From NCBI RefSeq assembly GCF_009664085.1, contig NZ_CP039268.1, positions 2,031,501 through 2,095,500 of the forward strand: a stretch of 64,000 nucleotides of DNA. Reading direction: 5' to 3'. Below are positions 1 through 64,000 of the stretch, one piece after another. Position numbers and translations under genes: made by a program. Within the stretch, counting starts at the first letter, position 1. Each line of letters begins with the position of its first letter. The DNA comes from Thermochromatium tepidum ATCC 43061. Lineage in GTDB: Bacteria; Pseudomonadota; Gammaproteobacteria; Chromatiales; Chromatiaceae. The notes under the pieces are model-generated. The model was not told the DNA's origin. It did not search any database and worked only from the letters and a program-made list of their open reading frames with translations.

Positions 1-951
1 GGGCATCACTGCGTCGTCTATAATCGCAATCCGGCCAAGGCCCAGGCCCTGGTCGATGAGGGCGCCATCGCCATCAACGACCTGGCCGAGTTCCGCGCCC
101 GACTGGAGCCACCGCGCCATGTTTGGCTGATGGTGCCGGCAGCGGCCGTGGGCGGCGTCATCGAGGACCTGATCCCCCACCTGGAACCGGGCGATGCCCT
201 GATCGATGGCGGCAACTCGCACTATCGTGACGACCTGGTCCATGCCGAGCGCCTGCGTCCACTGGGTCTGCATCTGGTCGACTGCGGCACCAGCGGCGGC
301 GTCTGGGGCCTAGAACGCGGCTACTGCCTGATGATCGGCGGCGAACCCGAGGTCGTTGAGCGGCTCGATCCGATCTTCGCCGCGCTTGCACCCGGAATGG
401 GTACGATCCCGCGTACCGCCGGGCGTTCGGGCCCACCGAGCCGCGCCGAACAGGGCTATCTGCACTGCGGGCCCACGGGTGCCGGGCACTTCGTCAAGAT
501 GGTCCACAACGGTATCGAATACGCACTCATGGGCGCCTATGCCGAGGGCTTCAACCTGCTGCGCCATGCCGGCATCGGACGCGAGGATCGCGCCCAAGAC
601 GCCGAGACCGCCCCGCTCGCCCATCCCGAGCACTACAGGTATGACATCCCGATCGCCGAGGTCGCCGAGGTCTGGCGGCGCGGGAGCGTCATCGCCTCCT
701 GGCTGCTCGATCTGACGGCCAATGCCCTGCACGAGGATCCCAGTCTCAGCGCCTTCGGCGGCCGGGTCGCAGACTCGGGCGAGGGCCGTTGGACGGCCCT
801 GGCCGCGATCGAGACTGGCACCCCTGCCCCACTGCTGACCACGGCGCTCTACGAACGCTTCAGCTCACGCGGCGAGGGTGATTTCGCCCATCAGCTCCTG
901 TCGGCACTGCGCTATCAGTTCGGCGGGCACCAGGAATCCGCCAAGGATTGA
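1..951 (+). CDS. gnd: 6-phosphogluconate dehydrogenase, decarboxylating (5' end outside window)
   Basis: Oxidatively decarboxylates 6-phosphogluconate to ribulose 5-phosphate in the pentose phosphate pathway, giving NAD(P)H in the cytosol. The reading frame is open from base 1 (GHHCVVYNRNPAKA), the second strand of a Rossmann fold, so the true start and the first glycine motif lie upstream of the window. The substrate-binding motif DGGNSHYRDD and the family signature GHFVKMVHNGIEYALM are both present. The total length would suit the short (about 300-residue) bacterial Gnd/YqeC-type enzymes rather than the 470-residue E. coli type. maf begins 10 bp after the stop, so the two may be cotranscribed. 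Confidence 0.93.
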   Translation, partial: GHHCVVYNRNPAKAQALVDEGAIAINDLAEFRARLEPPRHVWLMVPAAAVGGVIEDLIPHLEPGDALIDGGNSHYRDDLVHAERLRPLGLHLVDCGTSGGVWGLERGYCLMIGGEPEVVERLDPIFAALAPGMGTIPRTAGRSGPPSRAEQGYLHCGPTGAGHFVKMVHNGIEYALMGAYAEGFNLLRHAGIGREDRAQDAETAPLAHPEHYRYDIPIAEVAEVWRRGSVIASWLLDLTANALHEDPSLSAFGGRVADSGEGRWTALAAIETGTPAPLLTTALYERFSSRGEGDFAHQLLSALRYQFGGHQESAKD

Positions 952-961
952 ACACCGCGCG

Positions 962-1552
962 ATGAGTCCTCCACCGCTGATCCTCGCCTCGACCTCGCCC
1001 TACCGACGCACCCTGCTCGAACGGCTTGGGCTCCCCTTTGCTACCGCCGCGCCTGAGGTCGATGAGCGTCCTCATCCAGGCGAATCGCCGTCGGACCTGG
1101 TCCAACGGCTCGCCGCGGCCAAGGCGCGCGCCGTGGCGGCACATCATCCGGACGCGCTCATCATCGGCTCGGATCAGGTCGCCTGTCTCGATGACGCCAT
1201 CCTCGGCAAACCCGGCGATCACACCACGGCCATCGCCCAACTGGAGCATGCCTCGGGTCGCTGCGTGCTGTTCCTGACCGGACTCTGTGTGCTCGATGCG
1301 CGCAGCGGGCAGGCCCAGATCCTGGTCGAGCCGTTCCGGGTGCACTTCCGCGCGCTCAGCCGCGCGCGCATCGAAGGCTATCTCGAACGCGAGCGCCCCT
1401 ATGACTGCGCCGGCAGTTTCAGGTCTGAGGGCCTCGGGATTGCCCTCTTCGAGCGTCTGGAAGGCGACGATCCCAATGCACTCATCGGACTGCCGCTGAT
1501 CCGGCTTATCCCCCTGCTGGAGGCCGCCGGCCACTATCCGCTTGGCTGTTGA
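962..1552 (+). CDS. maf: Maf-family nucleotide pyrophosphatase (YceF-like)
   Basis: A 196-residue Maf/HAM1-superfamily house-cleaning enzyme that hydrolyses non-canonical or modified nucleoside triphosphates to monophosphates. The N-terminal signature ILASTSPYRRTLLERLG and the following APEVDE are typical; PEVDE favours the YceF subgroup (7-methyl-GTP in E. coli), but the substrate here is inferred. IIGSDQVA and GKPGDH further on complete the active-site pocket. I chose the ATG ten bases after the gnd stop because residues before it do not fit the family. An earlier in-frame start would overlap gnd. Confidence 0.92.
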   Translation: MSPPPLILASTSPYRRTLLERLGLPFATAAPEVDERPHPGESPSDLVQRLAAAKARAVAAHHPDALIIGSDQVACLDDAILGKPGDHTTAIAQLEHASGRCVLFLTGLCVLDARSGQAQILVEPFRVHFRALSRARIEGYLERERPYDCAGSFRSEGLGIALFERLEGDDPNALIGLPLIRLIPLLEAAGHYPLGC

Positions 1553-1672
1553 TCCCTTTTGATCTGATGAAACAAAGGGCGCCTTGCAAAACGGTTTTGG
1601 GTGCGCAAGACTTGAAACCGAACTCGAAAGATCCTGCCTAGGGCCAAGAATTTCCAGGGGGAATCATCTGCA

Positions 1673-3196
1673 ATGCGACCAAGTGCCCTGAACGTCAAGC
1701 TCGCTTGGGCCTTGCCTGTTTCAGTCAGTCTGCTGCTCATGGCTGGCTGTGCGAGCCACAATCTCGAATCGCTGTCCGACCACATAGGCCAACAGAGCCC
1801 GCGTGACTATGGCGACAGCCACACCTTCCCGGTGCCGCCGGAGCTCCAGGACAATGTGGACTTCTGGCGCCATGTCTATGGCATCTGGGGGCGGGGCGAG
1901 GTTGCCATCCACGACGACGAATATCTGGGCATCGTCTATGAGGTCACCCGGATTCCAGGGCCGATCCAGGCCAGCTACAGCGAATCCCAGAGCGCCTGGC
2001 TGAAGGAGCGCCTGGATCATCACAGATCCAGGCTTGCCGCCCTGGAACAGCGAGTACGCGACAACCAACCGCTGTCGGACGACGACAAGGCGCTGCTGGA
2101 GAAATTCAAGCAGGCCGGTGGCAGCGTCGCCGCCGTCTACGGTGCCTCAGAGCGCGTGCGCGCCCAACGCGGCATCCGCGAGAAGTTCCGCCGCGGTCTG
2201 GAGATCAGCGGACGCTATGATCAGGCCTTCCGCGAGATCATGCGCCGTCACGGCGTCCCCGAGGACCTGGCCTTCCTGCCGCACGTCGAATCCTCTTTCC
2301 AGGCCAATGCGCGTTCGAGCGTTGGCGCGGTCGGTATCTGGCAGTTCATGCCCGAGACCGGACGACAATACAACATGAACGTCAATGCCCAGATCGACGA
2401 TCGCTTCGACCCGATCCTGGCCGCCGACGGCGCGGCACGCTATCTTGCGGCAGCCTATCGCCAGCTCGGCAGCTGGCCGCTGGCCATCACCTCTTACAAT
2501 CACGGCAAGGGCGGCATGGCCAATGCCAAGAACCAGTACGGCAACGACATCGGACGCATCGTCAAGGAATACAAGGGACCAGCGTTCGGTTTCTCCTCCA
2601 GGAACTTCTATGCCGGGTTCATCGCCGCCCGTGAGGTGGCAAGCCATGCAGAACGCTATTTCCCCGAGGGTATCCGCTACGAGCAGCCCTGGAACTACGA
2701 TCGCATCGTCCTGCGCGACAGCATGCCCGTCGATCACCTGGCCCAGCACTACGGAACCTCCAAGCAACAGCTCGCCGAGTTGAACCTGCATTGGCGCGAT
2801 CCGGTGATCAAGGGCGAGGCTGACCTCCCAGCCGGAACCACGGTCTGGCTCCCGGCTGGAACGACACGCCGGATCGCTAGTCTGCCTCCCCCCTTCACGA
2901 AACCGGTCGTCATCGCCCGTACCGAACCCAAAACACCACCTGTCGCAACACCCGCCGCGATACGTACCGCCGTGGCCAAGACGACACCCACGACCAAACC
3001 GATCACCTCGAGCAAGACCTCGGTCGCGGCCAACACCAAGCCCAAGACCCGTTATCACGTGGTCCAGCCGCAGGAGACGCTCTATCGTGTCGCGATCCAG
3101 AATGGGATCACGGTTGAAGAATTGCGCAAGCTCAACAAGATGCGTCCAGACGACAACAAGATCACGCCCGGACAAAGGCTCATCGTGGGTCTCTGA
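1673..3196 (+). CDS. mltD: Membrane-bound lytic murein transglycosylase D
   Basis: A 507-residue periplasmic lipoprotein that cleaves the glycan backbone of peptidoglycan to 1,6-anhydromuropeptides. An N-terminal lipoprotein signal ends in LLLMAGC (lipobox near residue 25). The SLT domain spans about residues 180-330: HVESSFQANARSS holds the catalytic glutamate, and GAVGIWQFMP and SYNHGKGG are the other family motifs. A single LysM domain closes the protein (YHVVQPQETLYRVA to ITPGQRLIVG); E. coli MltD has two. A Thr/Pro/Lys-rich linker separates the two parts. The gene ends 92 bp from the convergent dsrS, with no strong terminator visible between them. Confidence 0.93.
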   Translation: MRPSALNVKLAWALPVSVSLLLMAGCASHNLESLSDHIGQQSPRDYGDSHTFPVPPELQDNVDFWRHVYGIWGRGEVAIHDDEYLGIVYEVTRIPGPIQASYSESQSAWLKERLDHHRSRLAALEQRVRDNQPLSDDDKALLEKFKQAGGSVAAVYGASERVRAQRGIREKFRRGLEISGRYDQAFREIMRRHGVPEDLAFLPHVESSFQANARSSVGAVGIWQFMPETGRQYNMNVNAQIDDRFDPILAADGAARYLAAAYRQLGSWPLAITSYNHGKGGMANAKNQYGNDIGRIVKEYKGPAFGFSSRNFYAGFIAAREVASHAERYFPEGIRYEQPWNYDRIVLRDSMPVDHLAQHYGTSKQQLAELNLHWRDPVIKGEADLPAGTTVWLPAGTTRRIASLPPPFTKPVVIARTEPKTPPVATPAAIRTAVAKTTPTTKPITSSKTSVAANTKPKTRYHVVQPQETLYRVAIQNGITVEELRKLNKMRPDDNKITPGQRLIVGL

Positions 3197-3288
3197 AACG
3201 CTAAGCGCACCGCCTGGGCGAGCTAGGGCCTCTGACAAGGAGACAAGGGTCGTGGCGAGCGCACCGAGTCACCCCTTTGGGCGCCCTC

Positions 3289-4386
3289 TCAGCGCGTCAG
3301 ACAGGCGATCCGGCTCAAGACGGCATCGAGCAGGGGCGCAAGTTTACGGCGCATGAGTGTGCCCTGGGTGGTTGGGTCTGACAGCAGCGGCCGGATCAGG
3401 GCATAGCCGACGCCGGACAGAAAGCGCATGGCCTGGAGTTCGGCCCGACAGTCGGGACAGAGGTCCATCAGTTCACGTCCCTGCGGGTTGGAATGCGGGA
3501 AGTCATCGGCATCCTGCGTCAGGGCCTCAAACCCGAGATCGGATGGAGCCTCTGGACGCACGGGCGCGAAGGTCGCGCGCAGACAGTCGAACACGGCGAG
3601 CAAGACCTCCTGATTGGGCGGCTTGTCGAGAATCCGCGCCACCGTCTTGAGATAACCCTGACCGGAAGACGCATAGAGTCGCGCCAAGAGGCCAGCGACC
3701 GGATCGGCGTCGGCGGCCAGTGACCTCAGCGATTCCGGGACCGGGCGTGCCGGTCGGACTTCCGGCCAGTCATCGGGTCCGGCACGCAGAAACCCTACCA
3801 GCCAAGCCGGCTTGCGTGCGGCACGCATCCAAAGATCGCGCCGTCGTTCATCATCGAGCAGACCAGGTTGCAGGATCAGGCGCACGCTCTCCATCATCGC
3901 CTCCGGGTCGGTCTCGAACGGTAGATACTGGAACAGATACTCGGCCAAAACTGGCCCCATGCGCCCATCGCGCACGCGCGGATTGGCCAGCATCCGGCGT
4001 GCATTGCCGGCGTCCTCCATCGCCCACCAGGCACGGCGCGCCAGCTCGTCGGTCAGCCCGGGCGAGCCGACGGCCGCGACCACAGCCTCCGGCTCACCGA
4101 GCAGCAGCAGTTGCGCCAGACTCTCGGCGCGCATCTGTCCCAGCCGGGTCCAGCGGCTGAGATAGACCGGATAGCCGCCGGGCGAGCCCAACACCTGACC
4201 AGAGATCAATTCGCGCACCCGACGCAGATAACGCTCGGGTGCAGTGTTGGGATTGAGCTGGACACTCGACTCACCGCGCTCGGTCAGGCCCTGGACCCGC
4301 ATCCGAACCTCGTCGATGCGGATGGCCAGCGGTTGGCTGGCCAGCAGGACATGGAGCCGCAGACTGTCCTCGTGACTGAGATCCAT
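3289..4386 (-). CDS. dsrS: DsrS, last gene of the dsr operon
   Basis: A 365-residue soluble protein, predicted cytoplasmic (no signal peptide or membrane segment). It is recognised by position directly after dsrR and by resemblance to Chromatiaceae DsrS; no catalytic motif is visible. In Allochromatium vinosum DsrS is reported to be needed for full sulfur oxidation, with unknown biochemistry. The sequence is rich in Arg and Leu, mostly helical in appearance, with a CPDCRAEL motif near the C-terminus that might hold a metal or redox thiol. It follows dsrR after 15 bp and ends the operon, convergent with mltD. Confidence 0.9.
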   Translation of the reverse strand: MDLSHEDSLRLHVLLASQPLAIRIDEVRMRVQGLTERGESSVQLNPNTAPERYLRRVRELISGQVLGSPGGYPVYLSRWTRLGQMRAESLAQLLLLGEPEAVVAAVGSPGLTDELARRAWWAMEDAGNARRMLANPRVRDGRMGPVLAEYLFQYLPFETDPEAMMESVRLILQPGLLDDERRRDLWMRAARKPAWLVGFLRAGPDDWPEVRPARPVPESLRSLAADADPVAGLLARLYASSGQGYLKTVARILDKPPNQEVLLAVFDCLRATFAPVRPEAPSDLGFEALTQDADDFPHSNPQGRELMDLCPDCRAELQAMRFLSGVGYALIRPLLSDPTTQGTLMRRKLAPLLDAVLSRIACLTR

Positions 4387-4401
4387 GACCCCTGTCCCGA
4401 T

Positions 4402-4719
4402 TCAGCCGTCGCTCGGCGGTCGATAGGTCGGATCCTTGGGATTGAGGAAGATGAAATGGAACTGCCCCGGCTCCAGCTCGACATAATCCATGACCGTCTG
4501 ATCGAGCAGCGGCACGTACTCGGGCGCGATCACGACATCTACGCCCTCGCTGGTCAGTCGGATGTCGTCCTCTGTAGGTTCGTCGAACCCCATGCGGTAG
4601 TCGATGCTCCCGTCTGGATTCCGTCCGGCGGCCAGACGCAGGCAAAGTCCCTCGGTGCCACCTTGCTTGGCCGCCTTGAAGACTTGGTCAGCGGCGGCGG
4701 GTGTCAGCTTGAACATCAT
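4402..4719 (-). CDS. dsrR: DsrR, A-type scaffold-like protein without cysteines
   Basis: A 105-residue protein with the IscA/A-type fold pattern (MMFKLTPAAADQVFKAA; later YVELEPGQFHFIFLNP) but lacking the three conserved cysteines that hold an iron-sulfur cluster in IscA. For A. vinosum DsrR a structural study and mutant data are known to me, with a proposed role in post-transcriptional control of dsr expression rather than cluster assembly. The start is set at the first of two adjacent ATGs because GAGAGGGGG lies just upstream; an ATG seven codons earlier lacks such a site. Confidence 0.93.
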   Translation of the reverse strand: MMFKLTPAAADQVFKAAKQGGTEGLCLRLAAGRNPDGSIDYRMGFDEPTEDDIRLTSEGVDVVIAPEYVPLLDQTVMDYVELEPGQFHFIFLNPKDPTYRPPSDG

Positions 4720-4788
4720 CAGCCCCCTCTCGAACCACATCCACCAGACATGGATCGAGTTTGAAATTGAACCCCAGGCCGCACGTGG

Positions 4789-6162
4789 TCAGAGTGTGCG
4801 ACGAATCTGGGCCAGAAACCGATCCGTCCAGCGGTTGCCGCCGACGGCGCGCAGATGGCTGTAACAGGCGAGCAGATTCCCCTGGACGATGCCGTCGTGC
4901 GAGCCATCGATGCCTGTGCCCCGATGGACGAGGTAGCCATAACGCCAGTCGGGATCCGGTTCCAGGATCGCCGAGTGATGGAACTCATGGGCGGCGATCT
5001 CGGTTGGCTCCGACCCCAGACGTGGCCAGGGAAAGTCATCGCTTTCGCTCAGACGCACATAGCCGCGACCCTGTGGACGATCGCGCATCTCGACCTCGGC
5101 ATTGAGTACGCCAACCATGGCGCGCCGCTCGCCCTTCCAGCGCAACCATGAGCACAGATACATGAGGCCACCGCACTCGGCATACAACGGGCGACCCTCG
5201 GCGACGAAGTCACGGATGGCTTGGCGCATCAGCCGATTGTCTTCCAACTCGGCCATGCGGTATTCGGGAAAGCCACCTCCGATGAAGAGCGCATCGACCT
5301 CGGGTAGATCCTGGTCGGAGATCGGGCTGAACGGCACCAACTCGGCCCCGCCAAGGGTAAGCGCCCGCAGATCATCGGGATAATAAAACCCAAAGGCGGC
5401 GTCGCGGGCGATGCCGATACGCACGAGATCACCCTTGGGGGCGGGTTGAAGGAGATCGACCGACTCGGACGCCGGGGTCTGCGCCTGTTCGGCGATCTCC
5501 AGCAGTCGATCCAGATCGACCTGATCGGCGATCCGGGCACGGATACGCTCGATCCAGACTTCGGCGTCCTCGGCCTCGTTGCTCGGTATCAGTCCCAGAT
5601 GGCGCTCGTCGATGCCAAGCCCTTCGTTGCGGTGTAGCACACCCAGTATCGGCAGATCCGTGTAGTGCTCGACGACCCGCACCAGATTCTCGCCATGATG
5701 TCCGCCGCCGACCTTGTTCAGGATCACGCCGGCGATGTCGAGATCGGGATCGAAGGCCAGATAGCCCAGGAGCAGCGGCGCGATCCCGCGCGCCAGCCCC
5801 TGACAATTGATCACCAGCACCACAGGGGCACCGATCAGCTTGGCCAGCTCGGCGTTGCTGTGCGCACCGTCGAGCCGCGTGCTGTCGAACAGACCGACAT
5901 TGCCCTCGATCAGACCCAGATCGGCCGTACCCAGCTCGCGGACGAAGGTCGAGCGGATCTCGGATTCGGACATGGTATGGAAATCGAGATTGAAACAGGG
6001 GCGTCCCGCGGCCTGACCGAGCCAGAGCGGATCGATATAGTCTGGCCCCTTCTTGAACGGCTGGACCACCAGACCGCGCCGCCTGAGCTCGCGACACAGA
6101 CCGATCGCAAGCGTGGTCTTGCCCGAGGACTTCTGGGGCGCGGCGATGTAGAGCTGGGGCAT
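4789..6162 (-). CDS. dsrN: DsrN, cobyrinate a,c-diamide synthase-like (siroheme amidase)
   Basis: A 457-residue CbiA/CobB homologue: N-terminal ATP-binding domain (APQKSSGKTTLAIGLC, P-loop-like) and a C-terminal class I glutamine amidotransferase domain with FIGGGFPEYR and the nucleophile region YAECGGLMYL. DsrN is known to be required for maturation of DsrAB and is thought to amidate siroheme to siroamide, the prosthetic group of purple-sulfur-bacterial sulfite reductase. It lies between dsrP and dsrR; a stem-loop repeat occupies the 78-bp gap from dsrP, and no strong ribosome site precedes the ATG. Confidence 0.95.
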   Translation of the reverse strand: MPQLYIAAPQKSSGKTTLAIGLCRELRRRGLVVQPFKKGPDYIDPLWLGQAAGRPCFNLDFHTMSESEIRSTFVRELGTADLGLIEGNVGLFDSTRLDGAHSNAELAKLIGAPVVLVINCQGLARGIAPLLLGYLAFDPDLDIAGVILNKVGGGHHGENLVRVVEHYTDLPILGVLHRNEGLGIDERHLGLIPSNEAEDAEVWIERIRARIADQVDLDRLLEIAEQAQTPASESVDLLQPAPKGDLVRIGIARDAAFGFYYPDDLRALTLGGAELVPFSPISDQDLPEVDALFIGGGFPEYRMAELEDNRLMRQAIRDFVAEGRPLYAECGGLMYLCSWLRWKGERRAMVGVLNAEVEMRDRPQGRGYVRLSESDDFPWPRLGSEPTEIAAHEFHHSAILEPDPDWRYGYLVHRGTGIDGSHDGIVQGNLLACYSHLRAVGGNRWTDRFLAQIRRTL

Positions 6163-6171
6163 GTTTGAACC

Positions 6172-6236
6172 TAGCTGTCAGCTTCCAGCCAGGATGCGGT
6201 TATTGCGAGAAGCCGATCGCTGGCAGGTGAAAGCTG
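6172..6236. repeat. REP-like stem-loop, copy A (dsrP-dsrN gap)
   Basis: About 65 bases sharing the pattern CAGCTTCCAGCC ... TTATTGC.GAAGC.GATCGCTGG ... AGCTGA with copies near 13251 and 17800. CAGCTT at the left pairs with AAGCTG at the right, so an imperfect hairpin can form. It fills the gap between the dsrP stop and the dsrN start, where it could act as an intercistronic mRNA element. Confidence 0.55.
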
Positions 6237-6240
6237 AAGA

Positions 6241-7491
6241 TCACGCCGGTTTGACAAGGACTGCCGCGTCAAGTGTCTCCTCGTCCGGCGCGACCACATC
6301 GTCGGCCAAGGACTCGGGCAAGAATTGCAGCACCCGCACCCCAACCGCCGTGATCAGGAGCGCCAAGGCCACGCCGCCCATGCCGAGCAGGATCTCGGGG
6401 ATGGTCGGCCAATAAGGGGCCGCCGCGCCCTTGACGCCATCGGCGAAGCCGGACTCCAGGATGGTGTGTCCGGGGAACATGGCCATCGGGAAGGCCTGGC
6501 TGCCGATGATCAGGACATACATAGCCGAGAAACCACCGACAATGACCAGGGCACAGGCAGCCATGATCCAGTCGCGCTTCTGACTCAACGCTGGATGATA
6601 AAGAATCCACATCGGCGCCAGACTGCCGACCAGGATCCAGCCAACCCAGAACAGGAAGGTGTAGATCCCGCCTTCGAGCAGCAGCCAGTGCTCCAGGCTG
6701 TCTTTCTTGGCCATGTAGAGGTTGGTCAGGTGATAGATCAGGGTGAAATAGAGCGCTACGGCGATGAAGAGCGCCAGCAGATTGCGCAACCGGCGCATCA
6801 TGCGCGGGCCGATCGGGCGCCCCTCCTCCTCGAAGCCGAACATGAGCACCAGCATGAACACGGCCAACCCATAAACCAGGGATAGGGCCACAAACATCGG
6901 ACCCAGGATCGCCGCGTCATAGGCCTGACGCGCGACCAGGAAGCCGAAGATCGAGCCTGTGCCTGTGGTCAGGGCCAGACGCCACACCAGCGCCAGAATA
7001 CCGATCGGATAGTTGAAGGGGCCGCCCTGACGATCGGCCATCGACCACAGATAGGCGATGACGATGGTCATGAAGCCGGTATAGAGAAAGATATTCCAGG
7101 CGAAGATCGAGCTGAAGTTATAGTGGGTCATGGCCACGATCAGACGCTCCGGGCGCCCGAGATCCATGACCAGCACCAGCAGACCGCCCATCAGCATGGC
7201 CACCGCCAACAGCCCCGAGAGCCGTCCGAGCGGTTTGTAGATGGGCTTTTTGAACACAGTGCCGATCGAGGCGATGTTGAGCACCCCCGAGGCGGCGATG
7301 ATCAGAAAGACCGCAAACACATGCGGCATCCCCCAGACCACCGAGTTGTTCATGCCGCTGACCCAGTGGCCTTCGTGTTCCATGTAACCGAATGAAAGCG
7401 CCGCGATCCCGAGCAGGGCCGCCAGGAAGCCCAGCAGACTCCAGTAACGCTCGGGCGGGATACGCCATTCACGATAGACGACTCGTTTCAT
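6241..7491 (-). CDS. dsrP: DsrP, NrfD-family integral membrane subunit of DsrMKJOP
   Basis: A 416-residue polytopic membrane protein of the NrfD/PsrC family with about ten hydrophobic segments. It is the quinone-interacting membrane anchor for the periplasmic DsrO/DsrJ part of the DsrMKJOP transmembrane complex, which moves electrons between cytoplasmic sulfur-trisulfide/DsrC chemistry and the quinone pool. It begins MKRVVYREWRIPPERYW before the first membrane segment (LLGFLAALLGIAALSFGY). The start has AGGGG about nine bases upstream. It lies 45 bp after dsrO. Confidence 0.96.
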   Translation of the reverse strand: MKRVVYREWRIPPERYWSLLGFLAALLGIAALSFGYMEHEGHWVSGMNNSVVWGMPHVFAVFLIIAASGVLNIASIGTVFKKPIYKPLGRLSGLLAVAMLMGGLLVLVMDLGRPERLIVAMTHYNFSSIFAWNIFLYTGFMTIVIAYLWSMADRQGGPFNYPIGILALVWRLALTTGTGSIFGFLVARQAYDAAILGPMFVALSLVYGLAVFMLVLMFGFEEEGRPIGPRMMRRLRNLLALFIAVALYFTLIYHLTNLYMAKKDSLEHWLLLEGGIYTFLFWVGWILVGSLAPMWILYHPALSQKRDWIMAACALVIVGGFSAMYVLIIGSQAFPMAMFPGHTILESGFADGVKGAAAPYWPTIPEILLGMGGVALALLITAVGVRVLQFLPESLADDVVAPDEETLDAAVLVKPA

Positions 7492-7536
7492 TTCGATAAG
7501 CCCCTGGCCTTGGTGCGCGAAGGCTGAAAGTTGGAC

Positions 7537-8313
7537 TCAGACGCCGGCGTAACGCACGCCGGTGTTCAGCATCAGATCCTCACGGATCTGCCGGCTTGGG
7601 ATCTCGCGCAGCCGTTGGTTGATGGTGCTGTCGGGATCCTTGAGATCACCAAAGAGGATGGCCCCATGCCCCTCGGCCGCACAGGCATCGACGCAGGCGG
7701 TCGATTCCTCGCCTTGGTCTCGCCTGTGCACGCATAGATTGCAGCCCTCGACACAGCCCTTACCGCGCGGCACGGCGGTCAGCTGTCCAGTCGTGTTTTG
7801 ATGGATGAAGCTGCGCGCCTTGTAGGGGCAGGCCATCATGCAATAGCGACAGCCGATGCACAGATGGCGATCGACCATGACGATGCCATCGGCGCGTTTG
7901 AAAGAGGCCCCGGTGGGGCAGACATCGACACAGGGCGGATGCTCGCAGTGCTGACACATCAGCGGCAACTGGGTGATGCGCCCGGTCTGATTGTCCTGGA
8001 GCTTGACCTTGCGGATCCAGACGGCCTTTTGATGTTCCCACTTGGACTCTGGGTGGCGCGGCTCCTGGAGATCCAGGCCATTCTCACGCTCGCAAGCCTC
8101 GACACAGGCTGAACAGCCGTCGGCGCACTTGGCGGTGTCGATCAACAGACCCCAGCGCACATCGTCCGTGACCGGCTCGGTGCGTGGCCCAGCAGCGAGG
8201 CTATGCAAAAAGACGCCCGGGGCCACCAGCGCGGCGGCGCTCACGCCGGCAGCGGTGCCGATAAAGCCGCGGCGGCGACTGTCGACAGACGTATGGGTTG
8301 TGTTCTCGTTCAT
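7537..8313 (-). CDS. dsrO: DsrO, Tat-exported ferredoxin-like iron-sulfur subunit
   Basis: A 258-residue periplasmic iron-sulfur protein. The N-terminus carries a twin-arginine signal (SRRRGFIGTAAGVSAAALV). Cysteine clusters follow for up to four [4Fe-4S] centres: CADGCSACVEACERENG, CQHCEHPPCVDVCPTGA, CIGCRYCMMACPYKA and CVEGCNLCVHR. It is of the HybA/NrfC type and relays electrons between triheme DsrJ and membrane DsrP. The start is preceded by GGAGGGC. It is separated by 3 bp from the dsrJ stop, so translation is probably coupled. Confidence 0.96.
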   Translation of the reverse strand: MNENTTHTSVDSRRRGFIGTAAGVSAAALVAPGVFLHSLAAGPRTEPVTDDVRWGLLIDTAKCADGCSACVEACERENGLDLQEPRHPESKWEHQKAVWIRKVKLQDNQTGRITQLPLMCQHCEHPPCVDVCPTGASFKRADGIVMVDRHLCIGCRYCMMACPYKARSFIHQNTTGQLTAVPRGKGCVEGCNLCVHRRDQGEESTACVDACAAEGHGAILFGDLKDPDSTINQRLREIPSRQIREDLMLNTGVRYAGV

Positions 8314-8316
8314 GGT

Positions 8317-8742
8317 TCAGTGCCCTCCCCCATGAGACGCACCCGTGAAACCGGGCCGATTGGGTACGGAGGCATGACAGTCGAAGCAGTCCAGATGCAC
8401 GGCCGCATAGCTGTGACAGGCGCCGCAGAACTGGTCCGGTTGATTGATCGGTCGCGGATTGCCGGCGGCATCATAACTGATATGACAGTCGATACAGCCA
8501 GCAAGGCTGTACTTGGTGCCCCGGATCCCCTGGTGGACCGTCTCGATGCGTTGATGCTTGATGAACTCCATGTGCATGCGGCGCATCCGCTCGGTCGGCT
8601 CGACGCAGGATTCGCGCTCGGCCGCCAGCGAACCCTCGACCACATAGCGCTTGAGCCCATCGGCGAGGGCGGTGTGGGCGACGCCTGTCCCCCACACCAG
8701 CCCAAGCACGACGAGACCAACTCTGACTACGGCCTTGGCCAT
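8317..8742 (-). CDS. dsrJ: DsrJ, triheme cytochrome c of DsrMKJOP
   Basis: A 141-residue exported cytochrome with an uncleaved-anchor-like or Sec N-terminus (VVRVGLVVLGLVWGTGVAHT) and three CXXCH haem sites: CIDCH, CGACH and CFDCH. The cysteine in ESCVEPTERM fits the unusual distal cysteine ligand (His/Cys haem) described for A. vinosum DsrJ. It is thought to handle sulfur substrate oxidation on the periplasmic side. The ATG was chosen because GGGAGG lies seven bases upstream and because it begins the signal segment; the open frame extends further upstream into dsrL without meaning. Confidence 0.95.
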   Translation of the reverse strand: MAKAVVRVGLVVLGLVWGTGVAHTALADGLKRYVVEGSLAAERESCVEPTERMRRMHMEFIKHQRIETVHQGIRGTKYSLAGCIDCHISYDAAGNPRPINQPDQFCGACHSYAAVHLDCFDCHASVPNRPGFTGASHGGGH

Positions 8743-8759
8743 CAACGCCTCCCTGGACC

Positions 8760-10724
8760 TCACTCGCCCAGCCCCATCTTGATGTAGCCGGTCGGACAGA
8801 CGTCGGCACAGATGTGACAGCCGATGCACTTGGCGTAGTCGGTGGCGACATAACGACCTGTGGTGCGCTCGGACCTGTCGACGCGATAGACGGCATCCTG
8901 CGGACAGAAGATGACGCAGTTGTCGCACTCGAAGCACAGACCGCAGCTCATACAGCGCTTGGCCTCCTCGATCGCCTCGACCTCGGTCAGACCGATGACA
9001 CGCTCATGGAAATGCCCGAGCACCTCATCGGCGCTCGGGACTTCTTCCTTGCGCCGGTAGCGCGGCACATAGTTGAAGTGTCCAAGGAAGAGCTCCTCGT
9101 GCGAGATGATCTCGGCGCCGGAGCGATCCTCGTAGTTGTGAACGGCCCAATTGCCCTCAGAGGTGCCGCGTAGATCACCGAACTTGGCGACATCGAAGGT
9201 CTCGGGCGCTCGGTTGACCTCGTTGAGCTTGTCGAGCAGGTTGAAGTGATGGACATCGACCTTGGGACGGCGCTTCGGCTCGGTCTGCATCACATAGGCG
9301 TCGATCGATTCGGCCGCGACCCAGGCCTGACCGATGGCCGTGGTCAGCAGGTGTGGGCGGATGATGTCGCCGGCAACGAAGTGACCCGGCTTGCCGGGCA
9401 CTTGATAGAACTTATCGGAATTCATCAAACCGCGCCCGTTGTCGAACTGCTCCAGACCCGAGAGGTCGCCGCCCTGCCCGATCGCCGAGACGATCAGGTC
9501 GGCCTCAAGCACGCGCTCTGTGCCCGCGACCGGGGTTGGGCGTCCATCGGTCATGATGCAGTCGGCGATCTTCAGCCCGGTGGCACGACCGTCGGCATCC
9601 TTGATGACCTCGATCGGCATCACACCATCGAGGATGGTCACGCCCTCGCGGGTCGCGTCCTCGACCTCGTGTTCGGCAGCGGTCATCTTGTCGCGCGGAA
9701 AGAGCGAGGTCAGGGTCACCTGGGCGCCCTGAGCCGCGGCCACCCGGGCCGAATCATGGGCCAGATAGCCGTCTCGGATGATGGCCTCGGGCAGCTCGTT
9801 CGGATTGGGATTGGTGATATGACCGAGACGACGCGCGACCGAGACCACGTCGATCGAGGTGTCACCGCCGCCGACACAGACGACCTTGCCGGCCGTGACC
9901 TTGAGTCGCCCCTCATTGAAGGCCTTGAGAAAGGCGACCCCCGTGACACAGTTGGGCGTGCCCTCCCAGCCCGGGACAGGCAGGCCGCGTCCGGTCTGAC
10001 AGCCGATGGCCCAGAGGATGGCATCGTAGTCCTTCTCCAACTGTTCGACCGAGACATCGCGGCCGATGCGCGTCTTGAGCCGGACCTCGATCCGGCCCAT
10101 GTCGAGGATGCGCTGGATCTCGGCGTCGAGCTTATCGCGCGGCACCCGATAGCCGGGGATGCCATAGCGAAACATGCCGCCCAGGGCCTCATTGGCCTCG
10201 AAGATGGTGCAGGAATGCCCCCGGCGACGCAGCTGATAAGCGGCGGCGAGCCCAGCCGGACCACCGCCGACGATGGCGATGCGCTTGCCGGTGTCGCGCT
10301 CGGGCGCCTCGAACCTGTAATTGTTGGCGATGGCAGTGTCACCAATGAACTGCTCGACCGCGTTGATGCCGACGAAGTCCTCCAGCTCGTTGCGGTTACA
10401 GCCGTCCTGGCAGGGGGCCGGGCAGACGCGCCCCATCATCGCCGGGAAGGGGTTGGCGTCGGTGGAGCGACGGAAGGCATACTCGCGCCAGTCCATCCCC
10501 CTCGGCGGCTGCTCCAGACCGCGCACGATCTGCAACCAACCGCGGATGTCCTCGCCCGAGGGACAGCTTGCTTGACAAGGCGGCGTCTTGTGGACATAGG
10601 TCGGACACTTGTGGGAGCGGTCCTGATTGAAGATCTTGTCGGTCAGTTTGTCCCAGACATTGTTGCCGTCCTCGAATCGACGCCAGGTTGGCTTCATCTT
10701 CATCTCGTCGCTGGAAGTCGCCAT
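8760..10724 (-). CDS. dsrL: DsrL, NAD(P)H:acceptor oxidoreductase iron-sulfur flavoprotein
   Basis: A 654-residue cytoplasmic flavoprotein like the small subunit of glutamate synthase. The N-terminal cysteine-rich domain has CQASCPSGEDIRGW and CPAPCQDGCNR; the FAD site is IAIVGGGPAGLAAAYQL and the NAD(P) site VVCVGGGDTSIDVV. A C-terminal two-cluster ferredoxin domain has CMSCGLCFECDNCVIFCP and CIGCHICADVCPTGY. In sulfur oxidisers DsrL is an essential partner of DsrAB that passes electrons to NAD+. I prefer the second ATG (MATSSDEMKM) because GGAG lies nine bases before it; the upstream ATG at 10739 has no such site. Confidence 0.95.
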   Translation of the reverse strand: MATSSDEMKMKPTWRRFEDGNNVWDKLTDKIFNQDRSHKCPTYVHKTPPCQASCPSGEDIRGWLQIVRGLEQPPRGMDWREYAFRRSTDANPFPAMMGRVCPAPCQDGCNRNELEDFVGINAVEQFIGDTAIANNYRFEAPERDTGKRIAIVGGGPAGLAAAYQLRRRGHSCTIFEANEALGGMFRYGIPGYRVPRDKLDAEIQRILDMGRIEVRLKTRIGRDVSVEQLEKDYDAILWAIGCQTGRGLPVPGWEGTPNCVTGVAFLKAFNEGRLKVTAGKVVCVGGGDTSIDVVSVARRLGHITNPNPNELPEAIIRDGYLAHDSARVAAAQGAQVTLTSLFPRDKMTAAEHEVEDATREGVTILDGVMPIEVIKDADGRATGLKIADCIMTDGRPTPVAGTERVLEADLIVSAIGQGGDLSGLEQFDNGRGLMNSDKFYQVPGKPGHFVAGDIIRPHLLTTAIGQAWVAAESIDAYVMQTEPKRRPKVDVHHFNLLDKLNEVNRAPETFDVAKFGDLRGTSEGNWAVHNYEDRSGAEIISHEELFLGHFNYVPRYRRKEEVPSADEVLGHFHERVIGLTEVEAIEEAKRCMSCGLCFECDNCVIFCPQDAVYRVDRSERTTGRYVATDYAKCIGCHICADVCPTGYIKMGLGE

Positions 10725-10797
10725 CTCAATCGTCTCCATACCAGTTAAACCCTGACGCGGGGATCAGGGGGTTTGTATCAGGTTGCGCTAGCCCCGG

Positions 10798-12378
10798 TCA
10801 GGCCGCCTCGTCTGTTTCTTCTTCGTTCGGATCGTCCAGGTCCGGCATATCGTCTTCGTCCTCGTCCTCATCTTCGTCGTCATCCGGCCCGGGTGTGAGC
10901 ACGATGGCGTTGGAGACGAGCTGATGGAGGCTGACGATCTGATCCATCTCCAGGCCGTAATAGGGCAGCACCTTGGTGAACTGACTTTTACAGATGGCGC
11001 AGATGGCGGCCATGTGCGTCACACCCTTCTCCTGCATCACGTTGTTGAGCGCGTCGAGTCGCGGCTTGGCGCCCTTGACGCGCAGTTCCATCAGATCATC
11101 GGTCAGAAGCCCACCACCGCCGCCACAACAGAAGGTGCGGTCGCGAATGGTCTCTTCGTCCATGTCGTAGAAGTGGTTGCAGGTCGCGCGGATGATGGCG
11201 CGCGGGATCTCAAACTGACCGCCCGGGGTGTCCCCCATGCGCGAGGCGCGCGCCACATTGCAGGAATCGTGGAAGGTCAGGACCTTCTCGTCGTTCTCGC
11301 TCTTGTCGAACTTGAGCCTTCCCTGCTGGATCAGGTCATAGGTGAACTCGCAGATGTGCTGCGGCACCGGATAGCGCGGGTCGAGGAAGTCCCAGGGACC
11401 GGCCAGGGTGTTGAGGAAGGAATAGGCCACACGCCAGGCATGACCGCACTCGCCGAAGACGATGCGCTTGACCTTGAGCTGGATGGCCGCCTCACGGATA
11501 CGCTGAGCCAGCCGACGCATGTTGGCATAGGAGCCGATGAACATGCCGAAGTTGGCCGCCTCGGAGGCATAGGAGCTCAGGGTCCAGGAGACACCGGCCT
11601 CGTGGAACACCTTGCCATAGCCGACCAGTCCATCGACATGCGGCTCGGCGAAGAAGTCGGCCGAGGGGGTCACGAGCAGGATCTCGGCGCCGACCTGATC
11701 GATGGGATACTTCACCCGCACGCCAGTGTTGTCATAGACGTCCTCTTCCAGACCTTCGAGGGTGTCCTTGAGCGCCGGCCCCGGCAGACCCAGATTGTTA
11801 CCGATCCTGTAGACCTTGCCGATGATCTCGTTGCAGTACTTCTGGCCCACGCCGATCGAGTCCATGATCTCGCGTGCGGCCATGGAGATCTCGGCGGTGT
11901 CGATGCCATAGGGACAGAACACCGAGCAGCGCCGGCACTGCGAGCACTGATGAAAGTAGCTATACCAGTCGTTGAGCACCTCCTCGGTGAGGTCCTCGGC
12001 CCCAACCAGCTTGGGAAACAGCTTGCCGGCCAGGGTAAAGTAACGCCGATAGACCTTGCGCATCAGGTCTTGACGTCCGACCGGCATGTTTTTCGGATCG
12101 CCGGTGCCGAGAAAATAATGGCACTTGTCGGTGCAGGCGCCGCACTTGACGCAGGCGTCCATGTAGACGCGCAGCGAGCGGTACTTGCCCAGTAGCTCGC
12201 CCATCTTGGCGATGGCCTTGGTCTGCCAATCCTCGACCAGCTCGCCAGGGAAGCCGAGCGGAATCTGAAATTCTTCGCGCGACTTAAAGGGGGCGCTATG
12301 CGCCATGGCCCCGGGCGTAACAGGCGGAACCTCAGTGTATTGGGTCAGGGCTGGGACTTCGAACGTTGCCTTGGCCAT
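10798..12378 (-). CDS. dsrK: DsrK, HdrD-like iron-sulfur catalytic subunit with acidic tail
   Basis: A 526-residue cytoplasmic subunit related to heterodisulfide reductase HdrD, which acts on the DsrC trisulfide. Two [4Fe-4S] motifs lie near residues 76 and 145 (CVKCGACTDKC, CSQCRRCSVFCPYG). The CCG-domain cysteines follow: CGHAWR, HDSCNVARASR, TFCCGGGGGL and CAICKSQF, which would hold the special catalytic cluster. The last 30 or so residues are almost all Asp, Glu and Pro (DDDEDEDEDEDDMPDLDD). AGAGG precedes the ATG. dsrM lies 49 bp upstream and dsrL follows after 73 bp. Confidence 0.96.
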   Translation of the reverse strand: MAKATFEVPALTQYTEVPPVTPGAMAHSAPFKSREEFQIPLGFPGELVEDWQTKAIAKMGELLGKYRSLRVYMDACVKCGACTDKCHYFLGTGDPKNMPVGRQDLMRKVYRRYFTLAGKLFPKLVGAEDLTEEVLNDWYSYFHQCSQCRRCSVFCPYGIDTAEISMAAREIMDSIGVGQKYCNEIIGKVYRIGNNLGLPGPALKDTLEGLEEDVYDNTGVRVKYPIDQVGAEILLVTPSADFFAEPHVDGLVGYGKVFHEAGVSWTLSSYASEAANFGMFIGSYANMRRLAQRIREAAIQLKVKRIVFGECGHAWRVAYSFLNTLAGPWDFLDPRYPVPQHICEFTYDLIQQGRLKFDKSENDEKVLTFHDSCNVARASRMGDTPGGQFEIPRAIIRATCNHFYDMDEETIRDRTFCCGGGGGLLTDDLMELRVKGAKPRLDALNNVMQEKGVTHMAAICAICKSQFTKVLPYYGLEMDQIVSLHQLVSNAIVLTPGPDDDEDEDEDEDDMPDLDDPNEEETDEAA

Positions 12379-12427
12379 GGATCAACCTCTATTGAAGGAG
12401 ACGACTGGGGCTCTTGAGTCATGGGGT

Positions 12428-13159
12428 TCATGACTGTTCGAGCTCCCTGGCCCAGGGTGCGATGTGACGCCTTTCGCGCGGGTTGTCGACCTGGTTGCGC
12501 GTCGGGCTGAAGAAGAGCCCGGGCGCATGTAGCAGCTTGCTGTAAGGGAAGATGATCATCAGCACAGCCACCAGAAACAGATGCAGCAAGAGCAGCGGAT
12601 CGGCCGGCAGTGGCTGGATGTTATAGCTGTAGAGCCCCTGGAAGAAGTGCTTGATCTCGACCACATCGACGTGAAAGGCGAACTTCATCAGCAGTCCGGT
12701 ACAGCCGATGGCCACCAGCAGCCCCAGGATCAGATGGTCCGAGGGCGCGGTGATGTACTTGACGCGATCGACCAGAAAGCGCCGCGCCCAGAGCCCGATC
12801 AACCCCAGGACCATGGCGATGCCACCATAGATGCCAAACGGCTGGATGAGCTGGATCGGGAACCACACCGGCTCGATGAAATAGCGCAGATGACGCAAGG
12901 TGACGAGGAAGAGACCGAAATGGAACATCCAACCGAAGATCCAGGTCCACTTGTTGCCGCGAAACAGGCTCTCGAACAGGACGACCTCACGCATCATCCT
13001 GAAGACGACACCCGTGCGTGTCGTCGGCGCCGGGGTGGTCGGGATCTTCAGCGGCGCGGGGGTGCGGGCATACTGAATGATCTTGCGAGCCAGGCCGGCC
13101 ACGAGCACAAAGGCGGCGAAATAGAACAGGAAGGCATAGAAGCTCGTCAGAAACGCCAT
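12428..13159 (-). CDS. dsrM: DsrM, NarI-like cytochrome b membrane subunit
   Basis: A 243-residue membrane protein with five or six hydrophobic segments, related to the gamma subunit of nitrate reductase (NarI) and binding haem b. It carries quinone/quinol chemistry and pairs with DsrK in the DsrMKJOP complex. Histidines in FHFGLFLVTLRHLRYF and in LHLFLVAVLMI are placed to ligate haems. GAGGGTG stands upstream of the ATG. A hairpin-forming repeat fills the 160-bp gap from dsrC, dividing the highly expressed upstream genes from the membrane-complex genes. Confidence 0.95.
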   Translation of the reverse strand: MAFLTSFYAFLFYFAAFVLVAGLARKIIQYARTPAPLKIPTTPAPTTRTGVVFRMMREVVLFESLFRGNKWTWIFGWMFHFGLFLVTLRHLRYFIEPVWFPIQLIQPFGIYGGIAMVLGLIGLWARRFLVDRVKYITAPSDHLILGLLVAIGCTGLLMKFAFHVDVVEIKHFFQGLYSYNIQPLPADPLLLLHLFLVAVLMIIFPYSKLLHAPGLFFSPTRNQVDNPRERRHIAPWARELEQS

Positions 13160-13250
13160 GTTTCCGCACCCTCGGTAGAACTTGATGGGATCCGGCGCGT
13201 CGGCAGTTCAAGTAAACCGCGCGCCGACCGCTCGTAAGCGGCCAGCTTTC

Positions 13251-13309
13251 AGCCGCCAGCTTCCAGCCAGAGGGCCTTTATTGCTGGAAGCTGCTGGAGA
13301 CTGGCGGCT
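13251..13309. repeat. REP-like nested stem-loop, copy B (dsrC-dsrM gap)
   Basis: AGCCGCCAG (13251-13259) pairs with CTGGCGGCT (13301-13309), and GCTTCCAGC (13259-13267) pairs with GCTGGAAGC (13283-13291), giving a long nested hairpin. It shares its core (TTATTGCTGGAAGC) with copies at 6172 and 17800. Its place just 3' of dsrC suggests a 3'-end stabiliser or attenuator for the dsrABEFHC part of the transcript; this role is inferred. Confidence 0.7.
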
Positions 13310-13319
13310 AAGGCTTTCT

Positions 13320-13658
13320 TTAGACGCAGCCGGTCGGCTTGGGCAGGCCGGCGAAGCGGCACGCCTGCTTGGCTGGGCCATAGGGGAAGAGGCCATAAAG
13401 ATACTTGCTGTTGCCCTTGTCTTTGCCGAGCTTCTTACCGACGGCCTTGGTCAGGACCCGCACGGCGGGAGCGATCTGATACTCCTCGTAGTACTCGCGC
13501 AGGAAGTTGATGATGTCCCAGTGCTCATCGGTCAGCTCCAGGTTGTCCTGCTTGGCCATGACCCGGGCGACCTCTGGCTCCCAATCGTTGAGGTTGACCA
13601 GATAGCCTTCTTCATCCACGGGTAATTGCTTGCCATTGACCTCGATGGTATCCGCCAT
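13320..13658 (-). CDS. dsrC: DsrC, sulfur-carrier substrate protein
   Basis: A 112-residue DsrC/TusE protein. The C-terminal arm has both conserved cysteines spaced C-x10-C with the second penultimate (ACRFAGLPKPTGCV), so this is a true DsrC able to form the trisulfide that DsrAB and DsrK process, not merely a TusE. It takes sulfur from DsrEFH and gives it to sulfite reductase. The ATG has GAGGAGC upstream. dsrH lies 53 bp before it. Confidence 0.97.
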   Translation of the reverse strand: MADTIEVNGKQLPVDEEGYLVNLNDWEPEVARVMAKQDNLELTDEHWDIINFLREYYEEYQIAPAVRVLTKAVGKKLGKDKGNSKYLYGLFPYGPAKQACRFAGLPKPTGCV

Positions 13659-13711
13659 TGGGGATGCTCCTCTATCTTGAGTTCGTATCTGAGTTCGTTT
13701 CAGTTAAAAAC

Positions 13712-14020
13712 TTACAACCAGGCCTGGACCTTGTCACACTCGGCCGCCAGATCGACGAAACCGGCATAGTCCAGGATCCTGATCCCTGGGATGACGCGCT
13801 CGTCACTAAACCCCCGTGCCTTGAGATCGGGGCCGAGCACGTACAGCTTGAGCTTGCCGAGCGCCGCGGTCACCTGGGACTCGATGCTGGTCCCCGCCAG
13901 CGCGGCATAGACACCGTCCTCAAACAACAGGACACTCGCGCCCTCGGCGGCAAACTTCAGGCAGGATTCTAGCGAATTGCGCTCGAAGGGTGACTTGTTG
14001 ACGGTATGCAGAATGCTCAT
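13712..14020 (-). CDS. dsrH: DsrH, sulfurtransferase complex subunit (TusB-like)
   Basis: A 102-residue member of the DsrE/TusD superfamily; begins MSILHTVNKSPFERNSLESC, where the cysteine is the conserved one near residue 20. It forms the alpha2beta2gamma2 DsrEFH hexamer that relays persulfide sulfur to DsrC. The gene follows dsrF after 10 bp. Confidence 0.95.
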   Translation of the reverse strand: MSILHTVNKSPFERNSLESCLKFAAEGASVLLFEDGVYAALAGTSIESQVTAALGKLKLYVLGPDLKARGFSDERVIPGIRILDYAGFVDLAAECDKVQAWL

Positions 14021-14030
14021 TTCACCCCCC

Positions 14031-14441
14031 TTAGAAGCTGAAGATCACATCGGACTCGTTCATCAGTGCGCTCACGCGGGCTGAATCGATGACCTCGACG
14101 ATATTGTCGATCTCCTCCTCGGTCTCCGGGTCTTCGAAGGGGATCTCGATCAGGTCGTCTGGGGTCAGTCCGCGCGCCTCCAGCGAGTCGCGATCGACAT
14201 AGACGCGCCGCACCTCGTAGTCGCCCAGGGTGCGATAGGTCGGGGAGAAGTTCTTCATCCCGATGCCCTTGGTGTCCTGGCCCTTGGTGAGCTGATAGAC
14301 ACCATCGTCGATGAACATGACACATACGTCCTGATCGAAGGCAGCACCAATGAGCACGACCTCCAGCGCCTCCCAGGCGTAGATGGTGCCGTAGGGGGCC
14401 TTGCGATTGAGGTACATGAATTTCTTCACGACTTCCGACAT
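14031..14441 (-). CDS. dsrF: DsrF, sulfurtransferase complex subunit (TusC-like)
   Basis: A 136-residue DsrE-superfamily protein: MSEVVKKFMYLNRKAPYGT then VVLIGAAFDQDVCVMFIDDG. It is the structural partner in the DsrEFH hexamer. The chosen ATG matches the family N-terminus and is 13 bp from the dsrE stop; an earlier start would run through dsrE in another frame. Confidence 0.95.
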   Translation of the reverse strand: MSEVVKKFMYLNRKAPYGTIYAWEALEVVLIGAAFDQDVCVMFIDDGVYQLTKGQDTKGIGMKNFSPTYRTLGDYEVRRVYVDRDSLEARGLTPDDLIEIPFEDPETEEEIDNIVEVIDSARVSALMNESDVIFSF

Positions 14442-14454
14442 GATGGCGCTCCCT

Positions 14455-14847
14455 TCAGTCACCGAAGACGACGAGACGGTCGGCCTGGATCGCCGCCTCG
14501 ACCAATTGTCCGAGCCCGGAGATGCGGAATCTGGGATGGATGTTGGTCGCGTCCTTGCCGTTGCGGGCCATCTCGCCCTCATCGACGATCCCGCGCCGTT
14601 GCGCGGCGGCGACACAGACGACCATATCTAGATCGTATCGCTCGGCCAGCTCCGCCCAGCGGTTGACGATATGACGATCATCCTGTGGCGGCGTGGTCAG
14701 ACGGGTCGAGTTGTTGACACCATCGTGATAGAAAAAGACCCGGAAGATCTCATGACCCTTCTCCAGCGCGGCCTTGGCGAAGTGATAGGCCGAGTCGGAC
14801 GCCTGATGCTGATACGGCCCCTCGTTGATCTGAAGCGCAAACTTCAT
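14455..14847 (-). CDS. dsrE: DsrE, persulfide-carrying sulfurtransferase subunit (TusD-like)
   Basis: A 130-residue protein beginning MKFALQINEGPYQHQASDSA. The active cysteine is in DMVVCVAAAQRRG (near residue 78), the residue that binds sulfur in A. vinosum DsrE. It hands sulfur to DsrC within DsrEFH. A strong hairpin lies in the 96-bp gap from dsrB. Confidence 0.96.
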   Translation of the reverse strand: MKFALQINEGPYQHQASDSAYHFAKAALEKGHEIFRVFFYHDGVNNSTRLTTPPQDDRHIVNRWAELAERYDLDMVVCVAAAQRRGIVDEGEMARNGKDATNIHPRFRISGLGQLVEAAIQADRLVVFGD

Positions 14848-14897
14848 GTAGACCTCGGAATAGAGTTTTCAGTGCCCAGTCGAGCAACCGCCCTGAA

Positions 14898-14927
14898 AGC
14901 CCTTCCCCTTTAGCGGGGGAAGGGGCT
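14898..14927. other. Intercistronic hairpin between dsrB and dsrE
   Basis: AGCCCTTCCCC pairs with GGGGAAGGGGCT around a seven-base loop, with one bulged G: an 11-bp G+C-rich stem. There is no following U-run on the dsr strand, so it looks like an mRNA-processing or attenuating structure rather than a full terminator. The rest of the operon clearly continues. Confidence 0.6.
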
Positions 14928-14943
14928 GACTGTTGCCTGAGTG

Positions 14944-16014
14944 TCAGAACCGAATGTAAGACGAGCTGTTGAAGCTCGCGCGCGCACCGCGCCAGGTATC
15001 GATGTGATACTTGGTGAAGGGCAGCTCGACCTCCTCGAAGAAGCGCGGCCAGCCGATGCGCTCGATCCACTCATTGATGCGCTCCCAGTCCTTCGCACCT
15101 TCCTTGTAGGCCTTGAGGATGCGCTTGACGATGGCCGTGGCCTCGGGCCAACGCGGCGGATTATTGGGGATGCCTGCAGCGACCAACTTCTGGAAGGTCG
15201 GTTTGCCACGCGCATTGGAGTGGTTGCCACCAACCCAGATCGCGAGCTTGGTGTGTTCGGGATCGTTGATCTGCATCGGCGGACAGGGCGGATAGCAGGC
15301 GCCGCAGCAGATGCACTTGCGCTCATCGACCTCCAGCGACGGCTTGCCGTTGACCAATGCCGGGCGGATGGCGGCCACCGGACAGCGCGCCACGACCGCA
15401 GGCCGTTCGCAGACATTGGCCACCAGATCATGGTTGATCTTCGGCGGCTTGGTGTGCTGGACATTGATCGCGATGTCGCCCTGACCGCCGCAGTTGATCT
15501 GGCAGCAGGAGGTGGTGATGTGCACCCGGTTGGGCATGCGGGCGTTGCGGAACTCGTCGATGAGCTCGTCCATCATCGCCTTGACCACACCCGAGGCGTC
15601 GGTGCCTGGGATGTCGCAGTGCAGCCAGCCCTGGGTGTGCGAGATCATGGCCACCGAGTTCTGGGTGCCGCCGACCACGAATCCGGCCGCCTCCAGGGCA
15701 TCGATCAACGGTTGGACCTTAGACTCGTCGCTCACCAGATACTCGATGTTCGAGCGGATGGTGAAGTGGACATAGCCTTCGGCAAACTCATCACCGATGT
15801 CGCACAGCTTGCGCAGGGTGAAGACATCGAGGATGCGCTGGGTGCCGGCCTTGACCGTCCAGATCTTGTCGCCGCTGTAGGCCACATGCAGCAGCACACC
15901 CGGACGCGGATGCTCATGGTACTTCCACATGCCGAAATTCTTGCGCATCACCGGATGCATATACTGCCAGGGGTCCGGACAGCCGGACTCGATGGGCTCA
16001 CGCATTTCCGCCAT
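14944..16014 (-). CDS. dsrB: Reverse dissimilatory sulfite reductase, beta subunit
   Basis: A 356-residue beta subunit of the siro(ha)amide sulfite reductase that in phototrophic sulfur oxidisers works in the oxidative direction. Cysteine motifs TSCCQINCGG and, in the inserted ferredoxin domain, CICCGACYPPCPPM are present. The start MAEMREPIESGCPDPWQY is the conserved DsrB N-terminus; the open frame extends 38 codons upstream into dsrA's end without family resemblance. dsrA lies 55 bp upstream. Confidence 0.97.
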   Translation of the reverse strand: MAEMREPIESGCPDPWQYMHPVMRKNFGMWKYHEHPRPGVLLHVAYSGDKIWTVKAGTQRILDVFTLRKLCDIGDEFAEGYVHFTIRSNIEYLVSDESKVQPLIDALEAAGFVVGGTQNSVAMISHTQGWLHCDIPGTDASGVVKAMMDELIDEFRNARMPNRVHITTSCCQINCGGQGDIAINVQHTKPPKINHDLVANVCERPAVVARCPVAAIRPALVNGKPSLEVDERKCICCGACYPPCPPMQINDPEHTKLAIWVGGNHSNARGKPTFQKLVAAGIPNNPPRWPEATAIVKRILKAYKEGAKDWERINEWIERIGWPRFFEEVELPFTKYHIDTWRGARASFNSSSYIRF

Positions 16015-16069
16015 GGACTGATCCTCCAGTGTTTCGATTCTTGGGAATGAGGCTGCGATCGATGCCGCT

Positions 16070-17323
16070 TCAGCGCCCGGCCTCGGCCCGACGCGCAAAC
16101 CACTCCTCGGCCGCCTGATCCCAGCCATCCATACGGACGTAGGAGCTCTGACGTGGGTGGCTCAACATGTTCGGATCCGGATCGATGCCAATACCCTCCA
16201 GGAAGTTGGCCAGGCCGATGCGCTCGATCATCTCGCCGCAGCGCTCGTGCTCCAGGCCGTTCTCGGCCCAAAAATCGATGATGGTCTCGGCCAGCTCGAC
16301 CAGGGAGTCGTAATCTTCTTCGGTCTCCAGCTTTTTGAAGGGCACGATCACGGTACCCATGAGATCGCCGATCTTGAGGGTGCGCTTGCCGCCGATCAGG
16401 ATGGTCACACCCTTGTCGTCGCCGGGATGCAGCGCCTTGGGCATGACATTCAGACAGTGCATACAGCGCACACAGTCGCGGTTGTTGACGGTCAGGGTGT
16501 CGTCATCGTTGAGCGACAGGGCCTTGGTCGGGCAGCGGGTGATGACATTGTCGATGTAGTACTGCCGCCCCTTCTCGGCGATGTAGGCCTTGACCTCGGC
16601 CTGATCGACCTTCATGTCGTCGCGCCAGGTGCCAAGAATGGCAAAGTCCGAACGCTCGATGGCGTTCTGGCAGTCGTTGGGACAGCCTGAGATCTTGAAT
16701 TTGAACTTGTAAGGCAGCGCCGGGCGATGCACGTCATCGACGAAGTTGTTGACCAGCCTCCGATGGGCCTTGAGCTCATTGGTGCAAGACATCTCGCAGC
16801 GCGCTGCCCCGACGCAGGACATGGCAGTGCGCACGCAGGGACCGGCGCCGCCCAGGTCCCAGCCATAGGAGTTGATCTCGTCAAAGAAGGGCTGGGTGTT
16901 CTCGGTGGTGGCGCCAATGAACATGATGTTGCCGGTCTGACCGTGGAAGGTGATCAGGCCCGAACCGTACTTCTCCCAGCTATCGGCCAACTGGCGCAGC
17001 ATGGCGGTGGTGTAGTGGTTGCCCGCCGGCGGCTGGACGCGCAGGGTATGGAATTCCTTAGAGGCCGGGAACACCTTCCCGACCTCGGAGAAGCGCGGGA
17101 TGATGCCGCCGCCGTAACCGTACACCGATACGGTGCCCCCCTTCCAATAGCCCTTGCGGGTCTCATAGGAGTGTTCGAGCTGACCGAGCAGATCGTTGTT
17201 TACGGCATTGATGCGCGGGTCCGGATGCTGGTCGCGCAGACGCTTGATACCGGAGATGAAGCTAGGCCAGGGACCGGTCTCGAGCTGGTCGAGCATCGGG
17301 GTGGCGTGCTTGTCGATAGCCAT
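16070..17323 (-). CDS. dsrA: Reverse dissimilatory sulfite reductase, alpha subunit
   Basis: A 417-residue alpha subunit. Siroheme/[4Fe-4S] ligands are CVGAARCEMSC and ISGCPNDCQ; the ferredoxin insertion has CVRCMHCLNVMPKAL. With DsrB it oxidises DsrC-bound or free sulfane sulfur to sulfite in the cytoplasm, the core step of stored-sulfur oxidation. The direction is inferred from the accompanying dsrEFH and dsrL, which mark sulfur oxidisers. TAGGAGAG precedes the ATG, the best ribosome site in the operon, as expected for its first gene. Confidence 0.98.
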   Translation of the reverse strand: MAIDKHATPMLDQLETGPWPSFISGIKRLRDQHPDPRINAVNNDLLGQLEHSYETRKGYWKGGTVSVYGYGGGIIPRFSEVGKVFPASKEFHTLRVQPPAGNHYTTAMLRQLADSWEKYGSGLITFHGQTGNIMFIGATTENTQPFFDEINSYGWDLGGAGPCVRTAMSCVGAARCEMSCTNELKAHRRLVNNFVDDVHRPALPYKFKFKISGCPNDCQNAIERSDFAILGTWRDDMKVDQAEVKAYIAEKGRQYYIDNVITRCPTKALSLNDDDTLTVNNRDCVRCMHCLNVMPKALHPGDDKGVTILIGGKRTLKIGDLMGTVIVPFKKLETEEDYDSLVELAETIIDFWAENGLEHERCGEMIERIGLANFLEGIGIDPDPNMLSHPRQSSYVRMDGWDQAAEEWFARRAEAGR

Positions 17324-17504
17324 TGCGCGGTCTCTCCTAATCGATGATAACCAGAAACGGATCTAAGGCTTGGGCGCTCGCACAAGACGACCACGGCCGC
17401 GATCGCAGAACCCTGCGGCGCGTGAGGTCTTAAGCGTGGCGCCGACGGAACCGACACGCTCGGAAAACCGATCGAGCCGGCCCTCAAACCAATCGGCGAT
17501 CGCT

Positions 17505-17538
17505 AATATACTCAGGGATGGAATGCGCGCCCATTCCA
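17505..17538 (-). promoter_or_regulatory. Candidate dsr promoter with overlapping inverted repeat
   Basis: Read on the minus strand, TATATT (17510-17505) is a good -10 element about 180 bases before dsrA. The -35 window is covered by a perfect inverted repeat, TGGAATG-N6-CATTCCA (17519-17538), which could be an operator. The -35 match itself (TGGGCG) is weak, in keeping with an activated promoter. The whole 620-base stretch 17324-17944 holds no convincing gene; apart from this site and the repeat at 17800 I see nothing in it. Confidence 0.4.
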
Positions 17539-17799
17539 CGATCGGGGGAGATAGGCCCTCAGACCTCTATCCCCTTCGAGATATCCACTGGCGCCTGGCG
17601 TCCGCCTCGAACGCCATCCGCTTTGGCGACTGGCTTTGCAAAGAGCCTACAGGTCGGCCCACCACTCAGTCAATAAACTCTAATATTAACGCTTTCTAAA
17701 TCTCAACCGCCCATCGGGCCGATTCGGACCTGGGTATCTTGTTTCGGCGGTCAGGGCATGGTTGTTTTCGGTTTCGCGTGCCTGCACATTCTTCAGAAG

Positions 17800-17877
17800 C
17801 CTTTGGCTTTCAGCCGAACGCTTCCGGGCAAAGCGCCTTCATTGCTGGAAGCAGATCGCTGGAGGCTGACGGCTGAC
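17800..17877. repeat. REP-like stem-loop, copy C
   Basis: Third copy of the family seen at 6172 and 13251, sharing GCTTTCAGCCG, CGCTTCC, CTTCATTGCTGGAAGC and GATCGCTGGAGGCTGACGGCTGA. TTCAGCCG pairs with CGGCTGA and GCTTCC with GGAAGC. It lies between the divergent dsrA and the small gene at 17945. Confidence 0.55.
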
Positions 17878-17944
17878 GTACAGGTCTCGGGCAGACGCCG
17901 ACGACGGGCGTATTCCGAACCCTTTGATTCACACGGACACACAG

Positions 17945-18136
17945 ATGCTCAGGCTTAGTGAAATCCTGGTTGCCAACCAAGACATCGAATCCTTCGACGA
18001 ACTCATCCCCCTCGTCCAGGCCGTGGCACGTTCCGGCGAGCGGTTTTTCCGCATGGACGTCAAGCCACCCTATCCGGACACACCGGAGAACTGGGAAGAC
18101 CGACTCGAGGCCGCCTTCAGCGGCCTGCTGCGCTGA
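17945..18136 (+). CDS. Small acidic protein of unknown function
   Basis: A 63-residue, acidic, soluble protein (MLRLSEILVANQDIESFDEL ...). I do not recognise it. The frame can also start at a TTG at 17924; neither start has a clear ribosome site, and I took the ATG. It is followed after 35 bp by a second unknown gene and then a Cas6-like gene on the same strand, so the three probably form one unit divergent from dsr. Codon use looks like that of its neighbours, which supports a real gene. Confidence 0.6.
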   Translation: MLRLSEILVANQDIESFDELIPLVQAVARSGERFFRMDVKPPYPDTPENWEDRLEAAFSGLLR

Positions 18137-18171
18137 ATTCCATCTTAACGACCAGCAGAGTTTTTCCGGAC

Positions 18172-18897
18172 ATGAACACCATGAAGTCATTCGACCCCCT
18201 GACCATCCGCCTGCCGGATACCGCCGCTGATTCCGTCTTCAACGCCGGCAGTGAGTTTGCGGCATTGGAGTCGCATCTTCAGGTGCTCAAGGAGCGGCTC
18301 GCGGCCATTGAGCACAGCAGTGGTTCGGCGCATGAACTGGCCGATTTGCGCTTGCAGGTCGCGCGCACCCTGGTCGGTCTAGAACGCGGCGCCGAGGCCT
18401 GGCCGCTGGCACGCGCGGCCTTTGATCACTTCATCGAATGGGATCAATTCGAGTCCGCCGCCGATGCCTGCGACGTGCTGTTCCAGGCCGATCAGCCCGG
18501 CTCGGTCGCCGCGCTCGGTCAGGGGATCTGGCTGGCCGTCACCTGTCCCATCGATCCCGAGTTGACCATCGAGCTGCTCAAGCATGTGATCGACGAGACC
18601 CCGGACGACGCCGACGGCGCGGCGGTGGCAGCGACCACGGCGCTGTTCCTGGCCGATGTGCGTGCCCAGGGGCGTCATCGCGAGGACCTGATGTTCTTCG
18701 CCACCCAGTTGCTCGGCACGGTGGCGCGCCGGCATAGCCGGGTCGAGACCCCTGAGCAACTGGATCGCTGGATGGATCGGTTGGAGCTGAAAGAACCCGA
18801 GAAGTTCCTCGTGCGACTGCGCAATATCGTCGATGTGCTGGTCCAGGACGACTGGTGGTTTGACCGCGAGGCGCTCCAGCGACGTCTGCCCTATTGA
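18172..18897 (+). CDS. Helical protein of unknown function, upstream of Cas6-like gene
   Basis: A 241-residue soluble, acidic protein with repeated Ala/Leu-rich helices (for example ADLRLQVARTLVGLERGAEA and DACDVLFQADQPGSVAALGQ) that suggest a TPR-like helical repeat scaffold; this is a visual impression, not a domain hit. No signal peptide, membrane segment or catalytic motif is visible. It lies 36 bp before the Cas6-like gene. A helical repeat protein paired with an RNA endonuclease could serve as a binding or regulatory partner; that is inference. Confidence 0.75.
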   Translation: MNTMKSFDPLTIRLPDTAADSVFNAGSEFAALESHLQVLKERLAAIEHSSGSAHELADLRLQVARTLVGLERGAEAWPLARAAFDHFIEWDQFESAADACDVLFQADQPGSVAALGQGIWLAVTCPIDPELTIELLKHVIDETPDDADGAAVAATTALFLADVRAQGRHREDLMFFATQLLGTVARRHSRVETPEQLDRWMDRLELKEPEKFLVRLRNIVDVLVQDDWWFDREALQRRLPY

Positions 18898-18933
18898 TCC
18901 ATCACCCGCCCCCTTAAGGATTCCAGCCGACCA

Positions 18934-19635
18934 ATGTTCTGGAACGAAGACGACCCGACCGAAGCCCCGCTGCTGGACGACATCGTCGATCTGCTCTTTA
19001 CCATCGACTGCAAGTGTCTACCAGTCGATCATGCCTACGCGCTGTCAAGCGCTCTGCGCGCCTTGGTGCCCTGGTTCGACGAGGAGCCGCATCTTGGCGT
19101 GCACACGATCCATGTCGCCGGATCCCAGAATGGCTGGGAGCGGCCCGAGCACTCGCCTGAGGCGCTGATCATGGTCTCGCGCCGCACCAAGCTGAGGATT
19201 CGCGTCCCCAGCGCGCGGGCGGACGATCTGGTCGCGCGGCTCCAGGGTCAGCGCATCGAGGTCGGGGGTCAGCCCTTGACGATCGGCGCGGCCAAGCCAA
19301 GGCCACTGAGCCAGGAGACGACGATCTTCACCCGTTATCTGGCGGCGGATTCGAGCGGCGATGCCGAGGCGTTCGCCAACGAGTCGCGTTTTCTCGAGGC
19401 CGCCGCGCGTGCGCTCGGTGCGCTCGACATCCGCATGCGCAAGGCCCTCTGCGGTAAGACCACATCCCTGTATACGCCTGCCGGCCCAATCCATACCCGT
19501 GCCCTCATGCTCGCCGGATTGACGCGCGAAGAGTCGATGCGGCTCCAGCGCGAAGGGCTGGGACCGTATCGCACGCTCGGCTGTGGGCTCTTTATCCCGC
19601 ACAAGGGCATCGACCCAGTCAGGCCTCCAACCTGA
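18934..19635 (+). CDS. Cas6-like CRISPR-RNA endoribonuclease (Cmx6/MYXAN type), orphan
   Basis: A 233-residue protein resembling the Cas6/Cmx6 family of the type I 'MYXAN' systems: N-terminal LLFTIDCKCLPVDHAYALSS and PWFDEEPHLGVHTIHVAGSQ, then SRRTKLRIRVPSARADDL, and the C-terminal glycine-rich loop LGPYRTLGCGLFIPHKGID that in Cas6 proteins contacts the RNA repeat hairpin. Candidate catalytic histidines are in GVHTIHVAG. Cas6 cuts pre-crRNA at the base of a repeat stem-loop. No CRISPR array, Cascade, cas1/2 or cas3 gene is present in this window. Family assignment is from remembered motif pattern; RNA substrate is unknown. Confidence 0.8.
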   Translation: MFWNEDDPTEAPLLDDIVDLLFTIDCKCLPVDHAYALSSALRALVPWFDEEPHLGVHTIHVAGSQNGWERPEHSPEALIMVSRRTKLRIRVPSARADDLVARLQGQRIEVGGQPLTIGAAKPRPLSQETTIFTRYLAADSSGDAEAFANESRFLEAAARALGALDIRMRKALCGKTTSLYTPAGPIHTRALMLAGLTREESMRLQREGLGPYRTLGCGLFIPHKGIDPVRPPT

Positions 19636-19744
19636 GCCACGCCTGCACTGCCCAGCGGTGCGCTTTGGGCCTACACAGGACCATCAGCAGATCGTCTAGC
19701 TTGTCTTGGAGGCCGCTCAAGCACAGAGGACGCCACACATTGAG

Positions 19745-20215
19745 TCAGGACCAGTCACAATAGGGATGCCGGGCAAGGTTGACGTTGAAATAACGCGGAT
19801 CATTTGAGACCTCGGCCCCGAGCCAGTCAGGTCGAACGAACGTCTCGTCCAGGTCCTTTAGCTCCAGCTCGGCCAACACCAGGCCGGCATTGGCACCGGC
19901 AAAGACGTCCAGCTCCCAGAGATGCCCCGCGTGGCGCACGCGATAGCGAGTCTTCTCGATCAGTGGCGAGACAGCCAGTTCGCGCAGCAGGGTCTCGGCA
20001 TCGTCGATCGGGATCGGATATTCGAACTCCAGTCGGCAGATACCCTGGGTCTTGCCCTTAAGGCTCAGCCAGGCCGTATCACCCCGGATGCGCACGCGCA
20101 CGGTGATATGCGCATCCTCGGTCAGATAACCCTGGACGAGGCGCGTCTCGTCCTCGACCTGGTCGCGCCAGGCCTCGCCGACGACCAGAAACTTGCGTTC
20201 GATCTCGATGGCCAT
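19745..20215 (-). CDS. CYTH-domain phosphatase (inorganic triphosphatase family)
   Basis: A 156-residue CYTH (CyaB/thiamine triphosphatase) tunnel enzyme. It opens with the family signature MAIEIERKFLV (ExExK), followed by the basic and acidic tunnel residues in RVRIRGDTAWLSLKGK and CRLEFEYPIP. Single-domain bacterial members of this kind hydrolyse tripolyphosphate; the substrate here is inferred. The start is the ATG of MAIEIERKF; its ribosome site GGGGAGG, 10 bases upstream, lies in the end of an IS200/IS605-like remnant. Convergent with the Cas6-like gene. Confidence 0.9.
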   Translation of the reverse strand: MAIEIERKFLVVGEAWRDQVEDETRLVQGYLTEDAHITVRVRIRGDTAWLSLKGKTQGICRLEFEYPIPIDDAETLLRELAVSPLIEKTRYRVRHAGHLWELDVFAGANAGLVLAELELKDLDETFVRPDWLGAEVSNDPRYFNVNLARHPYCDWS

Positions 20216-20216
20216 A

Positions 20217-20480
20217 AGTTGACATCCTCCCCGGCCTTCCGTCCGGAGATTCCTACGGCGCTTTAAGGCGCGGCATTGAGCCACACCTTAAAGTCGCTTC
20301 GGTGGGTTCCTGGGCCGAGTGCGCAACCGCTGCTCGTCTCTCCACAGGCGTGACTTCCGGCGTGCCCCGCCGGAAGTCGCCTTGGGTATCGGCGACAACA
20401 TCATTGTAGGACGGCTGCGCCGTCCACGCGATCCTTCCTCGGCCTGAAGGCCAAGGCCTGTCGCGCACTGGGTCACGAAA
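20217..20480 (-). mobile_element. Decayed IS200/IS605-type element (tnpB 3' end and right end)
   Basis: On the minus strand the stretch ends in GAATCTCCGGACGG ... CCGGGGAGGATGTCAAC, a hairpin plus tail very like the right end common to many IS605-group elements. Immediately before it an open frame ending TPEVTPVERRAA ... RLKAP looks like the degraded C-terminus of a TnpB. No catalytic DED residues or tnpA are present, so it cannot move by itself. The 406-base gap 20216-20621 contains nothing else I can identify. Confidence 0.5.
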
Positions 20481-20621
20481 GCCCAGTTAAGGTCCGACGA
20501 GGATTTGCGCCCAGGCGCGGGTCCGGTATGCTTCTGGAACTCCAACCCCGTCGCCGTGTCTCAAGACCGGCAACCTTTGTATTTCTAACCCACTGTTAGC
20601 ATGACAGGAGTGAATCTCAAC

Positions 20622-21293
20622 ATGGCCAATCCGGGTCTTTCCTTCGTCAAGACCACCGATTCGGTGATCGCGACCAATAAGGTACTCAAAAACACCTATC
20701 TGCTGCTGTCGGCCACACTCGGTTTCAGTGCCCTGACCGCCATGCTCTCGATCGTGTTGGCCGTACCCTCCTGGGTCTATCTGGCCTCGGTCATCGCCTC
20801 CATGGTGCTGGGTATCTTTGTGTTGCCGCGTACCGCCAACTCGTCCGCGGGCATCGGGGTGATCTTTCTGATCACAGGTCTGCTCGGCTTCGGGCTCGGC
20901 GCCATCCTGACCCTGTATCTGGCCCTGCCGCACGGAGCGCAGACCGTGGGCCTGGCCTTCGGCGGCACGGCGGCGATCTTCTTGGGCCTGTCGGGCTATG
21001 CGCTCACGAGCAGGCGTGACTTCAGCTTCATCGGTGGCTTCATCTTTGCTGGCATGATGGTGGTCATGCTCGCGATCATCGCCAACCTCTTCCTGCAGAT
21101 GCCGGCATTGTCGCTGGCCATCGCCTCGGTGATCATCCTGCTGATGAGCGGCTTCATCCTGTTCGATACCAGCCGCATCGCCCGGGGTGAGGAGACCAAC
21201 TATATCCTCGCCACCTATGGTCTGTATCTGAGTATCTTCAACATCTTCATCAGTCTGTTGCAGATCCTCGGCATCATGGGCAGTGACGACTGA
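20622..21293 (+). CDS. Bax inhibitor-1/YccA-family membrane protein
   Basis: A 223-residue integral membrane protein with seven hydrophobic segments and the BI-1 family features: KTYLLL-like first segment (NKVLKNTYLLLSATLGFSAL), FILFDTSRIARGEE before the last segment, and an aspartate-bearing tail (LGIMGSDD). YccA in E. coli modulates FtsH; the Bacillus homologue leaks calcium; the function here is not known. I chose the second ATG (MANPGLSF) because AGGAG lies 11 bases upstream; the first lies seven codons earlier. Confidence 0.9.
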   Translation: MANPGLSFVKTTDSVIATNKVLKNTYLLLSATLGFSALTAMLSIVLAVPSWVYLASVIASMVLGIFVLPRTANSSAGIGVIFLITGLLGFGLGAILTLYLALPHGAQTVGLAFGGTAAIFLGLSGYALTSRRDFSFIGGFIFAGMMVVMLAIIANLFLQMPALSLAIASVIILLMSGFILFDTSRIARGEETNYILATYGLYLSIFNIFISLLQILGIMGSDD

Positions 21294-21386
21294 TCCATCG
21301 ATCAGGGCGTCCACAGACCCCTCGCCCCCACCCAGCCCCGGCCCCGCGCCGGGGCTTTCGTTTCGATTCAATCGCCGAGGTCCATC

Positions 21387-21572
21387 ATGGAACTCCTGTT
21401 GAAGATCATCGCTGCACTCCTGTTTGGGATGATGCTGTTCTTGCTGTGGCCAGTCTACAGACACTGGCAGGAACATGGCCCCAAGGCCCAAAAGGGCGAT
21501 TGGCCAGCAGTCATCCTGCCGCTCGGTGCCGTCGTGCTGTTCGTAGCCTTGCTGGTGCTGGCGGTACGCTAG
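21387..21572 (+). CDS. Small two-helix membrane protein
   Basis: A 61-residue protein with two hydrophobic helices (LLLKIIAALLFGMMLFLLWP and AVILPLGAVVLFVALLVLAV) joined by a charged loop with RHWQEHGPKAQKGDW. I do not recognise a named family. A hairpin of G+C (GCCCCGGCCCCGCGCCGGGGC) followed by TTTCG lies upstream and may end the preceding gene, so this gene may have its own promoter. Confidence 0.65.
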   Translation: MELLLKIIAALLFGMMLFLLWPVYRHWQEHGPKAQKGDWPAVILPLGAVVLFVALLVLAVR

Positions 21573-21621
21573 GCAGGCTGTGGTAGAGTGATAATTCTTG
21601 TGTCATACGGGAGATGGAGTC

Positions 21622-22002
21622 GTGACCCCTAGGCCCAAACGCACACCCCTTGTCAGAGCTTCGCTCCTTGCCCTGGCCCTGCTGGCAGCCGGCTGTCAGC
21701 TACCTTTGCTTAACCCCAGGCCGGACACCTCACCCGCCACGCCAGAGACGGCCTGTGCCGCCAATTGCGACATGATCAGGGCCCAATGCGAGGGGCGTCA
21801 GCGGAAGCGTGAACAGTTCTGCCAAGAGCAGGCGCAACACCTCAAGGACGACAGACCAGCTTCCAATACAGCGCCCGAGCCGCAGCCCCCCCAGTCCATG
21901 GCCTGCCTGGGCGAAGATCTGAGCCTCTGTCGAACCCAACACCTCGAATGCCTATCGCGCTGCGCCCCAGGGCCTGTGACCACCTCGCGCCCCGCCTCCT
22001 GA
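21622..22002 (+). CDS. Cysteine-rich lipoprotein of unknown function
   Basis: A 126-residue predicted lipoprotein starting from GTG, with signal VRASLLALALLAAGCQ (lipobox LAAGC). The mature part has many cysteines (CAANCDMIRAQC, REQFCQEQ, MACLGEDLSLC, CLSRCAPG), likely in disulfides, with a Pro/Glu-rich middle. The GTG has GGAGATGGAG upstream; a TTG eight codons earlier is possible. The stop overlaps the start of the next gene (TGATG), so the two are translationally coupled. Confidence 0.7.
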   Translation: MTPRPKRTPLVRASLLALALLAAGCQLPLLNPRPDTSPATPETACAANCDMIRAQCEGRQRKREQFCQEQAQHLKDDRPASNTAPEPQPPQSMACLGEDLSLCRTQHLECLSRCAPGPVTTSRPAS

Positions 22003-22325
22003 TGGCCTGGGTCTATCTGTTCTTTGCTGGTCTCTGTGAATGGGGCTGGCCGGTTGGACTCAAGCTGGGACTGACCGACAGCGGTCTGCATTGGGGCTGG
22101 ATCCTGTTTGCCGCGCTCTGCATGATCGCCAGCGGTGTCTTGCTCATGGTCGCCCAGAAGAACATCCCGATCGGGACCGCCTATGCGGTCTGGACCGGCA
22201 TCGGCGCCGTCGGTACCTTCGTGCTCGGTATCCTGATCTTCGACGAACCGGCCACGCTGGCGCGCGCCTTTTTCGTCGGACTGATCGTCGTCGGCATCCT
22301 CGGGCTCAAACTGGCCTCGGATTGA
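22002..22325 (+). CDS. SMR-family transporter (SugE/Gdx-like)
   Basis: A 107-residue small multidrug resistance protein with four membrane helices. The essential glutamate is in FAGLCEWGWPVGLKLG, and PIGTAYAVWTGIGAVGT is the family's second signature. The sequence around the glutamate and the GLKLG stretch is closer to guanidinium exporters (Gdx/SugE) than to EmrE, so guanidinium/H+ exchange is the better guess. Starts at the ATG overlapping the lipoprotein stop. Confidence 0.88.
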   Translation: MAWVYLFFAGLCEWGWPVGLKLGLTDSGLHWGWILFAALCMIASGVLLMVAQKNIPIGTAYAVWTGIGAVGTFVLGILIFDEPATLARAFFVGLIVVGILGLKLASD

Positions 22326-22331
22326 GCCAAT

Positions 22332-23090
22332 TCACGACTCCAGCTTTTTGAACAACGGCTCAATGAGGTCGACCGGCAGCGGGAAGACGATGGTCGAGGT
22401 CCGATCCCCGGCGACGGCGGTCAGGGTCTCCAGGAAGCGGAGCTGCATCGCCTGGGGCTGGGCCGACAGGATCCGCGCCGCCTCCATCAGTTTCTCGGCC
22501 GCCTGCTGCTCGCCCTCGGCATGGATGACCTTGGCGCGGCGTGCGCGCTCGGCCTCGGCCTGACGGGCGATGGCGCGGATCATGGATTCGTCGAGATCCA
22601 CATGCTTGATCTCGACGTTTGAGACCTTGATGCCCCAGGCATCGGTCTGGGCGTCCAGGATGCGGCGGATGTCATCATTGAGCTTGTCGCGCTCGGCGAG
22701 CATCTCGTCGAGTTCGTGCTGACCGAGCACCGAGCGCAGGGTCGTCTGCGCGAGCTGACTGGTGGCGATGCGATAGTCCTCGACCTGGATGATCGACTTC
22801 TCGGGATCGATCACCCGGAAATAGACCACGGCATTGACCTTCACCGACACATTGTCGCGCGAGATCACATCCTGACTGGGGACATCCATCACCTGCACCC
22901 GCAGGTCCACCCGCACCATGACCTGGATCCCTGGAATCACCAGGATCAGCCCTGGACCTTTCACGCCCGTGAAGCGTCCGAGCGTGAAGATGACCCCGCG
23001 CGTGTATTCGGGCAGGATGCGGATGCAGGCCAGCACGCCGGCGAGCACCAACACCAGCATGGTAGCGATGATTTGAATGGTCATCTTCAT
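22332..23090 (-). CDS. Slipin/stomatin-like SPFH membrane protein
   Basis: A 252-residue stomatin homologue: one N-terminal hydrophobic hairpin ([17 protein letters not shown]), then the SPFH domain ([41 protein letters not shown]) and a coiled coil with [27 protein letters not shown]. Slipins form rings that organise membrane domains and work with NfeD proteins. The NfeD/protease gene lies 210 bp upstream on the same strand, the usual partnership. The gap holds palindromic G+C-rich sequence but no gene. Confidence 0.92.
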
Positions 23091-23299
23091 GATCTCCGTT
23101 TGAGTCAGGGTTTATGAATCCGCCCCTTAAACAGGCCGGGTTCATCCGGGGTCTGGAGGCCCTGGCGCGGCAATGAAGCCGCTTAAAGCCCAGGCCGGGC
23201 CTGGACCGGGCACCTAGACGTCGCCCCAAAAGACCACAGGAAAGGTATTTTGGGGCCGGATTAATAAGGCCAGATACGGGCGTCGCTGGCCGCTGTGGA

Positions 23300-24703
23300 T
23301 TAGGCCTTTTGCACCGGTTCGACCAGGAGCGTCAGGCCCTCGCGCCCTTTGACCCGGACCTGGGTGCCAGCCGGGATCGGCCCCTCGGAACGGGCCGACC
23401 AGACCTCACCCTGCAGCCGGACGCGACCGCTCCCTGGAAAACCCGCGACGGCCTCGCCCACCGCCCCGATCAACCCCGGCCCCCCGCTCACCACCGGACG
23501 TCGATGGGCCTGGAGCGCCAATCCGACGATCAGGGACAGCACCAAGGCGCTGGTGATGGCCAAGCCGAGGATGAGCGAGAGCGAGATCTCAAAGCCCGGC
23601 GCCTCGGCATCGATCAGGATCAGCGAGCCGAGGATGAAGGCCGCGATCCCACCCAGACCCAGACCACCGAAGCTCGGCGAGAGCACCTCGGCGACCATAA
23701 GGAGCAGCCCTAGCCCGATCAGCGCCAGGCCGGCATAGTTGACCGGCAGGAGCTGAAAGGCGTAGAGCGCCAGTAACAGGCTTAGGGCACCCAGGGTACC
23801 GGGCAGGACCGCACCTGGATTGGCGAATTCATAGATCAGGCCATAGATCCCGACCAGCAATAGGATATAGGCGACACTGGGGTCACTGAGGATGGCGAGC
23901 AGACGCACTGACCAGCGCGGTGGATGCGGGACGAGCTCGAGGTCTCGGGTGTCCAGGCGACGCTCGCCGTGCTGGAGACGCACCCGGCGGCCATCGATGG
24001 CTTGCAACAGCCCTTCCAGAGTGGGTGCGATCAGATCGATGACACCGATCCCCAACGCCTCCTCGGCCGCCAGACTGGCGCCTGCACGCACCGCCTGTTC
24101 GGCCCAGTCGGCGTTGCGCCCATGCAGTGTGGCCAGTCCACGCAGATAGGCAGCGGCATCATTGATGGCCTTGCGCCCCGCCGCGTCACCACCAGCGGGC
24201 AGCGTCTCGTCCTGGCTCGACGCAGGCGCCTGGTCCGGCGGGGGGACTGGGTCGGAGGTCGGAACGCCGCCGATCTGGACTGGGGTCGCCGCGCCCAGAT
24301 TGGTCCCTGGGGCCATGGCCGCGATCGGACAGGCATAGAGGATGTAAGTGCCGGCGCTCGCCGCCCGCGCACCTGTGGGGGCGACATAGCCGACGATCGG
24401 GACCGCGCTGGCCGTGATCGACTTGACGATCGAACGCATCGCGGCGTCGAGTCCGCCCGGCGTGTCCAGACGCAGGATCAGCAGCTCGACCCCCTCGGAC
24501 TGGGCGGCGGCGATCGCGTCCTCGACATAGGTGGCGCTGGCCGGTCCGATGGCGCCGGTCAGTTCGATCACCCAGGCGACACGCCTCTCGGTCGCGGCTG
24601 TGGCGTCCGCGCTCACCCCCACCCAGAGCGAGACGAAGAGCATCGACCACCTCAGCCATCGCGACCAGACACGCTCACCGCAGAATGGTTGCGACCCTCT
24701 CAT
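23300..24703 (-). CDS. NfeD-family membrane-bound ClpP-class serine protease
   Basis: A 467-residue protein. After an N-terminal signal/anchor (LRWSMLFVSLWVGVSADATA) comes a ClpP-like domain with the catalytic serine in AASAGTYILYACPIA and the partner lysine in GRKAINDAAAYLRG (Ser-Lys dyad, as in archaeal PH1510). Four or five membrane helices follow, then a C-terminal OB-fold NfeD domain (GRVRLQGEVWSARSEGPIP). It cleaves stomatin-family proteins in archaea. The ATG chosen begins the signal; an earlier in-frame start has no support. Confidence 0.9.
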   Translation of the reverse strand: MRGSQPFCGERVWSRWLRWSMLFVSLWVGVSADATAATERRVAWVIELTGAIGPASATYVEDAIAAAQSEGVELLILRLDTPGGLDAAMRSIVKSITASAVPIVGYVAPTGARAASAGTYILYACPIAAMAPGTNLGAATPVQIGGVPTSDPVPPPDQAPASSQDETLPAGGDAAGRKAINDAAAYLRGLATLHGRNADWAEQAVRAGASLAAEEALGIGVIDLIAPTLEGLLQAIDGRRVRLQHGERRLDTRDLELVPHPPRWSVRLLAILSDPSVAYILLLVGIYGLIYEFANPGAVLPGTLGALSLLLALYAFQLLPVNYAGLALIGLGLLLMVAEVLSPSFGGLGLGGIAAFILGSLILIDAEAPGFEISLSLILGLAITSALVLSLIVGLALQAHRRPVVSGGPGLIGAVGEAVAGFPGSGRVRLQGEVWSARSEGPIPAGTQVRVKGREGLTLLVEPVQKA

Positions 24704-24908
24704 TGTTGTTTCCCTACACCATCCGAGTTGCAACGCCCCATTGGGACTCCAGTCTGGCATCGACATTCAAGTCTAGACCAACTCCAAGTGCGCGCGACCC
24801 GTTAAGGAAGCGCTGGTTAAATCCTCTCTCCCCGTGCGGGGGAGGGCGAGGGAAACGCTTGATTTATTCCATTCGTGGCAACACCTTTTCCCGTAACCCA
24901 TTGATTTT

Positions 24909-24932
24909 GTAGGAGCGGCTTCAGCCGCGATT
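24909..24932. repeat. REP palindrome GTAGGAGCGGCTTCAGCCGC
   Basis: A single REP-type unit, GGAGCGGCTTCAGCCGCGATT, whose halves GCGGCT/AGCCGC pair. Related units occur at 49822-49936. Another hairpin, CTCTCCCCGTGCGGGGGAG, lies at 24825-24845. Apart from these and the nifB control sites at 25071 and 25178, the 529-base stretch 24704-25232 appears empty. Confidence 0.7.
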
Positions 24933-25070
24933 GAGAGATACGCGATTTATTCAGCGTTTCCCTAGGGTGAGTTGGAAAATGAAATCAATAACTTATTGAC
25001 CCAGCCTTTTTAAGGGCCGGGTTAATAAACGCTGACCGTTTACCGCCTGCCGCACCCGATCGCCCAGGTC

Positions 25071-25086
25071 TGTCGCGTTTGCGACA
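25071..25086 (+). promoter_or_regulatory. NifA upstream activator site for nifB
   Basis: TGTCGCGTTTGCGACA, a perfect TGT-N10-ACA box about 92 bases before the -24/-12 site. Confidence 0.8.
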
Positions 25087-25177
25087 AATCATCTCCTAAG
25101 GGCCAGACCTGTGTTGCATTACCGACCAGTTCAGGGGCAACCCTTTAATCAGTCTTTATAGATCAAAGGCTTAAGTG

Positions 25178-25195
25178 TTGGCACGAGTTTTGAGC
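25178..25195 (+). promoter_or_regulatory. Sigma-54 promoter of nifB
   Basis: TTGGCACGAGTTTTGAGC: GG and GA ten bases apart (GC expected at -12). Transcription would start near 25205, with a short leader to the nifB GTG. Confidence 0.75.
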
Positions 25196-25232
25196 AAGGC
25201 AATGCATCGCGTCAACTGGCTGGAGATGCCTT

Positions 25233-26681
25233 GTGGTCCAGTGTTCCAAGACCTTGATTCAAGAGAGCGGTTGTCGAACCAGCGGTTGTGCCAGCCCGAT
25301 GGACAGGCACCACCCGTCGATCGATGACCACCCCTGCTACTCGGAGACAGCCCATCATCGCTTCGCGCGCATCCATCTGCCGGTTGCGCCCGCCTGTAAT
25401 ATCCAGTGCCATTACTGCAATCGCAAATATGACTGTGCCAACGAGTCCCGCCCCGGTGTGGTCTCACAGGTGCTCAAACCCGAACAGGCGGTCAAAAAGG
25501 CCCTGGTCGTCGGCGCCGCGCTCCCGCAACTGGCCGTGGTTGGGGTCGCCGGGCCTGGTGATCCGCTCGCCAGCCCAAAACGCACCTTGGCCACCTTTCA
25601 AAGACTGGCCGAACAGGCCCCGGATCTCAAGCTGTGTCTCTCGACCAATGGCCTGGGGGTGCTCGACCATATCGACGCCCTCCTCAGATACAACATCACG
25701 CACGTCACGCTCACGATCAATTGTCTCGATCCGGAGATCGGGGCGGCGATCTATCCCTGGATCCTATGGAGAGGCAAGCGGATCCATGGGCGTACAGCAT
25801 CCGAGATCCTGATCGAGCGGCAACAGCGCGGTCTCGAGCAACTGATCGCGCGGGGTATTCTGGTCAAGGTCAACTCAGTGCTGATCCCCGGGGTCAATGA
25901 CACCCACCTCCCGACCGTCTCCCAGGTCATCCGGGCCAAGGGCGCCTTTATCCACAACATCATGCCGCTGATCGCTGAGCCCGAGCATGGGACCTACTAT
26001 GGCCTGACCGGCCAGCGCGGACCGACCCCAGAAGAGCTCAAGGCGGTTCAGGCCGCCTGTGCCGGCGACATGCGTCTGATGCGCCATTGCCAACAGTGCC
26101 GGGCCGATGCCGTGGGGACTTTGGATGAAGATCGGCGTGCCGAGTTCGAGCTCGATCGGGTCGAGTCCATGACCCTAACCCCTGAGCTGCTCGAAGCCGC
26201 TCGGGCCCGCCGTGCCGCCTTTCGCGCCCAGGTCGATGCCGAACAGCATCTGTTCCGCAGGTTACGAGAATCGCGACCGAGATCCGGTCCACATCGTCCG
26301 ATCCTGATGGCCGTAACGGCGCACAAGGGACGCATCAGCGGACACTTCGGCCAGGCCTCTGAGTTCCTCATCTATGAGGTGGATGAAAGTGGCATCCGTA
26401 TGGTTGGCCTGCGCCAAACCGGTCGTTCCTGCCAGGGCGAAGCGGCGTGCGGTGAATCCGCGGATACCCTGGAACCGATCATCCGCGCCCTAGACGGTTG
26501 CGAGGTCGTGCTCTGTGCCAAGATCGGCCATGCGCCTTGGCAACTGTTGGTCGCCGCCGGCATCCAGCCCAACAGCGAGCATCCAGGCGAGCCGATCGAG
26601 CAGGCCTGCCGTGCCGTCTGGCACGAGATGCAGTGGCGCGGCCCCGGCACCAGATCCGCAACCGTTTCTAAGGTGGCTTAA
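25233..26681 (+). CDS. nifB: NifB, FeMo-cofactor radical SAM synthase with NifX-like domain
   Basis: A 482-residue enzyme that fuses [4Fe-4S] clusters and inserts carbide and sulfide to make NifB-co, the precursor of FeMo-co. The radical SAM motif is CNIQCHYCNRKYDC near residue 55; other NifB motifs are CLSTNGLG, GRTASEILIERQ and MRHCQQCRADAVGTL. The C-terminal 110 residues (ILMAVTAHKGRISGHFGQA) form a NifX/NafY-like cofactor-binding domain, as usual in proteobacteria. GTG start chosen from GGAG seven bases upstream; an in-frame ATG at 25299 also fits. First gene of nifB-fdx-fdx-draG. Confidence 0.96.
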   Translation: MVQCSKTLIQESGCRTSGCASPMDRHHPSIDDHPCYSETAHHRFARIHLPVAPACNIQCHYCNRKYDCANESRPGVVSQVLKPEQAVKKALVVGAALPQLAVVGVAGPGDPLASPKRTLATFQRLAEQAPDLKLCLSTNGLGVLDHIDALLRYNITHVTLTINCLDPEIGAAIYPWILWRGKRIHGRTASEILIERQQRGLEQLIARGILVKVNSVLIPGVNDTHLPTVSQVIRAKGAFIHNIMPLIAEPEHGTYYGLTGQRGPTPEELKAVQAACAGDMRLMRHCQQCRADAVGTLDEDRRAEFELDRVESMTLTPELLEAARARRAAFRAQVDAEQHLFRRLRESRPRSGPHRPILMAVTAHKGRISGHFGQASEFLIYEVDESGIRMVGLRQTGRSCQGEAACGESADTLEPIIRALDGCEVVLCAKIGHAPWQLLVAAGIQPNSEHPGEPIEQACRAVWHEMQWRGPGTRSATVSKVA

Positions 26682-26712
26682 GTCCCCCACTGACCAACAC
26701 GGAGGAATCTCC

Positions 26713-27000
26713 ATGCCCAAGGCCAAGGTCACCTTCGAGGATGTCGGGGTGACGATCACGGTCCCTGCCGGAACCCGCCTGATCGAGATCTCGGAATTGG
26801 TCGGCGCTGGCATCGTCTATGGGTGCCGCGAAGGCGAATGCGGCACCTGTCTCACCCGGATCATCTCGGGGCATGCATACCTCGACCAACCCTCGGTGCT
26901 CGAAGATCAGGTGCTCAAAGAGCATCTGGCACCGCGTCACCACCGTCTCGCCTGCCAGGCCCAGGTTCTAGGCGGGGAGATCGTCGTCAAACCTATTTGA
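26713..27000 (+). CDS. [2Fe-2S] ferredoxin, nif-associated
   Basis: A 95-residue plant-type ferredoxin with GCREGECGTC (C-x4-C-x2-C) and a final cysteine in HRLACQAQV. It lies 31 bp after nifB with GGAGG before the ATG. It is likely an electron donor to NifB or to nitrogenase; which one is not shown by the sequence. Confidence 0.9.
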   Translation: MPKAKVTFEDVGVTITVPAGTRLIEISELVGAGIVYGCREGECGTCLTRIISGHAYLDQPSVLEDQVLKEHLAPRHHRLACQAQVLGGEIVVKPI

Positions 27001-27022
27001 AGCGTTCTTTTAAGGAGTCTCC

Positions 27023-27385
27023 ATGCCGACCATCACCTTTTCGAGCCCACTGCACAAAGACAAGACCGTCTATGCCGTTGCCGGGAGTCACCGCCAGACC
27101 ATCCTGGAGCTGGCCAAGGAGCATCACATCCCGATCGACTTTGGCTGCGGCAATGGCGAATGCGGTACCTGTCTCGTCAAGGTGTGGCGGATCGACACTC
27201 AAACCCCGCCCTTGGCCAATCCGCTCACCGAGCGCGAGGTCAGGGTACTCAAAGAGCTGGGCAAGATCACCCAGACCGAGATCGACCGCATGGCGCTCGA
27301 TGACATTGCCCCCAATGAATGGCGGCTCGCCTGTCAGATGGTGATCCGTGATGAGGACCTCCTCATCGAATATCCCAGTCGCTGA
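27023..27385 (+). CDS. [2Fe-2S] ferredoxin, nif-associated (second copy)
   Basis: A 120-residue [2Fe-2S] ferredoxin with FGCGNGECGTC and the last ligand in WRLACQMVI. It has a helical insertion (TEREVRVLKELGKITQTEIDRM) between the third and fourth cysteines, unlike the preceding gene, so the two are not a simple recent duplication. TTTTAAGGAG precedes the ATG. Its 3' end overlaps draG. Confidence 0.9.
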   Translation: MPTITFSSPLHKDKTVYAVAGSHRQTILELAKEHHIPIDFGCGNGECGTCLVKVWRIDTQTPPLANPLTEREVRVLKELGKITQTEIDRMALDDIAPNEWRLACQMVIRDEDLLIEYPSR

Positions 27386-28271
27386 GCGGGCCGAGGCGGC
27401 CTATCTGGGGCTGGCGATCGGGGACGCGCTCGGGGCCACGGTCGAGTTCATGACCCCCCACGAGATCCGCGTCCAGTTTGCGGCAAGCCAGGGGGTACAT
27501 CGTGAGCTCATCGGTGGCGGCTGGTTGAGGCTCAAACCCGGTCAGGTCACCGACGACACCAGCCTGTCATTGGCACTGGGCGCGGCCATCCTCACTGCGG
27601 ACGGGCGCGTGGAACCCCTGGCCTGCGCGCAGGCCTTCGAGGCCTGGATGCGCAGCAAGCCGGTAGACATCGGCAATACGATCCGGCGCAACCTGCTCGC
27701 CTTCCGCCGTACCGGACACCCGGTCGCACCGCCCTCCGAACACGATGCCGGCAATGGCGCGGCCATGCGCGTCTTGCCCGTCGCCCTGGCGACCCTCGGG
27801 TGCGACCCAGCGACCGTTGCGCAAGCGGTCCTCGATCAGGCCCATGTCACCCACAACAATCCCGTCTCGGATGCCGTCTGTCTGTTGCTCGTCCGCCTGC
27901 TCCAGGCCGCGCTGCGCGGTCGATCGCTCCCCCAGCTCTATCGGACCGAGATCCAACCCTTTATCCAACTTCACCCCTACTGCGCCCTACGTCCACATCG
28001 GCGCGACAATCCGAGCGGTTGGGTAGTCGAGACCCTCCAGGCGGTCTTACAGGCGCTACTCGATACCAGCGACTTCGAGGAGTGCTTGATCGACGTGGTC
28101 AACCGCGGCGGCGATGCCGATACCACGGGGGCGATCGCCGGCATGCTGGCCGGGGCGCTCTATGGCCTAGACGCCATCCCTAGAGGTTGGCAGCAGGCCT
28201 TGGATCCCCGCATCGCCACCAGCTGCCGGGGTCAGGCGCAGGCCCTGCTTGCCTTGGCACCGGGGTCATAG
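27351..28271 (+). CDS. draG: ADP-ribosyl-[dinitrogenase reductase] hydrolase
   Basis: A 306-residue ADP-ribosylglycohydrolase that removes ADP-ribose from NifH and so reactivates nitrogenase when light or energy returns. Dinuclear manganese motifs are LAIGDALGATVEFM, VTDDTSLSLALG and the late RGGDADTTGAIAG. It overlaps the upstream ferredoxin by 35 bases; an adjacent GTG at 27348 could also start it. Its 3' end overlaps that of draT, which runs the other way, so draG is expressed with nifB while draT is separate. Confidence 0.95.
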   Translation: MRTSSSNIPVAERAEAAYLGLAIGDALGATVEFMTPHEIRVQFAASQGVHRELIGGGWLRLKPGQVTDDTSLSLALGAAILTADGRVEPLACAQAFEAWMRSKPVDIGNTIRRNLLAFRRTGHPVAPPSEHDAGNGAAMRVLPVALATLGCDPATVAQAVLDQAHVTHNNPVSDAVCLLLVRLLQAALRGRSLPQLYRTEIQPFIQLHPYCALRPHRRDNPSGWVVETLQAVLQALLDTSDFEECLIDVVNRGGDADTTGAIAGMLAGALYGLDAIPRGWQQALDPRIATSCRGQAQALLALAPGS

Positions 28272-29090
28272 GGTCTCGATCCGTACCGCATAGACCCCGC
28301 CGATGACCAGATGCTCACCCTCGCCTCTGAGTACCCCGGGCAAGAGCTCGGCATGGAAGAAGACCTTGGCGGATGGGATCGAGGCGCTCAGGATATAGTC
28401 CCCAAACTCCCCTGCCCGTTCGCGGCTCGTGGTAAAGGAATTGATGTTGTTCAACAGGACCACCTGCTCCTTGCCGCGCGCGCTGAGCACCTCGTGTCCA
28501 TCGAGCCGATTGACCCCGCGATACAGGACGACCTGCCCTTCTTGCAGACCGGCGCGAGCATATTCGTACTGGCAATAGGTATAGAGCAGATCGAGTTGCG
28601 ACTCCAAGGCATTGGTGCCAGAGAGCCCCGCCGCGCGCATGGCCTCATAGCGTCGCCAGGCATGGCCAGTGAAATCGCGTAAGGGTTCGCCATGAAAACG
28701 GGGTACCAAACCGAAACGCGACTCGACCCAACCCTTGAGCACCGCCCCCTCGCGACTGTCGGCATCGAAATGCCAACCGCGTAGGACCCGCAACCAATTG
28801 GCCTTGGCCCGCCGACCCTTGCCCCTCTCTAGTCCCGCCTCCTCTAAACGCCCCAGACAAAAATGGGCCTCCAGGGCAGCCGCGAAGGCGTGCGCCCGCG
28901 CCGCTCGATCCTCCAAGGCATCGAGCCACTCAAAGAGCCCAAGATGGAGCTCGCGCACGCCATCAAGCTGCAGGGTGCTCGGGTGGCGCTGAAAGCTGAG
29001 CCCGCCCAGGATCACTGCTGGCAGGTTGCAGCGATTGATCGGCAGCCGCGCCCAGGCGGGGAGCGAAGGTTCAGGTGTCTTGTCGGACAT
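28266..29090 (-). CDS. draT: NAD+-dinitrogenase-reductase ADP-D-ribosyltransferase
   Basis: A 274-residue DraT that transfers ADP-ribose from NAD+ to a single arginine of NifH, switching nitrogenase off on ammonium or darkness. Conserved blocks INRCNLPAVILGGLSFQRHP, VLYRGVNRLDGHEV and LLNNINSFTTSRERAGEFGD are typical. AAGGAGCTCTGTCGC precedes the ATG. The NifA box of nifH (29081-29096) overlaps its start codon, and a TATATT-like -10 lies about 45 bases upstream on the minus strand. Confidence 0.95.
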   Translation of the reverse strand: MSDKTPEPSLPAWARLPINRCNLPAVILGGLSFQRHPSTLQLDGVRELHLGLFEWLDALEDRAARAHAFAAALEAHFCLGRLEEAGLERGKGRRAKANWLRVLRGWHFDADSREGAVLKGWVESRFGLVPRFHGEPLRDFTGHAWRRYEAMRAAGLSGTNALESQLDLLYTYCQYEYARAGLQEGQVVLYRGVNRLDGHEVLSARGKEQVVLLNNINSFTTSRERAGEFGDYILSASIPSAKVFFHAELLPGVLRGEGEHLVIGGVYAVRIETL

Positions 29091-29096
29091 GCGACA
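29081..29096 (+). promoter_or_regulatory. NifA upstream activator site for nifH, overlapping the draT start
   Basis: TGTCGGACATGCGACA, perfect TGT-N10-ACA, about 80 bases before the nifH -24 element. Confidence 0.8.
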
Positions 29097-29118
29097 GAGC
29101 TCCTTGGCAGCCAGGTAA

Positions 29119-30135
<1,017 letters not shown>

Positions 30136-30147
30136 GAGGTATATCAG

Positions 30148-31605
30148 ATGGTTACGATGAACATGAATCGCGACGAGGTTCAGCAGCTCATTCAGGAGGT
30201 CCTAGAGGTCTATCCAGAAAAGGCGAAAAAAGACCGTGCCAAGCATCTCGCGGTCAATGATCATTCGCTCGAACAATCCAAAAAGTGCATCGTCTCCAAC
30301 CGCAAATCATTACCTGGAGTGATGACCATCCGCGGTTGTGCCTATGCCGGATCGCGCGGTGTAGTCTGGGGTCCGATCAAGGATATGATCCATATCTCAC
30401 ACGGACCCGTGGGTTGCGGTCAGTATTCGCGTGCTGGGCGACGCAACTATTATGTCGGACATACCGGTATCGATACCTTCAGCGAGATGAACTTCACCTC
30501 GGATTTCCAAGAGCGGGATATCGTATTCGGTGGTGACAAGAAGCTTTCCAAGCTCATCGAAGAGATCGAGATGCTCTTCCCGCTCAATAAAGGGATCACG
30601 ATTCAGTCTGAGTGCCCGATCGGGTTGATCGGCGACGACATCGAATCTGTAGCCAAAAAGATGGCGGCCAAGAGCAATAAAACCATCGTGCCGGTACGCT
30701 GCGAAGGATTCCGAGGGGTCTCGCAATCCTTGGGTCATCACATCGCCAATGATACCATCCGTGACTGGGTATTGCACAAACGGGATGGTGATCATTCGTT
30801 CCAAGGCACACCCTACGATGTCGCGATCCTCGGTGATTACAATATCGGCGGTGATGCCTGGGCCTCGCGAATCCTATTCGAAGAGATGGGCCTACGTGTG
30901 GTAGCCATGTGGTCAGGTGATGGCACCTTGCCAGAGATGGAGCTGGGATCCAAGGTCAAGTTGAATCTCGTACACTGCTATCGCTCGATCAACTATATCA
31001 CCAGGCACATGGAGGAGAAATATGGCATCCCTTGGATCGAGTACAATCTCTTTGGACCTACCAAGATCGCCGAATCACTGCGCAAGATCGCGGCGCATTT
31101 CGATGATCGCATCAAAGAAGGCGCAGAGCGAGTCATTGCCAAATATACCCCGCTGATGGAGGCCATCATTGCCAAATACAGACCGAGGCTTGAGGGCAAG
31201 AAGGTCATGCTCTATGTAGGCGGGTTACGCCCACGTCACGTCGTGGGTGCCTATGAAGATCTTGGGATGGATGTGATTGGTACTGGTTATGAGTTTGCCC
31301 ATAACGATGACTATGATCGCACCATCAAGGAGGTCAAGGATTCGACCCTACTTTATGATGATGTCACTGCCTACGAGCTAGAAGAATTCGTCAAGCGTTT
31401 GCGGCCCGACCTGATCGGATCTGGGATCAAGGAAAAATATATCTTCCAGAAGATGGGGATCCCGTTCCGCCAGATGCATTCCTGGGATTATTCTGGTCCT
31501 TATCATGGCTATGATGGATTTGCCATCTTTGCTCGAGATATGGACATGACACTCAATAATCCCTCCTGGTCTAAACTCAAGGCACCATGGCTAAAAGCGG
31601 CTTGA
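30148..31605 (+). CDS. nifD: Nitrogenase molybdenum-iron protein alpha chain
   Basis: A 485-residue alpha subunit. P-cluster ligands are in GCAYAGSRG and [11 protein letters not shown], the FeMo-co cysteine is in [11 protein letters not shown], and the cofactor histidine is in [13 protein letters not shown]. No anfG/vnfG gene follows, so this is the molybdenum enzyme. GAGAGG precedes the first ATG; a second ATG three codons later is possible. The third-position A+T content is visibly higher here than in nifEN or rnf. Confidence 0.97.
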
Positions 31606-31691
31606 GGTGATCTTCAGGGTATCACCCAGGTATCATTCAATCATAATAGTGGTCGTTGTCCGCAGATGGGCGGCGCGGCTGGAGTAGCGAC

Positions 31692-33263
31692 ATGAGTCAG
31701 ACATTAGAAAAGATCAATCCCTGTTATCCGTTATTTTGTGGAATGGACTATCAGGAGAGTTTTGCCAACAAGCGGGTCCAATTTGAAGAAGGCCATCCTC
31801 AAGCAAAGATCCAGGAGATCTTCGACTGGACGACGACCCAGGAATATCAAGAACTCAATTTCAAGCGTGAGGCATTGACCATCAACCCGGCCAAGGCCTG
31901 TCAGCCATTAGGCGCAGTCTTGTGTGCGCTCGGTTTTGAAAAAACCCTGCCTTATGTCCATGGCTCCCAAGGGTGTGTCGCTTACTTCCGTACTTATTTT
32001 AACCGTCATTTCAAAGAGCCGATCGCCTGTGTCTCAGATTCGATGACTGAGGATGCAGCCGTATTCGGCGGACAAAAAAATCTTTTCGAAGGGCTAGAGA
32101 ATGCCAAGGCCCTCTACAAGCCTGAGATGATCGCTGTCTCGACGACCTGTATGGCCGAGGTCATTGGTGATGACCTCAATGCCTTTATCAACAATGCCAA
32201 AAAGGAGGGGCATATCCCAGCCGACTTCCCAGTGCCATTCGCCCATACACCATCATTTGTCGGCAGCCATATCACCGGCTGGGATAATATGGAAGAAGGC
32301 ATTTTGCGCTATTTCACGCTCAATGCGATGGAGGATAAACATCCAGGCAAAAGTCCCAAGATCAATATCATCCCTGGGTTTGAGACCTATCTCGGTAACT
32401 ATCGCCTCATCAAGCGCTATCTGCGCGAAATGGATGTAGACTTTACGCTGCTCTCCGATCCCGAGGAAGTGCTCGATACCCCGGCCGATGGCGAATATCG
32501 CATGTATGCCGGCGGCACCAAAATGGAGGCGATCCGTGAGGCACCAAACGCAATCACGACCTTTCTGCTCCAGCCGCTCAGCTTGGAAAAGACCAGGAAA
32601 TTCATCGAAAACACCTGGAATCATGACATCCCTAAGCTCAATATCCCGATGGGCGTCGACTGGACCGATGAATTCCTGATGAAGGTCTCAGAGCTGACCG
32701 GTAAGCCCATCCCGGAGTCGCTCGCCAAGGAGCGGGGCCGATTGATCGATATGATGACCGACAGCCATGCCTGGCTCCATGGTAAGCGGATGGCATTGTA
32801 TGGTGATCCAGATTTCACCCTAGGCCTGACCAAGTTTTTGCTCGAGCTTGGGGTCGAACCGACCCACATCGTCTGCCACAATAGCTCCAAACGCTGGGAG
32901 AAGGCGATGAAAAAGCTTCTTGAGTCTTCACCTTATGGCGTCAATGCCAAGATCTATCCAGGTGCAGATCTCTGGCATTTGCGCAGCCTGTGTTTTACCG
33001 ACAAACCGGATTTCTTGATCGGTAATAGCTACGGCAAGTTTATCCAACGCGATACCCTGCATAAGGGGAAGGCATTTGAGGTCCCGCTCATCCGGATCGG
33101 TTTCCCGATCTTCGATCGCCATCATTTGCACCGCATGACGACGCTCGGCTATGAAGGGGCGATGTATCTGGTCACGACCATTGTCAATGCCGTCCTAGAC
33201 CGTCTCGATGAAGAGACCCGGATCATGGGCGTGACCGATTTCAATCATGACCTGGTTCGCTAG
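31692..33263 (+). CDS. nifK: Nitrogenase molybdenum-iron protein beta chain
   Basis: A 523-residue beta subunit with P-cluster cysteines in KACQPLGAVLC, HGSQGCVAYFR and STTCMAEVIGDD. The ATG of MSQTLEKINPCYPLF was chosen because GGAG is nine bases upstream and this is the usual N-terminus; the frame is open twelve codons further. Like nifD, its base composition is lower in G+C than the rest of the cluster. Confidence 0.97.
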   Translation: MSQTLEKINPCYPLFCGMDYQESFANKRVQFEEGHPQAKIQEIFDWTTTQEYQELNFKREALTINPAKACQPLGAVLCALGFEKTLPYVHGSQGCVAYFRTYFNRHFKEPIACVSDSMTEDAAVFGGQKNLFEGLENAKALYKPEMIAVSTTCMAEVIGDDLNAFINNAKKEGHIPADFPVPFAHTPSFVGSHITGWDNMEEGILRYFTLNAMEDKHPGKSPKINIIPGFETYLGNYRLIKRYLREMDVDFTLLSDPEEVLDTPADGEYRMYAGGTKMEAIREAPNAITTFLLQPLSLEKTRKFIENTWNHDIPKLNIPMGVDWTDEFLMKVSELTGKPIPESLAKERGRLIDMMTDSHAWLHGKRMALYGDPDFTLGLTKFLLELGVEPTHIVCHNSSKRWEKAMKKLLESSPYGVNAKIYPGADLWHLRSLCFTDKPDFLIGNSYGKFIQRDTLHKGKAFEVPLIRIGFPIFDRHHLHRMTTLGYEGAMYLVTTIVNAVLDRLDEETRIMGVTDFNHDLVR

Positions 33264-33271
33264 GGGGAGGC

Positions 33272-33493
33272 ATGGCCAATATCATGATCCGCAAAGGCGC
33301 TGAGGGCTATGTCTTTTACATGCCAAAGCGCGATATCGAGGATGTCATCGTCTCGTTTGAGTTCGACAGCTCAGATAAATGGGGTGGCACCATCCGATTG
33401 AAAAATGGTGGCCAGTATTACATCGAGCCGCAACCCGCACCCGAGCGTTTACCCATCTCGGTGCGAGCCAGACGGATCGATGGGGTTGAGTAA
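33272..33493 (+). CDS. nifT: NifT (FixT) family protein
   Basis: A 73-residue NifT: MANIMIRKGAEGYVFYMPKRD to GGQYYIEPQP. It is a small conserved protein of nifHDK operons; its role is unsettled and it is dispensable in Klebsiella. It follows nifK after 8 bp. Confidence 0.93.
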   Translation: MANIMIRKGAEGYVFYMPKRDIEDVIVSFEFDSSDKWGGTIRLKNGGQYYIEPQPAPERLPISVRARRIDGVE

Positions 33494-33502
33494 GTCTATC
33501 GT

Positions 33503-33519
33503 GGCACGCTGGGCGTGCC
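33503..33519. other. Hairpin after nifT
   Basis: GGCACGC-TGG-GCGTGCC, a perfect seven-base stem with a three-base loop and no U-run. It may act as an mRNA stabiliser or partial terminator that sets the nifHDKT level above that of the downstream genes. Confidence 0.5.
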
Positions 33520-33564
33520 CCACAGATCCAGGGGTCCGTGTTTTATCGTTGGAGAGATTTTAAG

Positions 33565-33759
33565 ATGTCGATGAAGATCATCCAGTCTGAATGCACGAGT
33601 TGTGGCGATTGCCTGCCGGTCTGTCCGACCGATTCGATCAGTGAAAAAGGCGGGATCTACAAGATCAATCCAGACACCTGCACCGAATGTGAAGACGAGG
33701 ACGCTCCACAGTGCCTCTCGGTCTGTCCGGCCGGTGAGGCCTGCATCGTGTATCTCTAG
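33565..33759 (+). CDS. fdxN: 2[4Fe-4S] ferredoxin FdxN
   Basis: A 64-residue two-cluster ferredoxin: CTSCGDCLPVCPTDSI and CTECEDEDAPQCLSVCPAGEAC, with the longer second loop typical of the nif-specific FdxN, the likely direct electron donor to NifH. GGAGAG precedes the ATG of MSMKIIQSEC. It is a natural partner of the Rnf complex encoded downstream. Confidence 0.93.
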   Translation: MSMKIIQSECTSCGDCLPVCPTDSISEKGGIYKINPDTCTECEDEDAPQCLSVCPAGEACIVYL

Positions 33760-33770
33760 GAGCGCCTGCC

Positions 33771-34190
33771 ATGCCCCGACCCATCCGTATCGCCTGTGCC
33801 ACTGAGAGCGGTCGTCTGATCGACGGCCATTTCGGTTCATGCCGCGCCTTCGCCATCTGGGATGTCGGACCTGATGACATCACCTTCATCGAGGCGCGCT
33901 CGACCCTGGAGGCCGATGAGTCCGCCGATCGCAATCGGGCGCGCGCCGAGTTGATCCAGGATTGTCAGATCACCTATGTGCAGGAGATCGGCGGTCCAGC
34001 AGCCGCCAAGGTCGTGCGCGCCGGGGTGCACCCGCTCCGGGTGGCCCCAGGTACCTCAATGCATGCGATGCTCGAGCGGCTGCAACAGGCATTGCGAAAA
34101 CCGCCACCCTGGCTGGCCCGGGTCATGGGGATCGAGGCCGCGAGCCTTGCCCGCTATCGCCTGCACATCGAGCAGGCGGAAGAGGGGTGA
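33771..34190 (+). CDS. NifX/NifY-family FeMo-cofactor-binding protein
   Basis: A 139-residue protein with the cofactor-binding domain pattern IACATESGRLIDGHFGSCRAF and GGPAAAKVVRAGVHPLRV. Its place after nifHDKT is that of nifY in Klebsiella and nafY in Azotobacter, so it probably binds FeMo-co or apo-NifDK during maturation. It is shorter than NafY (no SAM-like N-terminal domain). A separate nifX exists at 38834. Confidence 0.85.
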   Translation: MPRPIRIACATESGRLIDGHFGSCRAFAIWDVGPDDITFIEARSTLEADESADRNRARAELIQDCQITYVQEIGGPAAAKVVRAGVHPLRVAPGTSMHAMLERLQQALRKPPPWLARVMGIEAASLARYRLHIEQAEEG

Positions 34191-34245
34191 AGACACCCGG
34201 CGCGTCAGCGAGGCCGATACCCAGTCAGTGCCTGGAGGAGGAGGG

Positions 34246-35208
34246 ATGACACCCGCAGAAATCGCTGCATTCGAGACGGCCTGCGCCGAGGTCTGTGACC
34301 AGGTGCCGGTCACTCAGGGGCCAGACGCACTCGCCCAGGCACTCCAGCGCATCCTGCCTCGGTGTGACCTGCGCGAGGCCCTGGTGCGCGGTGGCTGGTA
34401 TCGCCTGGGGGGTGTCGTCACCGCCGATGGGCGACGGTTAGCCGATGACCTCGAGCACTGGGTCACCGAGACCCTGGCGCGTTACGATGACGACCTCGCC
34501 GCCATGGTCGAGTCCGAGGCCGATGATTCGCCCTTTGCCACCCGTGTTCTCGGCAAGACCCATTATTGGGTCGCGCGCGTCGGTCCTGAGGTGACGGAGT
34601 TTCTTCAGATCGAGCTCGAGGAGCTGCAAGAGGTCATCTCTCATCGGCTCTTCGTCCCCGACGTGGCGCCGGCAAGCCTCGAAGACCTCATCGACCCCCG
34701 CCCTCTCCCCTCGCCCCCGATCGCCGTGTTAGGCCAGCCGGCCTATCGGCTAAGGCGCATCACCCTCATACGCGAGTTTCTCGCGGCGATGCGCGAACAG
34801 CGCCCCGAGCCCCAACCAATCCATCGCTTCGTCGCCGATTGGCAGCGCAGCAGCGCCGAGCGTGCCTGCGACCTTGCCAACCACTGGGTCTTTAGTCTCC
34901 GCGAGCATCTCGATCCCTATCGTCAGCCGATCAAGCATGCCATCCCGGTGGCAGCACTCCATGGCACGGCGCCGCGTTTCGCGGCCAGCGACGGCGCCCG
35001 CGGTCTCGACCTCGCCGAGGCGATCGCCCGTTTCGATCGCCAGATCGGCTATCCGATGGCCTGGTTCTTCCACCTGCTGACCACCAAGGCCGTACCCCAG
35101 TGCGTGGCAGCGACGGTCGTCGAGGATTTCGCAGACGGGTTCGCCTATCTGCCCGACCGCGACCTTCAGATCGTGCGCGACTGGCTGCATCGACCCTATG
35201 TGTTTTGA
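34246..35208 (+). CDS. Nif-associated protein of unknown function (320 residues)
   Basis: I do not recognise a named family. The protein is soluble, acidic and largely helical, with a Pro-rich middle (DPRPLPSPPIAVLGQPAYR) and no cysteine motif able to hold a cluster. The ATG has the strong site GGAGGAGGAGG. It is last in the nifHDKT operon and overlaps the convergent nifQ by 13 bases. Its place suggests a role in maturation or regulation of nitrogenase. Confidence 0.8.
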   Translation: MTPAEIAAFETACAEVCDQVPVTQGPDALAQALQRILPRCDLREALVRGGWYRLGGVVTADGRRLADDLEHWVTETLARYDDDLAAMVESEADDSPFATRVLGKTHYWVARVGPEVTEFLQIELEELQEVISHRLFVPDVAPASLEDLIDPRPLPSPPIAVLGQPAYRLRRITLIREFLAAMREQRPEPQPIHRFVADWQRSSAERACDLANHWVFSLREHLDPYRQPIKHAIPVAALHGTAPRFAASDGARGLDLAEAIARFDRQIGYPMAWFFHLLTTKAVPQCVAATVVEDFADGFAYLPDRDLQIVRDWLHRPYVF

Positions 35209-35813
35209 TCCTCAGGTCCAAAGCAGAGGGCGTAATCAGCACACGCGCCACACGAGGGCGCCGGGCAGAGGTAGAGGCCGTCACGCTGGCAATAGTGGCG
35301 GTAGATGAGCTTTTTCCACTTCATATCGCTGCGGTTCAAGGCCGCCAGCGATGGAAAGGCGGTCTCCATCAAGAGCGACAGCTCGTTGCGATCGGCCAGT
35401 CCGAGGTCCTGCCATAGATGGTCGCGCCCGGCACAGCCGTGCGCGACCAGGCGTGCGACCCACCCCTCGGCCTGGCTCTTGCCGGCACGGTAGCTGAGGA
35501 GGAGATCAATCAGGTCATCGAGTTCCGGAAGGTCTTGGCATCGCCCCGCTTCTAATGACAGCGGGGGTCCTGGGAAATAGTGGTCCCAGAGGGCCGTGAA
35601 ATCCGGCGGCTCCAGACCGAGTCGCGTCGGCAGGACGCCCGCGCCGCAGGCGCGTCCGGCGATGAGACTGGCCAGGAGCGGACGTAGGGGATCGGTGGCG
35701 TACTCGGCCGCGGCGGGGCGACGCATGAGTTCGGCCACCAGGGAGGCACGACAATCACAGGCTGGATTCAGGGATGATCTCATCTGTGCAACACCCTGTC
35801 TTTGACCTCTCAT
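35196..35813 (-). CDS. nifQ: NifQ, molybdenum donor for FeMo-cofactor
   Basis: A 205-residue NifQ. The C-terminal WKKLIYRHYC then CPAPSCGACADYALCF contains the C-x4-C-x2-C-x5-C motif that binds the Mo-Fe-S cluster delivered to NifEN. The first in-frame ATG is used; a second at 35783 is equally possible and neither has a good ribosome site. A sigma-54 site lies just upstream. Confidence 0.93.
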   Translation of the reverse strand: MRGQRQGVAQMRSSLNPACDCRASLVAELMRRPAAAEYATDPLRPLLASLIAGRACGAGVLPTRLGLEPPDFTALWDHYFPGPPLSLEAGRCQDLPELDDLIDLLLSYRAGKSQAEGWVARLVAHGCAGRDHLWQDLGLADRNELSLLMETAFPSLAALNRSDMKWKKLIYRHYCQRDGLYLCPAPSCGACADYALCFGPEDQNT

Positions 35814-35836
35814 TAGAGGTGATCTGGGGTCGAATC

Positions 35837-35854
35837 ACTCAAAAGGCGTGCCAT
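35837..35854 (-). promoter_or_regulatory. Sigma-54 promoter of nifQ
   Basis: On the minus strand, TGGCACGCCTTTTGAG: GG and GA ten bases apart, closely like the nifB site. It lies about 25 bases before the nifQ ATG. Confidence 0.65.
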
Positions 35855-35942
35855 GCGATGCTGGCAGGATGGGGATGCCCATCGCCCCTGGACCTGTGAC
35901 CTCTGGGGTCAGGGGTTTGAGCGCTATCGAACACCCGTCTTT

Positions 35943-35958
35943 GTCATAAAGGCGACAA
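35943..35958. promoter_or_regulatory. NifA activator site shared by nifQ and nifE
   Basis: TGTCATAAAGGCGACA, perfect TGT-N10-ACA, about 50 bases before the nifE -24 site and about 90 from the nifQ site. It is the only such box in the divergent region. Confidence 0.75.
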
Positions 35959-36007
35959 AGGGTCATCCACCCCTATTTTTTAGTCAATTAGATCAATCGA
36001 TTGGATG

Positions 36008-36024
36008 TTGGCGCGTTCTATGCG
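36008..36024 (+). promoter_or_regulatory. Sigma-54 promoter of nifENX
   Basis: TTGGCGCGTTCTATGCG with GG-N10-GC. Transcription would start near 36035. Confidence 0.75.
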
Positions 36025-36064
36025 TTTCAGAGGATCAGGATGATTGACCAGACGGCATACCACC

Positions 36065-37489
36065 ATGAGACCCGCCCAGATCGCTGCCCTCCTCGATGAG
36101 CCTGCCTGTGAACACAACGCCGGGCCCAAACCCGGTTGCACGCGGCCCAAACCCGGTGCCAGCGCTGGGGGGTGTGCCTTCGATGGTGCCCAGATCGCGC
36201 TGCTCCCGATCGCCGATGTCGCGCATCTCGTGCATGGCCCGATCACCTGCGCCGGGACCTCCTGGAATAATCGCGGCACCCGCACCACCGGGCCGGCGTT
36301 ATTTCGGATCGGGATGACCACGGATCTCACCGAGCAGGACATCATCATGGGACGCAGCGAAAAGCGTCTCCTGTACTCGATCAAGCAGGCGATCGAGACC
36401 TATAGACCAGCGGCGGTCTTCGTCTATACGACCTGTGTGAGCGCACTCATCGGGGACGACATCGAGTCGATCTGTAAGACCGCTCAGAGTCATTTTGGGG
36501 TACCCGTCGTCCCGATCGATGCCGCCGGCTTTTACGGCAGCAAAAACCTCGGCAACCGTCTGGCCGGCGAGGCGATGCTCGAGGATGTGATCGGGACCCG
36601 CGAACCAGACCCCCTGCCTCCGGCCATCCTCGCCCAGCGCCCCGGCATCCGCGTGCATGACATCTCCCTGATCGGCGAATTCAACATCGCCGGTGAGTTC
36701 TTCCATGTCCTGCCGCTGCTCGATGAGCTCGGGCTCAGGGTGATCGGGATGCTCTCGGGCGACGCGCGTTTTCGCGAGGTGCAAACCCTGCATCGCGCCG
36801 AGGTGAGCATGGTGGTCTGTTCCAAGGCCCTCCTCAATGTCGCGCGCAAGATCAAAGAGCGCTGGGGCGTGCCCTTTTTCGAGGGCAGCTTTTATGGTCT
36901 CACCGCCCTGTCCCAGGCCCTGCGCGATCTCGCCCGGCAGATCGGCGATCCTGACCTGACCCAACGCACCGAGGCGCTGATCGCACGTGAGGAGGCCAAG
37001 ACCCGAGCGGCACTCGAACCCTGGCGCCAGCGACTGCTCGGCAAGCGGGCCTTACTCTACACCGGCGGCGTCAAATCCTGGTCGGTGGTCTCGGCCTTGC
37101 AGGACCTAGGGATGACGGTGGTCGCGACTGGGACCAAGAAGTCCACCGCGGAAGACAAGGCCAGGATCCGCGCCCTGATGGGGCCTGACGCCCGGATGAT
37201 CGATGAGGGGAGCCCTAAGGCGCTGCTCTCGGCTTATCACGCGCTTGAGGCCGACATCCTGATCGCCGGTGGGCGCAACCTCTACACCGCACTCAAGGCG
37301 CGCATCCCCTTCCTCGATATCAATCAAGAGCGCGAGTTTGGCTATGCCGGCTATGCCGGGATGCTGGAGCTGGCCCGCCAACTCGCCCTGACCCTCGAGA
37401 GTCCGGTCTGGGATCAGGTACGCCGTCCGGCGCCCTGGGCGGTTGCGCGACCCGAGGCCTCATCCATCCTCGATGTCGGAGCTCGATAA
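36065..37489 (+). CDS. nifE: NifE, FeMo-cofactor scaffold alpha subunit
   Basis: A 474-residue NifD paralogue that with NifN forms the scaffold on which NifB-co gains molybdenum and homocitrate. The N-terminus [18 protein letters not shown] and [25 protein letters not shown] match the family; cluster cysteines are in [10 protein letters not shown] and [15 protein letters not shown] chosen by family alignment; a TTG seven codons upstream has AGGA in front and could be used, as the predicted transcript starts only about 30 bases before. Confidence 0.96.
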
Positions 37490-37491
37490 AG

Positions 37492-38862
37492 ATGGCGCAG
37501 ATCCTACCCCGCTGCCAACCCTTGACCGCCAATCCACTCAAGGTCCCATCATCCCTGGGGGCCAGCTTGGCCTTTTTGGGCCTGAGCGAGGCGATCCCCA
37601 TGCTCCACGGCGCCCAGGGCTGTACGGCCTTCAGCAAGGTGTTCTTGGTCCGCCATTTCCGGGAACCGATCCCACTGCAGACCACAGCCATGGATCAGAT
37701 CGCGACCATCATGGGTGCCGATGACAACCTGATCGAGGGGCTTGCGACCCTGTGCGCCAAGGCCAAACCCAAGGTCATCGGGCTTCCGACCACGGCCTTG
37801 GCCGAGACCCAGGGGGCGGATGTCCACCGCGTCATCAAGGAGTTCCGCACCCGTTTTCCTGAATATGACTCCGTCGCCATCGTGCCGGTGGCAACCCCCG
37901 ACTTCTCTGGAGGACTGGAGAGCGGTTTTGCCGCGGCGGTCGAGGCGATCATCGAACACCTGGTCCCAAGCCAAGGCCGGCCCGGACAGCGCCCACACCA
38001 GGTCAATGTCTTGGTCTCGTCCATGCATACCCCGGGTGACATCGAGTGGATCAAGGAGTGGATCGAGTCCTTTGGCCTCCACCCCCTGGTCTTACCGGAC
38101 CTCGGGGACTCGCTCGATGGTCATCTGATCGAGGCCGAGACGACCCCGCTCACCCTGGGTGGGACGCCGCGGTGCGCCCTCGAAACCCTCGGCGAATCAC
38201 TCGCCACCCTGGTCATCGGTCGTTCGCTGGGGCGCGCCGCCGACCGGCTCAAGGACCGCACTGGCGTCCCTGACCTGCGCTTCGACCACCTCCTCGGTCT
38301 AGAGGCCTGCGATGCCTTCACTCAGGCACTCGCCGAGCTATCTGGACGCCCGGTGCCCGACCGGATCGAGCGCCAGCGTGCCCAGCTCCAGGATGCCATG
38401 GTCGATACCCATTTCATGACCGGTTTTGCCCGGGTAGGGCTGGCACTCGAACCGGACCAGCTCTTGGCCTTCTGCGAGTTTCTGATCAGCGTTGGGTCCG
38501 AGATCGTCGCCGCCGTGGCGCCGACAAGGGCCGAATCCTTACTCGAGGCCCCTTGTCAGAGGGTCCAGATCGGCGACCTCGCCGACCTCGAGCGGATCGC
38601 CCGCCTTGAGCAGGCCCAGATCCTGATCGGGAGTTCGCACCTGGCACCAAGCGCCGAGCGTCTGGGTGTGCCGCTCCTGCGGGCCGGCTTCCCGCAATAC
38701 GATCTGGTCGGAGGCTATGCGCGTCCCTGGATCGGCTATCGGGGCGCGCGGCAGGCGCTATTTGATTTCGCCAACCTCATCCTGAATGCACACCATGAAA
38801 TCACCCCCTACCGCTCGATCTACCGCCAGGACGATGCGCAAGCTGAGCTTGGTGTGGCCTGA
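37492..38862 (+). CDS. nifN: NifN, FeMo-cofactor scaffold beta subunit
   Basis: A 456-residue NifK paralogue: NPLKVPSSLGASLAFLG, MLHGAQGCTAFSKVFLVRHF and the ETQGADVHRVIKEF region. It pairs with NifE, starts 2 bp after it, and overlaps nifX at its 3' end. Confidence 0.95.
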   Translation: MAQILPRCQPLTANPLKVPSSLGASLAFLGLSEAIPMLHGAQGCTAFSKVFLVRHFREPIPLQTTAMDQIATIMGADDNLIEGLATLCAKAKPKVIGLPTTALAETQGADVHRVIKEFRTRFPEYDSVAIVPVATPDFSGGLESGFAAAVEAIIEHLVPSQGRPGQRPHQVNVLVSSMHTPGDIEWIKEWIESFGLHPLVLPDLGDSLDGHLIEAETTPLTLGGTPRCALETLGESLATLVIGRSLGRAADRLKDRTGVPDLRFDHLLGLEACDAFTQALAELSGRPVPDRIERQRAQLQDAMVDTHFMTGFARVGLALEPDQLLAFCEFLISVGSEIVAAVAPTRAESLLEAPCQRVQIGDLADLERIARLEQAQILIGSSHLAPSAERLGVPLLRAGFPQYDLVGGYARPWIGYRGARQALFDFANLILNAHHEITPYRSIYRQDDAQAELGVA

Positions 38863-39304
38863 GACCCAGGTTCGACCCGCGATGCTGAGGATCGCCTTCG
38901 CCAGCGCCGACCGAATCAGGGTCGATGAGCACTTCGGCATGACCAGAGGGCTCGTCATCTATGACCTGGACGACAAACGGGCCCAATGCGTCGCCGTGGT
39001 CGAGTTCCCCATCAAGGACTCGGGCCATCACGACGAAGGTCGGCTTGCCGCGCGCATCGCCGCGCTCGATGGGTGTACCGCCGTGTATTGTGCGGCGATC
39101 GGCGGGTCAGCCATACGGCAATTGCTCGCCCGTGGCATCCAGCCCATCCGTCTCAAGGCGCCTGAGCCGATCGAGACGATCCTCGCCGAGCTGCGCACCT
39201 CCATCCGCTTGGGAGGCGTACCCTGGATCGAGACCGCGCTCGGCAAACACACGTCAGATCCGGATCGCTTCGCACGCATGATCGCGGAGGGTTGGGAAGG
39301 ATGA
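38834..39304 (+). CDS. nifX: NifX, FeMo-cofactor precursor carrier
   Basis: A 156-residue NifX: IAFASADRIRVDEHFGMTRGL is the cofactor-binding signature. It carries NifB-co or the VK-cluster between NifB, NifEN and apo-nitrogenase. The start overlaps nifN by 29 bases; a start 16 codons earlier would overlap more. The stop overlaps the next ATG (ATGA). Confidence 0.92.
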   Translation: MRKLSLVWPETQVRPAMLRIAFASADRIRVDEHFGMTRGLVIYDLDDKRAQCVAVVEFPIKDSGHHDEGRLAARIAALDGCTAVYCAAIGGSAIRQLLARGIQPIRLKAPEPIETILAELRTSIRLGGVPWIETALGKHTSDPDRFARMIAEGWEG

Positions 39305-39645
39305 AGACCCTGACCCCTGTCGGCCAGATCCCCATGCGCGAGACTCGGCCAGCCTGGACCGGCTGTGCCGGCTGCCTCAGCCAGGGTCGCTGCGGGAGTG
39401 CGCAGGCCTTTAGTCCCCCTGAGGAAGCAGGTCCTGCCGTCACCCCGCCGCCCAGACTGATCCGGGGCGCCGCCCTGGCCTATCTCGTCCCGGCCACCGC
39501 CATGCTGATCGGCGCCGTGCTCGGCGCCGGGGCAGGCGATGCAGCAGCGGCAACGGGCGCGGTTTGCGGCTTGATGTCAGGCCTTTTGCTCCTGCGCCGC
39601 CTTGCCACCACCCTATCCATCCAAGCTCGGAGAGAGGATCGATGA
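39301..39645 (+). CDS. RseC/MucC-like two-helix membrane protein in the nif operon
   Basis: A 114-residue protein with an N-terminal cysteine-rich motif (WTGCAGCLSQGRCGSA) and two membrane helices (AALAYLVPATAMLIGAVLG, AVCGLMSGLLLLRRLA). This is the layout of RseC, which together with the Rsx(Rnf) complex reduces SoxR in E. coli; the N-terminal beta domain of RseC is missing or much shortened. It sits between nifX and the DUF269 gene with ATGA overlaps on both sides. The rnf operon is nearby, so it may help Rnf assembly or electron delivery. Assignment is by pattern. Confidence 0.65.
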   Translation: MKTLTPVGQIPMRETRPAWTGCAGCLSQGRCGSAQAFSPPEEAGPAVTPPPRLIRGAALAYLVPATAMLIGAVLGAGAGDAAAATGAVCGLMSGLLLLRRLATTLSIQARREDR

Positions 39646-40091
39646 TCGAGGACCCAATCTATCAGACCGCCTTTATCAAAGAGATGATCCGCCAATTGCG
39701 TGCCCTCGATCAGCATGGCTTGTGGGATGGTCTGCCCAACGAGGCGCTGTTCGAGCCGCTGCTCCTGACCCAGGAACGCAAGGCCGAGATCCCCCTGATC
39801 GGCAACCCAGATACCAAGACCATCGCCCGTTTGCAGGCCTTTTACAACGCCATCGCCGTGCTGATCGAGCAGGAGTGCGGACGGATGGCCACGGCGCTCA
39901 TCACGCTGAACGACGAGGGGTTCGGGCGCGCCCTGATCATCGTCGGCAAGCTGGTGGCCGTCGACAAGACCCTGCGCGATGCGCATCGCTTCGGTTTTGC
40001 CTCGCTCTCGAAGATGAAGACCGAGGCCGACGCGCTGCTCGCCGTGGCCTTGGAGCGCATCGGCACCTATCCAGAGGTGGCAGGGCTATGA
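39642..40091 (+). CDS. NifX-associated protein (DUF269)
   Basis: A 149-residue member of the small family found after nifX: MIEDPIYQTAFIKEMIRQLR, ALIIVGKLVAVDKTLRDAHRFGF. It is conserved in nitrogen fixers; its role is unknown, perhaps cofactor assembly. It overlaps its neighbours on both sides by four bases. Confidence 0.92.
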   Translation: MIEDPIYQTAFIKEMIRQLRALDQHGLWDGLPNEALFEPLLLTQERKAEIPLIGNPDTKTIARLQAFYNAIAVLIEQECGRMATALITLNDEGFGRALIIVGKLVAVDKTLRDAHRFGFASLSKMKTEADALLAVALERIGTYPEVAGL

Positions 40092-40387
40092 CCCCAAATA
40101 CCCTGAGCGCCTATACCCGCGGTGGCACCCCCTGGATCCCGACCTATGTCGAATCCATCGATCCCAGACGCTGTATCGGGTGTGGGCGGTGCTTCAAGGT
40201 CTGTTCGCGCGCCGTGCTCGCGCTGGTCGAACGGGAGGCCAGCGAGTCGTTGGAGGAGGACGATGACTGGGATGATGACGCAGAGACCACTGCCCTGATG
40301 ACCGTGCGCGATCCCATGGATTGCATCGGCTGCGGCGCCTGTGGGCGCACCTGTCCCAAGGGGTGTTTCACCTTCAGCACGCCCTAA
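40088..40387 (+). CDS. fdxB: Nif-specific ferredoxin III (FdxB)
   Basis: A 99-residue 2[4Fe-4S] ferredoxin with CIGCGRCFKVCSRAVL and CIGCGACGRTCPKGCF separated by an acidic loop (EEDDDWDDDAE). Proteins of this type follow the DUF269 gene in most nif clusters and may donate electrons in cofactor synthesis. The ATG overlaps the previous stop. It is convergent with nifA, 15 bp away. Confidence 0.92.
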   Translation: MTPNTLSAYTRGGTPWIPTYVESIDPRRCIGCGRCFKVCSRAVLALVEREASESLEEDDDWDDDAETTALMTVRDPMDCIGCGACGRTCPKGCFTFSTP

Positions 40388-40402
40388 GGACCGGCGCCGG
40401 CC

Positions 40403-41914
40403 TCAAAACTGTTTGACCTCGATGCCGAGCGTCTGGATGCGATAGGCGATCTGGCGCGGGGTCATCCCCAAAAGGCGCGCCGCCTTGGCCTGGACCCAGC
40501 CGGCCTTTTCGAGCGCAGCGATGATGCGTTCGCGCTCAGACGGCTCTCCCACGTCTGAGTCTGTCTTAAGGTCATTGGTCGGCGTCGCCCGGACCGGCTG
40601 GGCCGCGGGTGCGCGCCCGAGCTGGATCAGTTCGGCACCAATCGAACCGTTCTCCGACATCACCGCCGCCCGTTCGAGACAGTTTTCCAGCTCGCGCACA
40701 TTTCCCGGCCAAGAATATTGCATCAGACGGCGGATGGCCCCCTCGTGCAGCACCAGTGGCCGCCCCTGTTGTTTGGCGATCTGCTCGATCAGATGACGCG
40801 CCAGATCCGGGATGTCCTCGCTCCGTTCGCGCAGGGGTGGGAGCACGATGGGCATGACATTGAGCCGATAATAGAGATCCTCCCGGAACTGTCCCGAGGC
40901 CACGGCGGACTCAAGGTCGCGATGGGTGGCCGCGATGACCCGTACATCCACCTTGAGGGTGCGGGTACTGCCGACCCGCTCGAACTCCCCTTCCTGGAGC
41001 ACGCGCAATAGCTTGACCTGGAAACTCGGCGAGATCTCACCGATCTCATCGAGGAACAGGGTCCCGCTATCGGCGGCCTCAAACCGTCCCTTGCGCGTGC
41101 CGATCGCACCGGTAAAGGCCCCCTTTTCGTGGCCAAAGAGCTCGGACTCGAGCAGGTTTTCGGGTAGGGCGGCGCAGTTGAGCCGGACATAGGGGCCGCG
41201 GGCACGCGGCGAGTTGTAATGGATGGCGCTGGCGATCAGTTCCTTGCCGGTACCGGTCTCGCCGCGGATGAGCACCGTGGTGTTCCACTTGGCCACCAGG
41301 CGCACCTGTTCGAAGACCCGCCGCATCCCGATCGAGCGCCCGACGATATTCTCGAAGCCATAACGACTGCGCAGGGTGCGGCGCAAGGCGTCGCGCTCGT
41401 CGGCGATCCATTGGCGTTCCTGATCGACCTCGAGCGCAAGCCGCACGTTCTGACCGATCAGGTTGGCGATCATCTCGACGAACCTGGTCTGGGCCTCGAG
41501 CCCGCTCACCGCCTCGGGTTGAACGGCAAGTACCCCGAGTGTCCGGCCATTGGCCGTGATGGGTGTCGCGATCAGGGGGCGCTCTGGGTCATAGATCCCC
41601 AGACGATTCAAGAAACGTGGGTCATGCCCCAGGCGCGGTACGGCCAGGGTCGTGCCGCGTTCAAACACCGACCCCAGGACCCCCTCGCCGCTTTGATAGC
41701 GGACAGGGGCAAAGCGCGTGGCATCAGGGGCCCCCTGAAGCATGGTGATCGCCAGCTCGTCGCCATCGCCCGCAATGACGCTGATCAGCCCGTGACCAAG
41801 CCCGGCCTCGGCCAGGACATCCAGGACCTCGCGCAGGGTCTGGCGATAGTCGAGCGAGCGCGACAATACCTCGCTGACCCGGTACAGGGTCTCGATGCTA
41901 GCCCCCTCGCTCAT
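40403..41914 (-). CDS. nifA: NifA, sigma-54-dependent activator of nif genes
   Basis: A 503-residue enhancer-binding protein. GAF domain about residues 1-170; AAA+ domain about 190-425 with Walker A GETGTGKE, the sigma-54 loop [10 protein letters not shown] and Walker B LFLDEIGE; Fis-type helix-turn-helix at the end ([20 protein letters not shown]). The interdomain cysteine motif of oxygen-sensitive rhizobial NifA is absent, consistent with control by NifL. ATGA overlap with nifL gives coupled translation. Its target boxes lie before nifB, nifH, nifQ/E, rnfA and nifV. Confidence 0.96.
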
Positions 41915-43437
41915 TCCGTCTCACCCTCGGCCTGTTCCGGGAGGATGACGCGCACCCGGCAGCCGCCCGTGGCCCCGGGGTCGATCGCGAGGGTTCCACC
42001 ATGGTCGGTGACGATCTGCTGGGCGATTGCAAGACCAGTCCCGGCATGGCGCGGCTTGGTGGTGAAAAAAGGCTCGAAGACCTTGAGCCTGAGATCGGGT
42101 GCGATCCCAGGGCCGGTATCGCCGATACAGACCTCGATGCTGTTGGGCGGACCGACGAGCTGCAGGGTGGTGAGGGTCAATTCCCGCGTCTGCCAGCCCT
42201 TGGTGTTCATCGACTCGATGGCATTGTCGATCAGGGCCTTGAAGAGGGCGCGCAGTCGATTGGGATATCCCCGCACCCTCGCCAGGACCGCCTGCGGCTG
42301 CCAATTGACGGTCACCCCCGCCGCCAGGAGGCGTCCCGTCGATAGATCGAGTACCTCGCGCAACAAGGCATTCACATTGACTGGTGTCAGGGCCTCGGGC
42401 AGGGGATCGGGGATGGCCTGTCGGAGGGTCTCGAGCGCCTGTCGCCCTGCCGCCAGGACGGAGGTCAAGGCCGCTGTCATGGGGTCGTGCTGATCGCGCC
42501 TAGTCTGCATCGTCACCACCGAGGCGAGCATATTGAGTGGTCCTTCCATCTGATAGAGCGCCGCCAAAAACCCCTCGCGCAGTGCCTCGATGCGATTCTC
42601 CTCGGCCATTAACGCCTGAAGGGCCGCCAGACGCGCCTGTTCGTGCTGGGCCTTTTGCCGGGTGATCTCTTTGATGATGAGCAAGAGATAGAGGTTGCCC
42701 TTGGGCCCAAAAAAGGCATCGGCCTCCTCATCGAGACGCTTGACCCAGGTACCGGTGCACGAGAGCCAACGCGGTGCCCTCCCGCCCAGCGGATCGATGC
42801 GGATCTCGAGGTCGGAGAACGCCAGGGCCCCATCTCGAGCTGGACCGAGTCGATACCCGAGGTCGATGCGCACCGCATCGAGGATCAGTCGCGCCGGTTC
42901 AGTCATCCCCAGCTCGGCCGTCAGCCTTTGGTACTCAAGGTTATCGAGCACCACACAATCCTCGCCGTCGAGCAAGGCGATCGCCAGGGGGGCCGAATCG
43001 ATCACCGACTCGATCAGCGCCTTTTGGTTGTTGACCCGACACTCGAGCCGATGGAGTTCGGTGACGTCGCGATGGATCCCGAGATAGTTCTGGATCTGGC
43101 CCAGGGTATTCGACACCGGGATGATCAGGAGCTCGGCCAGATATTCAGACCCATCCTTGCGTCGATTGACGAGCCGCCCCTTCCAGCTCTGGCCGGAGCC
43201 GATCCGTTGCCACAGCTCGGCATAGAGCGCACGCGGCGTGGTCTTGGCCGAGAGTATGGACGGGTTACGCCCGAGCGCCTCGACGGCGCTATAGCCGGTC
43301 ACCCGTTCAAAGGCGGGATTCACATACAGGATGTTTGCCTGGCGATCCGTGATCGAGACCGCGATGTCAGCCTGGGCCACGGCCTCGCGAAAGGCAGACT
43401 CGTAGATAAGGGGCAGTGTCTGGTCGGCAGTCTTCAT
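41911..43437 (-). CDS. nifL: NifL, redox- and nitrogen-sensing anti-activator of NifA
   Basis: About 508 residues. An N-terminal PAS domain ([23 protein letters not shown], then [13 protein letters not shown]) would bind FAD, a second PAS-like region follows ([19 protein letters not shown]), then a histidine-kinase-like ATPase domain ([30 protein letters not shown]). NifL binds and inhibits NifA when oxidised or nitrogen-replete. The start is uncertain: ATG at 43437, ATG at 43488 or TTG at 43515; a TTGCAT-N16-TATGGA promoter-like pair near 43480-43510 favours the first. Confidence 0.92.
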
Positions 43438-43568
43438 TGACTTGATGATCTGAATCGCGAACTTTTCAATCTCGTCGAGGATCGGCATCCATAGGACGAC
43501 GCCTAATGTATGCAAATTTCATACGTCATTAACCATTCCCGAGCCCCCATCTACTCCAACCCCAGCCC

Positions 43569-43617
43569 TGTTTGAAAGCCGACAAAGGTCGAGATAATCC
43601 CTGTTCGAAAACCAACA
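43569..43617. promoter_or_regulatory. Two tandem NifA activator sites upstream of rnf
   Basis: TGTTTGAAAGCCGACA (43569-43584) and TGTTCGAAAACCAACA (43602-43617), both perfect TGT-N10-ACA, 33 bases apart (about three helical turns). They lie 100-145 bases before the rnfA -24/-12 site. The 338-base gap 43438-43775 otherwise holds only promoter-like sequence. Confidence 0.8.
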
Positions 43618-43712
43618 AACGGTCGGCGCTCTCGTCCAGGCCCAGAGGCTCGGCGTCGTGCGGAAATCGACCAGGGGTCGGAATCCAGTCATCCTGTCGG
43701 GGTCTTTCTGGA

Positions 43713-43729
43713 TCTGGCACGAAATACGC
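43713..43729 (+). promoter_or_regulatory. Sigma-54 promoter of the rnf operon
   Basis: TCTGGCACGAAATACGC with GG-N10-GC, about 45 bases before the rnfA ATG. Confidence 0.8.
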
Positions 43730-43775
43730 TTGGACTCAGGACGTCAAGGGTCTCTCTTAAGGACACAGAGCTGCC

Positions 43776-44357
43776 ATGAGCGAATACTGGGCCGTACTCG
43801 TGACCACTATACTGGTCAACAACGTGGTCTTGACCAAATTCTTGGGTCTTTGTCCCTTCATGGGCGTCTCCCGGGGGGTCGAGAGCGCGCTCGGGATGGG
43901 GCTAGCCACCACCTTCGTCATAACGCTCGCCGCCGCCCTGACCTGGATGCTCGATCATTGGCTGCTACAGCCCCTGGATCTGGGGTTCGTACGTCTCCTC
44001 ACCTTCATCCTGGTCATTGCCGCCGCCGTGCAGTTCGTCGAGCTGTTGATCAAAAAGACCAGCCCTGAGCTGTATCGGGCGCTCGGTATCTATCTACCCT
44101 TGATCACGACCAATTGTGCGGTGATCGGGGTGACCCTGATCAACGCCCAGGAAGGGAGTCCATTCGTCTACGCCCTGCTGTACGGCTTTGGGTCGGCCCT
44201 GGGGTTCACCTTGGTATTGGTGATCTTCGCCGGGATGCGCGAGCGTCTCGCACTTGCCCGGGTGCCAGCCGCCTTCAAGGGCAGTCCGATCGCCTTCGTG
44301 CTCGCCAGCCAATTGGCGCTCGCCTTTATGGGCTTTACCGGGTTGTCATGGCGATGA
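43776..44357 (+). CDS. rnfA: Rnf complex subunit A
   Basis: A 193-residue membrane protein with six hydrophobic segments and the signature [31 protein letters not shown] is the second half-site. RnfA and RnfE are inverted paralogues holding a [2Fe-2S] cluster between them. The complex couples NADH oxidation and ion flow to ferredoxin reduction for nitrogenase. The stop overlaps the rnfB start. Confidence 0.96.
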
Positions 44358-44905
44358 TCACGCTCGACCTCATGACCGCCATCCTCTCCCTGACGGGGCT
44401 CGGACTGATCCTGGGATTGGGACTGGGTCTGGCCGCTCGGGTCTTTGCCGTCGCAGAAGAGGGCCAGGTGAGCGCACTGCTTGCGTTGCTGCCCGGAACC
44501 AATTGCGGTCAGTGTGGGTTTGCCGGCTGTCTCGGGGCGGCCGAGGCGCTCGCCTCCGGTCGCGCCGGACCCAGATTGTGTCCAGCGGGCGGGGCCACAC
44601 TGGTGCCGCTTCTGGCCAAACACCTGGGGCTCGAACTCGAGGACGCCGGGCATGATGAGGGCCCGCGGATCGCCGTCATCAAGGAATCGCTGTGCACGGG
44701 CTGCTGTCGCTGTCTGAAGGTCTGTACCACCGACGGCATCGTCGGCGCGGCGAAACAGATCCACGTCGTGCTGCGCGAGGCCTGTATGGGCTGTGGCGCC
44801 TGCGCCGAGCGCTGTCCAACCGGAGCAATCCAGCTCGAACCCATGCCAGTCAGCCTGCAACACTGGATATGGCCTAAACCTAAACCGGAACTGGCACTCA
44901 GATGA
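44348..44905 (+). CDS. rnfB: Rnf complex subunit B, iron-sulfur ferredoxin
   Basis: A 185-residue membrane-anchored polyferredoxin: hydrophobic N-terminus, a [4Fe-4S] domain with [12 protein letters not shown], and a two-cluster ferredoxin with [11 protein letters not shown] and [16 protein letters not shown]. It is the likely exit site to FdxN. A second ATG two codons later (44354) would give a plain ATGA overlap. Confidence 0.95.
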
Positions 44906-46416
44906 GACTGCGCAAGGTCTTTCCCAGTCCCCGCTGGGGGGTCCATCCACCAGACCGCAAACGGCCCGCCGCCGACCTGCCGCTGCGCGTCTTGCCACTC
45001 CCTGAGCGACTCTTCGTGCCGCTCCAGCAGCACATCGGTACCCCGGCGCGCCCGATCGTGCGCGCCGGTCAAAGGGTTCTTAAGGGTCAGCTCCTCGCCG
45101 AACCCCAAGGGACTTTATCGGCGGCCATTCATGCCCCAAGCTCGGGCCAGGTCCTGACCATCGGCGAGGTGACCGCGCCACATCCCTCGGCGCTTCCCAT
45201 CCCCGCCATCGTCATCGCCTGCGATGGCGAGGAACGCTGGATCGAATCCGATGCCCCGAGCGATCCCTTTGACCTGACGCCGGAGGAGATCAACCGCCGG
45301 ATCGCGGCGGCCGGCATTGTGGGTCTGGGTGGCGCGACCTTTCCCGCAGCGCTCAAGCTGGGTCTCGGCTACCGCGCCGGCATCCATACCCTGCTCATCA
45401 ATGGCAGCGAGTGCGAGCCCTATCTGTCCTGCGACGATCGGCTGATGCGCGATAAACCCGAGGCGATCCTCGATGGTGTCCGTCTCATGCTCCAGGCCAC
45501 GGGTGCCAGACAGGCGCTCATCGGGATCGAGTCGAACAAGCCGGAGGCGATCGCGGCCATGGAACAGGCGGCCCAGCCCTACCCCGAGCTCAGGGTCCGG
45601 ATCCTCCCGGCCCGCTATCCGATGGGTTCAGAGCGCCATCTGTTTGCGAAACTCACCGGCACCGAGTTACCAGCCGATTGTCGCACCACGGATCTCGGCG
45701 TCCTGGTGCACAACGTCGCGACCGCCTATGCCGTGCATCAGGCCTTGCGCCTCGGGCACCCGCTCGTCGAGCGCATCCTCACCCTCAACGGCGGGGCAAT
45801 CGCCAACCCGGGCAATGTGCGTGTCCCGATCGGGACCTTGGTTGAGACCCTGCTCGAGATGGACGAACTGAACGAGACACCGGCGCGCCTGATCATGGGT
45901 GGACCGATGATGGGCCAGTCTCTGCCCCATGCCCGCGTCCCAGTGGTCAAGGGAACGAGCGGCCTCCTGGCGCTGACCGCGGCCGAGACGGCGTTCGGTA
46001 CGCCGCGTCCTTGTATCCGCTGCGCCTCCTGCGCCCGTGCCTGTCCGATGAACCTCTTGCCAATGGAGATGGCAGCACGCATCGGCGCCGACGATCTAGA
46101 CGGCGCGGTCGAGTTGGGGCTCAAGGACTGTCTGGCCTGTGGCTGCTGCGCCTATGTCTGCCCGGCCCATCTCCCCCTGGTGCAGTCTTTCAATCATGCC
46201 AAGGGTGCGCTTGCCGCGCGCGAGCGGGCGCGACTGCGCACCGAATCCGCCCGCCGTCTCGCCGCGGCGCGCGCCGAGCGGCTCGAACGCGAGGCGCGTG
46301 AACGGGCCGAGGCCGCTGCCAGACGCAAGACCGAGCGTGCCCTGCGCGCCACCAAGGATCCGACACCGACCATAACAGACCCTAGCGCCCCCGAACGCCA
46401 GGCGGAGGTGGTATGA
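44902..46416 (+). CDS. rnfC: Rnf complex subunit C, NADH-binding
   Basis: A 504-residue peripheral subunit like the NuoF NADH/FMN fold (GLGGATFPAALKLG, LLINGSECEPYLSCDDRLM) with two C-terminal [4Fe-4S] motifs, CIRCASCARACPMNLLP and CLACGCCAYVCPAHLPL. A long Ala/Arg/Glu-rich helix ends the protein. It has ATGA overlaps on both sides. Confidence 0.96.
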   Translation: MRLRKVFPSPRWGVHPPDRKRPAADLPLRVLPLPERLFVPLQQHIGTPARPIVRAGQRVLKGQLLAEPQGTLSAAIHAPSSGQVLTIGEVTAPHPSALPIPAIVIACDGEERWIESDAPSDPFDLTPEEINRRIAAAGIVGLGGATFPAALKLGLGYRAGIHTLLINGSECEPYLSCDDRLMRDKPEAILDGVRLMLQATGARQALIGIESNKPEAIAAMEQAAQPYPELRVRILPARYPMGSERHLFAKLTGTELPADCRTTDLGVLVHNVATAYAVHQALRLGHPLVERILTLNGGAIANPGNVRVPIGTLVETLLEMDELNETPARLIMGGPMMGQSLPHARVPVVKGTSGLLALTAAETAFGTPRPCIRCASCARACPMNLLPMEMAARIGADDLDGAVELGLKDCLACGCCAYVCPAHLPLVQSFNHAKGALAARERARLRTESARRLAAARAERLEREARERAEAAARRKTERALRATKDPTPTITDPSAPERQAEVV

Positions 46417-47507
46417 GCCAGTTTTCCTTGGTGAGCGCCCCACTCGCGGCGCCACATACCCACGGCGGCGAAGGGGTCGGCACGATCATGCGCAAGGTGA
46501 TGCTGGCGCTGACACCGGCGACCCTGTTTGCCTTCTGGCTCTATGGCTGGCCGGCCGTCCATCTGTGGTGGATCACGGTCTTGGCGTCGGTACTCGGCGA
46601 GGGGCTCGCGGTGCGTGCGATGGGGGGGCGGGTCTGGGCAACCCTGGGGGATGGTTCGGCCATCCTCACGGGTTGGATCCTGGCCCTGTCGTTGCCGCCC
46701 TGGGCGCCCTGGTGGATCGGGGCCAGCGGTGGACTCTTTGCCACCATCCTCGGCAAACAGGTCTTCGGAGGGCTTGGCTGCAACCTCTTCAATCCGGCGA
46801 TGATCGCCCGGGTGGCGCTTTTGATCTCGTTCCCGGTCCACATGACTCAGATGGTCGAGCCCCTACCCCTTGGTTCCACCGGGGCACCGGACTTTGTCGC
46901 CGGGCTGCGCCTTATCTTCTTCGGTGGGCCCGAGTTCGATGCCGTCTCCAGCGCCACCCTCCTTTCTCACACCAAGGCCGAGTTTTCACGAGGTCTGGAT
47001 CTGATCCAGCAAGGGGTCAGCCTGCCCTCAGTCCTGGGGATCCAGGCCGGCAGTCTCGGCGAGACCTCGGCGCTGTTGATCGCGCTGGGCGGAGTGGTGC
47101 TGCTGGGGTGGCGAGTGATCTCCTGGCCTATCCCCCTGGCCATGTTGACCGGGCTTGCAGTGCCGGCCCTGATCGCCCATGCGCTCGATCCAGCCCGTTA
47201 TCTGGATGCTGCAACCCATCTCTTGTCGGGTGCGGCCGTGCTCGGGGCCTTTTTCATCGCCACCGATTCTGTCACCTCGCCGAACACCCGCCCCGGGCAG
47301 TTGGTCTTCGGTCTCGGTTGCGGTCTCCTGACCTGGATCATCCGGACCTATGGAAGTTATCCCGAAGGGGTCGCCTTTGCGGTGCTCTTGATGAATGCCA
47401 CCACGCCGCTCATCGATCGCTGGATCCGTCCTCGGATCTATGGCCGGGATCGCCGTGGTCGGGCACTCGAGCCATCACACCCCGACTCAAAGGGGGATCA
47501 GCGATGA
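46413..47507 (+). CDS. rnfD: Rnf complex subunit D, membrane flavoprotein
   Basis: A 364-residue NqrB-like subunit with nine or ten membrane helices. The threonine in FDAVSSATLL fits the covalent FMN site. LGCNLFNPAMIARVALL and FIATDSVTSPNTRPGQ are family signatures. It overlaps rnfC and rnfG by four bases each. Confidence 0.95.
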   Translation: MSQFSLVSAPLAAPHTHGGEGVGTIMRKVMLALTPATLFAFWLYGWPAVHLWWITVLASVLGEGLAVRAMGGRVWATLGDGSAILTGWILALSLPPWAPWWIGASGGLFATILGKQVFGGLGCNLFNPAMIARVALLISFPVHMTQMVEPLPLGSTGAPDFVAGLRLIFFGGPEFDAVSSATLLSHTKAEFSRGLDLIQQGVSLPSVLGIQAGSLGETSALLIALGGVVLLGWRVISWPIPLAMLTGLAVPALIAHALDPARYLDAATHLLSGAAVLGAFFIATDSVTSPNTRPGQLVFGLGCGLLTWIIRTYGSYPEGVAFAVLLMNATTPLIDRWIRPRIYGRDRRGRALEPSHPDSKGDQR

Positions 47508-48115
47508 GCCGGCTCGTGGTCTGGCGCGAACACCTCGGTTATCAGGGACTGTCGCTGGCCCTGATGGCGCTGGTCGCCAGCGCTGCGCTGGTGATCGGCG
47601 ATCGGTTGACCGCGCCTGCGATTGAGGTCGCCGAGCGACGGGACTTCAGCGCCTCGCTCGCCCAGGTCCTGCCGCCAGGCAGCTACGACAATGACCTGCT
47701 ACAGGATCAGGTGCAGATCACACCCCCGGATCAGCGCCCCGTAACCCTCTATCGGGCGCGTCTGGGCCAGAGGATCACCGGTGTCGTCTTCAAGACGAGC
47801 GCCCGCGGTTATGCCGGCGACATCCAGTTGGTGCTGGGGATAGATCCTGAAGGGCGACTCCTCGGGGTCCAGGTCACCAAGCACAGCGAGACACCTGGCC
47901 TGGGCGATAAGATCGAACGGAACAAATCCAATTGGGTCTTGGCCTTCACTGGTAAGTCACTCGGCGATCCAGCACCCGAGCGCTGGGCCGTCAAGAAGGA
48001 CGGCGGGGTATTCGATCAATTCACCGGCGCGACCATCACGCCGCGCGCCACGGTGAAGGCCATTAAGCTGGGGCTCGAGTTCTTCGCTGCCCACCGTCAG
48101 GAGATCCTCCAGTAA
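47504..48115 (+). CDS. rnfG: Rnf complex subunit G, periplasmic flavoprotein
   Basis: A 203-residue NqrC-like protein with one N-terminal helix and the covalent FMN motif FTGATITPRATVKA. The stop codon TAA belongs to the inserted repeat that begins at 48112; before insertion the protein would have ended at the same glutamine (CAA TGA). The C-terminus is therefore intact. Confidence 0.95.
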   Translation: MSRLVVWREHLGYQGLSLALMALVASAALVIGDRLTAPAIEVAERRDFSASLAQVLPPGSYDNDLLQDQVQITPPDQRPVTLYRARLGQRITGVVFKTSARGYAGDIQLVLGIDPEGRLLGVQVTKHSETPGLGDKIERNKSNWVLAFTGKSLGDPAPERWAVKKDGGVFDQFTGATITPRATVKAIKLGLEFFAAHRQEILQ

Positions 48116-48365
48116 ACAACCCTCGACTGAAGTCGAAGGCTTTATTGTGAGACGCAGCAAACATGGTTGACCACATCCCCAACATTGGGCGTGTTTACAG
48201 CCGCCCTTGGCAGCGGGGCTCCGCTGCCAATCCGGGCCAGGTTTTGACTGGCGTTGCAGTCGGCGTGCGCCCGGAGACCACACTGTCTTATACACCACAT
48301 GGTGCGCTTCGCGCACCCGCCATTCCTCCCGCGACTCAAGTCGCGGGTTTCCTTGCGGAGGGTCT
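48112..48365 (-). mobile_element. IS200/IS605-type non-autonomous element, copy 1 (in rnf operon)
   Basis: Identical to 51922-52175 except for three bases. On the minus strand it begins (48365) near a hairpin CCCGCGACTTGAGTCGCGGG, carries the last part of a tnpB (CGLRAHADCNASQNLARIGS, the end of the zinc-ribbon region, stop TAA) and ends with hairpin CTTCGACTTCAGTCGAG and GGTTGTTTAC. It has no tnpA and no TnpB catalytic core, so it would need a helper. The outer 4 bases shared beyond 48365 (ATGA, minus TCAT) look like the target. The tnpB 3' end plus right end could encode an omega-RNA. Confidence 0.75.
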
Positions 48366-49007
48366 ATGAAGGCGCGCCAGATCTTCAGTGAAGGGTTATG
48401 GGGAAACAACGTGATCCTCGCCCAGATGCTAGCCCTATGTCCGACCATGGCCGTCACCACCACAGGTACGAATGGTCTGGGTCTAGGTCTGGCGACCACG
48501 GCGGTGTTGATCGGAAGCAATGTGGCCGTCTCTGCGATCCGACACCTGGTCAGCCCTCAGGTGCGCATCCCGATCTTCATCGTGCTCATTGCGACCCTGG
48601 TCACGCTCATGGATCTCGCCCTCAATGCCTGGCTGCATGATCTCTACCAGGTGCTCGGGCTCTTCATCGCCTTGATCGTTGCCAATTGTGCCATCCTGGG
48701 ACGCGCCGAGTCGTTCGCCTCCAAGTCGTCGCTGGGGGCCGCGGCGCTCGATGGTCTGGCGATGGGTCTGGGGTTCACCTGGGCCCTGACCCTGATCGGT
48801 CTCATCCGCGAGCTTCTCGGGAGCGGGACCCTGTTTGCTCAGGCCAGTCTGCTCCTAGGCCAGGGGTTTGCCGTGCTCGAGACCAGGGTCTGGCCCGACT
48901 TCGAAGGCGTGTTGTTGATGATCCTGCCGCCGGGTGGCTTCTTGGTCGTCGGGTTGCTGCTGGCCGCCCGGCGCGCTTGGGAACTCAAACAGGCGGCGTC
49001 GAACTGA
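48366..49007 (+). CDS. rnfE: Rnf complex subunit E
   Basis: A 213-residue membrane protein, paralogue of RnfA: WGNNVILAQMLALCPTMAVT and VANCAILGRAESFA are signatures. The Shine-Dalgarno GCGGAGGGTCT before the ATG is supplied by the inserted repeat. No stop or frameshift is seen, so the complex is probably still made, depending on transcription through the insert. Confidence 0.95.
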   Translation: MKARQIFSEGLWGNNVILAQMLALCPTMAVTTTGTNGLGLGLATTAVLIGSNVAVSAIRHLVSPQVRIPIFIVLIATLVTLMDLALNAWLHDLYQVLGLFIALIVANCAILGRAESFASKSSLGAAALDGLAMGLGFTWALTLIGLIRELLGSGTLFAQASLLLGQGFAVLETRVWPDFEGVLLMILPPGGFLVVGLLLAARRAWELKQAASN

Positions 49008-49018
49008 AGAGGACTGCG

Positions 49019-49294
49019 ATGCAGATCAGTGTCGTCTATGCCGAACCGGTCGATCAGATCTGGTTGGCGCTCGAGGTGCCAGAGGGAAGCACGGCACGCG
49101 AGGCCATCGAGTGCTCCGGGATCTTAAACCAGTTCCCCTGGATCGATCTCGAGACTCAGAAGGTGGGTGTCTTCGGCAAGATCATCCCGCTCGACACCCC
49201 CCTGCGTCCAGGCGATCGGGTCGAGATCTACCGCCCGATCCTCTGCGACCCCCAAAGCGTCCCACGCCGAGAGGGTCTGGGAGAAGAGGCCTAG
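49019..49294 (+). CDS. rnfH: RnfH, ubiquitin-like rnf-associated protein
   Basis: A 91-residue RnfH-family (beta-grasp) protein: MQISVVYAEPVDQIWLALEV and KIIPLDTPLRPGDRVEIYRP. It is found at the end of rnf operons in purple bacteria; its role is not known. GAAGAGGACTGCG precedes the ATG. It is convergent with nifZ, separated by one base. Confidence 0.92.
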   Translation: MQISVVYAEPVDQIWLALEVPEGSTAREAIECSGILNQFPWIDLETQKVGVFGKIIPLDTPLRPGDRVEIYRPILCDPQSVPRREGLGEEA

Positions 49295-49295
49295 A

Positions 49296-49769
49296 TTAAA
49301 GGGCCTCAGGGTCCGAGGCCGAACTACCTGTGCCGTCCAGCGCCGATTCGGGGACGGCAAAGACCCGCCCAGGCTGACACCCGAAATGGACATGGTAGAG
49401 CGGTGGCTGGGAGGTCCGGATCACCTTGAGGACCTGACCCTCAGCCGCCATTGGCACCACGACCTCGCCCTGGATGACCAAGGACCGCGCCGCGCGCACC
49501 TGCTCTCGGGCCTCGAACCGGCTCGCGACCCAGGGGTCATCGGCAGCGATCAATTCGTACTCACGACAGCCGACGGTCCGCCCCGACTCCAGAAAATGCA
49601 CGGCGTAGACGATCTGGTCCTGCAGGAAACGACCGAGATCGACCACCTGACCACACTGACCAGGTCGGACCAGGATCTCGCCTCGGGCTACCCCCGGATA
49701 GGTCCCGTCGTTGCGCAGGGTGCGGATCAGCCGCACCTCGTCCCCAATCTGCCACTTGGCATCGAGCAT
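49296..49769 (-). CDS. nifZ: NifZ, nitrogenase P-cluster maturation protein
   Basis: A 157-residue NifZ: GDEVRLIRTLRNDGTYPG, GQCGQVVDLGRFLQDQIVYAVHFL and GRTVGCREYELI are the family's SH3-like core. NifZ helps form the second P-cluster in NifDK. It probably belonged to one operon with nifV and nifW, now separated from nifW by a tnpB fragment and REP units. Confidence 0.92.
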   Translation of the reverse strand: MLDAKWQIGDEVRLIRTLRNDGTYPGVARGEILVRPGQCGQVVDLGRFLQDQIVYAVHFLESGRTVGCREYELIAADDPWVASRFEAREQVRAARSLVIQGEVVVPMAAEGQVLKVIRTSQPPLYHVHFGCQPGRVFAVPESALDGTGSSASDPEAL

Positions 49770-49821
49770 CGCCTATCCTCCGTTCCATCAGACTGACTCA
49801 TTTCTGCTCAGGCAGTGGGAG

Positions 49822-49936
49822 GATCGCGCCTGAAGGCGCTCCTACCCCACCCACGCCTCCCGTAGGAGCGGCTTTAGCCGTGATCTTGGTGGTCGATGCG
49901 GGGATGGGCGCCGCGATCGCGCCTCAAGGCGCCCCT
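49822..49936. repeat. Inverted group of REP units
   Basis: GATCGCGCCTGAAGGCGCTC (49822 on), an inverted relative GTAGGAGCGGCTTTAGCCGT (49862 on) and a third partial unit GATCGCGCCTCAAGGCGCCC (near 49915). The first two are in opposite orientation and can pair into one long hairpin. Related to the unit at 24909. They lie 5' of nifZ. Confidence 0.65.
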
Positions 49937-49947
49937 AAAGACCCGCC

Positions 49948-50211
49948 TCACCTAAGGATCGCCCGTTGCGGGGCGCACTGGGTCACCTCCAGCATCCAGG
50001 GGAACTGCTCGCGCTCGATGGCGTTCAATTGGCGACCCAGCACCCCTTCCGAGGGCTTGGGCAGGCTGTTATCCTGCTTCCAGGCCTCGTACTGACGCTT
50101 CCATTCAGCCAAGACCCAGTTGGAGGCGAAGCGCGCCACGTCGGCGGCTTTTTTGAAGTCGGTCGCCTGTCGGTCGTTCGGGTCAAGCGCGATCTTGTGG
50201 GCGAGGATCAT
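49948..50211 (-). pseudogene. TnpB (IS200/IS605 OrfB) N-terminal fragment
   Basis: An 87-codon frame starting MILAHKIALDPNDRQATDFK and running to FPWMLEVTQCAPQRAI, the usual helix-turn-helix start of TnpB, which stops where a full protein has about 300 more residues. The RuvC-like catalytic part is absent. It does not match the two 254-bp repeats, which hold only a tnpB 3' end, so it may derive from a different insertion. Confidence 0.85.
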
Positions 50212-50302
50212 GGGTCCTTCGGTGTGATCATGCGAGAGACGGGTTGAATGCAGGCAAAGACGCAAGAGTACGAAAGAATGGGCAAGTCATTCAGGAGCTG
50301 CG

Positions 50303-50644
50303 CTAGCCCTCCGCTCGTCCAGGGCGAGGGTTCCTAGCCGCTAGATCCGCCATGAGATCTGCCACAGGGACCTCAGCGATGATGCGCCGTGGTACGCCCA
50401 GCGCCCGTCCGCTACCGGCAGGCCGGTGCAGACACTCCTCATAAGCACGGGTCAGTAAGCGTTGGTAGTCATCGGGTCCGGGTTCGCCCTCGCCTGTCCG
50501 GTACGCCTCGAGATGATCATGAAACCGTTTGAGGATCTGGATCCGCGCCACTCTCACGACCTCAGGGTCGTAATCGACCCCAAAGTATTCGAGAAAGTCT
50601 TCGGCCGAGACCAGGCCAGGGAGGATCCGTTTAGGGATCGGCAT
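50303..50644 (-). CDS. nifW: NifW, nitrogenase-stabilising protein
   Basis: A 113-residue Nif[21 protein letters not shown] and HILKRF-like [13 protein letters not shown]. It protects the MoFe protein from oxygen or helps its maturation. The ATG of [11 protein letters not shown] lies 14 bases inside the end of nifV, so the pair is coupled; the longer frame upstream is nifV in another frame. Confidence 0.92.
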
Positions 50645-51797
50645 GCTGTCGCTCCTGGGATTCCGTAAGACAACGCCAGTGGGCCATGAGCTCAGCGTCG
50701 GTCGGCGGACGTTTGGTCTTGGCGACCTGAACCCGAATCCTGGCAAGCAAACGCACGGCCTCCTGTGGGCCCATCTGGATCCCTAAGCGACCCATCACGG
50801 CCTGGACCGCATGGGTCCCCGAATGCTTACCCAACACAAAGCGATGGCTACGCCCGACGAGTGACGGATCAAAGCCTTGATAGTTGGAGGGGTGTTTGAG
50901 CAGGCCATCGACATGGATGCCGGATTCGTGGGTAAAAGCCCCATCGCCAACGACGCTCTTGTGCCAAGGGATCGGGCGCCCTGCCGCTGTAGCGGCCCGT
51001 TGGGCGGCCTCTGGGAGACGGCGCAGATCGATCCCGGTGACGATCCCATAACAACACTCGAGCGCCAGCACGACCTCTTCGAGCGGGGCATTGCCCGCCC
51101 TTTCACCGAGTCCGATCAGGGTCGTATTGAGATGGGTCGCACCTGCCTTGGCAGCGGCGAGTGTATTCGCGGTGGCCAGACCGAGGTCGTCATGGGCGTG
51201 CATCTCGAGCTCTAGGTCGGTGTGACGCCGCAGCTCGGCGATGCGCGCATAGACCCCGAAGGGTTCAAGGATGCCCAGGGTATCGGCAAAGCGGAAGCGA
51301 CGGGCACCGGCACGCTCTATCACCTCGATGACCTGGAGCAGGAATTGAGGATCGGCGCGTGAGGCGTCCTCACCCCCGATGCAGACCTCAAATCCCAGCT
51401 CGAGCCCTTGGTCGATGCGACGCGGGATCTGATCCAGTAACCAAACACGGTCGCGCCCAAGCTTATGACGCAGGTGTTGATCCGAGACCGGTACCGAGAT
51501 GTTGATCAGAGGCACGCCGAGTCCGGCGCAGGCGGCGATGTCGCGCGCCTGTAGGCGGCTCCAGACCATCAGGCGCGGCCTTAACCTCTGGTCGACCAGG
51601 GCGCGGATGTCATCACGCTCCATCTCGCCCATCGCCGGGATGCCGACCTCCATCTCGGGGACGCCGAGCGCATCGAGCTCACAGGCAAGGGCGAGCTTCT
51701 CGGCGCGCGTAAAGGCCACACCTGCCGACTGCTCGCCATCGCGCAGGGTCGTGTCATTGATGATCATGGCCGATTGGCTCTTTGCGAACTGTCTCAT
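50631..51797 (-). CDS. nifV: NifV, homocitrate synthase
   Basis: A 388-residue DRE-TIM metallolyase that condenses acetyl-CoA and 2-oxoglutarate to homocitrate, the organic ligand of FeMo-co. [38 protein letters not shown] and [18 protein letters not shown] are the conserved blocks. Preceded by a sigma-54 site at 51811. Confidence 0.95.
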
Positions 51798-51810
51798 GCT
51801 GACGAGATCA

Positions 51811-51830
51811 AAAGCAATAGAAATGCCAGA
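51811..51830 (-). promoter_or_regulatory. Sigma-54 promoter of nifVW
   Basis: On the minus strand, CTGGCATTTCTATTGCTTT with GG-N10-GC, within 35 bases of the nifV ATG. Confidence 0.7.
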
Positions 51831-51881
51831 AATCTAATTGCTTTTAAATCAATCGCTTGAATCAAGACAGCCCAAACCCGG

Positions 51882-51897
51882 GGTCGCAAAGGCGACA
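51882..51897 (-). promoter_or_regulatory. Imperfect NifA activator site for nifV
   Basis: On the minus strand TGTCGCCTTTGCGACC, one base from TGT-N10-ACA, about 55 bases upstream of the -24 element. The repeat at 51922 begins 25 bases further on. The gap 51798-52211 holds only these sites and that repeat. Confidence 0.5.
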
Positions 51898-51921
51898 CAG
51901 CTTAGGGGTGTGGTGCGACCT

Positions 51922-52175
51922 GTAAACAACCCTCGACTGAAGTCGAAGGCTTTATTGTGAGACGCAGCAAACATGGTTGACCACATCCCCAACATTGGGC
52001 GTGTTTACAGCCGCCCTTGGCAGCGGGGCGCCGCTGCCAATCCGGGCCAGGTTTCGACTGGCGTTGCAGTCGGCGTGCGCCCGGAGACCACACTGTATTA
52101 TACACCACATGGTGCGCTTCGCGCACCCGCCATTCCTCCCGCGACTCAAGTCGCGGGTTTCCTTGCGGAGGGTCT
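51922..52175 (-). mobile_element. IS200/IS605-type non-autonomous element, copy 2
   Basis: Second copy of the element at 48112, same orientation, three mismatches, same boundaries (minus TCAT next to the left end, GTTTAC at the right end). It contains the same tnpB tail. It lies between the nifV control region and thpR and disrupts no recognisable gene. Confidence 0.75.
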
Positions 52176-52211
52176 ATGACATGAAACCTAACCGAGTTCA
52201 GCCGATCCAGG

Positions 52212-52742
52212 TCAAGGCGCACCGCAAGGATAGCGGCGCTGGATGCGATAGCCTGGTCTTGCACCAGCGATGCCAAAGGCCAGGACCAGTTCGCGCACCG
52301 TCCAGGTGATGGGGGACTGGAATCGCCGCGCGGGCGCGGCGCGTACCCGGCGCGCCAAGGTCAGATGGGGGCGATAGGGCCTAGACTCGGGGACGATCCC
52401 GCAGGCCGCCAAAGCCGACTGGAGGTCGGCGACCAGGTGTGCCAGGGGTTCAGGGGTATGGTCTGGACCGCACCACAACACCTGCGCGTGAGGGAAGCGA
52501 TCGATCTGCGTGAGGCTGACCTCAAAGGGGGCGGTATGGGCCGCGATGGCGATGGGGACGGTCTCAACGCACGCCAGCCGCTCGGGCGCGAGTTCGCCCA
52601 AAAAGACCAGGGTCAGGTGCCAGTCGAGCGGATGGGTCGCCCGGCCCGGTAGCGGCCCGAGCCTAGACACTTGGCGCTCGAGTGCGGTACGTGCCTGGGC
52701 ATCCGGCCAGATCGCAAGAAACCAGCGGTCAGCCATTGCCAT
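52212..52742 (-). CDS. thpR: RNA 2',3'-cyclic phosphodiesterase (2H family)
   Basis: A 176-residue 2H phosphoesterase (LigT/ThpR, '2'-5' RNA ligase'). Both catalytic H-x-T-x motifs are present: WHLTLVFLGEL and PHLTLARRVR. It hydrolyses 2',3'-cyclic phosphate ends of RNA; the physiological substrate is unknown. The start may be the first or the third codon (both ATG). Confidence 0.9.
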   Translation of the reverse strand: MAMADRWFLAIWPDAQARTALERQVSRLGPLPGRATHPLDWHLTLVFLGELAPERLACVETVPIAIAAHTAPFEVSLTQIDRFPHAQVLWCGPDHTPEPLAHLVADLQSALAACGIVPESRPYRPHLTLARRVRAAPARRFQSPITWTVRELVLAFGIAGARPGYRIQRRYPCGAP

Positions 52743-52811
52743 TCCGGGGCTCTAGGGAGAGGCGCAATCAAGCCATGGAGGGCGTCTTTCAGCCTCTCCG
52801 CATTCATCGGG

Positions 52812-53432
52812 TTAATCGAGCGAATCAGCCGCAGGACCCGGCCGCCTGTCCTTGCGCCGCGGCAGGGCCGGCGTCTCCTCGGCGACCGCGATCACCTGGA
52901 GGGCGCGCTCCTCGGCGGCAAGCCGCTTGGCGGCGATCGTCTTCTCCTGACGCGCCCGCACCGTATAGCCGAGCGCCGCACCCCCCGCCGCCGCCACAGT
53001 CGCCAATCCCAGCGTCATGAACTGGGCCAGCATCATGGCAACCCCAACACCGACCGCCCCGCCGACCACCACGCCGGTCTTGAGGCTCAGGCCCGCCGCG
53101 GCACGCCTCCGCGCCCTGGCCACCAGATCGGCGGCCTCGCGCGTGGCCTTGACGCGCACCTGCTCGGCACGCAGCCGGATCTTTTCGCGCTCCTTGGAAT
53201 GACGCTCGCTGACGCGCGAGACCGTGCGGTGCCGATCGGCCACGACGATAGTATTGAACCAGAGCGCCGCCATCACCGCGATCACTGTGCCAAGGAGCGC
53301 GAATAGCGGCCAGGTCGTCATCCAGTTCGTCTGGAGCGCGGTGTAGATCAAAAGGACCGTGAACCCTTGCAACAGCAGGATCCCGATCAGAAAGCGGATG
53401 AAGCTACCGAGACCAGAGGGAATGAGATTCAT
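52812..53432 (-). CDS. Membrane protein with coiled coil, unknown function
   Basis: A 206-residue protein with two N-terminal membrane helices (FIRFLIGILLLQGFTVLLIY, WPLFALLGTVIAVMAALWF), a basic coiled-coil stretch (RVSERHSKEREKIRLRAEQV), a Gly/Ala-rich hydrophobic segment (GVVVGGAVGVGVAMMLAQFM) and a charged tail. I do not recognise the family. Same strand as its neighbours. Confidence 0.75.
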   Translation of the reverse strand: MNLIPSGLGSFIRFLIGILLLQGFTVLLIYTALQTNWMTTWPLFALLGTVIAVMAALWFNTIVVADRHRTVSRVSERHSKEREKIRLRAEQVRVKATREAADLVARARRRAAAGLSLKTGVVVGGAVGVGVAMMLAQFMTLGLATVAAAGGAALGYTVRARQEKTIAAKRLAAEERALQVIAVAEETPALPRRKDRRPGPAADSLD

Positions 53433-53482
53433 GGTTACAAACCATTGAAAGTATTGAAAATATACTGGCGCAACCGACCGAC

Positions 53483-54340
53483 TCAGAGCGAAAAGATCCA
53501 GCCTCGCCCGTCTGCAAGCTGCAGCTGGTGCGCCAACTCGAGCAGACGCCGGCGCAGGGCCGAGAGGCTTTCGGGACGACCGCTCAGCTCGGGCGGAATG
53601 TCGCGGTCATAGGCATCGATGAGGGTGTAGAGATGCTCGGGCCCGAGACCGGACAGATCCGCGATCAGTCGCGGGGCCGCGCGGTCCAGGGGCAACAGGC
53701 TCGGCTCCAGCCCGGTCACCAGAAAGGGACCAGCGCCGCGCTCGATCCGCGCGGCCAGACGTGCCTGTCCGCGTTGCCGCAGGAATTCGCTGACCTGAAG
53801 ACGCATCAAATTCGAGAGATCGACGGCGACCAGCTTCACAAGCGGCGCCATCGGCGAGCGACCGGCACGGATCGGGACGAGGAAGACATGTGCCGCGGTG
53901 CTCGGTCCCTCGGTTGCATCGGGCGTAACGACATAGGTCTCGATCATCCTGAAGAGCTCACTGTGACGTGCCCGAGCGTTGCCGCTTGAGTGCTCAAAGC
54001 CGGCCCCGAGCAACACGAAGGTATAGAGGCCATAGCCCGGCAGGGCGTCCTCGAAGAGCTGGTTGAGCGCCAGATCGGTCACGAGCTGGACACCCCGCCC
54101 CGCCGATGGGACATAGAGCATCCCATAACTGGCTGCATCCGAGTCGACATCCATTCCCAGTGTCGAGGCGGGTGGCCGAGCCTCATCGCGCTCATATCGC
54201 GGAACCGTCGCCTTCTCCACGATCGAGTCGGGCCGCGCGAGTGTCGCCTCGGAATGGAATGTCGTCGGCACCAGGGACGAGGTTGCGGCGCATCCGATGA
54301 GGATCAGCGCCAACAGCACAGTGAGCGGCCATCGCGCCAT
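53483..54340 (-). CDS. Lipoprotein of unknown function
   Basis: About 285 residues with lipoprotein signal MARWPLTVLLALILIGCAA (lipobox LIGC). The mature part has a mixed alpha/beta pattern (GYGLYTFVLLGAGFEHSSG; AAHVFLVPIRAG) and an acidic C-terminus. No named family recognised. Two earlier in-frame ATGs (54373 and 54406) are possible; none has a good ribosome site, and I chose the one that begins the signal. Confidence 0.75.
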   Translation of the reverse strand: MARWPLTVLLALILIGCAATSSLVPTTFHSEATLARPDSIVEKATVPRYERDEARPPASTLGMDVDSDAASYGMLYVPSAGRGVQLVTDLALNQLFEDALPGYGLYTFVLLGAGFEHSSGNARARHSELFRMIETYVVTPDATEGPSTAAHVFLVPIRAGRSPMAPLVKLVAVDLSNLMRLQVSEFLRQRGQARLAARIERGAGPFLVTGLEPSLLPLDRAAPRLIADLSGLGPEHLYTLIDAYDRDIPPELSGRPESLSALRRRLLELAHQLQLADGRGWIFSL

Positions 54341-54423
54341 CTGAAACGTGCGAGCACGCGAAGCGAATCTCATGCAAAAGAGGCCAAGCTGTCGAAAGCG
54401 CCCCATGATACAGACCAGGACGT

Positions 54424-55713
54424 TCAAAATCCCGACCGCGCGTCGACGACCGCGACCACAGCGGCACAGAGCTGCGCCAACTGGGCGTCCGAGATCACAT
54501 AGGGCGGCATCAGATAGACCAGACGCCCGAAGGGACGCACCCAGACCCCGGCCTCGACCAGACGGCGTTGGATCTCGGGCATCGCCACCGGATGTTCGAG
54601 CTCGACCACGCCGATCCCGCCGAGCACCCGGACCTCGGCCACACCTGGAAGCCCGCGACAGGGCGCAAGCCCCGCCGCAAGACCGCGTTCGAGGCGCCGA
54701 ATGGTGGCCGACCAGTCCTGGGACAGCAAGAGTTCGATGCTGGCATTGGCCACGGCACAGGCGAGCGGATTGGCCATGAAGGTTGGGCCGTGCATGAAGA
54801 CCCCAGGCTTGCCGGAGGAGATCCCCTCGGCAACCCTGCGGCTTGCGAGTGTGGCGGCCAGGGTCAGATAGCCGCCGGTGAGGGCCTTGCCCAGGGTCAG
54901 GATGTCCGGGGCGATCCCAGCGTGTTCGCAGGCAAACAGCCGCCCCGTACGTCCAAAACCGGTGGCGATCTCATCGGCGATCAGGAGTACATCGAACTGG
55001 TCGCAGAGTTCGCGGACCCGGCGTAGATACTCGGCGCTATAAAACCGCATCCCCCCGGCCCCCTGGACAATGGGTTCCAGGATCACGGCGGCCAGCTCAT
55101 CCCGGTGGTGTTCGATCAGGGTGGCGAAAGGCGCGATGTCGTCATCGGTGCAGGGGTCGCCGAAGCCACAGCTCGGTGCCGGGGCAAAGAGCTGCTGGGG
55201 CAGCGCCCGCTTGAACAGGTGGTGCATACCCGTGACTGGATCGCATACCGACATGGCATGCCAGGTGTCGCCGTGATAGCCGGAGCGGATGGTCAGGAGT
55301 CGATGACGTTCGGGCCGCCCAGCGGCGATCCAGTACTGGAGCGCCATCTTGATCGCGACCTCGACCGCGACCGATCCGGAATCGCACAGAAAGACGTGCT
55401 GGAGTGACCCTGGGGTCAGTTCGACCAATGAACGCACCAGACGGATCGCCGGCTCGTGGGTCAGACCGCCGAACATCACATGGGCCATGCGTTCGAGCTG
55501 ATCGCGCACCGCCTGATTGAGCACCGGGTGGTTGTAGCCATGGATGGCGCACCACCAGGAGGCCATGCCGTCGATCAGGATACGCCCGTCCATGAGCTCG
55601 ATCTCGCAGCCGTGCGCCGCGCGCACCGCATAGACCGGATCCGGATCGAGCATCGAGGTATAGGGATGCCAGGCGTGGGCCCGGTCGATGGCGAGGAGCT
55701 CGTCTTGGGTCAT
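54424..55713 (-). CDS. bioA: Adenosylmethionine-8-amino-7-oxononanoate aminotransferase
   Basis: A 429-residue class III PLP aminotransferase of biotin synthesis that turns KAPA into DAPA using S-adenosylmethionine. [29 protein letters not shown] and the lysine region [14 protein letters not shown] are BioA hallmarks. The ATG overlaps the stop of the upstream GTPase gene (TGATG). Confidence 0.95.
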
Positions 55714-57148
55714 CACAGGTCGCTACGACTGTCGATCTCGCTCAGGGACACGCCGCGTAGCAGACCCTTTAGGATGTCGCCACAAGCGGCCTCGTGACTG
55801 GATTGGCGACCGCGTCTGGCGTCATTGAAGAAGCGCACCAGCTCACGCTGATCCTGGGCGCTCAGCTCCTCGGTGAAGCCCTTAGGACGGATCTCGCGAT
55901 CCGGTACCCGGTTGGGATCGTCCTCGTCGGCGGCCTGGCGTCCATGGGCCCAGTTCATGGCGCGCGCACTATACAGGATGATGCGATCGAGCAGTACAAA
56001 GGGAAAGCGCGGATTGGAGACCGGCCCGATGGTATAGACCTGGGTATTGGGCGCGCGCTCGATGTTCAGCTTGGCCAGCGCCTTGCCGCCGACTACGCCC
56101 AGCACGCCGCCGACCACCCCGCCTAAGAAGGCGCCTGCGCCGAGCGAATGGCCGGCGAGCGCCAGGTCTAGGGTCACACCCGAGGCCGCACCAGCCGCCA
56201 CGCCGGCCATCGCCAGCTGACGACGCGAGAGTCCAAGCGCCTCGCTGACCTCCTCGGAGAGCAGATCCTGACTCAGGAGTGAATCAGGCGGGATATCCCA
56301 GACATTGTGCCTGAAATTGGCGCGGATGTGCTCCCGGGCCTCGAGCTCCAGCCGACGCAGACCGTCCTCGAACTCGGCCGTGATCTCGGCCTTGACCCGG
56401 TCGCGACCACTCTGGAAGATGACCTTGCTGCTCTTGACTGTCTTCGACACCCTATAGCTCAGCGCCTGCTTGAGCAGGTCGAGGATGGTGCTCACGGCCT
56501 GATCGATGCGCCGCTCCCAGTCATGGGCGAAGGCATCAATCGCCCGCTCGAGCATCGGCTCCCAGCGTTGATCGATACTCTTGAGCGCATTGAGCAAACG
56601 CATGCGCTCGTCGTAGGTGGCGCGATGGGCATTGAACTCGCGCACCGAGTTGAAGGCCTTACTCAAGACGTCGCGCCACTGGTTGATGTAGCGATCCTGA
56701 CGGGTCAGATTGTTGAGGATCGCCATCCGCGGACGCCCGATGAGTCGCAACAGCTCGATCTCGACTCGATCCTTCTCTTTGATGCGCTTGGAGCCATCGA
56801 CCACCAGGATGATCCCGGCGCCCTGGGCGACCGGCTCCATCAGTTCTACGTCATGGGCATAGATCGGATCGCCGCGATGCGCCTCGACGAAGGCGCGTGC
56901 CAGATTCGGGGTGTCCTCATGGGCCTGAAACCACTCCAGGATGGCGTTGGGATTCTGGAACCCGGGCGTATCGATGAACTCGATGACCGTCCGTCCATCG
57001 ATCACCACGGGATAGACATCGGACTTGGTCGTGGTCCCAGAGCGCTTGTCGATCGCGATGCGGTCGTTCTCGGTCAGGGTTGCGACCACAGAGGACTTGC
57101 CCGCGTTTGGGTTACCCATGATCGCCAGGCGGGGAATCTCTTCCGTCA

Positions 57149-57149
<1 letters not shown>
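55713..57149 (-). CDS. GTPase with DUF3482 domain
   Basis: A 478-residue protein. The N-terminal GTPase domain has G1 [15 protein letters not shown]3 DTPGF and a GTTTKSD switch; the C-terminal DUF3482 part includes a glycine-rich hydrophobic hairpin ([20 protein letters not shown]) that may enter the membrane. Such genes are paired with a DUF2868 gene, here overlapping by one base. The pair's function is not known. Confidence 0.9.
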
Positions 57150-59527
<2,378 letters not shown>

Positions 59528-59687
59528 GGCCTGTGCTTGTCGTTGTCGGCAGCGAAATGCCGCGACCACTCGTGCGGGCGCGGCCCGGAACACCCATGAT
59601 CCCACAGACGAGGGCTCAATTCACGAGCCAGAGCTTAGGCGATCGCCCCCTGTCCTAGACCACCGTGAACACCGACGCGAATCGCGT

Positions 59688-60986
<1,299 letters not shown>

Positions 60987-61032
60987 TCACGCTTCCAAAA
61001 TGTATGAAGAGAAAGTTGAGGATCGAGCCGTC

Positions 61033-62229
61033 TTAAGGCAACGGACGCACCTCCCAGCGCCCGTCACGCGACTCCAGACGCGCCTCACAGCCGAGCTCGC
61101 GCGGATCCAGGTCGAGTCCAGGCAACGCTTGGATCACGCGCCGCCCGGAGGCACGCAGGGTCTCAACGATCTCGCGCAAAGTCGGGTCGTTCGACCAGGG
61201 CGCCAGGATGGCTCCGGGCTGACGATAACGTTCTTCTAACCCACGGCCATGCTGGAGCAGCCCCTTGAGATCGGTACTAAAGCCGACCGCCGGTCGCGCG
61301 CGCCCAAAGACCCGTCCGATGTCGTCGTAACGCCCGCCGCGCGCGACCTCCAGCCCCCAGCCCGGCACAAAGGCGGCAAAGACCACACCGGTCTTGTAGC
61401 GATAGCCGCGCAGTTCGGCCAGATCGTAATGGATCGAGACCTCGGGCAGCCAGTGATGGAGCTCCTCGACCAACCGGCGCAGATAGTCGAGCGCCGCGCG
61501 GACCGGAGGATCCGCCGCCGCCAGTACCTGAGCCGCACGCTCCAGGGCGTCGTCACCGTTCAATTCAGCCAGGGCCAGCAGCATCCCGGCTGCGGCCCCA
61601 GTCAGCCCAAAATCGTCGATCAAGGACTCAATCTCGGGAATCGCCTTGCGCTGAAGCGCGTCGAACAGCCTATGTTCCTGCAGCGCATCGAGTCCGGCCT
61701 GACGCGCCAGGCCGCGATAGATGCCGACGTGTCCCAGATCCAGATAGATCTCGCCGATCCCGGCCGTGCGCAATGTCAAAAGCACCAGACGCAGGATCTC
61801 GGTATCGCTCTCGATGCCGGCGTGACCATAGATCTCAGCACCGAGCTGTAACGGACTACGGGTGCCGGCGAAGCCGTCCGGGCGCGTATGGAGCACGGTA
61901 CCAAGGTAACACAGCCGGGTCGGCGCCTCGCGACGCAGATGATGGGCATCCATGCGTGCCACCTGGGGCGTCATGTCGGCACGCACGCCCAGCAGACGTC
62001 CGGTGAGCTGGTCGGTGAGCTTGAAGGTCTGGAGATCGAGATCCTGCCCGGTACCGGTCAGGAGCGAATCGAGATAATCGATAAAGGGCGGAATGACCAG
62101 CTCATAGCCCCAGCTCGCATAGAGGTCCAGCAGTTCGCGGCGCAGTCCCTCAATGATCCGTGCCTGGGGCGGCAGAACTTCCTCGATACCGGCGGGCAGC
62201 AGCCAGCGTTCCTCGTTCAGGGGTAACAT
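61033..62229 (-). CDS. hisZ: ATP phosphoribosyltransferase regulatory subunit HisZ
   Basis: A 398-residue HisRS-like protein: WLLPAGIEEVLPPQA, VIPPFIDYLDSLLTGTG, LRADMTPQVARMDAHH-like GVRADMTPQVARMDAH. It lacks a tRNA-binding domain and activates the short HisG in histidine synthesis. Located between the DUF2065 gene and purA. Confidence 0.95.
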   Translation of the reverse strand: MLPLNEERWLLPAGIEEVLPPQARIIEGLRRELLDLYASWGYELVIPPFIDYLDSLLTGTGQDLDLQTFKLTDQLTGRLLGVRADMTPQVARMDAHHLRREAPTRLCYLGTVLHTRPDGFAGTRSPLQLGAEIYGHAGIESDTEILRLVLLTLRTAGIGEIYLDLGHVGIYRGLARQAGLDALQEHRLFDALQRKAIPEIESLIDDFGLTGAAAGMLLALAELNGDDALERAAQVLAAADPPVRAALDYLRRLVEELHHWLPEVSIHYDLAELRGYRYKTGVVFAAFVPGWGLEVARGGRYDDIGRVFGRARPAVGFSTDLKGLLQHGRGLEERYRQPGAILAPWSNDPTLREIVETLRASGRRVIQALPGLDLDPRELGCEARLESRDGRWEVRPLP

Positions 62230-62259
62230 GATGACGGTTAGAGAGACAGGGTTTCGGGT

Positions 62260-62442
62260 TCAGTTGACCAGATACAGCAGTCCGAGACCCGAGATCATGC
62301 TGACGAATCCAGCCAGGCGCAGCGAGCGATCGCTTTCGAGCGAGACCATCGCCAGCAGACGCCTAAAACTGGACGGACCGAGGAAGGGCCAGATGCCCTC
62401 GATGATGAACACGAGCGAGAGGGCAACCAGGATGTCATGCAC
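62260..62442 (-). CDS. DUF2065 small membrane protein
   Basis: A 60-residue protein with two membrane helices: HDILVALSLVFIIEGIWPFL and LRLAGFVSMISGLGLLYLV, matching the DUF2065 family found after hflC. The GTG start gives the usual family length; a longer frame upstream adds residues unlike the family. Confidence 0.85.
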   Translation of the reverse strand: MHDILVALSLVFIIEGIWPFLGPSSFRRLLAMVSLESDRSLRLAGFVSMISGLGLLYLVN

Positions 62443-62590
62443 GATGATAAAAGGATCCCGCGAGAGTGATCGAGAATCGCCCGGACCGCACCGCACGCCG
62501 GGCACGCCAAGGGCCGATATCCTCTCAGAGGTGCACGGATTTGTCCAATGGCTGGAGACCCCGACCGGGCCGGGTCTTCAGCCATTGGGA

Positions 62591-63472
62591 TCAGGGCTGA
62601 CCGCTCGACTCGCGGAAGAAGCGGAGGAAGTCTGAGTCTGGTTCCAGCACCATGAGGCTACCGCCCTGACCGAAGCTCTGACGATAGGCGGAAAGGCTAC
62701 GATAGAAGGCGTAGAACTCAGGGGCGGCGTTGAAGGCCCGGGCATAGATCTCGGCCGAACGGGCATCGCCCTCACCGCGAATCTCTTCAGACTCCTTGTA
62801 GGCCTCGGCAATGATCACGGTGCGCTGGCGGTCGGCATCGGCGCGGATACGCTCGGCGGCCTCGGCCCCCTTGGCGCGCAGATCGCGTGCCACGCGCTCA
62901 CGCTCGGCGCGCATCCGCTGATAGACCGAATCACTGACCTCGGGTGGCAGGTCGATCTTCTTGACCCGCACATCGATGACCTCGATCCCCAGATCGGCGG
63001 CATTGGCATTGACGTCCCTGGTCAGGGACTCCATCAGCGCCAGCCGGTCGTCCGAGACCACCTCTTGGATGGTGCGCTTGCCGAACTCGTCGCGCAGACT
63101 GGTGTTGATGCGCTCGGAGAGCAGGCGGCTGGTGCGTGCATTGTTGCCGCCGGTCGAGCGCAGGAACTGCGCCGGACGCGCGATGCGCCACTTGGCGTAG
63201 GAATCGACGATCAAGTCCTTCTTCTCGATCGTCAGGAATCGCTCGGGTTGCGAGTCGAGCGTCTGCAAACGCCGGTCGAACTTGCGGATCTGGTTGAGGA
63301 GCGGGATCTTGAAGTGAAGCCCAGGCGCATAGGTATCGGAGACGATCTCACCCAGACGCAGCTTGAGCGCCACCTCGTACTCGCGCACCACGAAGGTGAA
63401 GCTGGAGAAGAAGACCACCAGCACCGCCAGACTGATCGGTAGCCAGGTCTTGATCCGGTTGGACTGAGTCAT
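62591..63472 (-). CDS. hflC: HflC, modulator of the FtsH protease
   Basis: A 293-residue SPFH-domain protein with one N-terminal anchor (PISLAVLVVFFSSFTFVVRE) and a large periplasmic part (VALKLRLGEIVSDTYAPGLHF, YARAFNAAPEFYAFYRSLSAY). With HflK it forms the cage around FtsH and slows degradation of membrane substrates. The ATG overlaps the hflK stop (TGATG). Confidence 0.96.
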   Translation of the reverse strand: MTQSNRIKTWLPISLAVLVVFFSSFTFVVREYEVALKLRLGEIVSDTYAPGLHFKIPLLNQIRKFDRRLQTLDSQPERFLTIEKKDLIVDSYAKWRIARPAQFLRSTGGNNARTSRLLSERINTSLRDEFGKRTIQEVVSDDRLALMESLTRDVNANAADLGIEVIDVRVKKIDLPPEVSDSVYQRMRAERERVARDLRAKGAEAAERIRADADRQRTVIIAEAYKESEEIRGEGDARSAEIYARAFNAAPEFYAFYRSLSAYRQSFGQGGSLMVLEPDSDFLRFFRESSGQP

Positions 63473-64000
63473 CAGCGCGTCCTCCGCTCACGATCGACCG
63501 CCCGCAGCGGCGAATCGACCACCCGTTCGGGCAGTGCCTGGAGGCCATTGCCGACCGACTGAGCGGGCGGATCGGGCTGAGGCATCTGGGACTGTGACTG
63601 CCGCATGATCTGATCGATGGGGAGATACATGAGACTGTTGGCACCACTGGTCACGTCAAGCACCACCTTGGCATTTTTGGTCATCACCTCTTCCATCGTC
63701 TCCAGATAGAGACGCCGACGGGTGACTTCAGGCGCCTTTTTGTACTCGGCCAGTAGAGCGGAGAAACGCGCGGCCTCACCCTCGGACGAAGCGATCATCC
63801 GATCCCGATAGGCCTTGGCATCGGCGATGAGGCGCGCAGCCGCACCACGGGCGTTGGGCAGCACCTCGTTGGCATAGGCCTCGGCCTGATTCTCCAGCCG
63901 TTCTTTATCCTCACGCGCCTTGATGGCGTCGTCGAAGGCGGCCTTGACCTGCTCAGGCGGCTTGGCCGGCTGCATATTGACCGAGGTGACGAGCAGGCCG
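63472..64000 (-). CDS. hflK: HflK, modulator of the FtsH protease (5' part outside window)
   Basis: The C-terminal 175 or so residues of HflK: VTSVNMQPAKPPEQVKAAFD, then the coiled coil (LENQAEAYANEVLPNARGAA) and RRRLYLETMEEVMTKNAKVV. The frame is open to the window edge, so the membrane anchor and first half of the SPFH domain lie beyond 64000. Confidence 0.95.
   Translation of the reverse strand, partial: GLLVTSVNMQPAKPPEQVKAAFDDAIKAREDKERLENQAEAYANEVLPNARGAAARLIADAKAYRDRMIASSEGEAARFSALLAEYKKAPEVTRRRLYLETMEEVMTKNAKVVLDVTSGANSLMYLPIDQIMRQSQSQMPQPDPPAQSVGNGLQALPERVVDSPLRAVDRERRTR

Follow-up and report, generated by a model that had tools for sequence, protein, structure and literature searches.

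The dsr operon of Gammaproteobacteria (the class is taken here in the GTDB sense) is accompanied by a distinct clade of Cas6 proteins, as has been shown by comparing the sequences of the copies beside dsr with those of copies from other surroundings. The presence of this clade with its partner genes beside dsr, also in many genomes without the CRISPR marker genes searched for (Cas1, RAMPs), points to an undescribed role at the RNA level in sulfur metabolism. In its usual form, the module consists of a cas6 gene divergent from dsrA together with a gene for a 63-residue protein (p63), and often also with genes for a 241-residue protein (p241) and a cysteine-less paralogue of DsrC. Cas6 is otherwise the crRNA-processing enzyme of CRISPR, and in the portions of the open-licence literature that were consulted Cas6 stands in CRISPR contexts and no link with dsr was found. 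Our best guess is that the dsr-side Cas6 is an endoribonuclease or an RNA-binding regulator dedicated to dsr.

The window, that is, the whole stretch of DNA analysed, comprises 64,000 nt of Thermochromatium tepidum ATCC 43061 (GCF_009664085.1, NZ_CP039268.1, positions 2,031,501-2,095,500 of the forward strand), the genome of which is complete and 2.96 Mb in size. A preliminary description of this DNA had reported three genes at short spacing, the last of them cas6, and this layout holds: the three open reading frames lie at the reported places, all on the plus strand (Table 1), with gaps of 35 nt between p63 and p241 and 36 nt between p241 and cas6.

Table 1. Features of the window discussed in the text, numbered from its first letter; within the dsr operon a curated-family test was used for dsrA only, and the other genes were named by order and by homology to syntenic loci.
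Feature	Position	Strand	Basis and remarks
p63 (63 aa)	17945-18136	+	ORF; first gene of the module; consensus ..FFRIDVKPPFPDTPENWEDRLEAAF
p241 (241 aa), all-helical, TPR-like	18172-18897	+	ORF; AF2 model
dsr-side Cas6 (233 aa)	18934-19635	+	PF09559, TIGR02807; AF2/Foldseek; NGWxRP-bearing clade (128 sequences)
dsrA, first gene of the dsr operon	16070-17323	-	TIGR02064, E 5.7e-203; divergent from the three-gene module
dsrB-E-F-H-C-M-K-L-J-O-P-N-R-S, remainder of the dsr operon	3289-16069	-	A. vinosum gene order (PMC3368242, consulted in part); homology to syntenic loci
Palindrome (C/A)TATCCC-N4-GGGATAG	17567-17584		Window copy 244-261 bp before the dsrA start
dsrC-dsrM hairpin, CCGGCG...CGCCGG type	13192-13228	-	Fold; equivalents in close relatives by inspection; candidate substrate
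GCTGGAAGCTG repeat hairpin (placed at 13251 in the preliminary description)	13243-13293	-	Over-represented in the window; in one of 11 aligned relatives
Second GCTGGAAGCTG element	6179-6189		Window repeat (hairpin placed at 6172 in the preliminary description)

The product of the third gene is a true Cas6-fold protein of the double ferredoxin-like type. The Cas6/Cmx6 pattern recognized in the preliminary description was recovered by profile searches with both PF09559 (E 2.2e-64, 217 bits against a cut-off of 26.7) and TIGR02807 (Cas6/Cmx6; 117 bits against a cut-off of 98.9), and PADLOC gave a match in the module for Cas6 only. An AF2 model with 65 sequences as input reached a pLDDT of 91. Its top Foldseek matches are type I-B CAST Cas6 (TM 0.71-0.72); structures of other Cas6 proteins come next, and the first 39 rows are all Cas6 or other proteins of CRISPR complexes. 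The glycine-rich C-terminal loop, likewise claimed from the start, is almost perfectly conserved among the dsr-side relatives, with G210 and G216 in 128 of 128 sequences and G208 in 127. The double ferredoxin-like fold and this loop are shared with the type I-B CAST Cas6 (PDB 8fcj/8fcu) and with Cas6/Cmx6 proteins; an N-terminal motif of the DH type is common to the dsr-side and Cas6/Cmx6 proteins, whereas the CAST protein has DN. Cas6 of Pyrococcus furiosus (PDB 3i4h, 3pkm) is also alike in fold (TM about 0.53) at a low identity of 10-12%, but its substrate is CRISPR repeat RNA, unlike that of the role proposed here.

In a FastTree phylogeny, the 128 dsr-side sequences were split from a small set of 13 comparison copies with a support of 0.994 and without a single misplacement. 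The comparison set consisted of six second copies from Chromatiaceae, four of them accompanied by an array within their 20 kb and two with none seen, and of seven copies from cyanobacterial plasmids, six of them beside cas3; for the tree, two over-long open reading frames (L270, L271) were trimmed by 100 N-terminal residues and columns with more than half gaps were removed. The dsr-side clade is marked by an NGWxRP insert (AxSxNGWxRP in its longer form); at W68 and P71 of this insert, all 13 comparison copies show gaps. It differs from the CAST Cas6 and Cas6/Cmx6 proteins in this insert, in a near-invariant H57, in its divergent orientation to dsrA and in that no cas genes or array were seen adjacent. 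Of the 128 sequences, 113 lie in stretches that cover dsrA together with 150 bp or more of its upstream DNA; several of the 128 come from the same or near-identical genomes fetched twice (e.g., L082, L168), and the locus counts are therefore not independent.

Does this Cas6 cut RNA or only bind it? The candidate catalytic histidines H33 and H57 are present in 126 and 124 of the 128 sequences, respectively, and both together in 123; H57, by its motif position, is presumably placed like the catalytic histidine of P. furiosus Cas6. H57 is absent from four sequences and H33 from two, one sequence lacking both, and cutting is thus perhaps dispensable in some loci. It is conceivable, if rather unlikely, that the protein is a Cas6-derived RNA-binding regulator of dsr expression, or a ribonucleoprotein scaffold together with p241, for which cutting is not required. 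Such a role would suit the invariance of R84 and R90 as well as of G210 and G216 (each in 128/128), the retention of the gene in the five loci where H57 or H33 is lost, and partners that resemble scaffold and DsrC-fold proteins, not nucleases. However, both histidines persist in 123 of 128 sequences, and the comparison copies are much laxer about H57, which 2 of the 13 have (H33 is found in 13 of 13); such strictness in the dsr-side clade suggests a catalytic or structural need.

The co-occurrence of this Cas6 with dsrA is almost perfect in a class sample of 276 gammaproteobacterial genomes with a requested completeness of at least 90%. In this sample dsrA was found in 90, Cas6 in 92 and p241 in 69 genomes; Cas6 and dsrA occur together in 87, dsrA only in three, Cas6 only in five and neither in 181. 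In the three genomes with dsrA only (G209, G221, G299), the contig extends only 0.2-1.9 kb beyond dsrA on its upstream side, so that the absence of Cas6 may reflect assembly loss, and one of the five with Cas6 only (G225) carries Cas6, p63 and a DsrC paralogue at a contig end. The 87 genomes with both span 51 family-level groups by hand count; the Fisher p-value of the association leaves relatedness out of account. Cas6 and dsrA lie less than 4.6 kb apart (0.7-4.5 kb) in 65 of them, divergently in all 65; in 21 they are on different contigs, and in one complete genome (G208) they are 41 kb apart.

A family sample of 116 genomes gave a similar picture, with Cas6 in 104, p241 in 101, dsrA over the cut-off in 94 and Cas1 in 77. 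By hand comparison, 11 of the 12 genomes lacking Cas6 also lack dsrA over the cut-off (the exception being G039), and by subtraction 11 genomes have Cas6 without dsrA over the cut-off, several of them with a partial dsrA and a fragmented assembly. At the locus level, 37 of 40 family loci (the window and 39 loci hand-chosen among Cas6-positive genomes) have dsrA within the stretch, and so do 57 of the 64 loci having Cas6 among 80 named loci, which are the best 80 of 122 by p241 similarity. Sampling of the phylum (328 genomes, 37 of them with dsrA, that of the window included) contributed four further dsrA-positive members of the class; all four have Cas6, at 0.4-0.6 kb from dsrA by hand measurement, together with a DsrC paralogue, and p63 and p241 were not found in them by their own profiles.

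Such a distribution bears on the possibility of neutral hitchhiking, an old CRISPR remnant lying by chance beside dsr. Linkage alone would agree with it, but Cas6 is present in 87 of the 90 dsrA-positive class genomes across 51 family-level groups, it has been kept in four genomes of only 1.0-1.1 Mb and, in G208, at a distance from dsrA, and both its active-site residues and its partner genes are conserved. The dsr-side Cas6 is no stray remnant of CRISPR, and we consider hitchhiking hardly credible. No phage carrier of it was matched in 50,697 records.

Outside the class, PF09559 was found in none of the 32 dsrA-positive genomes of the phylum sample. Fourteen of these were mapped: five have a full operon (dsrE, H, C, M, K, L), so a full rdsr operon can exist without Cas6, and the other nine showed nothing beyond dsrA, dsrB and a match resembling DsrL, which is another make-up. 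Four of the five full operons retain p63 and have no Cas6, and in this setting the distribution of p63 is thus wider than that of Cas6. There p63 adjoins TauD-like and CysG-like genes (Pfam-tested in L233, by eye in L232 and L234); a TauD-like gene also lies upstream of p63 in some loci outside Chromatiaceae.

The preliminary description had regarded this Cas6 as one without CRISPR. This stood for the window, where no 20-mer recurs at least three times with a spacing of 50-90 nt, but not for the genome, which carries Cas1 and Csx16 near 0.746 Mb and, near 1.10 Mb, a type III-A locus that lies about 0.94 Mb from the module. Could the protein then be a trans-acting crRNA processor for arrays elsewhere in the genome? 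Its family membership, the Cas1 gene and type III-A locus of this genome and a Cas1 match, weak in some cases, in 109 of 184 Cas6-positive genomes speak for it. However, the type III-A locus contains, besides Cas10, Csm2 and a RAMP, its own different Cas6 (PF10040), so that the dsr-side Cas6, which is the single PF09559 match of the genome, is seemingly not needed there for crRNA processing; in the 52 kb around that locus no 24-mer occurs in three or more copies. In addition, Cas1 is absent from the remaining 75 of the 184 genomes (42 of 80 class genomes, these being 80 of the 89 eligible, and, by hand comparison, 33 of 104 family genomes), and 69 of the 75 also lack PF03787 RAMPs, among them all 11 single-contig genomes and four of 1.0-1.1 Mb, absence of CRISPR being judged genome-wide by the markers Cas1 and RAMPs. 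Since position and presence, moreover, follow dsrA, we regard crRNA processing as very improbable; by the marker genes and the 52 kb around the type III-A locus, no array elsewhere that this protein serves came to light. A cellular role, which had been proposed earlier for a CRISPR-free Cas6, is instead well supported, because the clade persists in many genomes without Cas1 and RAMPs, with conserved neighbours and no CRISPR nearby. It also follows that CRISPR may be over-called in sulfur bacteria, as we infer from the dsr-side Cas6 passing the cut-off of the CRISPR-named TIGR02807.

The partner genes are conserved to different degrees. The helical nature ascribed to p241 was confirmed by an AF2 model (pLDDT 92) that is all-helical and probably a solenoid, and its PDB matches are weak and mostly TPR domains (best E 0.014); p241 has no Pfam match over the cut-off and no PADLOC family, and p63 has no Pfam, NCBIfam or PADLOC family over the cut-off. 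A survey of neighbourhoods found them conserved: the order p63-p241-Cas6 recurs in 38 of the 40 family loci (L108 is without p241 and L109 without both partners), p63 is present in 114 of 128 Cas6 loci and in 55 of 57 named loci having Cas6 and dsrA, the latter being loci selected via p241, and all 69 class genomes with p241 are also Cas6-positive. However, 15 of the 80 named loci show p241 alone, without Cas6, p63 or dsrA in the stretch, so p241 is not always a member of the module; no neighbour is common to more than three of these 15 loci. Over 47 loci, the distances of Cas6, p241 and p63 track those of DsrA beyond DsrK, L, M and E, with partial r of 0.42, 0.63 and 0.40, respectively (0/300 permutations each), a correlation that joint transfer of neighbours could also yield.

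After cas6, 109 of 128 loci have a gene of the DsrC/TusE family (PF04358; recognized by its own profile, with one tested as PF04358), which is missing there in the window. It differs from DsrC proper, in which two cysteines occur in the last 14 residues in 108 of 108 sequences: 108 of the 109 paralogues end in GGY, and 107 have no cysteine in the final 25 residues. The paralogue should thus not carry sulfur as DsrC and TusE do; we take it to resemble RspA, a name used in a review.

DsrEFH and DsrC are related to TusBCD and TusE of tRNA thiolation, and Cas6 might accordingly act on a general cellular RNA such as tRNA within a sulfur-relay process. The DsrC-family gene after cas6 in 109 of 128 loci, beyond which a TusA-type gene follows in one locus and a rhodanese gene in another, would fit this. 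On the other hand, the C-terminal cysteine is lacking in nearly all of these paralogues and the presence of Cas6 tracks dsr, not general translation, which makes a general substrate improbable.

We return to a dedicated role in dsr expression. Cas6 would have been recruited from CRISPR as an endoribonuclease specific for a hairpin or a sequence; by binding and cutting RNA, most likely the mRNA of the dsr operon itself, it would set the expression of the dsr genes. In this scheme p241 might serve as a scaffold, and regulatory inputs might come from p63 or the DsrC paralogue. We hold the chances that Cas6 sets dsr expression by cutting RNA to be about even. A more specific version is offered only tentatively: the clade would have left CRISPR and, together with p63, p241 and the sulfur-blind DsrC paralogue, would form a switch at the RNA level that senses the cellular sulfur state and cuts dsr or another transcript in some 50 families of sulfur-oxidising Gammaproteobacteria, including strongly reduced genomes. 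Cutting of a polycistronic mRNA at structured sites would resemble operon processing of the RNase E or RNase III type, but the dsr-side Cas6 would be dedicated to one operon, and the folds of RNase E and RNase III are unrelated to that of Cas6.

Such cutting would help to explain why, according to the parts of the reports consulted, transcripts of dsrEFH and dsrC exceed that of dsrA in A. vinosum despite their co-transcription (PMC3397948, PMC3368242), an imbalance that is explained in part by the separate promoter of dsrC (PMC3368242, in part). If the proposal is true, it would provide a testable answer to this excess, a clear example of the co-option of a Cas endoribonuclease by metabolism and an RNA-level control tied to a globally important sulfur pathway.

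Where would Cas6 act on the transcript? The preliminary description had pointed to hairpins within the dsr transcript. In loci with Cas6, two junctions fold better than shuffled sequences, dsrA-dsrB (median z -2.06, n=99) and dsrC-dsrM (median z -2.38, n=96), while five other dsr junctions are near zero and dsrP-dsrN is low too (n=12). As a common target of Cas6, these hairpins were nevertheless rejected: they occur also in the five full rdsr operons that have no Cas6 (z -1.6 to -4.2 and -0.2 to -3.5), and within a genome the two hairpins resemble each other hardly more than controls do (8.9 vs 8.4, p=0.057, n=96), so that no link with Cas6 emerged. The repeat GCTGGAAGCTG, shared by two of the hairpins named earlier (6172 and 13251), occurs in the window more often than expected (7 matches vs 1.8), and inspection found its dsrC-dsrM copy in one of 11 aligned relatives and equivalents of the hairpin at about 13192-13228 in close relatives. 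No known RNA family reached the Rfam gathering score in the window. As a separate observation, the medians are weaker in Cas6-less loci (dsrA-dsrB, -0.73, n=15; dsrC-dsrM, -1.55, n=7), most of the 15 being dsrAB loci of different make-up, and this difference leans towards the earlier hairpin idea.

Upstream of dsrA lies a new element, the palindrome TATCCC-N4-GGGATA, of which the window has a copy with one mismatch. It scores at least 11 of 14 in 95 of 128 loci, against about two expected in shuffles. The median distance between its start and that of dsrA is 231 bp; the distance to p63 is widely variable. The palindrome is found in 94 of 113 loci with Cas6 and in only one of the 15 loci where the stretch shows no Cas6, namely L245, from a genome with Cas6 at another place; in the four class genomes of the phylum sample the scores are below 11. 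An RNA hairpin for Cas6 was considered and discarded: in 89 of the 95 elements (87 distinct), the arms are paired at 88.8% vs 88.3% in shuffles, 91 of 500 of which were as high (53 of 500 for covariation). Because pairing is no better than in shuffled arms, the element looks like an operator of a two-fold-symmetric DNA-binding protein, and it is likely, judging from these sequence patterns, to be a putative DNA operator rather than an RNA hairpin; the sole conserved cis element thus does not point to Cas6. Its near-perfect form is highly specific in position: of 89 such sites in 2.78 Mb, 85 lie within 700 bp upstream of dsrA, and the remaining four are in loci with no dsrA mapped in that scan.

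A palindrome, TATCCC-N4-GGGATA, lies upstream of dsrA, at a median distance of about 230 bp, in 95 of the 128 loci scored (113 with and 15 without Cas6 in the stretch), and among the loci scanned it is almost restricted to this position. It is likely the operator for a putative dsr regulator. Within the window, allowing at most one mismatch, the GCTGGAAGCTG repeat element has 7 matches versus 1.8 expected.

In 109 of the 128 loci of the dsr-side Cas6 set, cas6 is followed by a gene for a DsrC paralogue, which ends in GGY in 108 of the 109 and mostly lacks cysteine near the C-terminal end; the window has no such paralogue at the place after cas6. In some loci outside Chromatiaceae, a TauD-like dioxygenase gene is found upstream of the gene for the 63-residue protein (p63), and in L233, a locus without Cas6, p63 is followed by a CysG-like siroheme synthase gene.

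Coordinates of features (bare numbers, window; L numbers, fetched loci)
Feature	Position	Location
TATCCC-N4-GGGATA palindrome	17567-17584	upstream of dsrA
GCTGGAAGCTG repeat element sites	6179-6189, 13243-13293, 17844-17868, 28988-28998	
DsrC paralogue (example)	L250:2620-2961	after cas6
TauD-like dioxygenase	L250:3908-4777	upstream of p63
TauD-like dioxygenase	L233:3945-4925	upstream of p63
Cas1 (565 aa) and Csx16-like (Cas_VVA1548) gene	L092:9785-12891	T. tepidum genome, near 0.746 Mb

Elsewhere in the T. tepidum genome, near 1.10 Mb, a type III-A locus encodes its own PF10040 Cas6; no repeat array was found there in the 52 kb fetched. This locus also holds Uma2-like and APE2256 genes. On a Gloeobacter plasmid, Cas6/Cmx6 is surrounded by hypothetical, PAPS-reductase-like and cupin genes, with no cas3 seen in the stretch shown. 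The Cas1/Csx16-like genes of L092 adjoin a tandem repeat of 59-60 nt, within which lies the palindrome TAGGAGCGGC..GCCGCGA.
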